Source: Tubulanus polymorphus (lineage: Eukaryota; Nemertea; Palaeonemertea; Tubulaniformes; Tubulanidae). From it: a DNA stretch of 64,000 nt. Below, piece after piece: positions 1 through 64,000 of this stretch. Under the pieces are notes generated by a model. The model searched no databases. It saw only the letters and a list, made by a program, of their open reading frames with translations, and was not told where the DNA came from. The stretch is taken from assembly GCF_964204645.1 (NCBI RefSeq), contig NC_134035.1:5332501-5396500 (forward strand). The letters are read 5' to 3'. Position numbers and translations under genes: made by a program. Position 1 is the stretch's first letter. Every line of letters starts with the position of its first letter.

Positions 1-3000
1 AGCCAACCCTTATAGGACAATTGAAAACAGCATCTTCAGGACGATATGGAGCCATAAAATTCTGGATCTTTCGACCAATCTATTGTAAATTAGTTCAGTA
101 CACCCTACCCTTATATAACAATTGAATACAGCATCTTCAGACGATATGGAGCCACAAAATCCTGGATCTTTTGACCAATCTATTGAAAATCAGTTCATTA
201 CCTCCTACCCATATATGACAATTGAATACAGCATCTTCAGGACAATATGGAGCCACAAAAATCTAGATCTTTCAACCGATCTGCTGAAAATCAGTTCAGT
301 ACACCCAACCTTTATATGACAATTCAATACAGCATCTTCAGGACGATATGATGCCCCAAAATCCTTGATCTTTCAACCAATCTACTGAAAAAAAGTTCAG
401 TACACCCAACCCATATATGACAACTGAATACAGCATCTTCAGGACGATATGGAGCCACAAAATTCTGGATCTTTCGACCAATGCATTGAAAATCAGTTCA
501 TTACACCCTACCCATATATGACAATTGAATACAGCATCTTCAGGGTGATATTAGGCCTATAAAATCTAGATCTTTCAACCAATCTGCTGAAAATCAGTTC
601 AGTACACCCAACCCTTATATGACAATTCAATACAGAGTCTTCAGGACGATATGGAGCGACAAAATTCTGGATCTTTCGACCAATCTATTGAAAATTAGTT
701 CAGTACACCCAACCCTTAATGACAAATGAATACAGCATCTTCAGGACGATATGGAGCCACAAAATTCTGGATCTTTCGACCAATGTATTGAAAATTAGTT
801 CAGTACACCCAACCCTTATATGACAATTCAATACAGCATCTTCAGGACGATATGATGCCCCAAAATCCTGGATCTTTTGACCAATCTATTGAAAATCAGT
901 TCAATACACCCTACCCATATATGACAATTGAATACAGCATCTTCAGGACGATATGAAGCCTCAAAAATCTAGATCTTTCAACCAATCTACTGAAAATCAC
1001 TTCAGTACACCCAACCCTTATATGACAATTCAATACAGCATCTTCAGGACAATATGATGCCCCAAAATCCTGGATCTTTCAACCAATCTACTGAAAAACA
1101 GTTCAGTACACCCAACCCTTATATGACAACTGAAAACAGCATCTTCAGGACGATATGGAGCCTCAAAATTCTGGATCTTTCGACCAATGTATTGAAAATC
1201 AGTTCATTACACCCTACCCATATATGACAATTGAATACAGCATCTTCAGGGCCATATGAAGCCTCAAAAATCTAGATCTTTCAACCAATCTGCTGAAAAT
1301 CACTTCAGTACACCCAACCCTTATATGACAATTCAATACAGCATCTTCAGGACGATATGGAGCGACAAAATTATGGATCTTTCGACCAATCTATTGAAAA
1401 TTAGTTCAGTACACCCAACCCTTATATGACAATTGAATACAGCATCTTCAGGACGATATGGAGCCACAAAATTCTGGATCATTCGACCAATGTATTGAAA
1501 ATCACTTCAATACACCCTACCCATATAGGACAATTGAATTCAGCATCTTCAGGACGATATGAAGCCTTAAAAATATAGATCTTTCAACCAATCTACTGAA
1601 AATCAGTTCAGTACACCCAACCCTTATATGACAATTCAATACAGCATCTTCAGGACGAATTGATGCCCCAAAATTCTGGATCTTTCGACCAATCTATTGA
1701 AAATTAGTTAAGTACACCCAACCCTTATATGACAACTGAATACAGCATCTTCAGGACGATATGGAGCCACAAAATTCTGGATCATTCGACCAATGTATTG
1801 AAAATCAGTTCAATACATCCTACCCATATATAGGACAATTGAATTCAGCATCTTCAGAACAATATGAAGCCTCAAAGATCTAGATCTTTTGACCAATCTA
1901 CTGAAAATCAGTTCAGTACACCCAACCCTTGTATGTCAATTCAATACAGCATCTTCAGGATGATTTGATTCCCCAAAATCCTGGATCTTTCGACCAATCT
2001 ATTGAAAATCAGTTCCTTACACTCTACCCATATATGACAATTCAATACAGCATCTTCAGGACGATATGATGCCCCAAAATCCTGGATCTTTTGACCAATC
2101 TATTGAAAATCAGTTCATTACACCCTACCCATATATGACAATTGAATACAGCATCTTCAGGACGATATGAAGCCTAAAAAATCTAAATCTTTCAACCAAT
2201 CTACTGAAAATCAGTTCAGTACACCCAACCCTTATATGACAATTCAATACAGCATCTTCAGGACGATATGATGCCCCAAAATTCTGGATGTTTCGACCAA
2301 TCTATTGAAAATTAGTTAAGTACACCCAACCCTTATATGACAACTGAATACAGCATCTTCAGGACGATATGGAGCCACAAAATTCTGGATCATTCGACCA
2401 ATGTATTGAAAATCAGTTCAATACATCCTACCCATATATAGGACAATAGAATTCAGCATCTTCAGAACGATATGAAGCCTCAAAGATCTAGATCTTTTGA
2501 CCAATCTACTGAAAATCAGTTCAGTACACCCAACCCTTGTATGTCAATTCAATACAGCATCTTCAGGATGATATGATTCCCCAAAATCCTGGATCTTTCG
2601 ACCAATCTATTGAAAATCAGTTCCTTACACTCTACCCTTATATGACAATTCAATACAGCATCTTCAGGACGATATGATGCCCCAAAATCCTGGATCTTTT
2701 GACCAATCTATTGAAAATCAGTTCATTACACCCTACCCATATATGACAATTGAATACAGCATCTTCAGGATGATATGAAGCCTCAAAAATCTAGATCTTT
2801 CAACCAATGTACTGAAAATCAGTGCAGTACATCCAACCCTTATATGACAATTGAATACAGCATCTTCAGGACGATATGGAGCCACAAAATTCTGGATCTT
2901 TCGACCAATTTATTGAAAATTAGTTCAGTACACCCAAACCTTATATGACAAGTGAACACAGCATCTTCAGGACGATATGGAGCCACAAAATTCTGGATCA

Positions 3001-6000
3001 TTCGACCAATGTATCGAAAATCAGTTCAATACACCCTACCCATATAGGACAATTGAATACAGCATCTTCAGGACGATATGGAGCCACAAAATTCTGAATC
3101 ATTCGACCAATCTATTGAAAATCAGTTCAATACACCCTACCCATATAGGACAATTGAATTCAGCATCTTCAGGACGATATGAAGCATCAAAAATCTAGAT
3201 CTTTCAACCAATCTACTGAAAATCACTTCAGTACACCCAACCCTTATATGACAATTCAATACAGCATCTTCAGGACAATATGATGCCCCAAAATCCTGGA
3301 TCTTTCAACCAATCTACTGAAAAACAGTTCAGTACACCCAACCCTTATATGACAACTGAAAACAGCATCTTCAGGACGATATGGAGCCTCAAAATTCTGG
3401 ATCTTTCGACCAATGTATTGAAAATCAGTTCATTACACCCTACCCATATATGACAATTGAATACAGCATCTTCAGGGCCATATGAAGCCTCAAAAATCTA
3501 GATCTTTCAACCAATCTGCTGAAAATCACTTCAGTACACCCAACCCTTATATGACAATTCAATACAGCATCTTCAGGACGATATGGAGCGACAAAATTAT
3601 GGATCTTTCGACCAATCTATTGAAAATTAGTTCAGTACACCCATCCCTTATATGACAATTGAATACAGCATCTTCAGGACGATATGGAGCCACAAAATTC
3701 TGGATCATTCGACCAATGTATTGAAAATCACTTCAATACACCCTACCCATATAGGACAATTGAATTCAGCATCTTCAGGACGATATGAAGCCTAAAAAAT
3801 ATAGATCTTTCAACCAATCTACTGAAAATCAGTTCAGTACACCCAACCCTTATATGACAATTCAATACAGCATCTTCAGGACGATATGATGCCCCAAAAT
3901 TCTGGATCTTTCGACCAATCTATTGAAAATTAGTTAAGTACACCCAACCCTTATATGACAACTGAATACAGCATCTTCAGGACGATATGGAGCCACAAAA
4001 TTCTGGATCATTCGACCAATGTATTGAAAATCAGTTCAATACATCCTACCCATATATAGGACAATTGAATTCAGCATCTTCAGAACGATATGAAGCCTCA
4101 AAGATCTAGATCTTTTGACCAATCTACTGAAAATCAGTTCAGTACACCCAACCCTTGTATGTCAATTCAATACAGCATCTTCAGGATGATTTGATTCCCC
4201 AAAATCCTGGATCTTTCGACCAATCTATTGAAAATCAGTTCCTTACACTCTACACATATATGACAATTCAATACAGCATCTTCAGGACGATATAATGCCC
4301 CAAAATCCTGGATCTTTTGACCAATCTATTGAAAATCAGTTCATTACACCCTACCCATATATGACAATTGAATACAGCATCTTCAGGACGATATGAAGCC
4401 TCAAAAATCTAGATCTTTCAACCAATCTACTGAAAATCAGTGCAGTACATCCAACCCTTATATGACAATTGAATACAGCATCTTCAGGACAATATGGAGC
4501 CACAAAATTCTGGATCTTTCGACCAATTTATTGAAAATTAGTTCAGTACACCCAAACCTTATATGACAAGTGAACACAGCATCTTCAGGACGATAGGGAG
4601 CCACAAAATTCTGGATCATTCGACCAATGTATCGAAAATCAGTTCAATACACCCTACCCATATAGGACAATTGAATACAGCATCTTCAGGACGATATGAA
4701 GCCTGAAAAATCTAGATCTTTCAACCAATCTACTGAAAATCAGGCTACCCTTAAATGACAACTGAATACAGCATCTTCAGGACGATATGGAGCCATAAAA
4801 TTCTGGATCTTTCGACCAATGTATTGTAAATCAGTTCAATACACCCTACCCATATAGGAATATTGAATACAGCATCTTCAGGACGATATGAAGCCTAAAA
4901 ATATATAGATCTTTCAACCAATCTACTGAAAATAAGTTCAGTACACCCAACCCTTATATGACAAATGAATACACCATCTTCAGGAGGATATGGAGCCACA
5001 AAATTCTGGATCATTCAACCAATGTATTGAAAATCAGTTCAATACACCCAACCCATATAGGACAATTGAATTCAGCATCTTCAGGACGATATGAAGCCTC
5101 AAAAATCTAGATCTTTCAACCAATCTACTGAAAATCACTTCAGTACACCCAATCCTTATATGACAATTCAATTCAGCATCTTCAGGACGATATGATGCCC
5201 CAAAATTCTGGATGTTTCGACCAATCTATTGAAAATTAGTTAAGTACACCCAACCCTTATATGACAACTGAATACAGCATCTTCAGGACGATATGGAGCC
5301 ACAAAATTCTGGATCATTCGACCAATGTATTGAAAATCAGTTCAATACATCCTACCCATATATAGGACAATTGAATTCAGCATCTTCAGAACGATATGAA
5401 GCCTCAAAGATCTAGATCTTTTGACCAATCTACTGAAAATCAGTTCAGTACACCCAACCCTTGTATGTCAATTCAATACAGCATCTTCAGGATGATATGA
5501 TTCCCCAAAATCCTGGATCTTTCGACCAATCTATTGAAAATCAGTTCCTTACACTCTACCCTTATATGACAATTCAATACAGCATCTTCAGGACGATATG
5601 ATGCCCCAAAATCCTGGATCTTTTGACCAATCTATTGAAAATCAGTTCATTACACCCTACCCATATATGACAATTGAATACAGCATCTTCAGGACGATAT
5701 GAAGCCTCAAAAATCTAGATCTTTCAACCAATCTACTGAAAATCAGTGCAGTACATCCAACCCTAATATGACAATTGAATACAGCATCTTCAGGGCGATA
5801 TGGAGCCACAAAATTCTGGATCTTTCGACCAATTTATTGAAAATTAGTTCAGTACACCCAAACCTTATATGACAATTGAATACAGCATCTTCAGGACGAT
5901 ATGGAGCCACAAAATTCTGAATCATTCGACCAATCTATTGAAAATCAGTTCAATACACCCTACCCATATAGGACAATTGAATTCAGCATCTTCAGGACGA

Positions 6001-9000
6001 TATGAAGCATCAAAAATCTAGATCTTTCAACCAATCTACTGAAAATCACTTCAGTACACCCAACCCTTATATGACAATTCAATACAGCATCTTCAGGACA
6101 ATATGATGCCCCAAGATCCTGGATCTTTCAACCAATCTATTGAAAATCAGTTCAATACACCCTACCCATATAGGACAATTGAATTCAGCATCTTCAGGAC
6201 GATATGAAGCATCAAAAATCTAGATCTTTCAACCAATCTACTGAAAATCACTTCAGTACACCCAACCCTTATATGACAATTCAATACAGCATCTTCAGGA
6301 CGATATGATGCCCCAAAATCCTGGATGTTTCAACCAATCTACTGAAAATCAGTTCAGTACACCCAACCTTTATATGAAAATTCAATACAGCATCTTCAGG
6401 ACGATATGATGCCCCAAAATTCTGGATGTTTCGACCAATCTATTGAAAATTAGTTAAGTACACCCAACCCTTATATGACAACTGAATACAGCATCTTCAG
6501 GACGATATGGAGCCACAAAATTCTGGATCATTCGACCAATGTATTAAAAATCAGTTCAATACATCCTACCCATATATAGGACAATTGAATTCAGCATCTT
6601 CAGAACGATATGAAGCCTCAAAGATCTAGATCTTTTGACCAATCTACTGAAAATCAGTTCAGTACACCCAACCCTTGTATGTCAATTCAATACAGCATCT
6701 TGAGGATGATATGATTCCCCAAAATCCTGGATCTTTCGACCAATCTATTGAAAATCAGTTCATTACACCCTACCCATATATGACAATTGAATACAGAATC
6801 TTCAGGACAATATGAAGCCTCAAAAATCTAGATCTTTCAACCAATCTACTGAAAATCAGTGCAGTACACCCAACCCATAGAGGAAAATTGAATTCAGCAT
6901 CTTCAGGACGATATGAAGCCTAAAAAATATAGATCTTTCAACCAATCTACTGAAAATCAGTTCAGTACACCCAATCCTTATATGACAATTCAATACAGCA
7001 TCTTCAGGACGATATGATGCCCCAAAATCCTGGATCTTTCAACCAATCTACTGAAAAACAGTTCAGTACACCCAACCCTTATATGACAATTCAATACAGC
7101 GTCTTCAGGACGATATGATGCCCCAAAATCCTGGATCTTTTGACCAATCTATTGAAAATCAGTTCATTACACCCTACCCATATATGACAATTGAATACAG
7201 CATCTTCAGGACGATATGAAGCCTCAAAAATCTAGATCTTTCAACCAATCTACTGAAAATCAGTGCAGTACATCCAACCCTAATATGACAATTGAATACA
7301 GCATCTTCAGGGCGATATGGAGCCACAAAATTCTGGATCTTTCGACCAATTTATTGAAAATTAGTTCAGTACACCCAAACCTTATATGACAATTGAATAC
7401 AGCATCTTCAGGACGATATGGAGCCACAAAATTCTGAATCATTCGACCAATCTATTGAAAATCAGTTCAATACACCCTACCCATATAGGACAATTGAATT
7501 CAGCATCTTCAGGACGATATGAAGCATCAAAAATCTAGATCTTTCAACCAATCTACTGAAAATCACTTCAGTACACCCAACCCTTATATGACAATTCAAT
7601 ACAGCATCTTCAGGACAATATGATGCCCCAAGATCCTGGATCTTTCAACCAATCTATTGAAAATCAGTTCAATACACCCTACCCATATAGGACAATTGAA
7701 TTCAGCATCTTCAGGACGATATGAAGCATCAAAAATCTAGATCTTTCAACCAATCTACTGAAAATCACTTCAGTACACCCAACCCTTATATGACAATTCA
7801 ATACAGCATCTTCAGGACGATATGATGCCCCAAAATCCTGGATGTTTCAACCAATCTACTGAAAATCAGTTCAGTACACCCAACCTTTATATGAAAATTC
7901 AATACAGCATCTTCAGGACGATATGATGCCCCAAAATTCTGGATGTTTCGACCAATCTATTGAAAATTAGTTAAGTACACCCAACCCTTATATGACAACT
8001 GAATACAGCATCTTCAGGACGATATGGAGCCACAAAATTCTGGATCATTCGACCAATGTATTAAAAATCAGTTCAATACATCCTACCCATATATAGGACA
8101 ATTGAATTCAGCATCTTCAGAACGATATGAAGCCTCAAAGATCTAGATCTTTTGACCAATCTACTGAAAATCAGTTCAGTACACCCAACCCTTGTATGTC
8201 AATTCAATACAGCATCTTGAGGATGATATGATTCCCCAAAATCCTGGATCTTTCGACCAATCTATTGAAAATCAGTTCAATACACCCAACCCATATAGGA
8301 CAATTGAATTCAGCATCTTCAGGACGATATGAAGCCTCAAAAATCTAGATCTTTCAACCAATCTACTGAAAATCACTTCAGTACACCCAATCCTTATATG
8401 ACAATTCAATTCAGCATCTTCAGGACGATATGATGCCCCAAAATCCTGGATCTTTCAACCAATCTATTGAAAATCAGTTCATTACCCTCTACCCTTATAT
8501 GACAATTCAATACAGCATCCTCAGGACGATATGATGCCCCAAAATCCTGGATCTTTCGACCAATCTATTGAAAATCAGTTCATTACACCCTACCCTTATA
8601 TGACAACTGAATACAGCATCTTCAGGGCGATATGGAGCCACAAAATTCTGGATCTTTCAACCAATCTATTGAAAATTAGTTCAGTACACCCAACCCTTAT
8701 ATGACAACTGAATACAGCATCTTCAGGGCGATATGGAGCCACAAAATTCTGGATCTTTCGACCAACATATTGAAAATCAGTTCAATACACCCTACCCATA
8801 TAGGAAAATTGAATTCAGCATCTACAGGGCGATATGGAGCCACAAAATTCTGGATCTTTCGACCAACGTATTGAAAATCAGTTCATTACATCCTACCCAT
8901 ATATGACAATTGACAACAGCATCTTCAGGACGATATGGGGCCACAAAATTCTGGATCATTCGACCAATCTACTGAAAATTAGTTCAGTACACCCAACCCT

Positions 9001-12000
9001 TATATGACAACTGAATACAGCATCTTCAGGACGATATGGAGCCACAAAATTCTGGATCTTTCGACCAATCTATTGAAAATCAGTTCATTACACCCTACCC
9101 ATATATGACAATAGAATACAGCATCTTCAGGACGATATGAAGCCTCAAAAATCTAGATCTTTCAACCAATCTACTGAAAATCAGTGCAGTACACCCAACC
9201 CATATAGGAAAATTGAATTCAGCATCTTCAGGACGATATGAAGCCTCAAAAATCTAGACCTTTTGACCAATCTACTGAAAATCAGTTCAGTACAGCCTAC
9301 CCTTATCTGACAATTGAATATAGCATCTTCAGGACAATATGGAGTCACAAAATTCTGGATCTTTCAACCAATCTATTGTAAATCAGTTCATTCACCCTAC
9401 CCTTATATGACAATTCAATACAGCATCATCTGGACGAGATGGAGCCCCAAAATCCTGGATCTTTTGACCAATCTATTGAAAATCAGTTCATTACACCCTA
9501 CCCATATATGACAATTGAATACAGCATCTTCAGGACGATATGAAGCCTCAAAAATCTAGATCTTTCAACCAATCTACTGAAAATCACTTCAGTACACCCA
9601 ATCCTTATATGACAATTGAAAACAGCATCTTCAGGACGATATGGAGCCCCAAAATCCTGGATCTTTCGACCAATGTATTGAAAATCAGTTCAATACACCC
9701 TACCCATATAGGACAATTGAATTCAGCATCTTCAGGACAATATGAAGCCTAAAAAATCTAGATCTTTCAACCAATCTACTGAAAATCACTTCAGTACACC
9801 CAATCCTTATATGACAATTCAATACAGCATCTTCAGGACGATATGATGCCCCAAAATCCTGGATCTTTCAACCAATCTACTGAAAAACAGTTCAGTACAC
9901 CCAACCCTTATATGACAACTGAATACAGCATCTTCAGGACGATATGGAGCCACAAAATTCTGGATCTTTCGACCAATGTATTGAAAATCAGTTCAATACA
10001 CCCTACCCATAAAGGACAATTGAATACAGCATCTTCAGGACGATATGAAGCCTAAAAAATATAGATCTTTCAACCAATCTACTGAAAATCAGTTCAGTAC
10101 ACCCAATCCTTATATGACAATTCAATACAGCATCTTCAGGACGATATGATGCCCCAAAATCCTGGATCTTTCAACCAATCTACTGAAAAACAGTTCAGTA
10201 CACCCAACCCTTATATGACAATTCAATACAGCGTCTTCAGGACGATATGATGCCCCAAAAGCCTGGATCTTTCCACCAATCTAATGAAAATCACTTCATT
10301 ACACCCTACCCATATATGACAATTGAATACAGAATCTTCAGGACAATATGAAGCCTCAAAAATCTAGATCTTTCAACCAATCTACTGAAAATCAGTGCAG
10401 TACACCCAACCCATAGAGGAAAATTGAATTCAGCATCTTCAGGACGATATGAAGCCTAAAAAATCTAGATCTTTTGACCAATCTACTAAAAATCAGTTCA
10501 GTACAGCCTACCCTTATCTGACAATTGAATATAGCATCTTCAGGACAATATGGAGTCACAAAATTCTGGATCTTTCAACCAATCTATTGTAAATCAGTTC
10601 ATTCACCCTACCCTCATATGACAATTCAATACAGCATCATCTGGACGATATGGAGCCACAAAATTCTGGATCATTCTACCAATGTATTGAAAATCAGTTC
10701 AACCCACCCTACCCATATATAGGACAATTGAATTCAGCATCTTCAGGACAATATGAAGCCTAAAAAATCTAGATCTTTCAACCAATCTACTGAAAATCAC
10801 TTCAGTACACCCAATCCTTATATGACAATTCAATACAGCATCTTCAGGACGATATGATGCCCCAAAATCCTGGATCTTTCAACCAATCTACTGAAAAACA
10901 GTTCAGTACACCCAACCCTTATATGACATCTGAATACAGCATCTTCAGGACGATATGGAGCCACCAAATTATGGATCTTTCGACCAATGTATTGAAAATC
11001 AGTTCAATACACCCTACCCATATAGGATAATTGAATACAGCATCTTCAGGACGATATGAAGCCTAAAAAATATAGATCTTCCAACCAATCTACTGAAAAT
11101 CAGTTCAGTACACCCAACCCTTATATGACAATTCAATACAGCATCTTCAGGACGATATGATGCCCCAAAATCCTGGATCTTTTGACCAATCTATTGAAAA
11201 TCAGTTCATTACACCCTACCCTTATATGACAATTCAATACCGCATCCTCAGGACGATATGATACCCCAAAAGCCTGGATCTTTCGACCAATCTATTGAAA
11301 ATAAGTGCATTACACCCTACCCATATATGACAATTGAATACAGCATCTTCAGGACGATATGAAGCCTAAAAAATCTAGATCTTTCAACCAATCTACTGAA
11401 AATCAGTGCAGTACACCCAACCCATATAGTAAAATTGAATTCAGCATCTTCAGGACGATATGAAGCCTTAAAAATCTAGATCTTTTGACCAATCTACTGA
11501 AAATCAGTTCAGTACAGCCTACCCTTATCTGACAATTGAATATAGCATCTTCAGGACAATATGGAGCCACAAAATTCTGGATCATTCGACCAATGTATTG
11601 AAAATCAGTTCAATACACCCTACCCATATAGGACAATTGAATTCAGCATCTTCAGGACGATATGAAGCCTCAAAATCTAGATCTTTTGACCAATCTACTG
11701 AAAATCAGTTCAGTTCAGCCTACCCTTATCTGACAATTGAATATGCATCTTCAGGACAATATGGAGTCACAAAATTCTGGATCTTTTGACCAATCTATTG
11801 TAAATTAGTTCAGTACACCCTACCCTTATATGAAAATTAAATACAGCATCTTCAGGGCCATATGGAGCCACAAAATTTTGGTTCTTTCGACCAATGTATT
11901 GAAAATCAGTTCAATACACACTACCCAGATAGGACAATTGAATTCAGCATCTTCAGGATGATATGAAGCCTCAAAAATCTAGATCTTTTAACCAATCTAC

Positions 12001-14475
12001 TGAAAATCACTTCAGTACACCCAACCCTTATATGACAATTCAATACAGCATCTTCAGGACGATATGATGCCCCAAAATCCTGGATCTTTCAACCAATCTA
12101 CTGAAAAACAGTTCAGTACACCCAACCCTTATATGACAATTGAATACAGCATCTTCAGGATGATATGGAGCCACCAAATTCTCGAACTTTCGACCAATGT
12201 ATTGAAAATCAGTTCATTACACCCTACCCATATATGACAATTGAATACAGCATCTTCAGGGCGATATGAAGCCTAAAAAATATAGATCTTTCAACCAATC
12301 TACTGAAAATCAGTTCAGTACACCCAACCCTTATATGATTATTCAATACAGCATCTTCAGGACGATATGATGCCCCACAATCCTGGATCTTTTGACCAAT
12401 CTATTGAAAATCAGTTCATTACACCCTACCCTTATGTGAATATTCAATACAGCATCCTCAGGACGATATGATGCCCCAAAATCCTGGATCTTTTGACCAA
12501 TCTATTGAAAATCAGTTCATTACACCCTACCCATATATGTCAATTGAATACAGCATCTTCAGGACGATATGAAGCCTAAAAAATCTAGATCTTTCAACCA
12601 ATCTACTGAAAATCAGTTCAGTAGACCCAACCCTTATATGACAATTGAATACAGCATCTTCAGGACGATATGAAGCCTAAAAAATCTAGATCTTTCAACC
12701 AATCTACTGAAAATCACTTCAGTACACCCAACCCTTATATGACAATTCAATACAACATCTTCAGGACGATATGATGCCCCAAAATCCTGGATCTTTCAAC
12801 CAATCTACTGAAAAACAGTTCAGTACACCCAACCCTTATATGACAACTGAATACAGCATCTTCAGGACGATATGGAGTCACAAAATTCTGGATCTTTCGA
12901 CCAATGTATTGAAAATCAGTTCAATACACCCTACCCATATAGGACAAATGAATACAGCATCTTCAGGACAATATGAAGCCTAAAAAATATAGATCTTTCA
13001 ACCAATCTACGGAAAATCAGTTCAGTACACCCAACCCTTATATGACAATTCAATACAGCATCTTCAGGACGATATGATGCCCCAAAATCCTGGATCTTTT
13101 GACCAATCTATTGAAAATCAGTTCATTACACCCTACCCCTATATGACAATTCAATACAGCATCCTCAGGACAATATGATGCCCCAAAATCATGGATCTTT
13201 TGACCAATCTATTGGAAATCACTTCATTACACCCTACCCATATATGACAATTGAATACAGCATCTTCAGGGCGATATGAAGCCTCAAAAATCTAGATCTT
13301 TCAACCAATCTACTGAAAATCAGTGCAGTACACCCAACCCTTATATGACAATTGAAAACAGCATCTTCAGGACGATATGGAGCCACAAAATTCTGGATCT
13401 TTCGACCAATGTATTGAAAATTAGTTCAGTACACCCAACCCTTATATGACAATTGAATACAGCATCTTCAGGACGATATGGAGCCACAAAATTCTGGATC
13501 ATTCGACCAATGTATTGAAAATCACTTCAATACACCCTACCCAAATAGGACAATTGAATTCAGCATCTTCAAGACGATACGAAGGCTAAAAAATATAGAT
13601 CTTTCAACCAATCTACTGAAAATCAGTTCAGTACACCCAACCCTTATATGACAATTCAATACAGCATCTTCAGGACGATATGATGCCCCAAAATCCTGGA
13701 TCTTTTGACCAAACTATTAAAAATCAGTTCATTACACCCTACCCTTATATGACAATTCAATACAGCATCCTCAGGACGATATGATGCCCCACAATCCTGG
13801 ATCTTTTGACCAATCTATTGAAAATCAGTTCATTACACCCTACCCTTATATGACAATTCAATACAGCATCTTCAGGACGATATGAAGCCTAAAAAATCTA
13901 GATCTTTCAACCAATCTACTGAAAATCAGTTCAGTAGACCCAACCCTTATATGACAATTGAATACAGCATCTTCAGGACGATATGAAGCCCCACAAATCT
14001 AGATCTTTCAACCACTCTACTTAAAATCAGTCCAGTATAGCCTACCCTTATATGACAACTGAATACAGCATCTTCAGGACGATATGGAGCCATAAAATTC
14101 TGGATCATTCGACCAATCTATTGAAAATTAGTTCAGTACACCCAACCCTTATATGACAATTCAATACAGCATCTTCAGGACGATATGATGCCCCAAAATC
14201 CTGGATCTTTTGACCAATCTATTGAAAATCAGTTCATTATACCCTACCCTTATATGAAAATTCAATACAGCATCTTCAGGACGATATGATGCCCCAAAAT
14301 CCTGGATCTTTCAACCAATTTATTGGAAATCAGTTCAGTACACCCCTATCCATATGTAGCCAGGAAATCTTGATCTTTCAACCCATCTACTGGAAATCAG
14401 TTAAGTACATCTCTTACCATGTATTACAATTATATACAGTATCTTCGAGGCCATATCTAGCCATCATTTTCTGGA
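1..14475. repeat. Satellite array, ~101 bp monomer with higher-order structure
   Basis: The block CAGCATCTTCAGGACGATAT recurs about every 101 bp from position 28 to about 14290, giving roughly 140 head-to-tail copies. Three main monomer types alternate. They are told apart by what follows the block: GGAGCCACAAAATTCTGG, GAAGCCTCAAAAATCTAGA or GATGCCCCAAAATCCTGG. Longer duplications sit on top: the stretch near 1051 recurs near 3277 (about 2.2 kb, 22 monomers) and the stretch near 5743 recurs near 7260 (1517 bp, 15 monomers). The last copies, about 14290-14475, are degenerate and mark the array edge; the left edge lies outside the window. Short ORFs here are by-products of the repeat. Confidence 0.97.
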
Positions 14476-14744
14476 GCATCAAAATGACCTCATCAAAACT
14501 TTCAGGAATAAATGGTGACTGTTGTTATTACAGTCACCTGTTGCTAGTTCACAAGTCTCCCATTGTTTGAATCAATATCTATTACGTGTAAAATGATGAA
14601 TTCATAAATTTTGATGTGATTTTCTTTAACAGAAATCGTCAGAAAATGAGGCAGTATATATTGATGTCAGTTTGAGTCTTTCTTTGGCATTATATTTCTG
14701 AAACAATTAACTGGCTAGTGATGTTTTTAGTGATGTTAAAAGTT

Positions 14745-15095
14745 AACACAAGAGCATGAAAAGTTAACAATAATTCATTGATTGAAATGTTAACACAATG
14801 ACCCATTGGATGAAAAGTTAACAAAAGCTTATTGGACGAAAAGTTAACAATAAAATAGGCCTAACTCATTGGATGAAAAGTTAACACAAATGCTCAATGA
14901 AAAGTTAACACAATTGCTCATTGAACGAAAAGTAAACACAACTCATTGCATGAAAAGTGAACACAATAACCCATTACTGATGAAAATAGAATACAATAGT
15001 TCATTGGATGAAAAGTTAACACAAAAGCTCATTGGATGAAAAGTTAATACAACAGCTCATTGGACATAAGTAAACACAATAACTCATTGGGACTT
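14745..15095. repeat. Minisatellite, ~28 bp unit
   Basis: A unit close to CTCATTGGATGAAAAGTTAA plus CACAA is repeated about a dozen times with substitutions and small indels. It begins about 270 bp after the satellite ends and is unrelated to it in sequence. No coding potential is apparent. Confidence 0.85.
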
Positions 15096-15898
15096 TGGGC
15101 TAAACAATGGAGCTTGTTGAAAATGCAGGTTCAAGTATAAGATTTTCTTCACTGTATTCCCCACCACCGACACCCTATCGAGGCATCAATAAATGTTCAA
15201 GTTAGTTTTCTTGTTACCTACTAAGACCTACATTAGGTTTTATTCAGCCCGATTTTCAAAATTTTAGCGACTTAATAGGGCTGCCAATGTCTGAGAAGTA
15301 CTATCAGTAACACGATGAAATATTTTCAGTAACATTTTAATAAAATATTGAAGAAAATGTTCACTTAATGGGTAACCAAGAGTAAGACCCTCGGCCTCAG
15401 CAACATCTTTCCTGTATGCATCCAGTGTTCTCGCTGGTTCGATAGTAAAGCATGGCGGTAAGAGCGCCAAAGGCGCCAGCCCATATCAGGAACGGGGGGT
15501 CCAGTGCTTAGATACGTTTTCCCAGTATTTGGGGGCCATAATTAACTAGTTTTAATTCGGTAATTTTCATGAAGCAGCGATCGTCGGTAGCTACTTCGAG
15601 ATTTATCTCCCTTAAATAAACTCCAATTTCGTTGTGAGAGATTTGTCATACGTAGAGTGATCGATATAGGCTCGTTGGATGCAAAAAGTCTTCTAGTTCC
15701 TATCAAAGCTAATTTTATGTGAATCAGTTGAGGATTTTTGAAAGTAAAGTTGATTCTTCTTCTTCTTCCGATATCTGTCAACATCAACTGGTTGATGAAA
15801 CACAGTGTATAGGTGTGCGCAAATAAATATATACAGACATTACTAATAAATTTAGTATTAACATAATAATAATAATAATAATAATAAGAGTTTTTAAG
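15096..15898. other. Non-coding stretch beside the repeats
   Basis: I see no recognisable gene here. Minus-strand ORFs at 15264-15470 and 15542-15787 show no family similarity I know and lack flanking exons. An (AAT)n tract near 15860-15890 belongs to the 3' tail of the adjacent LINE fragment. Confidence 0.5.
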
Positions 15899-16364
15899 CT
15901 AAGCGGTGTGGGAGAGAAGAGTCTTAAAGGCTTCGATACTCTCCGCTGACACAGTATCTGCAGGTAGAGCGTTCAAATCCCTAACTGTTCTGGTATAGAA
16001 GGATTGTCGTTTGATTTCAGTACGGGAGAACTTGACTTGAAAAGCTTTCGAGTGCGATTCTCTAGTTGGCGAGTTTATACAATAGTGTGAGTCTGGCCTG
16101 TCTTCTTCTTTCCTGTAGTGACTGCCATTGTAGGTGGGACAACATATCTGTTACACTGGATCTATTGTGGTGACGATTTGTGACATATCTTGCAGCTCGA
16201 TGTTGGATCATCTCCAATCGGTGTATGTCAGTCTGGAGATATGGGTCCCAGATACTACTCGCATATTCTACTACTATTGATTGAAGTGGAGAGGTCATTT
16301 TTCGATTGATGATTAGTTGCCACCCTTGTTTTTTTATTACACAGGGATACTGGGGGTTTGTCAT
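15899..16364 (-). pseudogene. 5'-truncated LINE reverse transcriptase C-terminus
   Basis: The minus strand encodes the typical end of a non-LTR retrotransposon ORF2: VVEYASSIWDP, LEMIQHRAARYVTN, SVTDMLSHLQWQSLQERR, then after a break TEIKRQSFYTRTVRDLNALP and a stop at 15899. These are the region just after the RT palm and the C-terminal motif of CR1/L2/Jockey-like elements. An in-frame TAG and a missing linker between the two blocks show it is dead. The (TTA)n tract just past the stop matches the microsatellite tails of several LINE clades. I cannot assign the clade. Confidence 0.85.
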
Positions 16365-16561
16365 TGATACTGGTTATATTCATTCACTTTCATATCAATT
16401 GTGACAAGTCCCTGTGACTTTGCCTTCTTTTAATAATATGCAATAATGCAAACAAAAGCGCAGTAAACTTTTGACGCTTATTGTTGAGATTATGGTGGCA
16501 GACCCCGACTGACACGCCTCAAGTTCCTCGGAATTCATAGAATTACTGACCTGTGATAACT

Positions 16562-16903
16562 TAAGGCCTTTTTATGAACAAGCAAAATCGAAATAGATTA
16601 GCTATTTAGATTATATAGCCGATTACTGTCAATTAGCATAACCGGGTATGTTGGTTGATAAAAACGCCAGGTATAAATTATTCAATTATGGCCTACTCAG
16701 CAGCGACTTCTACCGAGAACACCATATCGGTTGGATTAGATAATCGAATCGGCATACTTGCTCGCCGAGCGAGTATGCTGAGTATGCTAATCGATTATGA
16801 TAACCAATGTTCATAAAAATGACGGATTATGACATAATCCATGCTCATAAAAACGTTTTGCATACTCGAATATACTAATCGAGTGTTCATAAAAAGGCCT
16901 TTA
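16562..16903. mobile_element. MITE-like foldback element, ~340 bp
   Basis: The ends are inverted: AAGGCCTTTTTATGAAC on the left and GTTCATAAAAAGGCCTTTA on the right. The interior has further inverted pieces around ATACTCG and ATCGATTA. There is no coding capacity. The left flank is close to TTAA, but I cannot establish a target-site duplication or a superfamily. Confidence 0.65.
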
Positions 16904-17051
16904 GTCTGAATACCAGTCGTGTTACCGGTTCCCTACAACAACGACGGCTAGGTACTATTTCTAGACAAGTGAAAACTAATCACATCCGCCACGCTGACCC
17001 GCCATGTGCGGATAGGGAATGGAACAATCGCCATATTCAAATTCGAAATGA

Positions 17052-17261
17052 ATTTCGATTCAATTCAATTCAATTCTAGCTTTATTGTTTCAACTGTGTA
17101 GCAACACAGACACGGGTACATACAAAAAATGCGATTAAGATATAACACAGAACACAAACTATAGATAAACAAAAATATCTACAATATCTTTCAACACCAA
17201 TTATTGAAATAATGGGCTTAAATAAAAGTGTTCCATGTAACCAATTCAATTCAATTCAATA
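17052..17261. repeat. Short element bounded by (ATTCA)n tracts
   Basis: Two TTCAA/ATTCA microsatellite runs, at about 17056-17076 and 17241-17261, flank a ~165 bp AT-rich insert that starts CTAGCTTTATTGTTTCAACTG. This arrangement suits a small retroposed element in minus orientation with target-site slippage. That reading is inference. Confidence 0.35.
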
Positions 17262-17537
17262 ACCAACAGATCTGTAAACCGAACCGACGCATACATTTCA
17301 ACATGAATAAGATAGAATATGAAATAAACTGATATAACTTAGGTTATAGACTTATAATTCTACCAAAATATCGACACCAATTACAATAAGAGAATCCGTA
17401 TTAATTGTGAAAAATTGATATTTTGGTTTTCATGTTTTCAGCGGAAAGTCTGGACTGAAGCAGCTGCGGTAATTGAGGATCGTCGTTAATGTAAACAATC
17501 TACACTGTCAGTGTCAAATAGGAAAGAAAACATCAAA

Positions 17538-18980
17538 ATGGAAGGTACGTAGGACGGTTGGCCTACCGTTTTAAGATCAAGTTTTTTACCAAACAGGTCG
17601 ATTTTAATTCCGTCTATTTTTCCAGTTGAAAAGAAGGTAAATGTCGCCTTTATGACGACCCTTGATCGGGAGATGTTTCCGATGAAAATGCCGCAGAATC
17701 GTTTCGGCAATGATTTAAATCCAATACGTGGAGCTCCTCATCGTGGACCTGGATGCTATGATAATGAACCGGTTCGTTCAAAATTCCATTCTTTATTAAC
17801 CAATTGTTGATGGTTCATTTTCAGAAAAGCATAGGGGCTCATATTTGAAATTTGAAGTTCACCCCCTAACTTCAGACATACAAGCCCTTTGGCTTGTGGT
17901 GTGTCAAATTTAAAAGGTCATCTAAATATTTTGTTTTTCTAATAATCAGGTGAGCAACTTCAAATATTTGACCGACCATAAAGTTCAGAGTCAAAAAGGT
18001 TATGTATTGGGTGCTCGAACAGCTCAGAGGTTTCGTGAAAAACTCCAAAATACCCCGGCACCAACGAAATATCAAACCAAGTGTACTGATCCAAAACTAT
18101 TCGATGAGGCATTCAAACCATTCAACGCAGCCTCAGCAAGATTTCCAGTCTATAAGAGAGACCTAGAAGTTGGCCCGGGGTAAGTGATCTTCATAGTTCA
18201 AATTGTGTTTATATTTCATCTGTGGAATTGCTTAAATTCATTAGTAACTGGTCTACAGTTCATGGGTTCGAATCCAGTTGAAGGTCTCCTAATTGCTTGG
18301 AAAGGAATATTGAAATTGCTAACAATGTCCCAAGGGCCAGTTTCTCAAAATTTGTTTGGAGTTAAAACAGTGGATATAGTTGACATAATGACAATCAAAG
18401 TCCATTTTTCGACAGTATTTATCCGCCGGTTATCTTTAACCAATTTCTGAGCAACTGGCCTCTGATGTTTACATTAGTGGTTTAAGCATTTTACTCAGGG
18501 ATGCCCAGGTTATAGTAGAAAAGTCTTGTGGTTCGGGTTTTACCTAATTTTTCTTGGTTTCAGTGCTGGAACATATGAACACAGTATACCACAGAACCGG
18601 CAGGTTTCGTGGCACCAATCATTCGGCGGGGAACCGATCAACTTACCACAAGTTAAAATACAAAGTACAATCAACAGAAATACTGACAAGGTTTGTTAAC
18701 TAACCGTTTTATCGAATTGATATACAGTCAATCCCCGATATACCGCCTGGTTTTCTCAATGTACATCTCAATACAAATACATAGTAAAACAACCCCGACA
18801 TACCGCCAAAATCATTCCGCCCCAATGTGGGCGGTATATCGGGGTTGACTGCATTTCTAAAATGTTCATGTTCAATCAATAATCAAGTAAATTTTGTATT
18901 TGTTTTCTTTCTAGTTGCTGAGTACGAAAGAGGAGAAAAAATACCACAGGAGATTAGCATATCTGAAGCTTTATTATTGA
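17538..18980 (+). CDS. PIFO: Pitchfork (ciliary microtubule-associated protein 3)
   Basis: Five exons: 17538-17544, 17626-17771, 17950-18179, 18564-18690 and 18915-18980. All have GT-AG junctions and join to 191 aa, the same length I recall for human PIFO. Diagnostic segments occur in family order: NRFGNDLNPIRGAPHRGPGC near the N-terminus, KGYVLGARTAQRF, FKPFNAASARFPVYKR, VGPGAGTYEHS and the C-terminal RRLAYLKLYY. In vertebrates Pitchfork acts at the base of primary cilia, with Aurora A in cilium disassembly, and belongs to the SHIPPO-like ciliary microtubule-associated group; that role is family knowledge. The first coding exon is only 7 nt (ATGGAAG). A MITE-like foldback sits in intron 3 and a pogo-like one in intron 4. 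The gene is tail-to-tail with the phosphatase gene, with 372 bp between stop codons. Confidence 0.95.
18333..18462. mobile_element. Foldback MITE family A, copy 1 (degenerate)
   Basis: A GGGCCAGTTTCTCAAAA left end and a TTTCTGAGCAACTGGCC right end are inverted copies of each other. The interior (GTGGATATAGTTGACATA) is shared with copies at 23053, 30024, 53018, 56607 and 59138. It lies in PIFO intron 3. Confidence 0.8.
18725..18851. mobile_element. pogo/Tigger-like MITE
   Basis: The terminal inverted repeats are CAGTCAATCCCCGATATACC and GGTATATCGGGGTTGACTG, enclosing a ~127 bp element in PIFO intron 4. CAGT termini followed by an AC/CCC-rich stretch are typical of pogo/Tigger and other Tc1-mariner elements. 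The TA duplication is present on the left only, so the element is old or slightly eroded. It has no coding capacity. Confidence 0.7.
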
Positions 18981-19322
18981 AAGACTTTAGTCGCTGTTTC
19001 AACTCGAAAAAATAGATATCGTATCCGAAAAAAAATGCGCAGTACTTTAATGCATCATATTGATGCATCAAATCGTCGTAACTTGTCAACCATTTCTCAA
19101 TTCATATCAAATCAATGATTTCTTGTAAATATAATGAAGATAAAATATACTGTTTGTTACATAAAACAGAGCTGTTCATTTTCCATAATTCCATAGAGAA
19201 AGACTAAGTTCCCTCTAAAATATAACCCCTCCAAATTATTCAGTTCAATAATTTTGATCTAAATTTGGAGGCAGAGTTAAAACTCATTTCATCTTAATAT
19301 CGCTCTATAACAATTGTAATAG

Positions 19323-19328
19323 TTTATT
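19323..19328 (-). promoter_or_regulatory. Candidate poly(A) signal of the DUSP3-like gene
   Basis: AATAAA on the minus strand lies 25 nt past the phosphatase stop codon. If used, the 3' UTR would be unusually short, consistent with the compact tail-to-tail layout. Use of this site is inference. Confidence 0.4.
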
Positions 19329-19352
19329 TTCTGAGCTGCCATCCACATCTTG

Positions 19353-20331
19353 TCAACCGAAGTGACCATTTTTTCGAAGTTGATCGTTAAGTTTGCACAG
19401 CTGTTCTACGAAGCCGTCATTGGGATAGATTTCTCGACCTCGCCTGACGAGGCGAACAGCGTCTCGGATCTGAACGCGACGTTTGATCATCAGAAACGCT
19501 ATGACTAACGTCGCCGAGCGACTGACTCCTTCTCGACAATGAACGAGTAGTTTACCTGGAGAAAACAGATTTACAGTGGAACCTTCTGATAACCAACTCG
19601 AATAATATCACAGTTTTATCGCCAATTAAGACGAGTCTAAGCTTATGGTTCTATAACCAATCTTACAACTTAGGACTAGTCTAAGCTCATTTTGATTCTA
19701 TAGCCAATTTAACTACTTAAGACCAGTCTAACGATTTTAAGAATTCAAATTGAAGAAAATGTATTATACTACATGCTGCGTACCATTTTCTCGAAGGGCA
19801 TTTTCGATGAAATCAGCAGCTTCATAGAAATACTGTGACAAATCAAATGCCGTCGCGTCAATCGCTTCAAATCCAATGAATTCAATTCCTAGATTTTTAT
19901 ATAACGACGGCCCTGTACGAACGCAGTACGGTCCACGGCCGAGCGCTGCATTCATTATATGTGTTATCCCGATACATTTTAATTCACCGTGATTTCTCGC
20001 TATCGATCTGAAAATAAATATTTTAACCGGATTGTTCACACAGGTTTACTGATTGTAGGTTCACTACCGGCAACAGAAATAGTTTTCAACAAAAGGCTTT
20101 TCCAGTATTTCGAAAATATTTCCAGCATAAGTAAGATGTGAAGCATTGCCCTCACAATGCAGGAAATTAGAATACTCACTCCTCCCCTATGTAGACATCT
20201 TTATAAACCTCATCATACGCATTCGAAGGCAATAAAACGAGTCCTCCGGTATCAGCAGTTAAAATATCATGAACTTCGTCAATAGTGCAAGATGGTTCCG
20301 AACCCTCATCGTCATTAATGGAGGAAGCCAT
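19353..20331 (-). CDS. Dual-specificity phosphatase, DUSP3 (VHR)-like
   Basis: Three exons (20331-20180, 20007-19784, 19555-19353) join in frame to 192 aa; human DUSP3 is 185 aa. The catalytic signature is VHCREGVSRSATLVIAFLM, with Cys132 as nucleophile and Arg138 binding phosphate. The general acid is probably Asp101 in AIDATAFDL. The substrate-recognition stretch ITHIMNAALG and the C-terminal PNDGFVEQLCKLNDQL are also close to DUSP3/DUSP26/DUSP29. Such enzymes dephosphorylate phosphotyrosine and phosphothreonine, for example on MAP kinases. There is no MAPK-docking rhodanese domain and no signal peptide, so this is an atypical, probably cytosolic or nuclear DUSP. I cannot separate DUSP3 from its close paralogues without a tree, so no symbol is given. 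Confidence 0.93.
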
Positions 20332-21188
20332 CGCAACCGACCCTACAGAATTAGAAACAGTTCGCTCTGAATTCTGACCAACACTTCAAACCCACATATA
20401 GCGCATCATTACATCAAAATTCATCAAAATCGCTGATGTTAGCATGCATTTGACCATACAAATAAGCATTAGAATTTGGATTAAACTGATCCTCCAGAAT
20501 CAACAGAATTCGAGGTTGAACAGAGAAACTCGGCTACAATAACGATACCAGTACAAGTCAGTTTAATTGCTGTATTTAATGTATTTACATTACTATTTAC
20601 CAGTGATAAGTGTGTCACATATAACAACTAACAACCATCGGGTAGAGTACTTTCTATTTACTTAAACCTTACTACAAAACTATCGTATTGTAATCGTTGA
20701 CAAAGAAAATTCAAAACGGAATTCTTTTCTTTCATCTTTAGAATCAACATAAATATTCTCACGTTAAGAATACGAATTATTACGATTACGAAACTGAATC
20801 CTTTTTTTCTAATGATGAATAAATGCAACATCGGTTTCTACGATGAAAATGAACATGATCTTCGTTTTTTTTGCATATCGGATTCACTGCAAACGAATAA
20901 AATCACGCTAGTTAAAACGATCAAATGCATCCCTTCTACAATAGAATGCTTCTCTTCTTCAGACGTTAAATCAAACTTATATTGAAGTTAGTAAGGATCT
21001 TAAATGAAAGTGTAAATTTTGCGACTTCGACAGATGAACTCCAGTTACAACGATACGAACAAATAAATTATGAGCAACGAAATGTACAGAAGTGAAAACG
21101 CACAATTCAATTCATGACATCATAAACAGTTCAACGATCGCGAGTCTTTAATCCTACGTATACACGCACGTCCGAACGAACTCAATAA
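20332..21188. other. Spacer: 5' flank of the DUSP gene and 3' UTR of ZC3H11A
   Basis: This AT-rich stretch separates two minus-strand genes. It holds no gene I can support. On the minus strand, ATTAAA-type motifs near 20572-20590 could end the ZC3H11A transcript, but none is convincing. Confidence 0.45.
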
Positions 21189-24100
21189 CTACGCCAGCAT
21201 CTCTTCGATCTCGAGCAGGAAGTCGTCGTCGTTTTGATCGGTCGTCGGGATGAAATCGGTTTCCGCGTCGGAGCCGAGTAGAAGTTCGAGTTCGGCGTTC
21301 AACGTGTCGTCGATGCTCGTACGCTTTTTAAAGGACGGTTCTTCGTGACTGAAAAATAGAACAATTTAGATTTGGTAAATTCCTTCATTTCTGATCGATG
21401 CGGTATTGAGTAAGAGAGGTGACTGGAAGACTGATTATTAATCTCAGCATTTCAGAATTAATGAGCAAAACCCACAGTCGATGACTTGACAATTTATGTT
21501 CGAAGTTTTGACTAAATTTCACGTCAATGATGAAGTTAAGTCAAAACCTCAACACTGTTAGAATAAACCGTTAAATCATCAACTGTGGGTTTTGTTCATT
21601 TAGAGTAACAGTTGAATGCAGAATAAGAAATTAACTAACCACGCTTCAGCTTTCCTCTTCTTTCCGCTGCTCGAATCGTCTTTCTCCGGCACGCCGAGAT
21701 CGGGCGTCACTTTCTCAACCTTTCCATGCATCGTTGCTACGGAAACGGCTGATGCGCTTTGAAGTTCTGGAGAATTCTTGCTCGAACTCGGATTCAAATG
21801 AGCATCAGCTGAAAGTCGCGGAGCACCGGCTGATAGTCGCGTAGCATCGACTGATAGTCGCGTAGCATCGGCTGATAGTTGCGGACTAATGGATGTTAGT
21901 CGCTCACTAGCGGATGTTACGATATCTGGCAAGTCAGTACTAGTACTATTTTTCGAATGAACTCGAGTTTCTGTTTTCTGAGGTGATTTATCGGTAGTCC
22001 TACTCACGCTCATACGCTGCATAAAACTAGGTCGCACGACCTCTTTTTCCGCCGGTTTCCTAGCAACGTTCACATTCCGACCCTTAATAGCGGTGACAGT
22101 TTCCGCCGCTTTTACTGTCGCGTTAGTCCGTCTAGGAGGCGCCACGGGTCTAGGTGGCAGCACTGTGTCGTCGTCGCTATTCAAATCTAAATTATCGTCG
22201 TAATCGGATAAGTCGCTGTCGCTCGGTTTTACCGGATTCACAGTTGCTTTCGGTTTTTTAATTCTCGACGACCACGAGGACATCATACGACTCGTTGAAC
22301 TATCCCGCGGAACACCAAATGTATCTGCGGAAATAAAGCGTACAACGACATCCTTTTTAGCGACTGACCCATAACTAAATGGACAATGCACAATGTTTTC
22401 ACTCAGCGCAATTTCAACATATTTCCCTGACTTTTCCCTATTTTTTTTACTACATTGTATTTCACAAAAATTCCCCAACTATTCCCTGACTTTTTTTAAT
22501 GATAAGAAAATTCCTTAACTTTTCCCTTATCTCCAGGTATGTGGACACTGGTCAACAGTTCTGGTCAATAATTAAGATTAGTTAATTAATTACCTTTATC
22601 ATCTTGAAAGTCATCAAACATTGATGATGAATTCGGTTCGTTCTGTTCTTGTTGTTGTTTGAGTTTTTTCTCGGCCATTATTTGAGCGAATGATTTGATC
22701 TTGACGTCTTTGCGTCGCTCTGAATCGGTCGACGGTTTCGTGTCAGGTTTTTTCGGCGACCCGGCTCGCTGCGGTTCCGGTTCAACCGTCGGCTTATCGG
22801 TGGCGCGCTGGGGAAAATCATGATTCATTGCAAAAATGAAATTCAAATCGAACGAAAGAAGATTTTCGATATTTTTGAGAACGATATGCCTACCACGGGT
22901 TTTCCGAACAGCATGGCCGGCTTAGTAACAGCAGGTTTTTCAGCTTCTACAATTGAAGGACCGGGAATCAGGGCTTCTGAAATAATCGAATAAACAGAAT
23001 AAACATGCGCATGATCGGTAGATAAAATAAGATTTTTAAGACTTTCTAAGCAGGGGTCAGTTACTCAAAAGTTGTTAACCAGTGGATAGAGTTGACAAAA
23101 CTGACAATTAAAAGTCCTCTGTTACTTTTGTATTTATCTGCCACATATCTTTTACCAACTTATGAGTCCCTGGCCCCAGCAAATGTTCTTTCAAATCCTT
23201 TAGAATTTAACGCATACCTCCTTTACGGGAAGGTGGCACGTATAGACGAATAGGAGCTCGTTTGAGCAGACGTTTTTTCTCGGCTTGCTCGGCATCACTG
23301 ACAGCGGTAGAAACGCCGACTCGTTCTAGTTTCTGAGGCTGAGATTTTACCTTCTCATCGTCTGAAAATCAAAAAGAAGTTACTCACCGAAACTCATTCG
23401 CATTGACGAAATCTTAGGTTAGAGAAAGGAATGTAGATGAAATCATACTAACCTTTTTTATTCAACCCCTTGTCTGTCTTTATTTGTGCCAATGATTTGA
23501 TAACGATATTCTTCGCGTTTGGCGGTTCTGAAAATATGACATAAAAAATTTCGATTCAACTCAGTTTTAAAAGCCATTCATCAAGCGAAGTGAGAGCGCT
23601 GGAGAAAATGAGAGACAAACCTGTATTATCAGTGAGTTTTTTATCGACTACCGTCACTCTTCGTTTTAGTTTCAGTTGTTTTTCGACGTCTGCTCGTTTT
23701 TTCTCCGCAGCAGACGGATTTCTCGACGCGGCAACAGTCGCCACCTTCTCCAACTGTGCTTCCTCTGGTTGTGTTTGTTGTTGGTCTCGTTTGACGATGA
23801 TTCGACGTTGAATTTTCTGCAGGACATCGTCGTCGTCGTCGTCGTCATCAGCGGCGACAGACACCTCTTCCTTCATGGCAGCAGCGCGGCGCCAGCCTCG
23901 ACGGCGTTGAGGGGCGGTCGTTTTCGGAGGGTCTTTAATCGTTACGACGACAGTCGGTTCGGAACCATCGCTCTCAGCGACCTTGATTCAAATAGAATAT
24001 GAAAACAAATTCAAAACCCAGATACAAATGAAGCAGGAGCTCTGTCTAATAATCATCAAATCGCAGATTGACTCACATTAGATCGGGTCGTTTCATCAGC

Positions 24101-27100
24101 GAGATCCTTCTTAGTTTTTGTCTGAAATATGGAGAAAGTAAATTGGAATTTTTGTTCAAAACATGCGCCACATCTATTGCAGAGCATAGTGAAGCAGGTC
24201 ACCAAACAGACACACCATTGACAGAGTAGGGGAGACTGAGCCAAGTGACAAGTTTTTCCAGTTTTTTGTTGTCACTGTTTATCAACAACATTGTTGATAA
24301 ACAATGATAGCAAGCAAGTGGAGAGGGAGCGTTGTAGCTGTAGCATAATTTTATTTAGGGATCATTCATTTATTACGTACGCATAAAATTTGACCTTTTC
24401 TACTATTGCACTGACCCCTCCCCCATCCCCTGCGTACGTAATAAATGAATGATCCCTTACCAGAACAGATATTCAATACCTTTTTCGACTTTTTCGGTTT
24501 CTTAGGAGACTTCGTCGTTGACTTTGTTGGGTTAACGATTTCGTTAACGACTTGGTCAACCTCCTCAGCAGTATTCAAGTCTTCATGCTCCGTCGTCGAT
24601 GCGCTGTTTTCATCATTCTCTTCCTTTCCATTTTCATCATCTTCGTCGTCGCTACTACTGCTGCCGCTGTTACTATCGCTGTCTCCGCTCGTGCTTCCGC
24701 TGCTACTCGAGCTCCCGCTGCCTGAACTTCCACCTTCGTCGCTACTCGATTCCGCATCGGTTCCGCTCGCCGACGAGGACCCCGATCCGGACTGTGATCC
24801 AGATGAGGAAAGACCATCGGCGTTTTCCGTTTCCGATTCATTCTCGTCGCTCGGCGCGTCTGCTCGTCGAGGTACGACGACCTGATTCACGGATGACGAC
24901 ACTTTCGGGGCTATCCTCTTCGTAGCCGTTAGAACGCGTTTTTGAATATCGTTCACTTCGATTTTGCGACTGTTGCGATTTTTACGGCTCCGAATTTCGG
25001 CCAAACTTAATCCTTTCGGTTGAGCTTTGACAACCGCGACGTCGCCGGGCTTATGCTTTTTGCGACGAATATCAGCAATACTCATACCAACATTTTCTAT
25101 TTGCAGCGACGCTGGATTCTTCTTGTTCTTCTTGTTCCGAATTTCTGCCAAACTCAAAGATTTTACCGGATTCGTCTCGAGATTCTCTTTCTTCGATTTG
25201 CTACCGCGTTTCGCCGGTGACTTGACGACTGCTAAATTGATTACTCGATTTTTCTCAAGCGGTCCGTCGATCGCCGGTTTGATGCGTTCTTTCTGATTAG
25301 CCGCGGCGACGACTGCCTTCGATTTCTTCTCAGCAACAACTTTCGCATTTTTATCGACTTTCGTTGCTTCGGGTTCTGATAAATATGAGAACGAAATCAA
25401 TTTTGAACATATCAGTAATTCCTGGATATGGAGGGTTTTCAAGGAGGTTTAATTAAAGGGGAAAATTTCAAATTTCATGACCCAATTAGACTCCTTAATC
25501 GGTACTGTTTATCTCTGTAAACCGTTGATTCGGTGGTTTTGTAAGCACATTTTTGCCCTTGATACTGCTGAACTCGTTTTTTTTTTGGTAAATTCCTAAC
25601 TGGGTAAAAAATATCCTGGTCACAACACCACCGATTTAGGTGTAGTCTCACCAGAAATTTGCTTATTTCTCAAAAGTGAAGGAGTTTTGAAGGAGCTTCG
25701 GGCATTTTGCTCATAACAAAGGAGTTTCAAGCACCTTTAAAAGCAGAAATCGATTTCAAAACAAGCGAAATCCTTCCCGTGTAAAAAACTATTCAGCCTA
25801 CGATGCTTACCCTTTTTCGGAACGCCTAGTTTCTGATCCAAACGCTCTTTCATACTGAGTAGTGCTTTATGTCGGACGGCATTCTCTAAACTCATTACAT
25901 CACCGGCCTCTGTACAAAAGAATAATGCAATGACTAGATAGCATTGTGTCGTTTAAGGCAGAGAGGTCGGTTAAGGGTTTATTTTAATACACTTACCCAT
26001 TTCGATCAAAGCTTTTTCAATAGATTGTAATTTCTGTTCGAGTTGTTTTCGCTGCACAGGATCTGCAACCGAACATCAAATATTAATACACGAGTCGCGT
26101 TCTTCGCATTTATGAAATGCCTTCGGTTTAACTTACCGGTGACTATTTCTTCTTTAACAGCCGTTTCTGGTTGTTTCGTTTGAGGTTGTTCGGGGAGTGG
26201 TTTCGTCGCTATGTCCGGTCGACTGCGCGGGCGACCACCGCGTGGCGGACTTCGAAGAGGTCGCACTAAAATACATAAAAACATTTTGATCGAATCAAAT
26301 AATTCTCTGCGAGGGGGATTCTAACTATTTAAGTGCATCTACACGCAGTGCTGCGCATAAATCCGTGATGGACTTTCATATTACTGATGTAATTGGTGCT
26401 TGAAAGATAGCAACACCTATCAATCATAATTAAATATTAGTAACTTATAATACATCGCACTAAAGCAGTATGCCCGTTAAACAACACACTGGAGTGGATG
26501 TTTTTTTAATTTTCAAATTTATCAGCAATACTTTAGGGCATTAATTAGTCAGCAATGAAAGTATTAAGGGGATACCGTAATCAATACCTCTCGCGGGTGG
26601 GCGATCTCTAAAATCAGGAATCCGTAGAGGACTACGAGGACGATCTCTTCTGAACGGTGGTGAACGACTCCTGCGATATCGCGGCGGAGGTGAACATCCT
26701 CGTCTCATCGGACTGAACCGTCGATACGGCGGCGACCGTCGATACGGTGACCGCGATCTCGTCTGTCGTCGCTGCGGCGACCGCGACAAACTACGACTGA
26801 ACGACCGTCGCCGCGGCGACCATGAACGACTGCGATCGCGTCGATTGCGATTACGACCGACGGCGGCCGAATCTCGCGCGACCGGTTTCTCGATCGGCGC
26901 CTCCTCGGGTTCCGGCAGAAAATCCGGATCGACGTCGGCGTGAACGTCTAAAATATCGTGTTCTTCTTCAACATCATCAACCCATTGTTCTTTTTCTTCT
27001 GAAAAATGAAAAATATTCAATATTAATTTCAGAATTTTAAAGTCTTGATTTGTTGACAAATCACAGTGGATTCAACAGAAAACGATGATCACCTGCGACA

Positions 27101-28067
27101 GGTTCATTTTCAGGTCGTTTTCCAGTAAGATTTTCTTCTTCAACGGACTGTTTTTCATTATCTTGTTGTTGTACAATTGGTTGTTTATTCGGTCGAACAC
27201 TTTTCACCGGCGACGACGTAGCACTTTCAGGATCTGACGATTCTACAATCGAACAGCAAATATTGGATATACGGACAATACAGATACCAAATTTTGAAAT
27301 TCTTGTTGCGCAGTTTTATGAGTAGGGGAGATCTGTGAATAAATAGATAGATACCTTCACCCATATGAACGATAACAGGATTGATTCTCGGAGGGGACGG
27401 AATCCTCGGTTCTTCGGGAATCGCAAGTGGAATCTGTACTAAATTACTCGTTACAATCCGTCTTCCGGGGCCTGAAATCAAACATCGAAGACGCGTGTCA
27501 GCAAAATCTACCAAATCTGAAAAGCCTGTATTTTTTTAAATATTTTCAACTGCAATTGATCCTGGGGAGATACCTGATTGAGAAGGAGGCTGCTGCACGC
27601 TCGGTGTATTCTTGTGTTTGTACAGACAATGAGGCCTAAGACAACCGCCGGGCTGCGTTTCCCAGAAACACGCCATTTCACCTCGATTACGATTTATCGG
27701 CTGAAAAACAGTTCAAACAAATCGATAAATACACGTTTGCTCAGATGCTTATTTTTGTGCCGCGATCGCTGTGGAAAATGAAAAGCTCCTCTCACCTGAG
27801 GTGTGTGTATATCAGCGTGTCTGAATGGGCACCTGATTTGATCGCAAATACCCATCTTCCATTGATCGCAAACCATTTCACTTCCGAGAGCTTCGCGACA
27901 ATGCCGATATTGACACGCCGTACCCTGTTAACATAGAACAGCGCGTAAATTTTTTCATCGACACTTTCTATTAGAAGTAATTAGAAGTCGGAAGAATCGA
28001 ATGTCTAATATACCTTCGTGCATTGAGCATTATAGAAGTAATAGCAATCATCTCCGAGTAAAGACAT
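21189..28067 (-). CDS. ZC3H11A: CCCH zinc-finger protein 11A-like mRNA-export factor
   Basis: Eighteen exons in frame give 1314 aa: 28067-28014, 27924-27796, 27700-27574, 27471-27355, 27242-27093, 26998-26588, 26265-26137, 26062-25997, 25909-25811, 25375-24480, 24121-24077, 23981-23621, 23527-23453, 23361-23218, 22976-22894, 22807-22594, 22324-21640, 21348-21189. The N-terminus (MSLLGDDCYYFYNAQCTKG) carries three CCCH fingers: C8-C16-C22-H26, C37-C45-C50-H54 and C72-C81-C86-H90. An Arg/Ser-rich region follows (~235-320). Repeated SLAEIR/SFAQI motifs lie near 500, 525, 550, 870 and 1000, then a Ser/Asp/Glu-rich tract (~635-690). The C-terminus DDDFLLEIEEMLA matches the vertebrate end. ZC3H11A is a TREX-associated nuclear mRNA-export protein in vertebrates. 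This copy is longer than the ~810-aa human protein. The first ATG in frame with finger 1 was taken as the start. Confidence 0.93.
21461..21599. mobile_element. Foldback MITE in ZC3H11A intron 17
   Basis: The left end ATGAGCAAAACCCACAGT and right end ACTGTGGGTTTTGTTCAT are inverted with one mismatch. A second inner pair (AGTTTTGACT / AGTCAAAAC) extends the fold. It has no coding capacity. Confidence 0.7.
22365..22545. repeat. Dispersed TTCCCTGACTTTTCCCT repeat
   Basis: Runs of TTCCCTGACTTTTCCCT and a GTGGACACTGG end match the interior and ends of the CAGGGTGGCCAC family (see 41435-41689), but on the opposite strand. Related fragments occur at about 56940-57370 and 63820-63930. It lies in ZC3H11A intron 16, next to exon 17. 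Confidence 0.5.
23053..23177. mobile_element. Foldback MITE family A, copy 2
   Basis: The ends GGGGTCAGTTACTCAAAAG and ACTTATGAGTCCCTGGCCCC are inverted. The interior (CCAGTGGATAGAGTTGACA) is shared with the other family A copies. It sits in ZC3H11A intron 14. Confidence 0.8.
24357..24457. mobile_element. Near-palindromic MITE with perfect 27 bp inverted ends
   Basis: Positions 24357-24383 and 24431-24457 are exact reverse complements, beginning AGGGATCATTCATTTATTAC. The loop is C-rich (CCCCTCCCCCATCCCC). The perfect ends suggest recent insertion. It lies 23 bp from exon 10 of ZC3H11A, in intron 10. Confidence 0.85.
25425..25745. mobile_element. Family C MITE, partial copy
   Basis: This stretch aligns end to end with the interior of 28808-29181. 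Shared blocks include AATATCCTGGTC, CACCACCGATTTAG-type sequence, GCTTATTTCTCAAAA and AAAGGAGTTTCAA. The CAGGGTCCCTAC ends are missing or eroded. It is in ZC3H11A intron 9. Confidence 0.75.
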
Positions 28068-28640
28068 CTTTAAAACTGAGATTTAACGTCACATGAACAG
28101 TAATTAAACTAGTAACATTTCACCGCGTTCTTCTTGAGCTGCAGGTTCTTCTACAAATGTATGTATCGTAGCGGGTTCTTCTGTGATGTTCCACTGGTTC
28201 TTCTACGAACGTGTCGTAATTTTCTTCAGCGAATTTTCTCTTATCGACGCGTCAGTAAACCTGGAAACAACAACAATTATCCAAACCAGTTGATGATCTG
28301 AAAAATACATACGAAAATCATAGTCAACTAAAGTCGAATAATGACAGCCTTCTTATTTTCGATGATATCAACAAATCATAATTGATTAACATCAATAATT
28401 AAATAATAAATCAATAATCAAAATAATGATTGGTCATATAAATCTGCCCCCCTTGAGATACAATTTGATTTTAAGATCACAGCACAGCCAGTACATACAT
28501 TACAAATGACAAGCGGCCAATACTACGTCTTCTTCAGCCAATCAGCACCATCTTCAACTATTTCTCTGACGGGGGAGGAATTCCGACGAACAAACAACAC
28601 CCGCGAACTTCTCCACGAACCACCAATTTACAAGATATTA
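28068..28640 (-). promoter_or_regulatory. Probable ZC3H11A 5' UTR and promoter region
   Basis: This is the region just upstream of the ZC3H11A start codon. It has no ORF of note and no recognisable core promoter motif. A 5' UTR intron may lie here, but I could not place it. The assignment rests on position only. Confidence 0.35.
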
Positions 28641-28807
28641 TCATTTCTTATTAGATTTTGCAACAATAATAATTTGTATCAATATCTTCGCTATATATAT
28701 AAGAAAATCATAACATTTTCACTTGTAAATATTTGACAGAAAAGGATCTTGTTTTGTTGTTGAAATCGAGATGAATTTAACTTTTATTATAAATTTCTCT
28801 ATACATA

Positions 28808-29181
28808 CAGGGTCCCTACAGATCAGTCATTCTTGGATATAAGGAGTTTTCAAGAAAATTTCAAATTTCCATGAAGTGTCTTCATCACATTAATGGCCCA
28901 ATTACAGTCCTAATTCAGTACTGATTTTTCTGTAAACAGTTCAGTGGGTTTGCAAGCAAATTTTTAAACTTGACACTACTGAACTCGGTTTCTAGTTAAC
29001 TGCCTAATTGGTGAAAAAATATCCTGGTCCCAACGCCACCAATTTAGCTGTAATCTATAACAACTTCTACTGCGGTATTTGCTTATTTCTCAAAATAGAA
29101 GGGGTTTTAAAGGAATTTTCTAACATTAAAGCTCACATTTTGCCCATATTAAAGGAGTTTCAACGAGTTGTAGGGACCCTG
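28808..29181. mobile_element. Family C MITE, complete copy (hAT-like ends)
   Basis: The 374 bp element starts CAGGGTCCCTACA and ends TGTAGGGACCCTG-type sequence (GTTGTAGGGACCCTG), so the terminal inverted repeats are near perfect. CAGGG termini are common in hAT elements. No clean 8 bp target duplication is visible. A diverged copy lies at 25425-25745. Confidence 0.75.
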
Positions 29182-30023
29182 ATTCTGATATAAGTTTGCT
29201 GATTTTCACCAAACTTTTCGAAATACAAGCAAGTTACACTTTCATGGCATATTGCCCATTCGTCTTAAATTTCTAAGATCAACGTAGGCCCTATAGTAAG
29301 ATTTTCCAGAAATAAAGCGTTGAATTAGTGGACAAAGCAACTGTATTTTTCATCAACCACCTGACCATTGAGAAAATATTCCACTCTAGCTCATCCAACA
29401 ATTGAAAATAAAATGCAATAAGTGGCACCTCATTCCAGTGAAGCTTTAGTTGTGGGTTACCCCACTTGTAGCACATTTGAGAAAGTTTAGTCAAAAGTTT
29501 TAGTCAAAAAAGGGAAATAATTTTTGACCATTCTTTCGTTCTAAGGAATGGGGTTCCACGGTGTAAACTTATTACAGTCGACTACTCTGCCCTACTGGGT
29601 ACCCGTCTACCCCACTCCCGAGTATATGCCAATAAAGATTCATTTGTCTGATATGACTTTCAATATTGCCAACTCTAAAACGAATCCACAGACACGAACG
29701 ACCGAGTGAGGCTTAGTCAACTGTAGGCACTACATTCATAGGAATTACAAATACAAATACATACATTAAATGGACATTTTTTGTTGATATTTTCAGACCT
29801 GTTACCCGACATTTCACGATGAAGATTTAAAATCTGTTTTTTAAACCACACCATATCAACAGATTTCAAATGATCCTTTTGAGTCAAGAAATCCTCAAAA
29901 CCAAGTTCCACAATTCAAATTTGACTTGATTAAAACCATTATAGAATTTAATAGTTCAATACTCAAACATATAGGCCTAAGTGTGGACTCAAACTAACTC
30001 ATAACTGTGGAACTGGGTTTCTG
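29182..30023. other. Non-coding spacer
   Basis: I see no gene here. ORFs at 29291-29494 and 29717-29911 (minus) are short, lack known motifs and have no spliced partners. Confidence 0.45.
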
Positions 30024-30151
30024 CGGCCTGTTGTTCAAAAGTTGGTTAGAGTTAACCAGCAGATAGTTGACATAGTTACAATTGAAAGTTCATTGCTACA
30101 ATGGTATCTATCGGCCGGTTATCTTTAACCAACTTTTGAGCAACTGGCCCC
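30024..30151. mobile_element. Foldback MITE family A, copy 3
   Basis: The left end GGCCTGTTGTTCAAAAGTTG and right end AACTTTTGAGCAACTGGCC are inverted. This copy best preserves the AGTTAACCAGCAGATAGTTG interior. Confidence 0.85.
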
Positions 30152-30503
30152 TGGTTGTTAAAATTAGTTCTAAAAAAAAGCTCTTTCAAATAATAATTTT
30201 TGAACATTTTTTCAAACTTACACAAACAAGTTTTTTTAAGTTTTTCAAAGATAAGTTCACTTTTGGTAAAGGAAGATTTACTATCACAATTGATTCTCAT
30301 TTTTAATGAATGAAATATTTGTGAAACCTTTTCTTCGATTGGTATGGATTTTACTGACTTATTCATCCTAAGAATCTTTAAGAAGAAACACAACATAGTT
30401 TTTTACAACCTTACAAAAAGATCTGTTCGAATGATTGATACTTTACGCTACCACGACATTAAGACGATGTGAAAAGACATAATTTAGTATTTCTGTTCCC
30501 CGC

Positions 30504-30601
30504 ACAACAATGCAACGGAGAGGAGCAGGTTGGAGTCTTTTTACTTTTTGATACAACAATGCAACGGAGAGGAGCAGGTTGGAGTCTTTTTACTTTTTGA
30601 T
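30504..30601. repeat. 49 bp tandem duplication
   Basis: The block beginning ACAACAATGCAACGGAGAGG at 30504 is repeated exactly from 30553, 49 bp later. The near identity implies a recent duplication. The 164-aa ORF that overlaps it (30530-31024) shows no known family. Confidence 0.85.
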
Positions 30602-31573
30602 GGATTTATTCATGGAACAGTGAAAAAGGGGTCAAGCACTGGGGACCTCTTACTCAACTTTCAGAGATATATCCTTATTTTTTCAAAACAGCAACCGACA
30701 CAACGTCCCCACAACAGCAACTGCAACTCTCAGCAGGCCTGCAGTCGGCGTCAGGGATCGTGGAGAGAGAGGAAACGCCAGTCCGCTCCTCCAGTCCCTG
30801 TCCCTCCCATCACACATTCACGACCTGTTTTCACGGCTAATGCCAACTCGACACGTTTCCAATCAAACATATTTACCTTGTACACGTATTACTTTTATCG
30901 GTTATCTATTTCATTAGGCCTTATTACCTCAAAATCGGCGAGAAAAGAGGTTTTATCGGAGACAAAAAAACGCAAAAAAATTGCTGATCGAAGCTCTCAG
31001 AAATCCATTTCCGGCTGGAGTTAAATTCATCACCTGAAACGACGATGTCCACATCTTTTATTCGATGAAGGTTAAAACTGGACCTTTTTACTTGAATTCT
31101 TAGAAGATTCATATACAAACAGCTTTAACCGAACAGGCCTAAGAACAATATCATTATTTATGCGTTTGATGCGCAAGGAATGGAAAACAATCTTTTTTCA
31201 AATCAATGAAAATTTATTTCTGAATGGTCGTTTTGAAATTGTGTTTGTTACATCAAAATCGCATAAGCATTTTTACCTACCTAGATACTAATGATCTTTG
31301 AAAGCGGTCCAAACTGGTGCTGGTTTGATTTTTTAATATTCGGCCGCTGACCACTTAAGTTTCAAAAACCTCAGAAATTCAATTTTCCGGGTGTGCGCTT
31401 TTCACCAAGTTTCGACTATGACATATCAAATATGTAATTTTCAATCTAAAAATCTGACTCTTTATTTCGGTTTATCTATAGTATGGGGCTTTTATTAATT
31501 ATCGACACTATCCTCCAGCGTAGTTTCCGTTACAATAGAGGACTCGTTATTGGATCTTGTACGCGATTGCCAA

Positions 31574-31581
31574 TGACGTCA
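31574..31581. promoter_or_regulatory. CRE-like palindrome TGACGTCA
   Basis: A perfect CREB/ATF palindrome lies about 1.2 kb upstream of the multi-Psq start codon. A second is at 31982-31989. Function is inferred from motif identity only. Confidence 0.35.
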
Positions 31582-31981
31582 CCTCTACGTCATTGATAAT
31601 AACATGTAGCGCTCTGACTATTCCTCTCGATTTAGCATAAATCTTCAGTTTATGCCTCTCTGGACACAATAGAAGCACACCCCAAAAAATCTATCAAAAA
31701 TTAATTTCATATCATTCATCAAAGAGAAGCCTACTAACTAATTAGCTATCACATCAAAGATGATTTTACAGTAGAATCACGACTATCGGATCGAAGTGGA
31801 TACACACGTTAAATTGTGAAATACCCCGGTACCAGCGTTTTGGGTTTTCTCGGAATGGGAAATTTGGTTTAGAAAAAACCATATAACTAAATATTTCATT
31901 GATCATTTGCCTAGATGTAGCCATTCGAGAGGGAATTTCCACGGCCACGTGCTGATATTATTATTTACAAATGACGAGGGC

Positions 31982-31989
31982 TGACGTCA
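31982..31989. promoter_or_regulatory. CRE-like palindrome TGACGTCA
   Basis: This is the second perfect CRE-like palindrome, about 250 bp upstream of the CpG-rich block at 32225-32310. Confidence 0.35.
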
Positions 31990-32224
31990 TCGACTGTCGC
32001 GTCTGGTATTTAGTAACGACAAAGAACCGATGGAAACTACCGAGTCCAAGCTCAGTGCGGGCTTCAACTAAATTCACTATTATTATCCATCTTCGTAGTC
32101 GGGTAATTACTCATTTTCGCATTAATTTCTTCGTTAATTTCTCTAGAATTGAATGATATCACCCGTTTCGATAAGCTTCACATAGAAATGGTTTGATTTA
32201 GGGATTTTTGATGGCCGTTGTCGG

Positions 32225-32310
32225 GCCGCATTGTATTGTAGGACACAAAATGGCGCCGGGCGGCGGCGGCGTCTCCGGCCGGGTAGTGACGTGACGCGCG
32301 CGCGCGAACC
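32225..32310 (+). promoter_or_regulatory. CpG-rich probable promoter / non-coding first exon
   Basis: This short CpG- and GC-rich island stands out in an AT-rich spacer. It contains AAAATGGCGCCGGG, which resembles a YY1-type element, a (GGC)n run and GTGACGTGACGCGCGCG. The coding exon downstream begins after a 3' splice site (TTTGTATTTAG, ending at 32792), so a non-coding first exon must lie upstream. A donor at CCGGCCGG|GTAGTG (about 32282) fits. Confidence 0.45.
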
Positions 32311-32796
32311 ATCCTTCTATTTAATTAATTCACGATGGGCCACTTTTATTACATGGTTCTTCTGGTCGAAACTATTTGACTCGTTGGAAGCCAATCAGAA
32401 TCAAACCACCCTATATCTGCCCATAAAATTTCCCCCTTTCCTATTTATGATGTATTATTATTGACCGATTTATGATTTAAAAATAAAATTTCAAGAAAAT
32501 TAACGCATAAAATACTACAGAAAAAAAAACGTTTAAATTAAAAAATTAGCTTCTTTTTTTCTAAGTCAAATAGTCAATTTTTTGACTGGCCCCAAGTAAA
32601 AGAGACTTTAATTTTTGAGTTAAAGAAGATCGTAGGCTAGTTTTCATGTCATTCAACTAAGAAAATATCTTGAAAAATAATAAACTGGTCAGAACATTTT
32701 GGAGCCATCCTCCCTTATTGGGTGGCTCCAGGTGTAGTTGAAATGTTGATGTTGGATGCCTAAGGTTAATATATAATTCATTTTGTATTTAGAACA

Positions 32797-35700
32797 ATGG
32801 AATCAATGGATCCTGAAAAGACGACAATTTCTGCTGAACCGACTGAAGTCACAGCAGCGCCACCTATTGAACAAAACGAACCTGACAAATTAGAGAGTGC
32901 GTTGGCGGCCATATTCGAAGACAATGTCACGGTTTACGAGGCGGAGGCTTCATTCGGTATTTCGAAAAGCGTCATTTGCGATTGGATCGCCGGTAAATCG
33001 AAACTGTCGGAACCGGTTTTTACCGATGAGGAAGAAATGGCGGTGGTCGAAATCGTCGCGAACGGGCAATTAACGAGTCAACAGATAATACAGTCGGCTC
33101 AAACCAAGGCGACCGAGCTGTCAAAAATACAAACGCCCGGTTATCGGTGGTACGCCACGTTCGTCAATCGATGGCCCGAGTTGAATCTGACGAGACCGAA
33201 AATACGAGTCGTCGTCGACGACGATGGAGTTGAGCAGGTCGTCGAGGGTGATGACGATTCGGCGCTCGTCCCGTCGAATGTAATCGCGCAAGCGTTGATG
33301 GAATCAGGAATCATAGAGGAGGGAGCGTCGACGAGCGGACAAGTCGGCATGGACGCTGCCACCGCAGATGCGCAAACAGCGGAAGAGCAAACGGAACAGA
33401 TATATATAGTATCTGAGGCGACACCGGCGTTACCGACGGAAACGGATGCCGCGGCGACGACGGCTCAGCAACCACCCATCGAAGAGATTCCGGTCGTGGA
33501 ATCGGAGATCCAGGAGAGTGCAGAGAATCAGGGGACGGCAACTGTGGAAAATATCGAGATGACGCCCGTCGAGGCGCAGCAGTATATACAGCTTCCCGAC
33601 GGTACGTTCCAATTACCGGAGGGAGCCATCGAGGTACACGGCGACCAGGCGGTGTTAGTCACCGATCAGCAGCACGAATCTCACGTCAACATGGAGGGAA
33701 TCAATATAGAAGATTCCGTTCCAATTCATGTCGGTCCCGGTACGGATTTATCGCAGTTCGAGGACGGCACGGTGATAGTGGGAGAGGACAACGTCACATA
33801 TATCATCCGTCACGAGCAGGTGCCTGCGGAGACCGAACAGACTGCCGGAGTCGAGATGCCGATCGTTGAAATGCCAATGGAATCGACGCCAGGAATCGTC
33901 GAACCGAATGAATCGACGGTGATCATGACGACCGTAGATAAAGATCATAACGTCAGCATGGAGGGAATCGCTACGAATCAATCGGCAACGGGTCCCGTGA
34001 CGAATATACTGACGGCTACGGACAGCGACGGGGTGACGAAATTCGTTATCAAAATGGACGACACCGGTAACGCCGAGGACAACCAGTCATTCGCGTTACA
34101 GCAACTCGCCGACGCTGTTCTCGAGAATTACCCGACGACGGTGATCAGCTCTCCGTCGTCGTCGAAGATCGAGTCGTCTCGAATCGCGCCAACGATCGTA
34201 ACGCCGGCGCGCACGTTGAGCATGTCAACAACCGTCAGCGGGGCGGGCGCCGCGGTCGTCGTGGGTAAACCGAACATCCTGAAACGCGACGCGATGCCGC
34301 CGGCTCGCGTGGTCGCGTCGGCGCGCGTGGCGACCGTCACGCGTCCGGCGTATAAACCGGTTGCGCGTATGAACAAGAAGGGTTCCGGCGAGCCGTACGT
34401 GCCCGAACCGATACCGTGCGAAGACCCGCAGCCAACGCCCGGCACGCACATCTACGACCCGTTCACGATGGCGCAAGAACGCGCGCTCGTTCAGAAGATC
34501 GTGTCGCGTTGGAATCGTTTGAACATCACCGATCGCGACGTGTTGAACATGGGTAAAGATCTAGCGGTCGAGATGAACTTCGATCCGGAGAGTTTACCGA
34601 CGTGGAAATGGGTCGATAGTTTCATCGATCGTTGGCCGGAAATGATAATCATCGAACGAGTGCCGAAAGATCGTCGATACGTGCGGCCGCCTCCGCCGCA
34701 ACCTCGCGATCGCTCGACGCCGATAATGACGCCGGGCGTGCTGGCGCAGAAAGGTCGCGGGCGCGGTCGACCGACGTCAGCCGGCGGTCCGCAGACGAGC
34801 AAGAAGATATTCACCATGGAAGAGGAGAAACTGTTGACGAATATAATCAAAGCGATGCGCGAGGAAGGCCGCGTGACAATGAGCGATATTCTACGCGCCG
34901 CAGCCGAATTGGCGAAAGAGTTCAATCGACCGGCGCCGAGTCGCGATTGGTATTACCAGTTCGTCGCTCGCTGGCCAGAAATCGGTATGCCGATTTGTAA
35001 GAAATTCGGACTGTGCGACAATCGACGCAAATCGCAAGGGGGCAAAACGGTCGCCGCGACGAAAACCGACCCGAAAACTATGGAAACCGTGTTCGTGAAC
35101 GTTTCGAATAAACTTCAAATCGAACCGAATCAGGAATTGTTGGCCGACATTTCGTCGGACGGCTCACGTAAACGTAAACTCGAAGATCCCGATCTGTTCT
35201 CGCCAGATACGCCCGATTACGACGGCCCACCGATGAAAAGGGGTGTCGGCCGACCGAAGGGTTTCACTACAAAGAGGATGTCGCCAAGAGCTCCATCTCC
35301 ATGTGAGTATTACGACTATTACTTCACACTAATTGATTATTGAAAGTGAAGCTTTAGAATTGAAATACAATTTTGATCTGCTTTGATAAAAGTTCAGTAA
35401 TATTTCTTTGAAATTAAGCATGGTTCCCACAGTGCAGGCAAATTGGGAAATATTTGGGAATTAGAGAAATTTTTCTCTGACCAGAGAAATATTTGGGAAA
35501 TTCATTTTCCTGGTACTGTTCACTTTTGCGGAAATGGAAATATACAATCGAAATTTCGCGGAGTTTAGACTTGACAAATTTCTTAATCTTTGAAACAAAT
35601 GAACAACGATGCAGGGTATGTGAGGTTATTATACTTAAATTTTCAGCGGCCGCTAAACGTCGATGCGCGTGGAGAGACGAACAGCTGGTCGCTGCGGTGA

Positions 35701-38700
35701 ACGCGTTGATGGAAGGAGGACGAATGAAAGAGGTTTCGTTGCGTTTCTGTATCCCGCAATCGACGCTGTTCGATTACGCGCACGAACGCAAGAAATGTTT
35801 GTTCACGCCGAGTCAAGAAACGCAGATCGTGAAATTAGTGTCGGATAAATATAAAACGCAGGATAAGAGATTGACGGTTCAAAAGGTTTGTATTCGAAGA
35901 TAGAGAATCCCTACCACCACACCCCTGCTAAAAACTCTCTTAGATGTTCTCCTGTTCGAGGGATCTGCTTCTGGTTTACTCAGCAGTTGTAATTTAAGTA
36001 CAACTGGGTGGCCGCTTAGCTGACAAAAGTTAGTGAAATTTCTTTACTTAAAAAAAGTCAGGGAATTTGATTTTTAAAAAAGCTCTAAGTCAGGGAAATT
36101 TATTAAAATCAAACAGTTTCCATGTATATCTTCGTATTTGACTGTGTTTATTGATTGGAAAACATGTCCAGGAATTATCCAAAAAAAGTACATCAAATAA
36201 ATGTGGCCACCCTGTCTAAAAACATTGTTTCTTCGGTGGTAAGAACAAAAAAACTGGACTTAAATCTAAATCATAACTCGGTCATCGGTAGGAGGCCAAA
36301 CTAGCGATTCACGTTGAGTTATCGTTTGTTTAATTCCAGGTTTGCGAGCTGGCGTCCACAGTCGGCGAGACCAAGTTCAAAATCGGTCCGCTCTGGTATA
36401 AAAACTTCGCCAAACGAAACGAGGAGGTGAAAAACTACGTGGAAGAAGACGCGCTGGCGAGTGAGGAAGAGGCGGAGAAACGCAAGACGAAAGAGGAGAA
36501 TAATTTTGAATCGGGCGCGGAAGAGGAAGAAGATGATGACGAAGATATGGAAGTTCCGGCTGATGAGGATGGTAAATAGATTTGATTTTTTGAATCACCT
36601 GTCTAACTCCAAGAACAGTTTACGATTCATCAGTTTTACCAATTTGGATAGTAGAAATGTGTCCTGTTTAAGAGATTATATGCGATTATTAACTTGCATC
36701 ATATTTAAGATCAGATAAACATTTCAACAAATACCCGATTATCTCCTTTTAGCGGTGTCTACCATTAAAGCTAATTTTCAACTGTTTTAGGGTCACCTGT
36801 AAACGGTGTATTGTGTATATTTTCAGCTGATAGCGATGATAACGGAGAAATGGATGAAGACTTCCAGTACACTCCCAGACGTAACGCGCGCGGCGCCGGT
36901 AAGAGGAGTATCAAACCTAACAGGGCTTACGGCGACGATTTCATATCAGCTTTATCTACTCCTATCGGACGTAAGTACAATCATTGAAATGGACTGAAAA
37001 TTATTGAATTTTAAGTATGGACCGATTTATGGACCGAGTTTGATTCGTCATAGAGAAATTTGACTTATCGTTTTTGGAATTTATCATTTTCGACAGGAAA
37101 AAATTCGAAAAGCTCCGACGATACTCCCGTCAAAAAACAACATGCCGTCAAAGAGGAGAAAGGTGAAAAATCGGCGACTGATGCTGATCGAAGCGGTAGT
37201 CCCAGTAAGTTCAGATGCACCGCACCTAGAGCGTCCTCTATTGCCGCAGTAGCATTCGCGGTTCCCGTGCACGTTCTACCTTTTACTAGTGAACACATAC
37301 GAACCAAAACTAAAATAGCAGTTAGATTCGAATTCATTGATGAATGAAAACCAAAAAAAAACAATGATTTTCAGGTTTTTGGAAGCGCACGACGTGGACC
37401 CCGTCGAACATGTTGAAAGCGATGGCCGCCGTCGAGAAGCATAAAATGCTGCGGTCGGAGGTGTCGAAAAAATACGGCATCCCGACGTCGACGCTGGGAG
37501 ATTACCTCGAGGGACGGTCGAGTCGGCAGAAACTTCACGACGCCGTGAACAGCTCGAAGAAATCCGGCAAAAAAAGAGATGCCAAACCGAAAGGTAGGTA
37601 ACGAAATTCATGTTGTAATGGTGTTAGTGTAGTGTATAAATGGTTCCATGAAATGTGTTCACTAGTTGAGGTAGATCATTGCTCTGTTAATGGTTCCATG
37701 AAATGTGTTCACAAGTTGCTGTTGATAATTATCGCAGTCATTGAAATTACCAGACCTAGTTCCACAGTTCTGAATATTCCATTTATCGCAACTGATTTTC
37801 GTTGAAACTTATGATTTTTGGGTCGCTGCGGTTAGGATTTGCCCATTGGAACTAGGTTCAAATTAGTGTGCGTAATATCTTGTCGAAAGATGTAAATTGA
37901 TTTACAATAGGAATTAAATTGAAAAAAGGGCTGCATTTGAATGATCTGAGTTTTGAATTTAAATGGACTAATGTGCCAGATTTTCACTCTTGTATCCCAA
38001 ATACTTGGTTCACATTGTAACGCAGTAGTGCGGTGTTCTGGATTTCAGAAGAAAAGAAATGGAAGGACGCCGATTTACAAAAGGCAGAAGACGCCGTGAA
38101 GTTCGATTCAGTACCGCTGAAAGAGGCAGCGAACAAATATTCAGTACCGCTGTCTGTACTTTATGAACGAGTTTCTGGAAAACAGTTGTTTAGTGTGGCT
38201 GAAGAGAGAGAAGTGAGTACCGTGTACTGTAGTCATAGAAATTAATCAATTTAACCCATACTCAATCAGCAGCCATTTTAACTCGAAATCAATGGTTCAA
38301 TAATCCCCTGGGATGAGATTAGTCCAAAAATGATCTTAACTCTTGGGTTGTTAGATACAGAATTCTATGAGCTATGGTCTATAGAGCTAAGTTGGTCATA
38401 GACTATTCTTAGGTCTTAGCCATGACAATGGAACCAACCCCTGGGCTCAGTTTATAGTTGATACTTGCGTCCAAAAATCAGGATCGCAGTCCATTTGTTC
38501 ACTACAGGAAAATTACTTTCAATCCCGATTTCCCGCGAACCGGATGGATTTTATTGGTCTCAGATGATCCGAATTTTGCGGAATCTACGGGGTATAAATG
38601 AATAACGATGTAACGTTTGTCGATTCAGGTTTGCCGATCGATTAAAGAACTGAAAGAACAACTGAAACGCAAAGTCTCCATCGACGAAGTGCTCATGTTC

Positions 38701-41700
38701 GCGCAGGAATTCTGGGAAAAACTCGGCAAGGAGGAATTCAAATTCGACGTGTATTGGCTGAAGCCGTTCATACGACGTACGAAAATGGAGAACCTCGTCG
38801 ATCTGGCCAGCACGAGCGTTGACGATATGGAATCGGAAACGGAGGAAAATGAAGCCGACGATGATGATAACGAGGAAGCGGGCGTCGACGATTTGGAGGA
38901 CGAAGGAACCGCCGACGAATCGCCGAAGAAATCTAAAACTAGTGAGTTATATATGCCGAATGAGGTGGAGGGGATGACCGATTTCATGAAACCAAAAAAT
39001 GATCAAGAATCTTGACAAGCAAAACAGGGAGGCCACTTATCTGCCAATCGGGGAAAATTCTTCTTATTTCTAAAAGAAATAGAAGCTAAAAATCTTGGAA
39101 AGGAGACTGCTAGATCACGCGTATAATAAAACAGTTTCTAAGTTTGACATATTTGACTGGATTCTTAGCAGATCAAGTCCGGGAAAACAACGCATATGTC
39201 AGTCAGGAAATAGTCGGGGGAAAAGATTTGATATGATATCGTTAATTAACAATATTTCCTGTTTAAAATGAACACGAAATGAATTGTTTTTTCAGAGCCT
39301 GTCGGTTATACGGCCGTCGATATCGAGGACGCTTTGAAACTCGTCAAGAAAGGAACGTCGGTGAAACAGGCCGCCGCCAAATACGGAATACCGCACGACG
39401 TACTGGACGACTACAACACCGGTAAAATCAAACGAGTATTCGAATTCAAAGAGGAAAAACAGATCGTACACGGATTGGAAGATCTTCACTCGGAATGCGT
39501 TACGTTAACGAAACAGGACGTGTTCCTCGTCGCGTATAAAGTCGCCGATAAACTCGGTAAAGACGTCACGTTGAACCGAGAGTGGTACGACACGTTGATA
39601 CAAGGCTGGCCGAAACTCGCCGACATCATAGAGGACGAAGAAGACGAAAACGACGAATTCACGATGACCGAAGAGGACGATTTGCCGTCGACGCCGGTGA
39701 AGAAAACCGTCAAGAAAGAGGAGGCCGACGGCGATGACGATGCGGATAAGAAGGATGCCTCGGCGACATCGCACGTCGGTAAAGGAAAGCTAGTCGATAG
39801 TAAGGGGAAGAAAGTCGAACCGAAATCGAGCGCCAAAAAACAGCAGAAAGAAGAAAATAGCGGCGATAAAAAAGAGGCGGATAAGGATGAGACGAAGGAT
39901 GTTTCGTTGGAAGGTCGGAATGAGAAGGAGGTAAAAGACGGCGGCGGCGATAAGGAGGTGAAGGATAGCGAGGAAAGCGTGGTCGGCGATGGTAAAGAAG
40001 GTGAAGATGAAAACAAAGTGGTGAAAGTAGAAGAAACCGAGGAAGGAAATTCTGAAGAAAATGGTGAGTTTTATATATATTGATTATTTAGTAAATTGCA
40101 TCATGAGACTTACAGATTGAACCTGAATTGACATTTTTTCCTCCAGTCGCGAACGAAAAAGAAACTGATTCCACCGCTGCCGATGCTGATGCTGCTGCTG
40201 CTGCTGCAGCTGCAGGTGCGAATGAAAAACAAGATGAAAGTATGGAAGTGGAAGAAGAATTTTCGAATGATGAATTCTTGAAGTCTCTACCGGAGCCACC
40301 ACCTCCAGAGGAAGAGGAAGAGGAAGAGGAAGAGACTACGACTACTATTCCTATGTATTACGAGCTGCCTGTACCAGAGGCACCCGGTATGTAAACAGTG
40401 TAACTTCAAATACCTTTCTCAAACTTCACAGCTCAGATTTTCACAAACCATGAACCCTCTAACTTTAATGGGGGTGGCCAATTGTCTTGAAAACCTGCGA
40501 AACTCAGGAAATCGATGAATGAAAAATGAATAGAGTGTAATATTATTCTAAACCTAGATATTTCTCTGATTCACTCTGGGAATTTGTGTAATCACATGGA
40601 AAATTTTGGGAAAACTCGGGCGATTTGTAAACGGGCGGAAAGTGGCGCCACCCTGATATTGATCACTTCTATAAATTCTGTATCTTGACGCTCTATTTTG
40701 ACTGATGTTTGAAAATGTTTAATTGAAATGCAGTTGTGGCGAGAGCCTCGTGGACGAACGTCGACGTCGCTCAGGCTCTGAAACTCGTCGACGCCGGCAT
40801 GACGATGAAAAATGCCGCCGCACAATTCCACATTCCGTTAGCGACGCTTCACGATCGACATTCCCAACGTCTGCGCGCCGGACTCACCAAAGCGGAAGAG
40901 GTGACCATCGTCAAATCAATCGAAAGGCTTTATCAAGAACTCAAACGAAAGGTTAGTTACGCGAGCCCTCAACGAGCAGAGCGACACTTGGATCGATGAG
41001 AGACTACTCGGCTACTAGTCCTTCAAATAACTTCTAAATCACCCCCCTCCCCTTCCTCTTCTCTAATATAATTAATTAAAACATCATACAAGTTTTTATT
41101 TGTCGTCCTATTAATTTTACAGGTTAGTTTGGCCGAAGTGTTGTATTTGTCTAAAGAGTTGGCGGCGAAATTCGGCAAGAAAGATCAGTTGAATATTCAG
41201 TGGTTCACGGTATTTGCAAAGAAATATCCGCAACTGAAGCCACTCGTTCGTAAAGACCGTAGCAAAGAGAAAACGGCTGAAAGCGTTCAAACTAAGGCAG
41301 CCGGTGAAACGGATGAGATGAGTCTTAGTCCTTCAGGTTCGTTCGATAACTATTATGCCCATTGTCCTGGACCTAGTTAGCTATTCAATTTCATCTGAAT
41401 TTGTTAGTTTTTGAAGTGATGATAGGTACATAATCAGGGTTGCCACTTACCTGGAAATCAGGGAAATTTCTTTTTGAAAAAGTCGGCATTCTGTAAAACA
41501 AAAAAAACCTAAAAATCAGGGAAATATGTTAAGATGCCAGATGCGCGTAAAATCAAACAGTTTCTGTCAATGTCTTACGTATTTGACTGTGTTAACTGAT
41601 CGGATTCTTCACAGATCAAGTCAGGTGAAATAACATACATGTCAGCGAGTAGTCGGGAAAAAGCAAGTCAAATTAAAGTGGTGGCCCTGTTTATGGCTGA

Positions 41701-43728
41701 GAGTCTATATTTCTTGAGGTGGACCATAACTTAGCGATGAGCTAAGTTCTTGACCTTTTATGTCGACGAGGATTTTATTTCCAATGATTAAACCTTGAAG
41801 ATTATCCACTTGTCCAGATATTTAGTAAATGGTCTATATAAATTTACATATTAATGTTTAGTATTTTATTGTAGTGCGTAACTTAAGTGGAGCTGATCGT
41901 CTGACGGTTGCTATCGACGCCGTACGCAGCGGACAGATGAATCTGGGCGAAGCGGCGCGTTATTACGGCGTGGCGCGTACGTCTCTACAGGATGGCGTCG
42001 GTAAATCGACCCACACTCCGACCACCAGCCACGCGGCCATTAAAACTCTATACAAGAAAATCGACGACGTCTTCAACAAAACGGAAGAGGAAATATTCGT
42101 GAAAGCCCTCGGCGGAATCAGCGGACTCGATCGTAAACTGCGTTATGCCGAGGTGTGCGACATCGCGCAGACTCTCGCGCTGGCGTTGCGCCGCGAGTTA
42201 ACGCCGCCCGAGAAGTGGTTAGCCGGATTGTTGGCGCGGTGGCCGGAGATGAAAGACATCGTCGACACGGACGTTTTAAACGTCGGTTTCGTCGCGACCG
42301 ACTGTATCCCGATACAGATGATCGCCGACAGCATCGCCGAGGATATACGTAATTATCATCGTATGGTCGAAGAGGCGAAGCTGGAACTGGCGGCGACGAC
42401 GTCGACGATGATGGGAGAGAAAGCGACGGCGAAAAAACCGGCATTGTTGAGAACGGCTGCGACTAGTGCATTGAAGAAAGGTCAGTTTCACATCAACATA
42501 GTCTTTCTGCACCTTCTCAGATATTAGACATTTTGTCAGATATTCTTCCAGTTGCTGGTTGTCCACATTTAACATACGTTCAACACTTCACCTGAGATAT
42601 TTTTAATCGAAAATGAACTATAAAACCAGACAGACATTTTATCAGCACACTTTCAAAAACTCGTCCACACTCCACGTGCATTCAGTGGTTCGCATGAAAC
42701 ATTTTTCGTTGAAAATGAACTACAAAGATTAGCGATTCAACCCCTTAATAACTTCTTTACTTGTCCCTAGCCACTAGTCCTCAGAAAATGTCTCCGTAGA
42801 ACTTGACCTGAGACATTTTCAATTGTTCTACAAACTCCATACAGATATTTTATCGGCACCCTATTCATCAGTCCAATTGTGTATTTAATGTTATATGTAT
42901 TAATTTCGTGCAGGTTTCACACAGAAGGAAGAATATGAATTCGTAATCGCTCTTCAAGAACTCGATCAGAACGATCAGCTGGTCACGTTGAACACGGTAA
43001 TGACCGCCGCGCTCGGATTGGCCCGTTCCCTGAAACGAGACAAAACGTTCATCAATCAAAAATGGCTGCTCGACTTCGCCAAACGTTGGCCGTCGATTCA
43101 AGAGATGGTTTTCAAGAGTCAGGATAAATTACAAGCGCAGAAGAAAGGCAACGAAGACGAGACGGTCCCGCAGCAGCAGCAGCAGGAAACCGCCGAGATG
43201 GTCTCCATCCCGACGACGTCGAGCGCCGGCGAACAGGTAACGATAATCGACGCGAGCGGAAACGAGGTTCCCGTTATAACGACCGAGCAGACGATCGTCG
43301 AACAACAGCCGCAAATTCTGCATCAAGTCCTCGAAAATCAGGAGATACCGACGACGATCGTGACGTCGGAACAGCAGATCATCAATTTACAACCCGGCGA
43401 CGACGGTCAACAACTCGTTCAACAATCGGCCGACGGCAATTTCGCCGACTTTGAAGGAATGCAGGTCGTGATGACGACGAGCGGCGACGCAGCGATGACG
43501 TCGGCCGACGGCGGCGACGTGACAACGCAAACGATCTACGTGTCGGCCGACTCGCTGTCGATGCTCGGTCAGGACGTCGACATCTCGCAGGCGATCACCG
43601 AGGGACAGATGCTCAGCGACGGTCAGATTCTTCTCACCGGTCAAGACGCCGACGGAAACCCGATCATACTGACGACGTCTGCCGCTGCGTTAGAGGGCGC
43701 CGGCGAGGTCGCCGTCAAGATGGAGTAA
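32797..43728 (+). CDS. Multi-module Psq/CENP-B-type DNA-binding protein (2261 aa)
   Basis: Fourteen coding exons join in one open frame: 32797-35302, 35647-35885, 36340-36571, 36827-36970, 37097-37204, 37375-37593, 38049-38212, 38629-38941, 39296-40063, 40147-40386, 40734-40951, 41123-41336, 41875-42480, 42914-43728. The protein repeats a bipartite unit. The first half is a Psq-type helix-turn-helix (AAAKYGIPHDVLDDYNTGK-like). The second is a CENP-B/Tc5-type half ending W...F..RWPE. Units lie near residues 31-130, 556-615, 672-730, 836-955, 1077-1130, 1150-1245, 1309-1415, 1645-1745, 1789-1910 and 1991-2045. Units 2, 3 and 10 lack the first half and unit 5 lacks the second. AT-hook-like GRGRGRPT (~653-660) and GVGRPKG (~816-822), acidic linkers and a Gln/Thr-rich tail (~2046-2261) add to a regulator profile. 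No DDE transposase follows. I do not recognise a named orthologue. Confidence 0.85.
36004..36214. mobile_element. CAGGGTGGCCAC-family MITE, copy 1
   Basis: The ends CTGGGTGGCCGCTTA and ATGTGGCCACCCTG are inverted. The interior includes TCAGGGAAATTTATTAAAATC and GTATTTGACTGTG, shared with the copy at 41435-41689. It lies in intron 2 of the multi-Psq gene. Confidence 0.7.
37636..37712. repeat. Imperfect ~53 bp duplication
   Basis: AATGGTTCCATGAAATGTGT followed by TCAC and AGTTG occurs twice, at about 37638 and 37690. It lies in intron 6 of the multi-Psq gene. Confidence 0.6.
39025..39225. mobile_element. CAGGGTGGCCAC-family MITE, truncated copy
   Basis: It starts CAGGGAGGCCACTTATCTG and shares ACAGTTTCTAAG, CATATTTGACTG and GCAGATCAAGTC with the complete copy at 41435. 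The right terminus is missing. It lies in intron 8 of the multi-Psq gene. Confidence 0.6.
41435..41689. mobile_element. CAGGGTGGCCAC-family MITE, complete copy
   Basis: A 255 bp element with left end CAGGGTTGCCACTT and right end AAGTGGTGGCCCTG. It has no coding capacity. It lies in intron 12 of the multi-Psq gene. CAGGG termini suggest hAT or a related superfamily, but no target duplication is clear. Confidence 0.75.
42575..42855. repeat. Dispersed GAAAATGAACTA repeat, copy 1
   Basis: Three internal units each hold ACCTGAGA(T/C)ATTTT, GAAAATGAACTA and AGACATTTTATC-type blocks. The same blocks recur at 58365-58515. It is in intron 13 of the multi-Psq gene. Confidence 0.6.
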
Positions 43729-44810
43729 TCGACCGATAGACTGTGGCAATTCGGATATTCTCGATTAATTGCGATCATATCGAATTACGGATTGTGCTCT
43801 TTTGTTTGCTCTGCACGATATATTGCGTTCGAACAATTTTTTTCTAGAAATATTGGCATGTTTTTTTCTTCGATTCATTATTGTTGAAGAGTAATTTCAC
43901 TAGAGGGAGCTGGTTCCACAGGTGTGCGTTATTGTATAACGATAATACTAGCCGTAATTTGCGAGTTGAATCCGATGCGTGATTTTGGAACTGACTCTAA
44001 CAGAGACAGTTTTGATATCCAGTTGTACATTTGATACGTTTGGCTGTGGTTTCGGACTGGACTCTGTTCTATTTCGGCAATAGTTATGAATGATTCACTC
44101 TTTTCGTTGCGTTTAAATGATCATTTCCGGGAAAAGAAATGGGCGGAGATTTGTTTGTCATATTGTGTATATATGAATCGATATATTATGTGTTCAGTCG
44201 TATTGAGAATATTTTTCATGTTTTTGGAAATGTATATTGTATATTTTATATGTTATTCTAAGTGTTGATAAGTGACAGAGCTGCCCCAGAAAACTGTTTT
44301 TGGGATTTTTTGCTTTTTGGCCCCTGAGAAATATTGGTTTCATTAATTTGATGTGTACAGAAATATGAAAGGCGTCACTGAGGGTCTGACCCCTGATAAC
44401 TGAATAGTTTGATCACAATTATGAAAGGTGTTATTGAGGATCTTATGCACCTTTATAACTGATGAAATTGAACAGAAATATGAAAGTTGTCACTGAGGGA
44501 CTTGTCCCCTTTGATTACTGATTAATTTGAGGAACATTTTCTTTCAATTTTCAATGAAATATTTCAAATGGTTTTAACTGACGGCATTTCACAGAAGTGA
44601 GCGGCCCGGTTTTGACTTAGGTGGAAAATAAGCGTGAAAAACGTAAATTTGTATTTAGTTGTCGGCAGTTTATATATCGGTTCCTTGTCTAAAATTTCAT
44701 TTAGAACATCATTGAAACTCTCGGCTTGAATGAAAAACAGAATTATAGTAAAATGCTTTTGTATATAAAACAGTATAATAATTGATAAATTGTTTTAATT
44801 AAATAGTGTG
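43729..44810 (+). other. Probable 3' UTR of the multi-Psq gene
   Basis: AT-rich sequence directly follows the stop codon. It holds three diverged ~85 bp units near 44335-44530 built on AACAGAAATATGAAAG(G/T)TGT-type sequence and GTCACTGAGG. No gene is visible. An AATAAA hexamer at 45062-45067 is a possible distal polyadenylation signal. Confidence 0.45.
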
Positions 44811-44814
44811 CCAC

Positions 44815-44995
44815 GGCCCCTCCTCACTATAGTGTGAGCTACTCACTGTCGCTATAGTGTGGACACCCTCACTATAGTGTGGGCTCCTACTCACTATCGA
44901 TATAGTATGGGCTACTCACTATGGAGTGGGCTCCTTCTCACTATCGCTTTAGTGTGGGCTACTCACTATGGAGTGGGCTCCTACTTGCTATAGAT
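44815..44995. repeat. Minisatellite of CACTATAGTGTGGGCT units
   Basis: Palindromic CACTATAGTG cores joined by GGGCTACTCACTAT and GGGCTCCTACTCACTATCG repeat about seven times. Confidence 0.85.
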
Positions 44996-45788
44996 CAATG
45001 GTGTTCAGATATTTTGTATTTAAATATAATATGATTATAACCGGAAATGGAAATGTAATTAATAAACATATTTTTAATTAAACTCGAAGTCATGTGTTCT
45101 GTTGTAGTTATTTTTCTGCTGTGTGGGATGTTTGTGGGTGGTGAGTATTCAGTAGCCTTGGATTCTACAGTGGGTCTGACAGTTTCGTCGACACCGTCGT
45201 CGATAGAGGAGAAATGCTGACTCAAATTTTATGAGCCACGTAGATGGAAAGTTTAACCCTGCTTCCATGTGCAAAATGGTGCAATTTCCTGCATTTTAGA
45301 ACTAATTTTGATAAGAGTAAGTTAGTAGATTAATGCAAGTGTACACAACTCTGAAGCCGGATACGGCATTTTTCGGTTAAAACCTTTTTACTCGAAACAC
45401 TTACTTTACATTTTACTTAAGTTTACACCACACTAGATCCGCCCACTAGTTGCGTGTACACTCATGCATGGCGTGGACGCTGGAGAAATACTGACAGTTT
45501 CGTGACGTGTTGAGTGTGTTTGGGCCGTTTTGTGTTCGCTCATGTGTGACGGTTCCACAAAACTGCGTGTAGGGTTGACGGAATGGTGGTATTTCTCTTG
45601 TTCCAGCAAGCTTGTCTGGTATGAGCGAGTGCTAAACGGCCAGTATTTCATGGTTACAAAACAAAACACTAACTGATCGCATTTCGATATACATGTATGT
45701 ATTTCACGTAAAGGAATCTGATTATAACAAGTCATCAATGATAAAATGATTTATAAATCTAATCAACTTTTACGCGCGTATTATACCA

Positions 45789-48700
45789 TCAGCAATCGAT
45801 GAATGCCAAAGCGTTTGGGGTCTGCTTCGGCACCGACGAAATTTCATCCATCGTCGCACTGAAATGTGTAAAATAGTATCGGCGAATGTTTGTGTATGAC
45901 CTAGTGAAATCGCGCCCCCGACTTCCGAAAATGTATGGTTTAACATTTAAGTTATAAAAACCATAACTAGTTTCTAGCATTCTAGCTGGGTAGAGCATAA
46001 CTGCTGGGTAGGAAACCAATCTCACAGTCCAGACGGTGCCTCCGGGTAGGATAACACTTTCTCAATCTGGGCGGTGAGACTGTACCCACTTGGTCTGGAC
46101 GGTGTGTGCTGTAGACTATACCTCACAGTCTGAGGTGTCACTCTATCTCCTGTATAGGATACCACTAAATACTGTATCCCTATAATTCAGTAAAAAGTGG
46201 ATGATAACACGAATAAGGACCGGAAAACGGGTAAAAACTAACTTATCCTCGAGCCACTGTATAGCCGCACTTTGACTGACTGGTCCAGGTTGTGAACCGA
46301 TGTATTTCGCTAGGATTCCTGCCTGAAATATACGAGATAGGAAATTAGTTTTTTCCTTCCCAGGGGGAAAGCCACAGAAGGCCGTAAATTTACTTATGAA
46401 AAAACATGAAGTAGAAGATATTGACCGACAAAAATAGTTCCTCAAAATGGGCGTACTCGAGGTCGTACAATGGTCAACTCATCGCGTCGCAACGAGTAGC
46501 TGGCGGTCGCTAGTCGACCTACGCCCATCTCCAAGGCCCATTTTCACTAAAAAGATCAAAAACAACCAATCGAAATACATATAATATACTTACAACATGA
46601 GGTGATGAAAATGACGTACCTGCAAACGAGATAGAAAAAGAACTGATTTTCAGAGAATTGAAGTACCTTGCTTTTTATTACGCAATTATACACATCGTCA
46701 CTTCCTCTTTCTTCTTGATGTAGTTTTCTATGTAAATCTGACGTGGGAAACAGTCGGAAGGAAGGCAGCTATAGGCGTCGTCCATGTCGATCAGCCGGAC
46801 ATGGACGAGGCCTAGAGGACCCTATAGTTGAAGCCCCATGTGCCAGCTATGGCAAAGTTGGTCCAAAAGACCCTAATCATGTATTCATTAAAATATATTT
46901 GTTAAAAAGGAGATGAATAAAGAACTGATTATCATTACTTATGCGACCACTGATGGAAATACTCAGTCCGTGCTGGGGCGATAAAATTCCAGAAATGAAA
47001 ATATTATGTCCGAAATGTTACCTTGAGTTTGCAGTTTATGCAACGTTTCGACTATGTTAACTATACGAACTCAAGGAAACATTTCGGACATTATGATCAT
47101 AATCTATATCAATACTGACCGGATGTCAATATTTCATCGTTGTCGGAACGAATAAATGCCGCTTCGATATCGAATCCTGGCGCCAGAATCGTAACACATC
47201 GACCAAAATTCGAGAAATCGCAGAAAGTATCATTGATTAACGTACAGCCGACTGTAATTCTGAAATAAGAAAATGTAAAAAATGCTCGGAGCCAACATAT
47301 TTTCCTCTTTATCGTTTTCAGTATTTTAATCCGTTAACTTTATACTCAATTTGTTTAATCACTCTCTCATTGTGATCTATCACGAATACAAATTCAAACG
47401 AACGCTTCAACGCTTTTCGATATAGTAAGTAATATATGCGTGGATTATATACGTACGTACCCTCCTTTCGCATTCGCGGGTGAATAGGAGCAGGCCTTAT
47501 CCTGATTATTTCCAGCCGATGAGACGACCAGCACCCCGGCGTCTATAGCTTTCTCAACAGCTTTTCCTATTATTCTCGACCGTGGTCCGACTAACGACAT
47601 GCTAGAAAAATAAATCCTGGATAAACTGGAGAGCGCAAATACTGATGTGACGACTTATTCATGGCGTTATCGATGTTAAAATAGGAATTGATCTTGTTAT
47701 CTATTTGATTGGTAGATTTCTTTTGATTTGGCGTCCCTTTGAAACCCCCGCTGCCGGGAGCGAAACAAGGGGTTTGATTTTGAAATCGGAAATCGAAGTA
47801 TAGATGTGATAGACGGTCGAATTTGCATAATTCACAGTTTAAACTGATTGGAAATTTCGGTTCAGGCTCATTCAAACTATAATCCAACGAGCCTGAACCG
47901 GCAAGCAACTGATTGGGGTTAACTTTGTTGGTTATCTAATTTGATACATCGAGATTTTGGAAATATATACAACACAAGCATTCATTATTTAATATCAAAG
48001 CATCCTTAAATCGCATTTATTATACTTCATGATATCGAATCAATTCAGTTTTAGGGTTTTGGATTTCATGATTTAGAAGAAATTACAGGAAGATATGACT
48101 CATCACTTACTTGATTATCGATTTGGGATCAACTTTCGAATTGTGTTCATCTACGACCCAGCCAATCCCTTCTACCAATGATGACGTTGTACCTATACCT
48201 ACTTCATTAGTCACTCGCACGGCAATTCCGTTCGCTTGTTTGGCTAGACCCAAATCTCTACCCAAAGCAACACCTTAAAATAACGAAAATAATTTCACGA
48301 AAAGCTGAATTATACCGTCCCCTTTTTAAAGCATAGGCCTACTTTAGATGCATACTTGCAACAGAGGTCCCATGTCCGAACACATCCGTTTCCGCTTCCA
48401 GGTAATCGTAGAGATCAAGTCCCTGGAAAAATTATTATGCAAATTCAGAAACATAAATTCGGTTTAAGACGCACATTTCCATCACTTTATATATTTACTA
48501 ACCCATTGGACCCTGCTTGTCGGCGGTCCCGTCAAAGGTTTGAATTCTCTGTGAGTCGATCGTATTCCGCTTACAAATTATATACAATATTCGTTTAAAA
48601 GAGAAATTAGAAAAATGTTTTTAAACTAACCGATTAAATCGACCCGGAACTTTACTTACGAGTCCAGTATATAGATGTCAACTCCTTGCCCGAGATCGGC

Positions 48701-50470
48701 TGAAACAAAACACGATCACAAGTCATTTACCACTACGATATATGCATACCATCTCCAAAAATATGTTTTATTTTGATAGTTCGCATATTGGTCAGATTCC
48801 TGAAATAGCTGATAAAACTCAACCATAGTGGATTTTACGCGGCACGAGGGCTGCCCGGGCGCAAAATTGAAATTAGGGGCGTTCATATCCCATAACTGTA
48901 CGGGCTTCATACCTGCCCAGTTGAGTAAACGATACTTAAAAGAACGTTGAAAATGAGAGAAGATTGTCCGCACAAGTTATATTCACAGATCATCACAGCT
49001 ACGTAGTTTAGATAATTCACTATAACATATATGCAACTGCGAAAAGGGACTAGCTAACTTACTATCAGAATATGTGTAATCTCCATCAATGTCTAGTTCA
49101 CGTTCGGACGTTCTTTCCAGCCCCTGCGAAAAAATAATTCACGCGTATCTTATTTACAAAAACATATATAAGTTAACACGAGGTAAAATTTATACGACTG
49201 TTAAATATGGCGTCTAAATTTAAAATGGCATCAAAACAAAATTTGAAATATACAATTTTGCCAGATCGTGATCGAGGTTTAAGGAGACTGCCACATTTTC
49301 TCAGCGGTTTTCTATTATTTATTACAACCTTACCCAAGGAGCGTTGTTCTGGGTTGTACATCCAGCTGGCAGGTAATTGTGTTCAACTTCAACATCGAAA
49401 ATTTGTTTGTCTTTACCGAGGTCTTTACCAATCCTTGAACATTTTAAATGTCTTTTTCAAATGACGGACCGAAAGGCAGAGACTCTGTCGTTAGAATCTA
49501 AGAAGTTGACTTAAGCTAATCGTGAATTATGAAAATCGTTTTGCATGAATTATTATTATGCGAGGTCGATTCTGGGAATTTACGATACTTACGATTCGGG
49601 TCCAGTTATTCTTAGCACTTTCATATCAGACACGTGCATTTCGGATATTTCGCAATCGCTACATTTATTCTTCAACGAGTTTACAATTCCCTCAACTAGT
49701 AAAAGGTTTAAGAGAAAGTTATGGTAACGAAATCGTAAGAAAGTAGGTACAGTACATACTATGGTGGCAAATCAGGGACATGCACGGCTAGAGGAACGGT
49801 AAAAACATTTTCACATTGGCCCATTTTCTCGCAAAACTTTTTTGAACGAGATTTTGGTGTCTTGCGCGAGAAAACGACGCATTTCTACGAACAAATTGGT
49901 AAATGGCCCACCACATAAATTCCAGAATAAATTTCCATCGGAAACCACGCCCAAGCGACAAAACACGCCGAGATCTATCACCAGGAAAATTTTCAGGGCG
50001 ATACGTCCAGTAACGACGGAGAAGTCGGTACGAAAATTCGGTATTATTATATAAGATATGGCTCGAATCAGCCACCAAAATATAGGCCTACTTAATATTT
50101 ACAGGAACATAATTTGAAATGTATCGTCCTGCGCTGGGAATTTGTCCCCGCAAAACTATGCTTACCTCCGCTCTGATCAACATTTCCTTTTACTTCAGCA
50201 AGAAAACTAACTTTCGCAGCATAGATAAATCCAACTGGAAAAAGATCAATTCATCATTTTTCCCCAGCTAAAAGCTATTACAGTTATTTAACATGTGTAT
50301 ATGTTTCCATTGATTGGCAAGGGCGAAATTCGAATGTGCCCTCCAAAAAGTCTGAAAAATTGCTATTTTTGAATTTTTCATTGAACGAAAATAAGAATAA
50401 TATCACCTTGAAAAGAAAGTGCCGTCAAAACGAGCCGCGATATCAACACTGGTGTTCGAAGAGCGTCCAT
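45789..50470 (-). CDS. Secreted proteinase K-like serine protease (peptidase S8)
   Basis: Fourteen exons in frame give 389 aa: 50470-50407, 50234-50166, 49695-49593, 49433-49334, 49123-49063, 48699-48660, 48548-48503, 48422-48356, 48273-48111, 47601-47461, 47259-47120, 46619-46594, 46322-46243, 45858-45789. A signal peptide (MDALRTPVLISRLVLTALSF) leads an I9-type propeptide of about 85 residues. The mature domain starts near NNAPWGLERTS. Catalytic Asp145 is in GQGVDIYILDS, His178 in GHGTSVAS, oxyanion Asn269 in SSAGNN and Ser334 in GTSFSSPHVAG. These are offset from proteinase K by a steady 106-110 residues, as the propeptide length predicts. The end (TPNALAFIDC) matches the family. It should be an autoprocessed endopeptidase, secreted or lysosomal. 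The AAG acceptor of exon 4 (49433) is the weakest splice call. Confidence 0.92.
46779..46807. repeat. Short perfect hairpin
   Basis: CGTCCATGTC and GACATGGACG pair perfectly around a 9 nt loop in the intron upstream of the catalytic-Ser exon. The stem is too short for a metazoan microRNA precursor, so no function is claimed. Confidence 0.5.
47005..47092. repeat. Foldback with TGTCCGAAATGTTxCCTTGAG arms
   Basis: The left arm TGTCCGAAATGTTACCTTGA and right arm TCAAGGAAACATTTCGGACA are inverted with one mismatch around a short AT-rich loop. A half-copy (AATCCGAAATGTTTCCCTTG) lies near 51775. It is probably a small MITE, in an intron of the S8 protease gene. Confidence 0.65.
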
Positions 50471-52400
50471 GGCGTCGGTTTGAAACGTTCAAAAATAAAC
50501 TCGTCATTTTATACGTGACAGAAGACGCAGTAAAATACGTGTGTGCGTTGCAGAGATGACGCACGGCGAGGAGGCGTGGTCTCTGAACATCCAAACAGTT
50601 TACTTCAGGTACATTCCATCAATCTTAAAATGCATCAATTTCATATTTCATACATACACGTATCTGACATATTGTTGATTTTGAGAAAAAGGCCGAAGGA
50701 ACTTTATTTTGTTATTCGGTTCTGATATCGGTATTGCTTCACGCCTTCAATTAATATTTTAGATGTTTTTTAAAGATCTTTATGTCGAATCGTTCGCAAC
50801 GATAATCAAATCTCATTTCTTCGCTAGAAAATTAACAAATCCTTACATGTTACATATTCTTTTTATATCTTCACCCGCAGTAAAGATGTTGATGGTGCCT
50901 TCGATTAATCTAATTCGATTAATCTAATTGCATACATTAATCGTGAGCACAGATACATTCAAATCCAACAAAAGCCCACTATGTTTTTATCATATAATCG
51001 TTCCCTGAATGTTCTATGAGTTTTTTTTGTCATGGTTATTCAGTCATCCCAACTTCTTAATGTGGGATTAAACTGTGCCGGTCTTTTTACATACTGTCAT
51101 AGAAATCCGCAATAAATCCGCAATTGAAAAATGATAACCATTTTCGAGCAGTTCGTAAATCTGTATTATTCCACAGAAAAACTCGGTGAAAAATGCATAA
51201 ATCTCATTCAAACATGACTGATGGGTGATGCTTATGCGGGTTTGGACAAGATAACAGACTATATCATGATTTATTTCCTAGTGTCGCCGTCGCTTTCTAT
51301 TTCAATTACAATTCGACACAACCTTCAATATATGAAACCTTTTTAACGGCAAAATCATCCAAAAGATACGAATCGCATTCTAGCTCATTTGAAGTCAACG
51401 CACGGTCAAACTCCGTACAACAGCTTGCGATGTTTCTCTGGAACCAGTTAATTTTCTAAAGACGTCAATCCTACTTCATAAATCATAGCGCCGGAGTAGC
51501 GACAACCGGCTAGAATTCGCCGAGCCGCCGTCGTGATAGGCCACGAACCGATAAACGAATCACGCGAAACAGCAATCATTCGATCCAGTTTATAGTTTCT
51601 TTATAGTCGCATACGTTGTAATGAGTTATTTTTTCTCATCCCAGTTTCGTTCCCACTTTTTCAACTGTGGCGTTTGATTGAGTAGAGATGTTATCAATGC
51701 TTATACCTTAAACCGTTGAAGAAACACTCCCGAGTCCGTGCTGTGACTATAGAGAATACCAGACATTAATGAAAATCCGAAATGTTTCCCTTGAGGTAGC
51801 GGTTCAATACGACTAATACAAAAACGTATATATATCCTAATATCCATCTTCAGGGACCGGTTCCATAGTCATGGCTTAGACTTAAGACCAGTAAGCCTTA
51901 ACTATTTAACCGGCCCCCGGTGTATAAAATACTTATACCAGTAAATCCACCTCACTCCCAGATATACACAATGATATTCATGCACTCTAAAATGAATTCA
52001 GAGTCCATGATAATTATACCCAGCGGTCTGTGAAGAAGAGTCAGTCCATGACAAAAGGAAATCTATCAACCCAAGCACTGAATTTGCCAAAAACCTTGTC
52101 ACTACTGTACTTAATGTATAGAATCAACGCGACGAAACCTTCATCGGAAAATAGACTTATTGAGCTACACTGAACTATTGAGAAACAGATGAAAATTCGT
52201 CGAATTAAGCATCCGTCGAGCTATAGACAAACACCTTAAGCCTTCAATTCATCACGTAGAATCCAAAATGAACAACAAAAACAGAAAAACAAGAAACAAC
52301 TTGATATAGTTAACGATCACAAGGCGTTTATCATTACAGTATTTACTGGACAAAAACAACTCTCAGCAGTGAGTGAAATATCACTTATCAATCAGTCAGC
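50471..52400. other. AT-rich intergenic region, no gene seen
   Basis: This spacer lies upstream of the minus-strand protease gene, so its promoter should be near 50480-50700. I find no convincing coding exon on either strand. A foldback half-copy is near 51775. Confidence 0.5.
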
Positions 52401-52404
52401 ATAT

Positions 52405-52800
52405 CTATAGATCACAATATCATTACTGAACCTAGATCTATATAGTAGATCACAATATCATTACTGAACCCAGATCTATAGTAGATCACAATAGCATTAC
52501 TGAACCCAGATCTACTGTTGATACAAACTAGTGAACTGGGTCCAGGGATAGTAAATATAGATCACAATTTCATTACAGGACCCAGATCTATTGTTTATAC
52601 TAACTACTGAACTGGGCCCAGGAATAGTTAATATAGATCACAATTACAGAACCCAGATCTATCGTTAGTACTAACTACTGAACTGGGTTCAGAGATAGTT
52701 AATATAGATCACAATATCAATACAGGACCCACATCAATTGTTGATACAACCTACTGAACTTGGTCCAGGGATGGTTAATATAGATAACCATTATATAGAA
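52405..52800. repeat. Minisatellite of TAGATCACAATATCATTAC units
   Basis: Blocks of TAGATCACAATATCATTAC, GAACCCAGATCTA, CTACTGAACTGGGTCCAGGG and ATAGTTAATA repeat about six times. The first units are ~40 bp, later ones ~85-90 bp, so the unit grew by adding a second block. Confidence 0.8.
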
Positions 52801-53017
52801 GTTGTAGAACTCAGTTGTGGGTTAGTTTTAACTCCAAACTTGATAACAAATGTTGAACTGGGTCCATGGATACATTTATAACATTTCAATATACTTCAAT
52901 ACGATATATGATTTATAACGACTAAACATACATATACACCCCTAGTTTATCACACGGCTGTAAGGCCTACAGTTACAATGAATAGGTCTTCAGGTTCTAC
53001 TCAATATAGGAGGACCT

Positions 53018-53154
53018 GGGGCCTGGTTGCTCAAAAGTTGGTTAAAGATAACCAGTGGATAGATAATACCATATCAACAATGACACTTTAATTGTCACTA
53101 TATGTCAACTATCTACCGGTTAATTCTAACCAACATTTGAGCAACAGCAGCCCC
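53018..53154. mobile_element. Foldback MITE family A, copy 4
   Basis: The left end is GGGGCCTGGTTGCTCAAAAG and the right end ACATTTGAGCAACAGCAGCC. The interior AACCAGTGGATAGATAATAC is typical of the family. Confidence 0.85.
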
Positions 53155-55666
53155 AGAACTATCATATCAGTTCTAACAAAGACGCGTTATCACCCAGAAC
53201 AAAAAGAATAGAAACAATTTTCTTGTATCCTTTAAATAACGATCAACTCTTCTAACACACATATAGAAATGTTTTGTCAACAACAATCTTATCAACAATC
53301 TGGACGGAGTTTGAAAGATAGATTATTCGTTCGCAATCATTATTTTCTATCTACTATATACATGTATGTAAATAAAAATACCATAAACCTCGCAATTCTT
53401 GAGACTTGTCTGATATCTGGTGAGGAATGATGTCATTTCCTAGGGAAAATAATTGGCAATGTTTGGATTTTTCGCAGACTTTAGTCTCAGCACGCGATAT
53501 TCCGACACCTACCATACATATAATATCCAATTAACTGAACAATATTAGTGCACTTGCACTGATGAACATATTAGCCTCATTATACAGTAGAATGCATATT
53601 ACTTGGGAGCCCATTGCCTCGATTAACGCGTGCGTGCCTCATGGGCAGATCCAGGGAGTTCATAGCCGAGCGTTCATAGTTAACCCCCGCAAAAACCTCC
53701 AAAAAAAATTGGGATCTATCTTTCCAGGATAAGGGGGTAAGAATTGAACTTATTGTATAAGCCTAGCGACCCACTGTAAATACTTCAGCAAATTATACGT
53801 AGCCCCATCGATACACATCAGGATCCAGTTCCACAGTTCTGAGTTAGGGTAAACTCTGAGTTAAAATTAGTTCATTTTCATTGTTTTAACTCAGTCAAAA
53901 CTCAACTCACAGCTGTGGAACTGGGCCCAGAATGCTTCTCAGAAAGCCCAATTCTGAACATTGTCAACAATTTGTATAAGTGTGACGTTAAATTCCTGGA
54001 TTCGTCCCTACGCCTGACCATATATTTTCTAATTTTCTCGCTTAAATTCATCACGACCCATCCCTGCTCAAACTGCCCAGGAAATCATAGGTCCCTCCGG
54101 GTCCGAGCCGAGTGCAGTACACAGTATACAGTGTCACCTTAACAGTTTCGTTCTATACATCGTCGCGTACGTAATTTTTACATCGTATTCATTGATTGAG
54201 ATCACACAAAATAAATATATCATAAATACATAACACCTTCAACACCTGCAACGTGACTGTAATTGCTATATCTATGGTTGAAGGCTGAACAATATTTTTG
54301 ATTTTTAAAACATTAAAAGAAAATGAAAATGTTTCATCAATAAACTGGACCGGTATAAGTCCATATAGTACATATAACACAAAACATTTCATAGACACAG
54401 AGATCATAGTTGTTTAGAACTGAAAATGCACACAGCCTGTTCAACATTACAAGAGTGTAAAGATAATGAACTGAAAACTTCAAGGCAATCTGAGGCACTT
54501 GAAAAAAGGCTCTTTCGACAAAAACTCCTCAACTCTAGAACCATTTCTACAGTTATTGGCGAGTCAAGAGACACATTCTAACTCACAACTATAGAACTGT
54601 AGTCTATATATAAGGCTTATTTACCTTTTTTTATCATCGTAAAGTCAGAGAAGGAAAGGCCATTTTACGAAGCTTTCAGAAAATTTGTCATGTGTCAAGT
54701 TAATATTGCTATAAATTCTCTAAGACTTGATTTGCATAAATTCACATCATAAACGTGTGGCACCGCGAATTAATATATGAATAGGATTGTGTAAATACAT
54801 TGTCATATAGTTTATCTAAAAATCTTCAGCACTTTAATATATAATCAATGGACGGACTTCTCTTTAAAGTTTTTCTAAATAAATGCATAAAATACAGTTT
54901 TAAAATAAAATAATGGACGGATTATTGTTAAATGAAACAAAATACATTAAAGTTATTGATAAGTTAATTACAGATAAATTCGATGCTAGTGCGATGACAA
55001 ACAGCACCAACTTAAGCCTTTAAACTCATTGTGATTAAATAATTCATTGAGTACATTAAGAGGAATGCACCAAAAAAACAAGGCATGATGATATTCTCAA
55101 TGAGTTGCTGCCAAGCAGTCTATTGTTTTTTATTGGAAAATTTTCAACACGTTTCGACCAAATGACAGTGGAAAAAATATACAGAAAATTCAATATCCGA
55201 TGACTGGAAATCTGTTAAAATAATCTTATATTGCTTATGATAGTAACTGTAATATTGCTTTCAAACCCGATAATTTGGGTCAAAGTTTAGATACGTTTGA
55301 TAAATCCCTCGCATAGTGTAACACATGTTATATCTCCTTAGCAGTAAAGCGGCCAAAGTATAAGGCTTCAAATTATGGAGCCAGTGGAGTTAAATTAGTC
55401 CATTTTCAATAAGTTAACTCTGAACTCACTAGTGTAAAACATTGTCCCTGATCTTTGAATGAATATATTTACATCCAGCAGAATTAAAGCCACAAATCTA
55501 ACACAACTGCCGAACTGAGATCTGGGGTCGTTTCAGATTATTCATGGGTCATAGTAACGCAATACTATTGAAACGAATTATCTTGCAAAACGGCCCCGAC
55601 TTCAGAGAGAGAGTGGGAGAGAGATCACTAGACAACGATTGACGCCATCGGAAAAACTGGAGCATT
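53155..55666. other. AT-rich region downstream of KIF17, no gene seen
   Basis: No recognisable coding exon is present. Its right part should contain the kinesin 3' UTR. A minus-strand AATAAA (TTTATT on the plus strand) near 55127 is one possible polyadenylation signal, about 540 bp past the stop. Confidence 0.4.
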
Positions 55667-58600
55667 TCAAAACACTCCCTCCAAATCAGCCGGCGGCGAC
55701 TTTTTCTTCTTCTTCTTCGACGCCGAAGTTTGCGGAGTCGCCAGCGAAGTCAAACGCGCCGGTTTACGAATCGGTAAATCTTCGAGCGTGTTAATCTGTC
55801 CATGTACGTGCGCCGCTCGCAGCTTCTCGTTCGACATTGAACCATTGTGTTCGCCGCCATTGGCAACGGTGCCGTTTTGTTGCCACGATAACGCAGTACG
55901 ACTGCCGTTCATGTTGAAATTTGACGGTGGTGGCCCGGCACCAGCTGATAGAGTCTCACCTGAAATATAAACAGCAGAAAAAGTTATTAATCAATTCAAA
56001 ATAAGTGATGAATTTCATAAATCAATATGATTTTAAATTATGAAGACATAATAAATCAAAATCAACTTCAATATGACCCTCTCATATAAATACGGGTAGA
56101 AATTGCAAAATCAAATGATATGAAATCTAGTTAGATCTTTGATGACTACATAAATAGATAGAGTTCAACACGATTATTTCTATTCGTACAATTAACGCCA
56201 GTTCTTGTTGTCAGACACTTTCAATGCGATTCACATTTGTCTAAATTTCTAAACTACATGTACAAAGGATTGTGTTCTTGTAAAATTCAACAGTTTCCAC
56301 AATTCAAATTTTCTAAATACTCATAAATTTTGTGGGTAGCATCGTTAATAACAAACCACGAGTTCCGTATTGTTGGGTGAGAATTTGATTCGAACGGCGA
56401 CTCTGGAAATAGTTGGTAGCGACGTCGTCGTTTTTCTGACTGAGTATCTACAAACGAACAGACAGAATTTCTAAGTAAAGCATTTAGGTGGTGCTAATCC
56501 AAATCAAAAAGGATTTTATTCGGGGGGGCAATTGTCCTGGGGGCAATTGAACATATTGAATTACCACAGCTTACTAAAAATCACTGAGTCCGAATTCTTA
56601 CAAGCCGGGGAGCTGCAGTTGCTCAAAAGTTGGTTAGAGTTAACCATTGGATAGTTGACATAGTGACAATTAAAACGGCATTGTAACCATGGTACTAATC
56701 CGCAGGTTATGTTTAACCAACTTTTTAGTAGCAGCTGCAGCCCCTGAATGTGTGTTTTACGTACCATACGATAACGATCATTTTCATGATACTCTCCGTT
56801 CTGTTTCAGACGTTTATCATTTGTTCGTCCGCCGGGCACCGGCATCCCTGATAAGAGTAATCAAATAAAACTAGTTAATGATAAACAAATAGGTTTTGAG
56901 ATTCGATCTGAAACGTCCATCAGTGGACTAGACTTGCTTTTTCCCAGACTATTCACTGACATGCGCGTAGTTTTCCCTGACTTGATCGACAGGCGCGGAT
57001 CCAAATTTTTAATCGTTTTCTTGAAGGAATGTACTCAAGACAAAGCGGGCGAACAGTACTACATAATCGGTACCATATCATCTTATGTTTGGCCAAACAA
57101 TTAGCCGTATAGGCCCCCTAACAGAGATTTTAGTCGGCAGTTTAACATTTACATTCTTTATGAACTCCTCCTGGAAAAAATCCTGGATCCTGGATCCTGA
57201 TCTGCTAAAAATCCAATCCATCAATTAACACAGTCAAATATGTACGTACAACATAGATGGAAACTGTTTGATTTTAGCAATCTCGACAAATTTACTTTGA
57301 AAAAATTCCTTTGCTTTGAAAATTCCTTGACTTTTCCCTGATTTCCAATAAACCGGTAAATGACCACCCCATTATTTTTCAACAAATTAACTGATATAAT
57401 TTCACTGACCTGTTGGTAAAGCTGTTTTCTCGACGATCAACTGTGGCACGCGCCATCGTTCATTCTCCTCGTCCCAGACGCACTCTGTTTTCACGCGATC
57501 CAGGTTGCTATAGTTACAATCTCGACGGATGCACGGATGAATTTTATCGATGATCGATTGTAATAACTTGATCTGTTTGTCTTGTCGACGAATCGAGTCA
57601 AGGTAGTCGATTCGATCGAATTCGAATTCCGATTGTAAATCGACGATTTCTCGACGTAAAGATTCCGTCTGCCAAAAACACATAATATTCTCAGATTAAC
57701 TTCGTGTAACAGAACTATCTTAAAACTGGTATCAAGATTTTAGATTGGTTATAGAACTAGAATCCGCTTAGCCTTAAAAAGAAGTCTTCATTACTCGAGA
57801 AACCAATGACTCGTACCCTTTGTTTTTCTTTATCGAGAAGTTTATTTTTGATTTTAAGCTCGTCTTGAATAGAGTCGAATATTCCTTCCATAATACCGTC
57901 GTCTTCTAGATGACTATTGGCCGCTGAAAAAACCATAACAAACATCATCATCGTTGTCAGAGTTTAAACTGAAGAAGGCACTGAGCAAAATGATTCATTG
58001 AGAAAGTATTGAAAATTTCAGAAAGCTTTGTGGAGATTCCAGGGAAATTCGCTTCCGTGTAACAAGCCTTTAATGGAATAAATCATTATATAAAACTCAA
58101 GCGATTACAGTAAACCGGTTACAAGAATGGTCAGTATTTACCGGCTAGTTTGATTTTGCGCTCTTCAGCGTGTTTGCGTTTAACTCTGCGACGTTCTTTC
58201 ACTTCCAGATTGTTCGCCGCTTCTCCACCAACCATTTGACTCTGAAGTTCTTGCAGTCTACAAACAATTACAGTTTACAGTTCAAATGACAGTGACCTTC
58301 ATATTACCAACTCGGATATAAAGATTGAGATATTCATTCTTCCAAGTTTTGATCGTCCACACTTTGCCTGTGTCCAGGACATCGACTGAGACATTTCTAA
58401 TTGAAAATGAACTACGAACACCAGACTAGACATTTTATCGGCACGCTTTCGAAGCTAAACATTCACACTTCAGATATCGTTTCAATCGAAAATGAACTAA
58501 AAACAACACCAGACATTAGACATTTCAAGAAGGGACCAAAATCTCTACAACAAAAGTGAAATTTGAAATTGGAATCTTTCATGGTGTGGTAGGTATGTGA

Positions 58601-61600
58601 ATTGCTTCAAACAATTTTCAACCAGGACACAAGCATGAACAAAAACATAACTCAGGGTCTAAAATGTGTGCTTCACAACAATGAAGGTGCTGTAATTAGA
58701 AGATTGAAATTGTGTTTTTTTTTAGTGCTGACAATCTCAACATGCTGACAAAATTACGGTTATCACTGGAAACATTTTATTAGTCTGTTATAAAAAAACC
58801 ACCCTTCACCAGGAAAAATATCAAGCGTATTTTTTCTATCATTGAGAATATTCAGTAAATCATGGCATATATATTTTGACATTCTCAAACAAAGACTCAA
58901 TAAACAGACATTGAGGGATATAGGGTGAAAAAAACATATACTAAAAAGGAATACATAAAACAGTGATGACATCGGATCCCGAGTATTTTATTTCAATATG
59001 GCAGCCTCCAGCGAAAAAGAGGTCTCGTGAATTTGCCCTACATTGAGACAATTGCATTGGAACCGTACCCAAATCATACCCGCAGAACAGCTGGGGTATA
59101 TGATTTAGGGCACAGTTCCAAGGAAATTGTCACCTTACTGCAGTTGCTCAAAAGTTGGTTAAAGATAACCAGCGGATAAATACCTTAATAACAAAGAACT
59201 TTCATATGTTACTCTGTCAGCTATCTGCTGGTTAACTCTGACATTTGAGCAACTGCAGCCACAGATGGGGGCTATACATTTTAAGGTACTGTTCCATGGT
59301 TTCAGTACATATAATGTCACCTTATATCCCTTTTGGGAGAGCAATCAGTGAGTGTGCATTGAATGAACATAGGTGGACAAAAAGTACGACATTCTTCAAA
59401 TATACAGTCATCGGTTACCTTAATAAAGCCTCATCTTTACTAGCTACATTGCCTTCATTCCTACATTCATACATATATGTTTATTCTTAATACATCGGAA
59501 AACATTTTTGCTAAATTTCTTGAAGAAACTTCTTCTATCGATTCATTCGGTGCTTGTTCTAGATATTATTGTCAAAGTCAGAGTGAACCATTAAGTATCA
59601 GTGTGAAATGCAGTTAACATACGTGATACACATATCCACATTAGTATCAAAAGCATTCACAAGTTACGCAGGCCTGAAAATCATATCCCAGTCGTACAGT
59701 CGTGACTTCGGTCCAGAAATTGAAATACAGCTAATATCAATACACTTGCTATAACCCATATGAAAGCAAAGGTGACTTAGTCCGGTATTACATACCATAA
59801 CTAATGAAATTGGCTGTAGAACCAAAATCAGCTAAAACTGTCGATATGATAAGATTGTCACAAATTCTTTTAAGATTTGGTCCTAAAAATACTGACTACA
59901 GAACCAAAATGTCTTTTCCACATATCAAACACAATAAGTGATTTACATGACAGAAAAGATTTAAAATCCTCTGATATTCTTTTGCCGGTATGTTCGGCAA
60001 ATCTCCGGCACTTGTCGGTAAACTAACAAAAAACCTCTAAACCTAAGCCTTGACTGTGCAACTGATCGCTTAAAATCACGTTCTTAATCTGCAATATTCA
60101 TCATATGAAAACTCACTTTTTCAAAGCCTCCTCGTGTTGATGAATGATAGCCGTCTGCTCGGGAGTCGCCGTCGATGAACTGGTAGCGAGGATTGGAGCG
60201 AGATCGACGTCGTGTTTCGTCGTACCGAGGTGAACAGCGTGCTGTCGCGCCGCTGCTGGTGCCGGTGACTGCGGTGAATACGTCTCCCCTTGACGATCCT
60301 GAAACATACCGGTTCTATAATTGAGGAGTATTTCGAATATTTCAGGAACGTGGAAATTTTACCAAAAAAACCTCGGGCTTAGTTTCCGAATTCTAAAATT
60401 GTAAACAGAATTGATGGAGAGATTGGTATTTTTCAGTAAAGATGGGCCAAAGATTTTTTTGGCAATTTTTACACCCAAAAGGAGGGACTTTTTGACTGAG
60501 AAAGAAGTTCTTTCCAATAAAATGAGCACCCGTGAGGAAGCATTTTCGCAATACCTTCACCAAGAAAAATACATATTGCAGCCCAATTATTCCCATTCAA
60601 AATTGTGCGCAAAAAATCAAATTTGGGGTGGAAGGACTTATTCATCAAAGAAAGGACTAAGAGTCAAAAAGAAGGACAAAGATGACGTTTGTCCAAACTT
60701 TTTCCAAAAGAAAGACAAAGAAGGACTTAAAGGCTTGGACTGGTCGTGAGTCGAAACCTTGATAGACAAGTTTTACAATACTACAATACTTACAGCCATA
60801 CTCAAAACACTATCAACTCCACGTCCGACTTCGTCTGTAAATATATACAAATACATACACTTCAGACGCTGCTATGCTTCGAAAATTCAGAATTTATTTG
60901 TCGAGTAAGAAACTGGGAATCTGGATTATTGTAAACACACTCACGTCCCCCGTCATCCCCTTCAACGATTACGACGGAATGTTCTTCAATTTCCGGCGCC
61001 GATGAGACTTCTGAATTAACGCTCTGCACGGTCATCGCTCGCGGCGCAACTGAAGAAGAAAAAATACAATGAACTCGTCGACGAAATACGTGACCGACGT
61101 GGAGGCATCGGACAGCGGAGTCGAGCTTTAGTCGTAGAATACACGACGATTTAGTTTTAATGCTGTCCATATCGGAAATTAGGTGAAATGAATATCAATT
61201 GCAACTGATACTTGAAGAGTCGAAAAACCACAATAAGTAACTGTATAATGAATACAAATTATGTGCAGATTATACACAGTGAGGTATACGCCTTTAAATG
61301 ATAAATGAAAATAAAATAAAATCAGGCAAGAATGTCACACACAGGAGTCGTTTGAAATATAAAACAAGCAAAGGAAAAGTTCAGTGGCGTTGGAATCGTA
61401 GCGACTGCAGCGGAAAAAGCCTTTTTTTTCTATACTATTTGACAAAATTGAAGTAAATTCGACGCAGCAATATCAGAACCTGTCAAAAATCGGCAATTGG
61501 CTGCGGCAATCAACAATTGCTTCCAACGCGCCTGAAGTTGAAATCAATTCAATGGCAACTCTGGCCCACAGAACAGGTCCGGCAATATAAAATCATAGCC

Positions 61601-64000
61601 AGAAAAAAAACTCTTAATTCTAAACGTGGTAACAGTGAATGAATGAGGGTGGATATGTAAGGAAGGCTTAATATGAATAGAGATTTCAGTGAATATTCGA
61701 CGCAGATGAAATAATATGAACAAGCAAAAACAAATGATAAAACAAAACAGTTCACCATTATTTTCATAACGTTCATCATCGGCCGGTTGAAACAAGTCGT
61801 AACCATCTTCACCTAACACTTCATAGATAAATAGAGTTAGACACACCGGGGTTAGCAAGCTATTATTATCTAACACCTCAGACGCCTATTCATCGTGAAT
61901 TAGTTAAGTATGTAGGCGTAAGGTATATCGAGTCTATACCCGTAATTAGTTGTGTAGACCCAGTTCCCGAGGCTACTATAAGGCCTATACGGGCTAACGT
62001 GCTAAATATGTCATATTTAAAAGAAAACGCAAAACTGGTTAAAACTAAATTATATACCACATAAACGAATGGAGTTCATTTCACAATTAAAGCTCACATT
62101 TATAGCTCAAACAATTACGCATGTTAATACGACCACATTGAGAGGCAATCGCTCACTCTTAATCGATCGTTAAAACTAATTGTTATAAGGATCTCTTAGG
62201 AATGAATCTGCAGCCTGGACCCGGTACCTCATCTGAATATCTATACTCGCCTTACTTAACTATACAATGGTACAATGGTGAATGTCTGAAAGGGTGTAGT
62301 GGTTCCAGGCTGGAGGTTTATACCCGCATGAATTCTTACATTAAACATAAGTAACGAAGAAAGTTGTGTATTTCTTTAAGTTTATTACCTGCAGCGGTAG
62401 GGGGCAGGTCAGTATATTTGCCTTCGACGAGTGACAGTTTCGAGTCGTAAAATTGCCGTAGTTTTGACATGTCCTCTTGAAGTTTAGCCTTCGATACTTT
62501 CTCTTCTTCGTATTTGCCTTGCATCGACGCCAATTGTAATTCATATTCCTTCATTATCAAAATTCAGAAATGAATTCATGTTCAATAAGACATTTGCAAT
62601 TGCTAGTTTAGAATTTTCTAATTATGAGCTTAGATTTCATGCGTTTGAGGCAAAAGTGTCAAGAACGAATGCTTAACTCAACTAGTTAATATATAACCAG
62701 CAAAGATTGAAAACCGATTGTACCTTTCTGATTCGTAATTTCTCTGCTTCGATCTCAGCGCTGTGGTCGACAACGACGACTTTTTCGATGACCTCAGGTG
62801 CAGGCACAGGTGCGGGTGGTGGTGGCGCTGGAGCAGCAGCTGCGGGAACTGTTGAGAAAATTAGAACCGAGGAGTGAACTGACATACCAGTAGCTGGCTG
62901 TTTTAATGCCATGATTAAATACTACAAGATAATCTAAACATAATAAAAACTAACGTACCTCCGGTAAGACCGCCTTGAGGTAAAGGTATCTGACCCATCA
63001 ACATCGCTTTCAACTTCTGAATCTCCTCTTGATACTCGCGCAAAAGCGCGTCTTTTGGGTCTTCATTTATCTTCGGCTTGTTCTTGATATTCTTGGCGCG
63101 GTTCGCGTATCTAACATCGCGAAAAAGCAAATATTACAAAATCATTCAACGTAAGTACAGTAGACTGAATGCTGATTGCCTTTGACTATCATCATGTGCC
63201 CCGGACAAAATAAAAGACTTTTTTATACGGCATTTTATGTTATGATGTCCCTAGAATTTCTGCCCTTGGATTAGCAAATGATTCAACATGCAGCACACTG
63301 CTACAGGGCCCAATGCCTTCATGAAAATCTCCAAGAGGAGGCATTCTACCCAAAACTTCAGTTTAACTTATTTTAGTTACGAATCACTCATAGAGATTTT
63401 GCATAAACTCAAATGTAGAAGCAACCGACCTCAGCGTACTGAGAGTTTCATCGTAATTATTATCAGCCGGTGACAGACAGGCGACCATCAGAGTTTTAGT
63501 ATTCCCGCCGAGTGAATCCTGCAGCAGACGTGTCAATTTCGAATCTCTGTACGGAATATGTTTCGATCGACCGTCGACCAACGCCGATATCACGTTTCCC
63601 AAAGCAGACAGCGATAAGTTGATTTTCGTTGCTTCTTTCAGCCGATCGCCGGTAGCACCTGTTCAATTAAACACACAAAATACACAATTTAAAACAAGTT
63701 TCATTTGAAAGAGTTTAAATTTATGTAAGAACAGGAATCCAATTCCGAAATTCCCTGATATTTCACCCAAGATTCATAAGATATCTTCAGTGGGGGCTGT
63801 TCTTATCAAGAGGTACCTTCCTTACCAGCAAGATCAAAAATTCCCTGACTTTTCCCCCGATTTTCAAGAGTCATTCCTTGGATTTCGGAAAAATAAATCA
63901 GGAATTCCCTGATTTCTCTGGTCTGTAAGAACTCTCTCATGTCTAAAGATATTCCATGCTTCACACTAGACAGTGGTTTGAATGTAGTTGAATACCTGTT
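55667..64000 (-). CDS. KIF17: KIF17/OSM-3 homodimeric kinesin-2, 3' part (5' end beyond window)
   Basis: Fifteen exons, the first cut by the window edge: 64000-63996, 63658-63430, 63110-62959, 62848-62724, 62548-62389, 61818-61756, 61049-60945, 60834-60794, 60298-60117, 58257-58142, 57923-57817, 57668-57410, 56847-56765, 56447-56357, 55959-55667. About 670 residues are present. The end of the motor is clear: [20 protein letters not shown] (switch II/alpha4), [20 protein letters not shown], then [20 protein letters not shown] and the neck [13 protein letters not shown]. The tail has KIF17 hallmarks: [56 protein letters not shown], and a Lys-rich [16 protein letters not shown] terminus. KIF17/OSM-3 drives intraflagellar transport to distal cilia. 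The short exons at 61818-61756 and 60834-60794 are supported by phase more than by homology and may be alternative. Confidence 0.93.
56607..56744. mobile_element. Foldback MITE family A, copy 5
   Basis: The ends GGGGAGCTGCAGTTGCTCAA and TAGTAGCAGCTGCAGCCCC are inverted and longer than in other copies because of an added AGCTGCAG block. It is in a KIF17 intron next to exon 56847-56765. Confidence 0.85.
56940..57370. mobile_element. CAGGGTGGCCAC-family relative, reverse orientation
   Basis: Read on the minus strand, it shares GGGTGGTCATTTACC-type left-end sequence, TCAGGGAAAAGTCAAGGAAT, AAACAGTTTCCATC and ATATTTGACTGTG with the copies at 36004 and 41435. The boundaries are approximate. It is in a KIF17 intron. 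Confidence 0.55.
58365..58515. repeat. Dispersed GAAAATGAACTA repeat, copy 2
   Basis: CTGAGACATTTCTAATTGAAA with ATGAACTA, then AGACATTTTATCGGCACGC, matches the repeat at 42575-42855. It is in a KIF17 intron. Confidence 0.6.
58530..60110. other. Long KIF17 intron, largely non-coding
   Basis: Apart from the family A MITE at 59138-59260 this intron holds nothing I recognise. A pair of ATTxxACCxCAG(C/A)-type palindromic pieces near 59065-59105 (ATACCCGCAGAACAGCTGGG) is unexplained. Confidence 0.4.
59138..59260. mobile_element. Foldback MITE family A, copy 6
   Basis: The left end CTGCAGTTGCTCAAAAGTTG and right end CATTTGAGCAACTGCAG are inverted. The interior is AAGATAACCAGCGGATAAAT. Confidence 0.85.
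63820..63930. repeat. Dispersed TTCCCTGACTTTTCCC repeat fragment
   Basis: ATTCCCTGACTTTTCCCCC and a following CAGGAATTCCCTGATTTCTC match the repeat at 22365-22545. It is in the KIF17 intron nearest the window end. Confidence 0.45.

Follow-up and report, generated by a model that had tools for sequence, protein, structure and literature searches.

The window analysed here, a 64,000-nt stretch of the Tubulanus polymorphus genome (contig C11, positions 5332501-5396500), contains a 14-exon open frame in which modules composed of Psq-type and CENP-B/Tc5-type helix-turn-helix (HTH) halves recur ten times. On balance, we favour the view that a domesticated pogo-type DNA-binding domain was amplified within one gene, giving rise to a multivalent factor acting on chromatin or transcription, whose modules are joined by disordered, acidic linkers and followed by a Gln-rich tail. 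What stands out about the array, and gives it moderate to good interest, is its copy number together with the alternation of two HTH types. The observation itself was confirmed, but the interpretation that came with it in the initial annotation was supported only in part, as described below.

A 14-exon frame with ten recurrent modules

Joining the 14 exons at their best splice sites yielded 6786 nt that are open throughout, without an internal stop, and all 13 introns have GT-AG borders. The continuous frame of 2261 aa proposed in the initial annotation was thus reproduced exactly (Table 1). GC content is 43-55% in the exons, as opposed to 29-41% in the introns. An in-frame stop lies ten codons 5' of the ATG, and the ATG is immediately preceded by TTTAG (TTTAGAACAATG), which suggests that the gene is likely to have an upstream 5' untranslated exon. 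Based upon frame, splice sites and intron phase, we infer that all 14 exons belong to one transcript. As expected for an animal gene, no relatives of exon 1 were found in bacterial or archaeal contigs, and none of M9 in viral contigs.

Table 1. Gene model and features, numbered from the first nucleotide of the window.
Feature	Position	Strand	Evidence
Whole coding region, 14 exons, 2261 aa	32797..43728	+	GT-AG junctions, one frame, GC contrast
Exons 1-5	32797-35302, 35647-35885, 36340-36571, 36827-36970, 37097-37204	+	
Exons 6-10	37375-37593, 38049-38212, 38629-38941, 39296-40063, 40147-40386	+	
Exons 11-14	40734-40951, 41123-41336, 41875-42480, 42914-43728	+	
M1, complete, acidic, pI 4.5	32875..33195	+	leave-one-out profile
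M2, CENPB half without a Psq partner, acidic, pI 4.6	34456..34656	+	profile; predicted three-helix fold
M3, CENPB half only	34801..34995	+	Pfam HTH_Tnp_Tc5; predicted fold
KGRGRGRPTS (near aa 654) and RGVGRPKG (near aa 818), both AT-hook-like	34750..35265	+	pattern match only
M4, complete, basic, pI 9.5, phase-0 intron inside	35658..36441 (35658-35885 + 36340-36441)	+	profile
M5, Psq half without a CENPB partner, basic, pI 10.3	37377..37535	+	Pfam HTH_psq
M6, complete, phase-0 intron inside; first codon split with 37593	37593..38799 (38049-38212 + 38629-38799)	+	profile; Pfam near cut-off
M7, complete, single exon; first codon split with 38941	39296..39630	+	Pfam HTH_psq; AlphaFold2; structure matches
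M8, complete, basic, pI 10.0, phase-0 intron inside	40736..41248 (40736-40951 + 41123-41248)	+	profile
M9, complete, longer Psq-CENPB spacer, basic, pI 9.1	41877..42263	+	Pfam HTH_psq
M10, CENPB half only	42914..43110	+	leave-one-out 43.6 bits vs shuffle maximum 12.0
C-terminal tail of 205 aa, rich in Gln and Thr, net charge -27, resembling a disordered activation region	43111..43725	+	composition

The ten modules cut from the protein (M1-M10) comprise 16 halves, 9 of the CENPB and 7 of the Psq type. Complete Psq+CENPB modules are M1, M4, M6, M7, M8 and M9, and in all six the HTH_psq half precedes the HTH_Tnp_Tc5 half; M2, M3 and M10 consist of a CENPB half alone, and M5 of a Psq half alone. 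Each half was tested, together with up to 1000 shuffles, against a profile built from the other halves only. The real halves scored 12.7-49 bits and the best shuffles 5.2-15.9 bits, and 16 of 16 halves outscored every one of their own shuffles. Scanned over the whole protein, the two half-profiles recovered exactly 9 CENPB and 7 Psq halves, with no further hidden halves. The half-profiles and shuffles therefore bear out the ten recurrences, six complete and four partial, that had originally been counted. M1 ends in RWPELNLTRPK, similar to the RHPxLxLRxPE of psq-type transposases. The RWPE ending ascribed to every module is exact in M1, M2, M3 and M9, but not in the remaining modules. Trp positions and the hydrophobic core are conserved across all CENPB halves, and the recognition-helix positions vary strongly from module to module.

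The Pfam search suggested in the initial annotation placed only some of the modules above the curated cut-offs: M5 (23.7 bits), M7 (27.3) and M9 (35.4) for HTH_psq (cut-off 20.4), and M3 (23.9, in exon context) for HTH_Tnp_Tc5 (cut-off 22.2). The others scored below the cut-offs or gave no match. M6 fell slightly short of both (HTH_Tnp_Tc5 21.7, HTH_psq 17.8 bits), and M4 and M10, searched by themselves, matched nothing. For these modules, Pfam is less sensitive than the gene's own half-profiles. Weak Pfam matches to DUF1150, Colicin, S100 and the like were judged to be chance.

Predicted fold of the modules

An AlphaFold2 model of M7, built from an alignment of the window's own modules, has a mean pLDDT of 93.7 and consists of two three-helix bundles. 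In a Foldseek search with this model, the CENP-B-DNA complex (1hlv) ranked first (probability 0.99, E 0.017). VIA-align superimposed M7 residues 46-105 on CENP-B residues 72-131 with a Z of 8.5 (59 residues at 1.9 A), well clear of the next row (Z 6.0); for residues 1-45, the match was the Psq HTH of LCoR, with a Z of 5.8 and 31% identity. M7 is thus predicted to have the bipartite fold of CENP-B residues 1-129, but its two halves are placed differently relative to each other, and the rmsd to 1hlv over the whole is 9.2. A model of M2-M3 was good for M3 (Z 8.0 to 1hlv) and moderate for M2, which is predicted to adopt a three-helix fold. Hence the modelled repeats are predicted to form three-helix, HTH-type bundles, as had been claimed.

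Helical folds can reach middling Z scores by chance. We accept the CENP-B and LCoR matches despite this caution because sequence and structure agree. A PDB profile search combining the modules with psq transposons of the same genome returned the LCoR Psq domain (1.6e-6), CENP-B 1hlv (0.014, with both halves covered) and CG11849 (0.016), which we take to be Dan. The whole protein alone gave no match in the PDB, and the CENPB-half profile alone gave chance matches only. Together, profiles, predicted fold and the trees described below bear out the identification of the modules as bipartite Psq/CENP-B-type HTH domains.

Charge of the modules, linkers and tail

The modules differ widely in charge. 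M4, M5, M8 and M9 are basic (pI 9.1-10.3), M3, M6 and M10 mildly basic (pI 8.0-8.3), M7 slightly acidic (pI 6.3), and M1 and M2 acidic (pI 4.5 and 4.6). Two related transposon modules carry a charge of +11 each, with a pI of 10; M1 and M2 aside, several modules of the gene are near neutral, and modules other than these two keep little of the positive charge seen in related transposases. DNA binding is plausible for M4, M5, M8 and M9, but the acidic M1 and M2 indicate that not all ten look like the DNA-binding modules first envisaged. The protein as a whole has a pI of 4.76, and linker charge reaches -48 before M2, -19 before M5, -18 before M7 and -46 before M8. Judged by composition, the linkers appear to be disordered and mostly acidic.

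Origin of the array

Several observations support the idea that the array arose through duplication within the gene. In the genome searched (268 Mb in 77 contigs), the gene and its C-terminal tail are single-copy, M3 matches this gene only, and the best matches of M7 and M8, after themselves, are other modules of the same gene. Trees that also included a handful of transposons, all from this one genome, placed the nine CENPB halves together in a single group apart from the transposons (support 98/97) and likewise united the six whole modules (90/91); the CENPB halves of M4-M10 are split from those of M1-M3 (83/82). The tree of Psq halves (51 columns) did not yield a resolved single group, and the Psq halves may therefore be of mixed origin.

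Intron phase points in the same direction. M4, M5, M6, M7, M8, M9 and M10 are each preceded by an intron only a few residues away from where the module begins, and all seven introns are in phase 1, which would occur by chance with a probability of about 2e-4 to 6e-4 (assuming a background of 0.30-0.35). This fits duplication of symmetrical phase-1 exons. M4, M6 and M8 are also interrupted internally, each by a phase-0 intron. We considered these internal introns as a mark of homologous duplication and rejected them; because their positions differ among the three modules, they add nothing to the argument. The CENPB-half tree, the module tree and the phase-1 edges thus uphold the proposed expansion of one DNA-binding domain inside the gene. 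No transposon found in the genome qualifies as a direct parent, as the modules group together and the transposons match M7 and M8 with much lower scores than those of the best module-module matches.

Relation to transposons and host proteins

The initial annotation had reported no transposase at the locus, and a whole-genome search for DDE_1 likewise found none there; among the matches listed, the only one on the same contig lies at 4897352, more than 400 kb away. The genome nevertheless holds many psq/DDE_1 elements, including intact-looking 740-aa frames with HTH_psq and DDE_1, as well as elements with HTH_psq and HTH_Tnp_Tc5. This pair of motifs is found in Fot and Fot-like pogo transposases (PMC7386202, a pogo survey). 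Given the Psq/Tc5 layout and the lack of DDE_1 in the locus, the modules would fit a Fot-like DNA-binding region after loss of the catalytic part. A host gene that merely shares an ancestor with a Fot-like transposase appears less likely. Domestication of a transposon DNA-binding domain is thus the more likely reading, and the closest described source is the Fot/Fot-like branch of pogo transposases, rather than the CENP-B, jerky or Tigger also named in the initial annotation.

Fot/Fot-like transposases (HTH_psq + HTH_Tnp_Tc5 + DDE_1) share the order of the two HTH halves with the modules, and in M1 the second half still has an RxPxLxLxxP-like end. Unlike these transposons, which have one module copy, the gene has six complete and four half modules, no DDE domain, long, apparently disordered linkers and a tail, several exons and a single genomic copy. 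CENP-B, CENPBD1, JRK, TIGD and POGZ/POGK, likewise host genes from a pogo-type element, resemble M7 in the predicted fold of the second, CENPB half (Z 8.5 to 1hlv). In the exons scanned with Pfam, there was no match to the DDE-derived middle or the C-terminal dimerisation domain of CENP-B. The domesticated pogo genes of vertebrates mostly go back to complete transposases and still have the DDE domain, with one DNA-binding region (PMC7386202), whereas here there are many modules and no DDE.

The Psq family factors (Pipsqueak, Bric-a-brac, Dan/Danr, E93/Mblk-1 and LCoR) use the Psq HTH as a DNA-binding unit, as is probable here. Drosophila Pipsqueak has four tandem Psq copies and E93-type proteins have two, whereas the Psq halves here alternate with CENPB halves to give 16 HTH units in total. 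Pipsqueak proper (BTB-Psq) also has an N-terminal BTB/POZ domain, for which a Pfam scan of ten exon frames (all except four small exons) gave no match. The consulted text of one study (PMC10027918) describes many transposon-derived Psq/CENPB genes, some of them expanded in a lineage-specific way, among molluscs and other animals, and no tandem array of this kind. In open-access literature text more broadly, no described protein with a tandem Psq/CENPB array was found, in agreement with the earlier statement that no named protein is known to have this architecture; the module count appears to exceed that of any such protein described there.

Alternative explanations

It is conceivable, though unlikely, that most modules have lost DNA binding and now act as helical protein-interaction or dimerisation units, leaving one to three basic ones (e.g. 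M8, M9, M5) to bind, so that the protein would be an ordinary factor with a large scaffold. The pI values of M1 and M2 (4.5-4.6) and of M7 (6.3), a module charge far under that of related transposon modules, the strong differences at recognition-helix positions and the three CENPB halves without a Psq partner would all be consistent with this. However, every CENPB half keeps its hydrophobic core and Trp positions, and four modules remain strongly basic. We consider it improbable that the model merges at least two adjacent genes, for example a single-exon M1-M3 gene and an M4-M10 gene. Taken alone, exon 1 does amount to an open frame of 857 codons that closes with a separate stop (35341-35343), and the M4-M10 CENPB halves stand apart from M1-M3 in the tree (83/82). 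Yet exon 1 ends in a good donor (CAT/GTGAGT) that joins a phase-1 acceptor in frame right before M4, just as at all the other module edges, and nothing ahead of M4 was identified as a start codon, 5' end or gene boundary.

That decayed or nested transposons have accumulated by chance into something resembling a gene is disfavoured and seems very improbable. While the genome is rich in psq/DDE_1 elements, the tail and modules are single-copy, 2261 codons run without a stop and with consistent splice sites and phases, the modules resemble one another more closely than they do any of the transposons found, and the locus lacks DDE. The frame, the modules, their predicted fold, the common origin of the CENPB halves, the absence of DDE and the single-copy state instead argue that the locus is probably one host gene, not a transposon.

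A possible role for the array

If the locus is a host gene, repeated intragenic duplication of a Fot/Fot-like Psq HTH plus CENPB/Tc5 HTH would have produced a probably nuclear protein of ~2260 aa, from which the catalytic domain of the ancestral pogo-superfamily transposase is absent. By analogy with known factors, a subset of modules may contact DNA within a multivalent DNA- or chromatin-binding factor: M4, M5, M8 and M9, and perhaps M6 and M7, would bind in the CENP-B/Psq manner, with the Psq recognition helix making contact first and the CENPB half second. The long, mostly acidic linkers, predicted to be disordered, could allow several modules to occupy clustered or repeated sites simultaneously. 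The acidic M1 and M2 may have drifted toward protein contacts, and the acidic Gln-rich tail might recruit transcription or chromatin partners. As a working model, the protein would resemble a Pipsqueak or Dan with more modules, using avidity on repeated motifs and bridging chromatin. In Dan, deletion of the Psq domain abolishes DNA binding, and the disordered remainder is needed for self-association (PMC11178893); a similar Psq requirement for DNA binding may apply here.

Domesticated transposase DNA-binding domains usually occur in one copy, and here there are six full and four half modules. Tentatively, and with some doubt, the gene could represent a class of animal nuclear proteins not described before, made by tenfold amplification of the bipartite domain of a transposase within one gene and able, as a poly-HTH protein, to read long or repeated stretches of DNA. 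If so, its logic would be comparable to that of poly-zinc-finger proteins, and the array, if real, would be a natural, zinc-finger-like use of a transposon domain for multivalent DNA recognition. The related modules, ranging from strongly basic to acidic, would also offer a testable set for the gain and loss of DNA binding.

Directly 5' of the start codon of the ten-module gene lies TTTAG (window 32780-32797), which suggests a 5' untranslated exon further upstream. Downstream, the three copies of a 47-nt tandem repeat are 100, 87 and 70% alike. SLAEIRxxK motifs recur in the low-complexity pieces, which, named by eye from their sequence, perhaps belong to a ZC3H11A-type protein. The piece at 19398-19535 (-) has, also by eye, a likeness to dual-specificity phosphatases. 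A separate set of pieces looks, again by eye, like kinesin-2.

Features in the window and at loci elsewhere in the same T. polymorphus genome (G000; C2 and C8, contigs)
Feature	Position	Strand	Remark
Low-complexity exon-like pieces, Ser/Arg- and Lys-rich	window 19398-26999	-	named by eye
Tandem repeat, 47-nt unit x3	window 44868-45008		downstream of ten-module gene
Exon-like pieces, kinesin-2 (KIF3-type) motor and tail look	window 55673-63659	-	named by eye
L058 frame with two Psq domains	G000:C2:555500-559500, locus-internal 1317-3068	-	584 aa
L055, HTH_psq + DDE_1 element	G000:C8:7359600-7363400

Elsewhere in the genome, HTH_psq matches the L058 frame with 99.3 bits, in two stretches, and its product, judged by sequence, is probably an E93/Mblk-1 relative. 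L055 and seven similar places give about eight equal-scoring matches, and most hold a stop-free frame of ~740 aa with HTH_psq and DDE_1. Together, the equal scores and mostly stop-free frames suggest that these copies represent a pogo-type transposon that was active recently.
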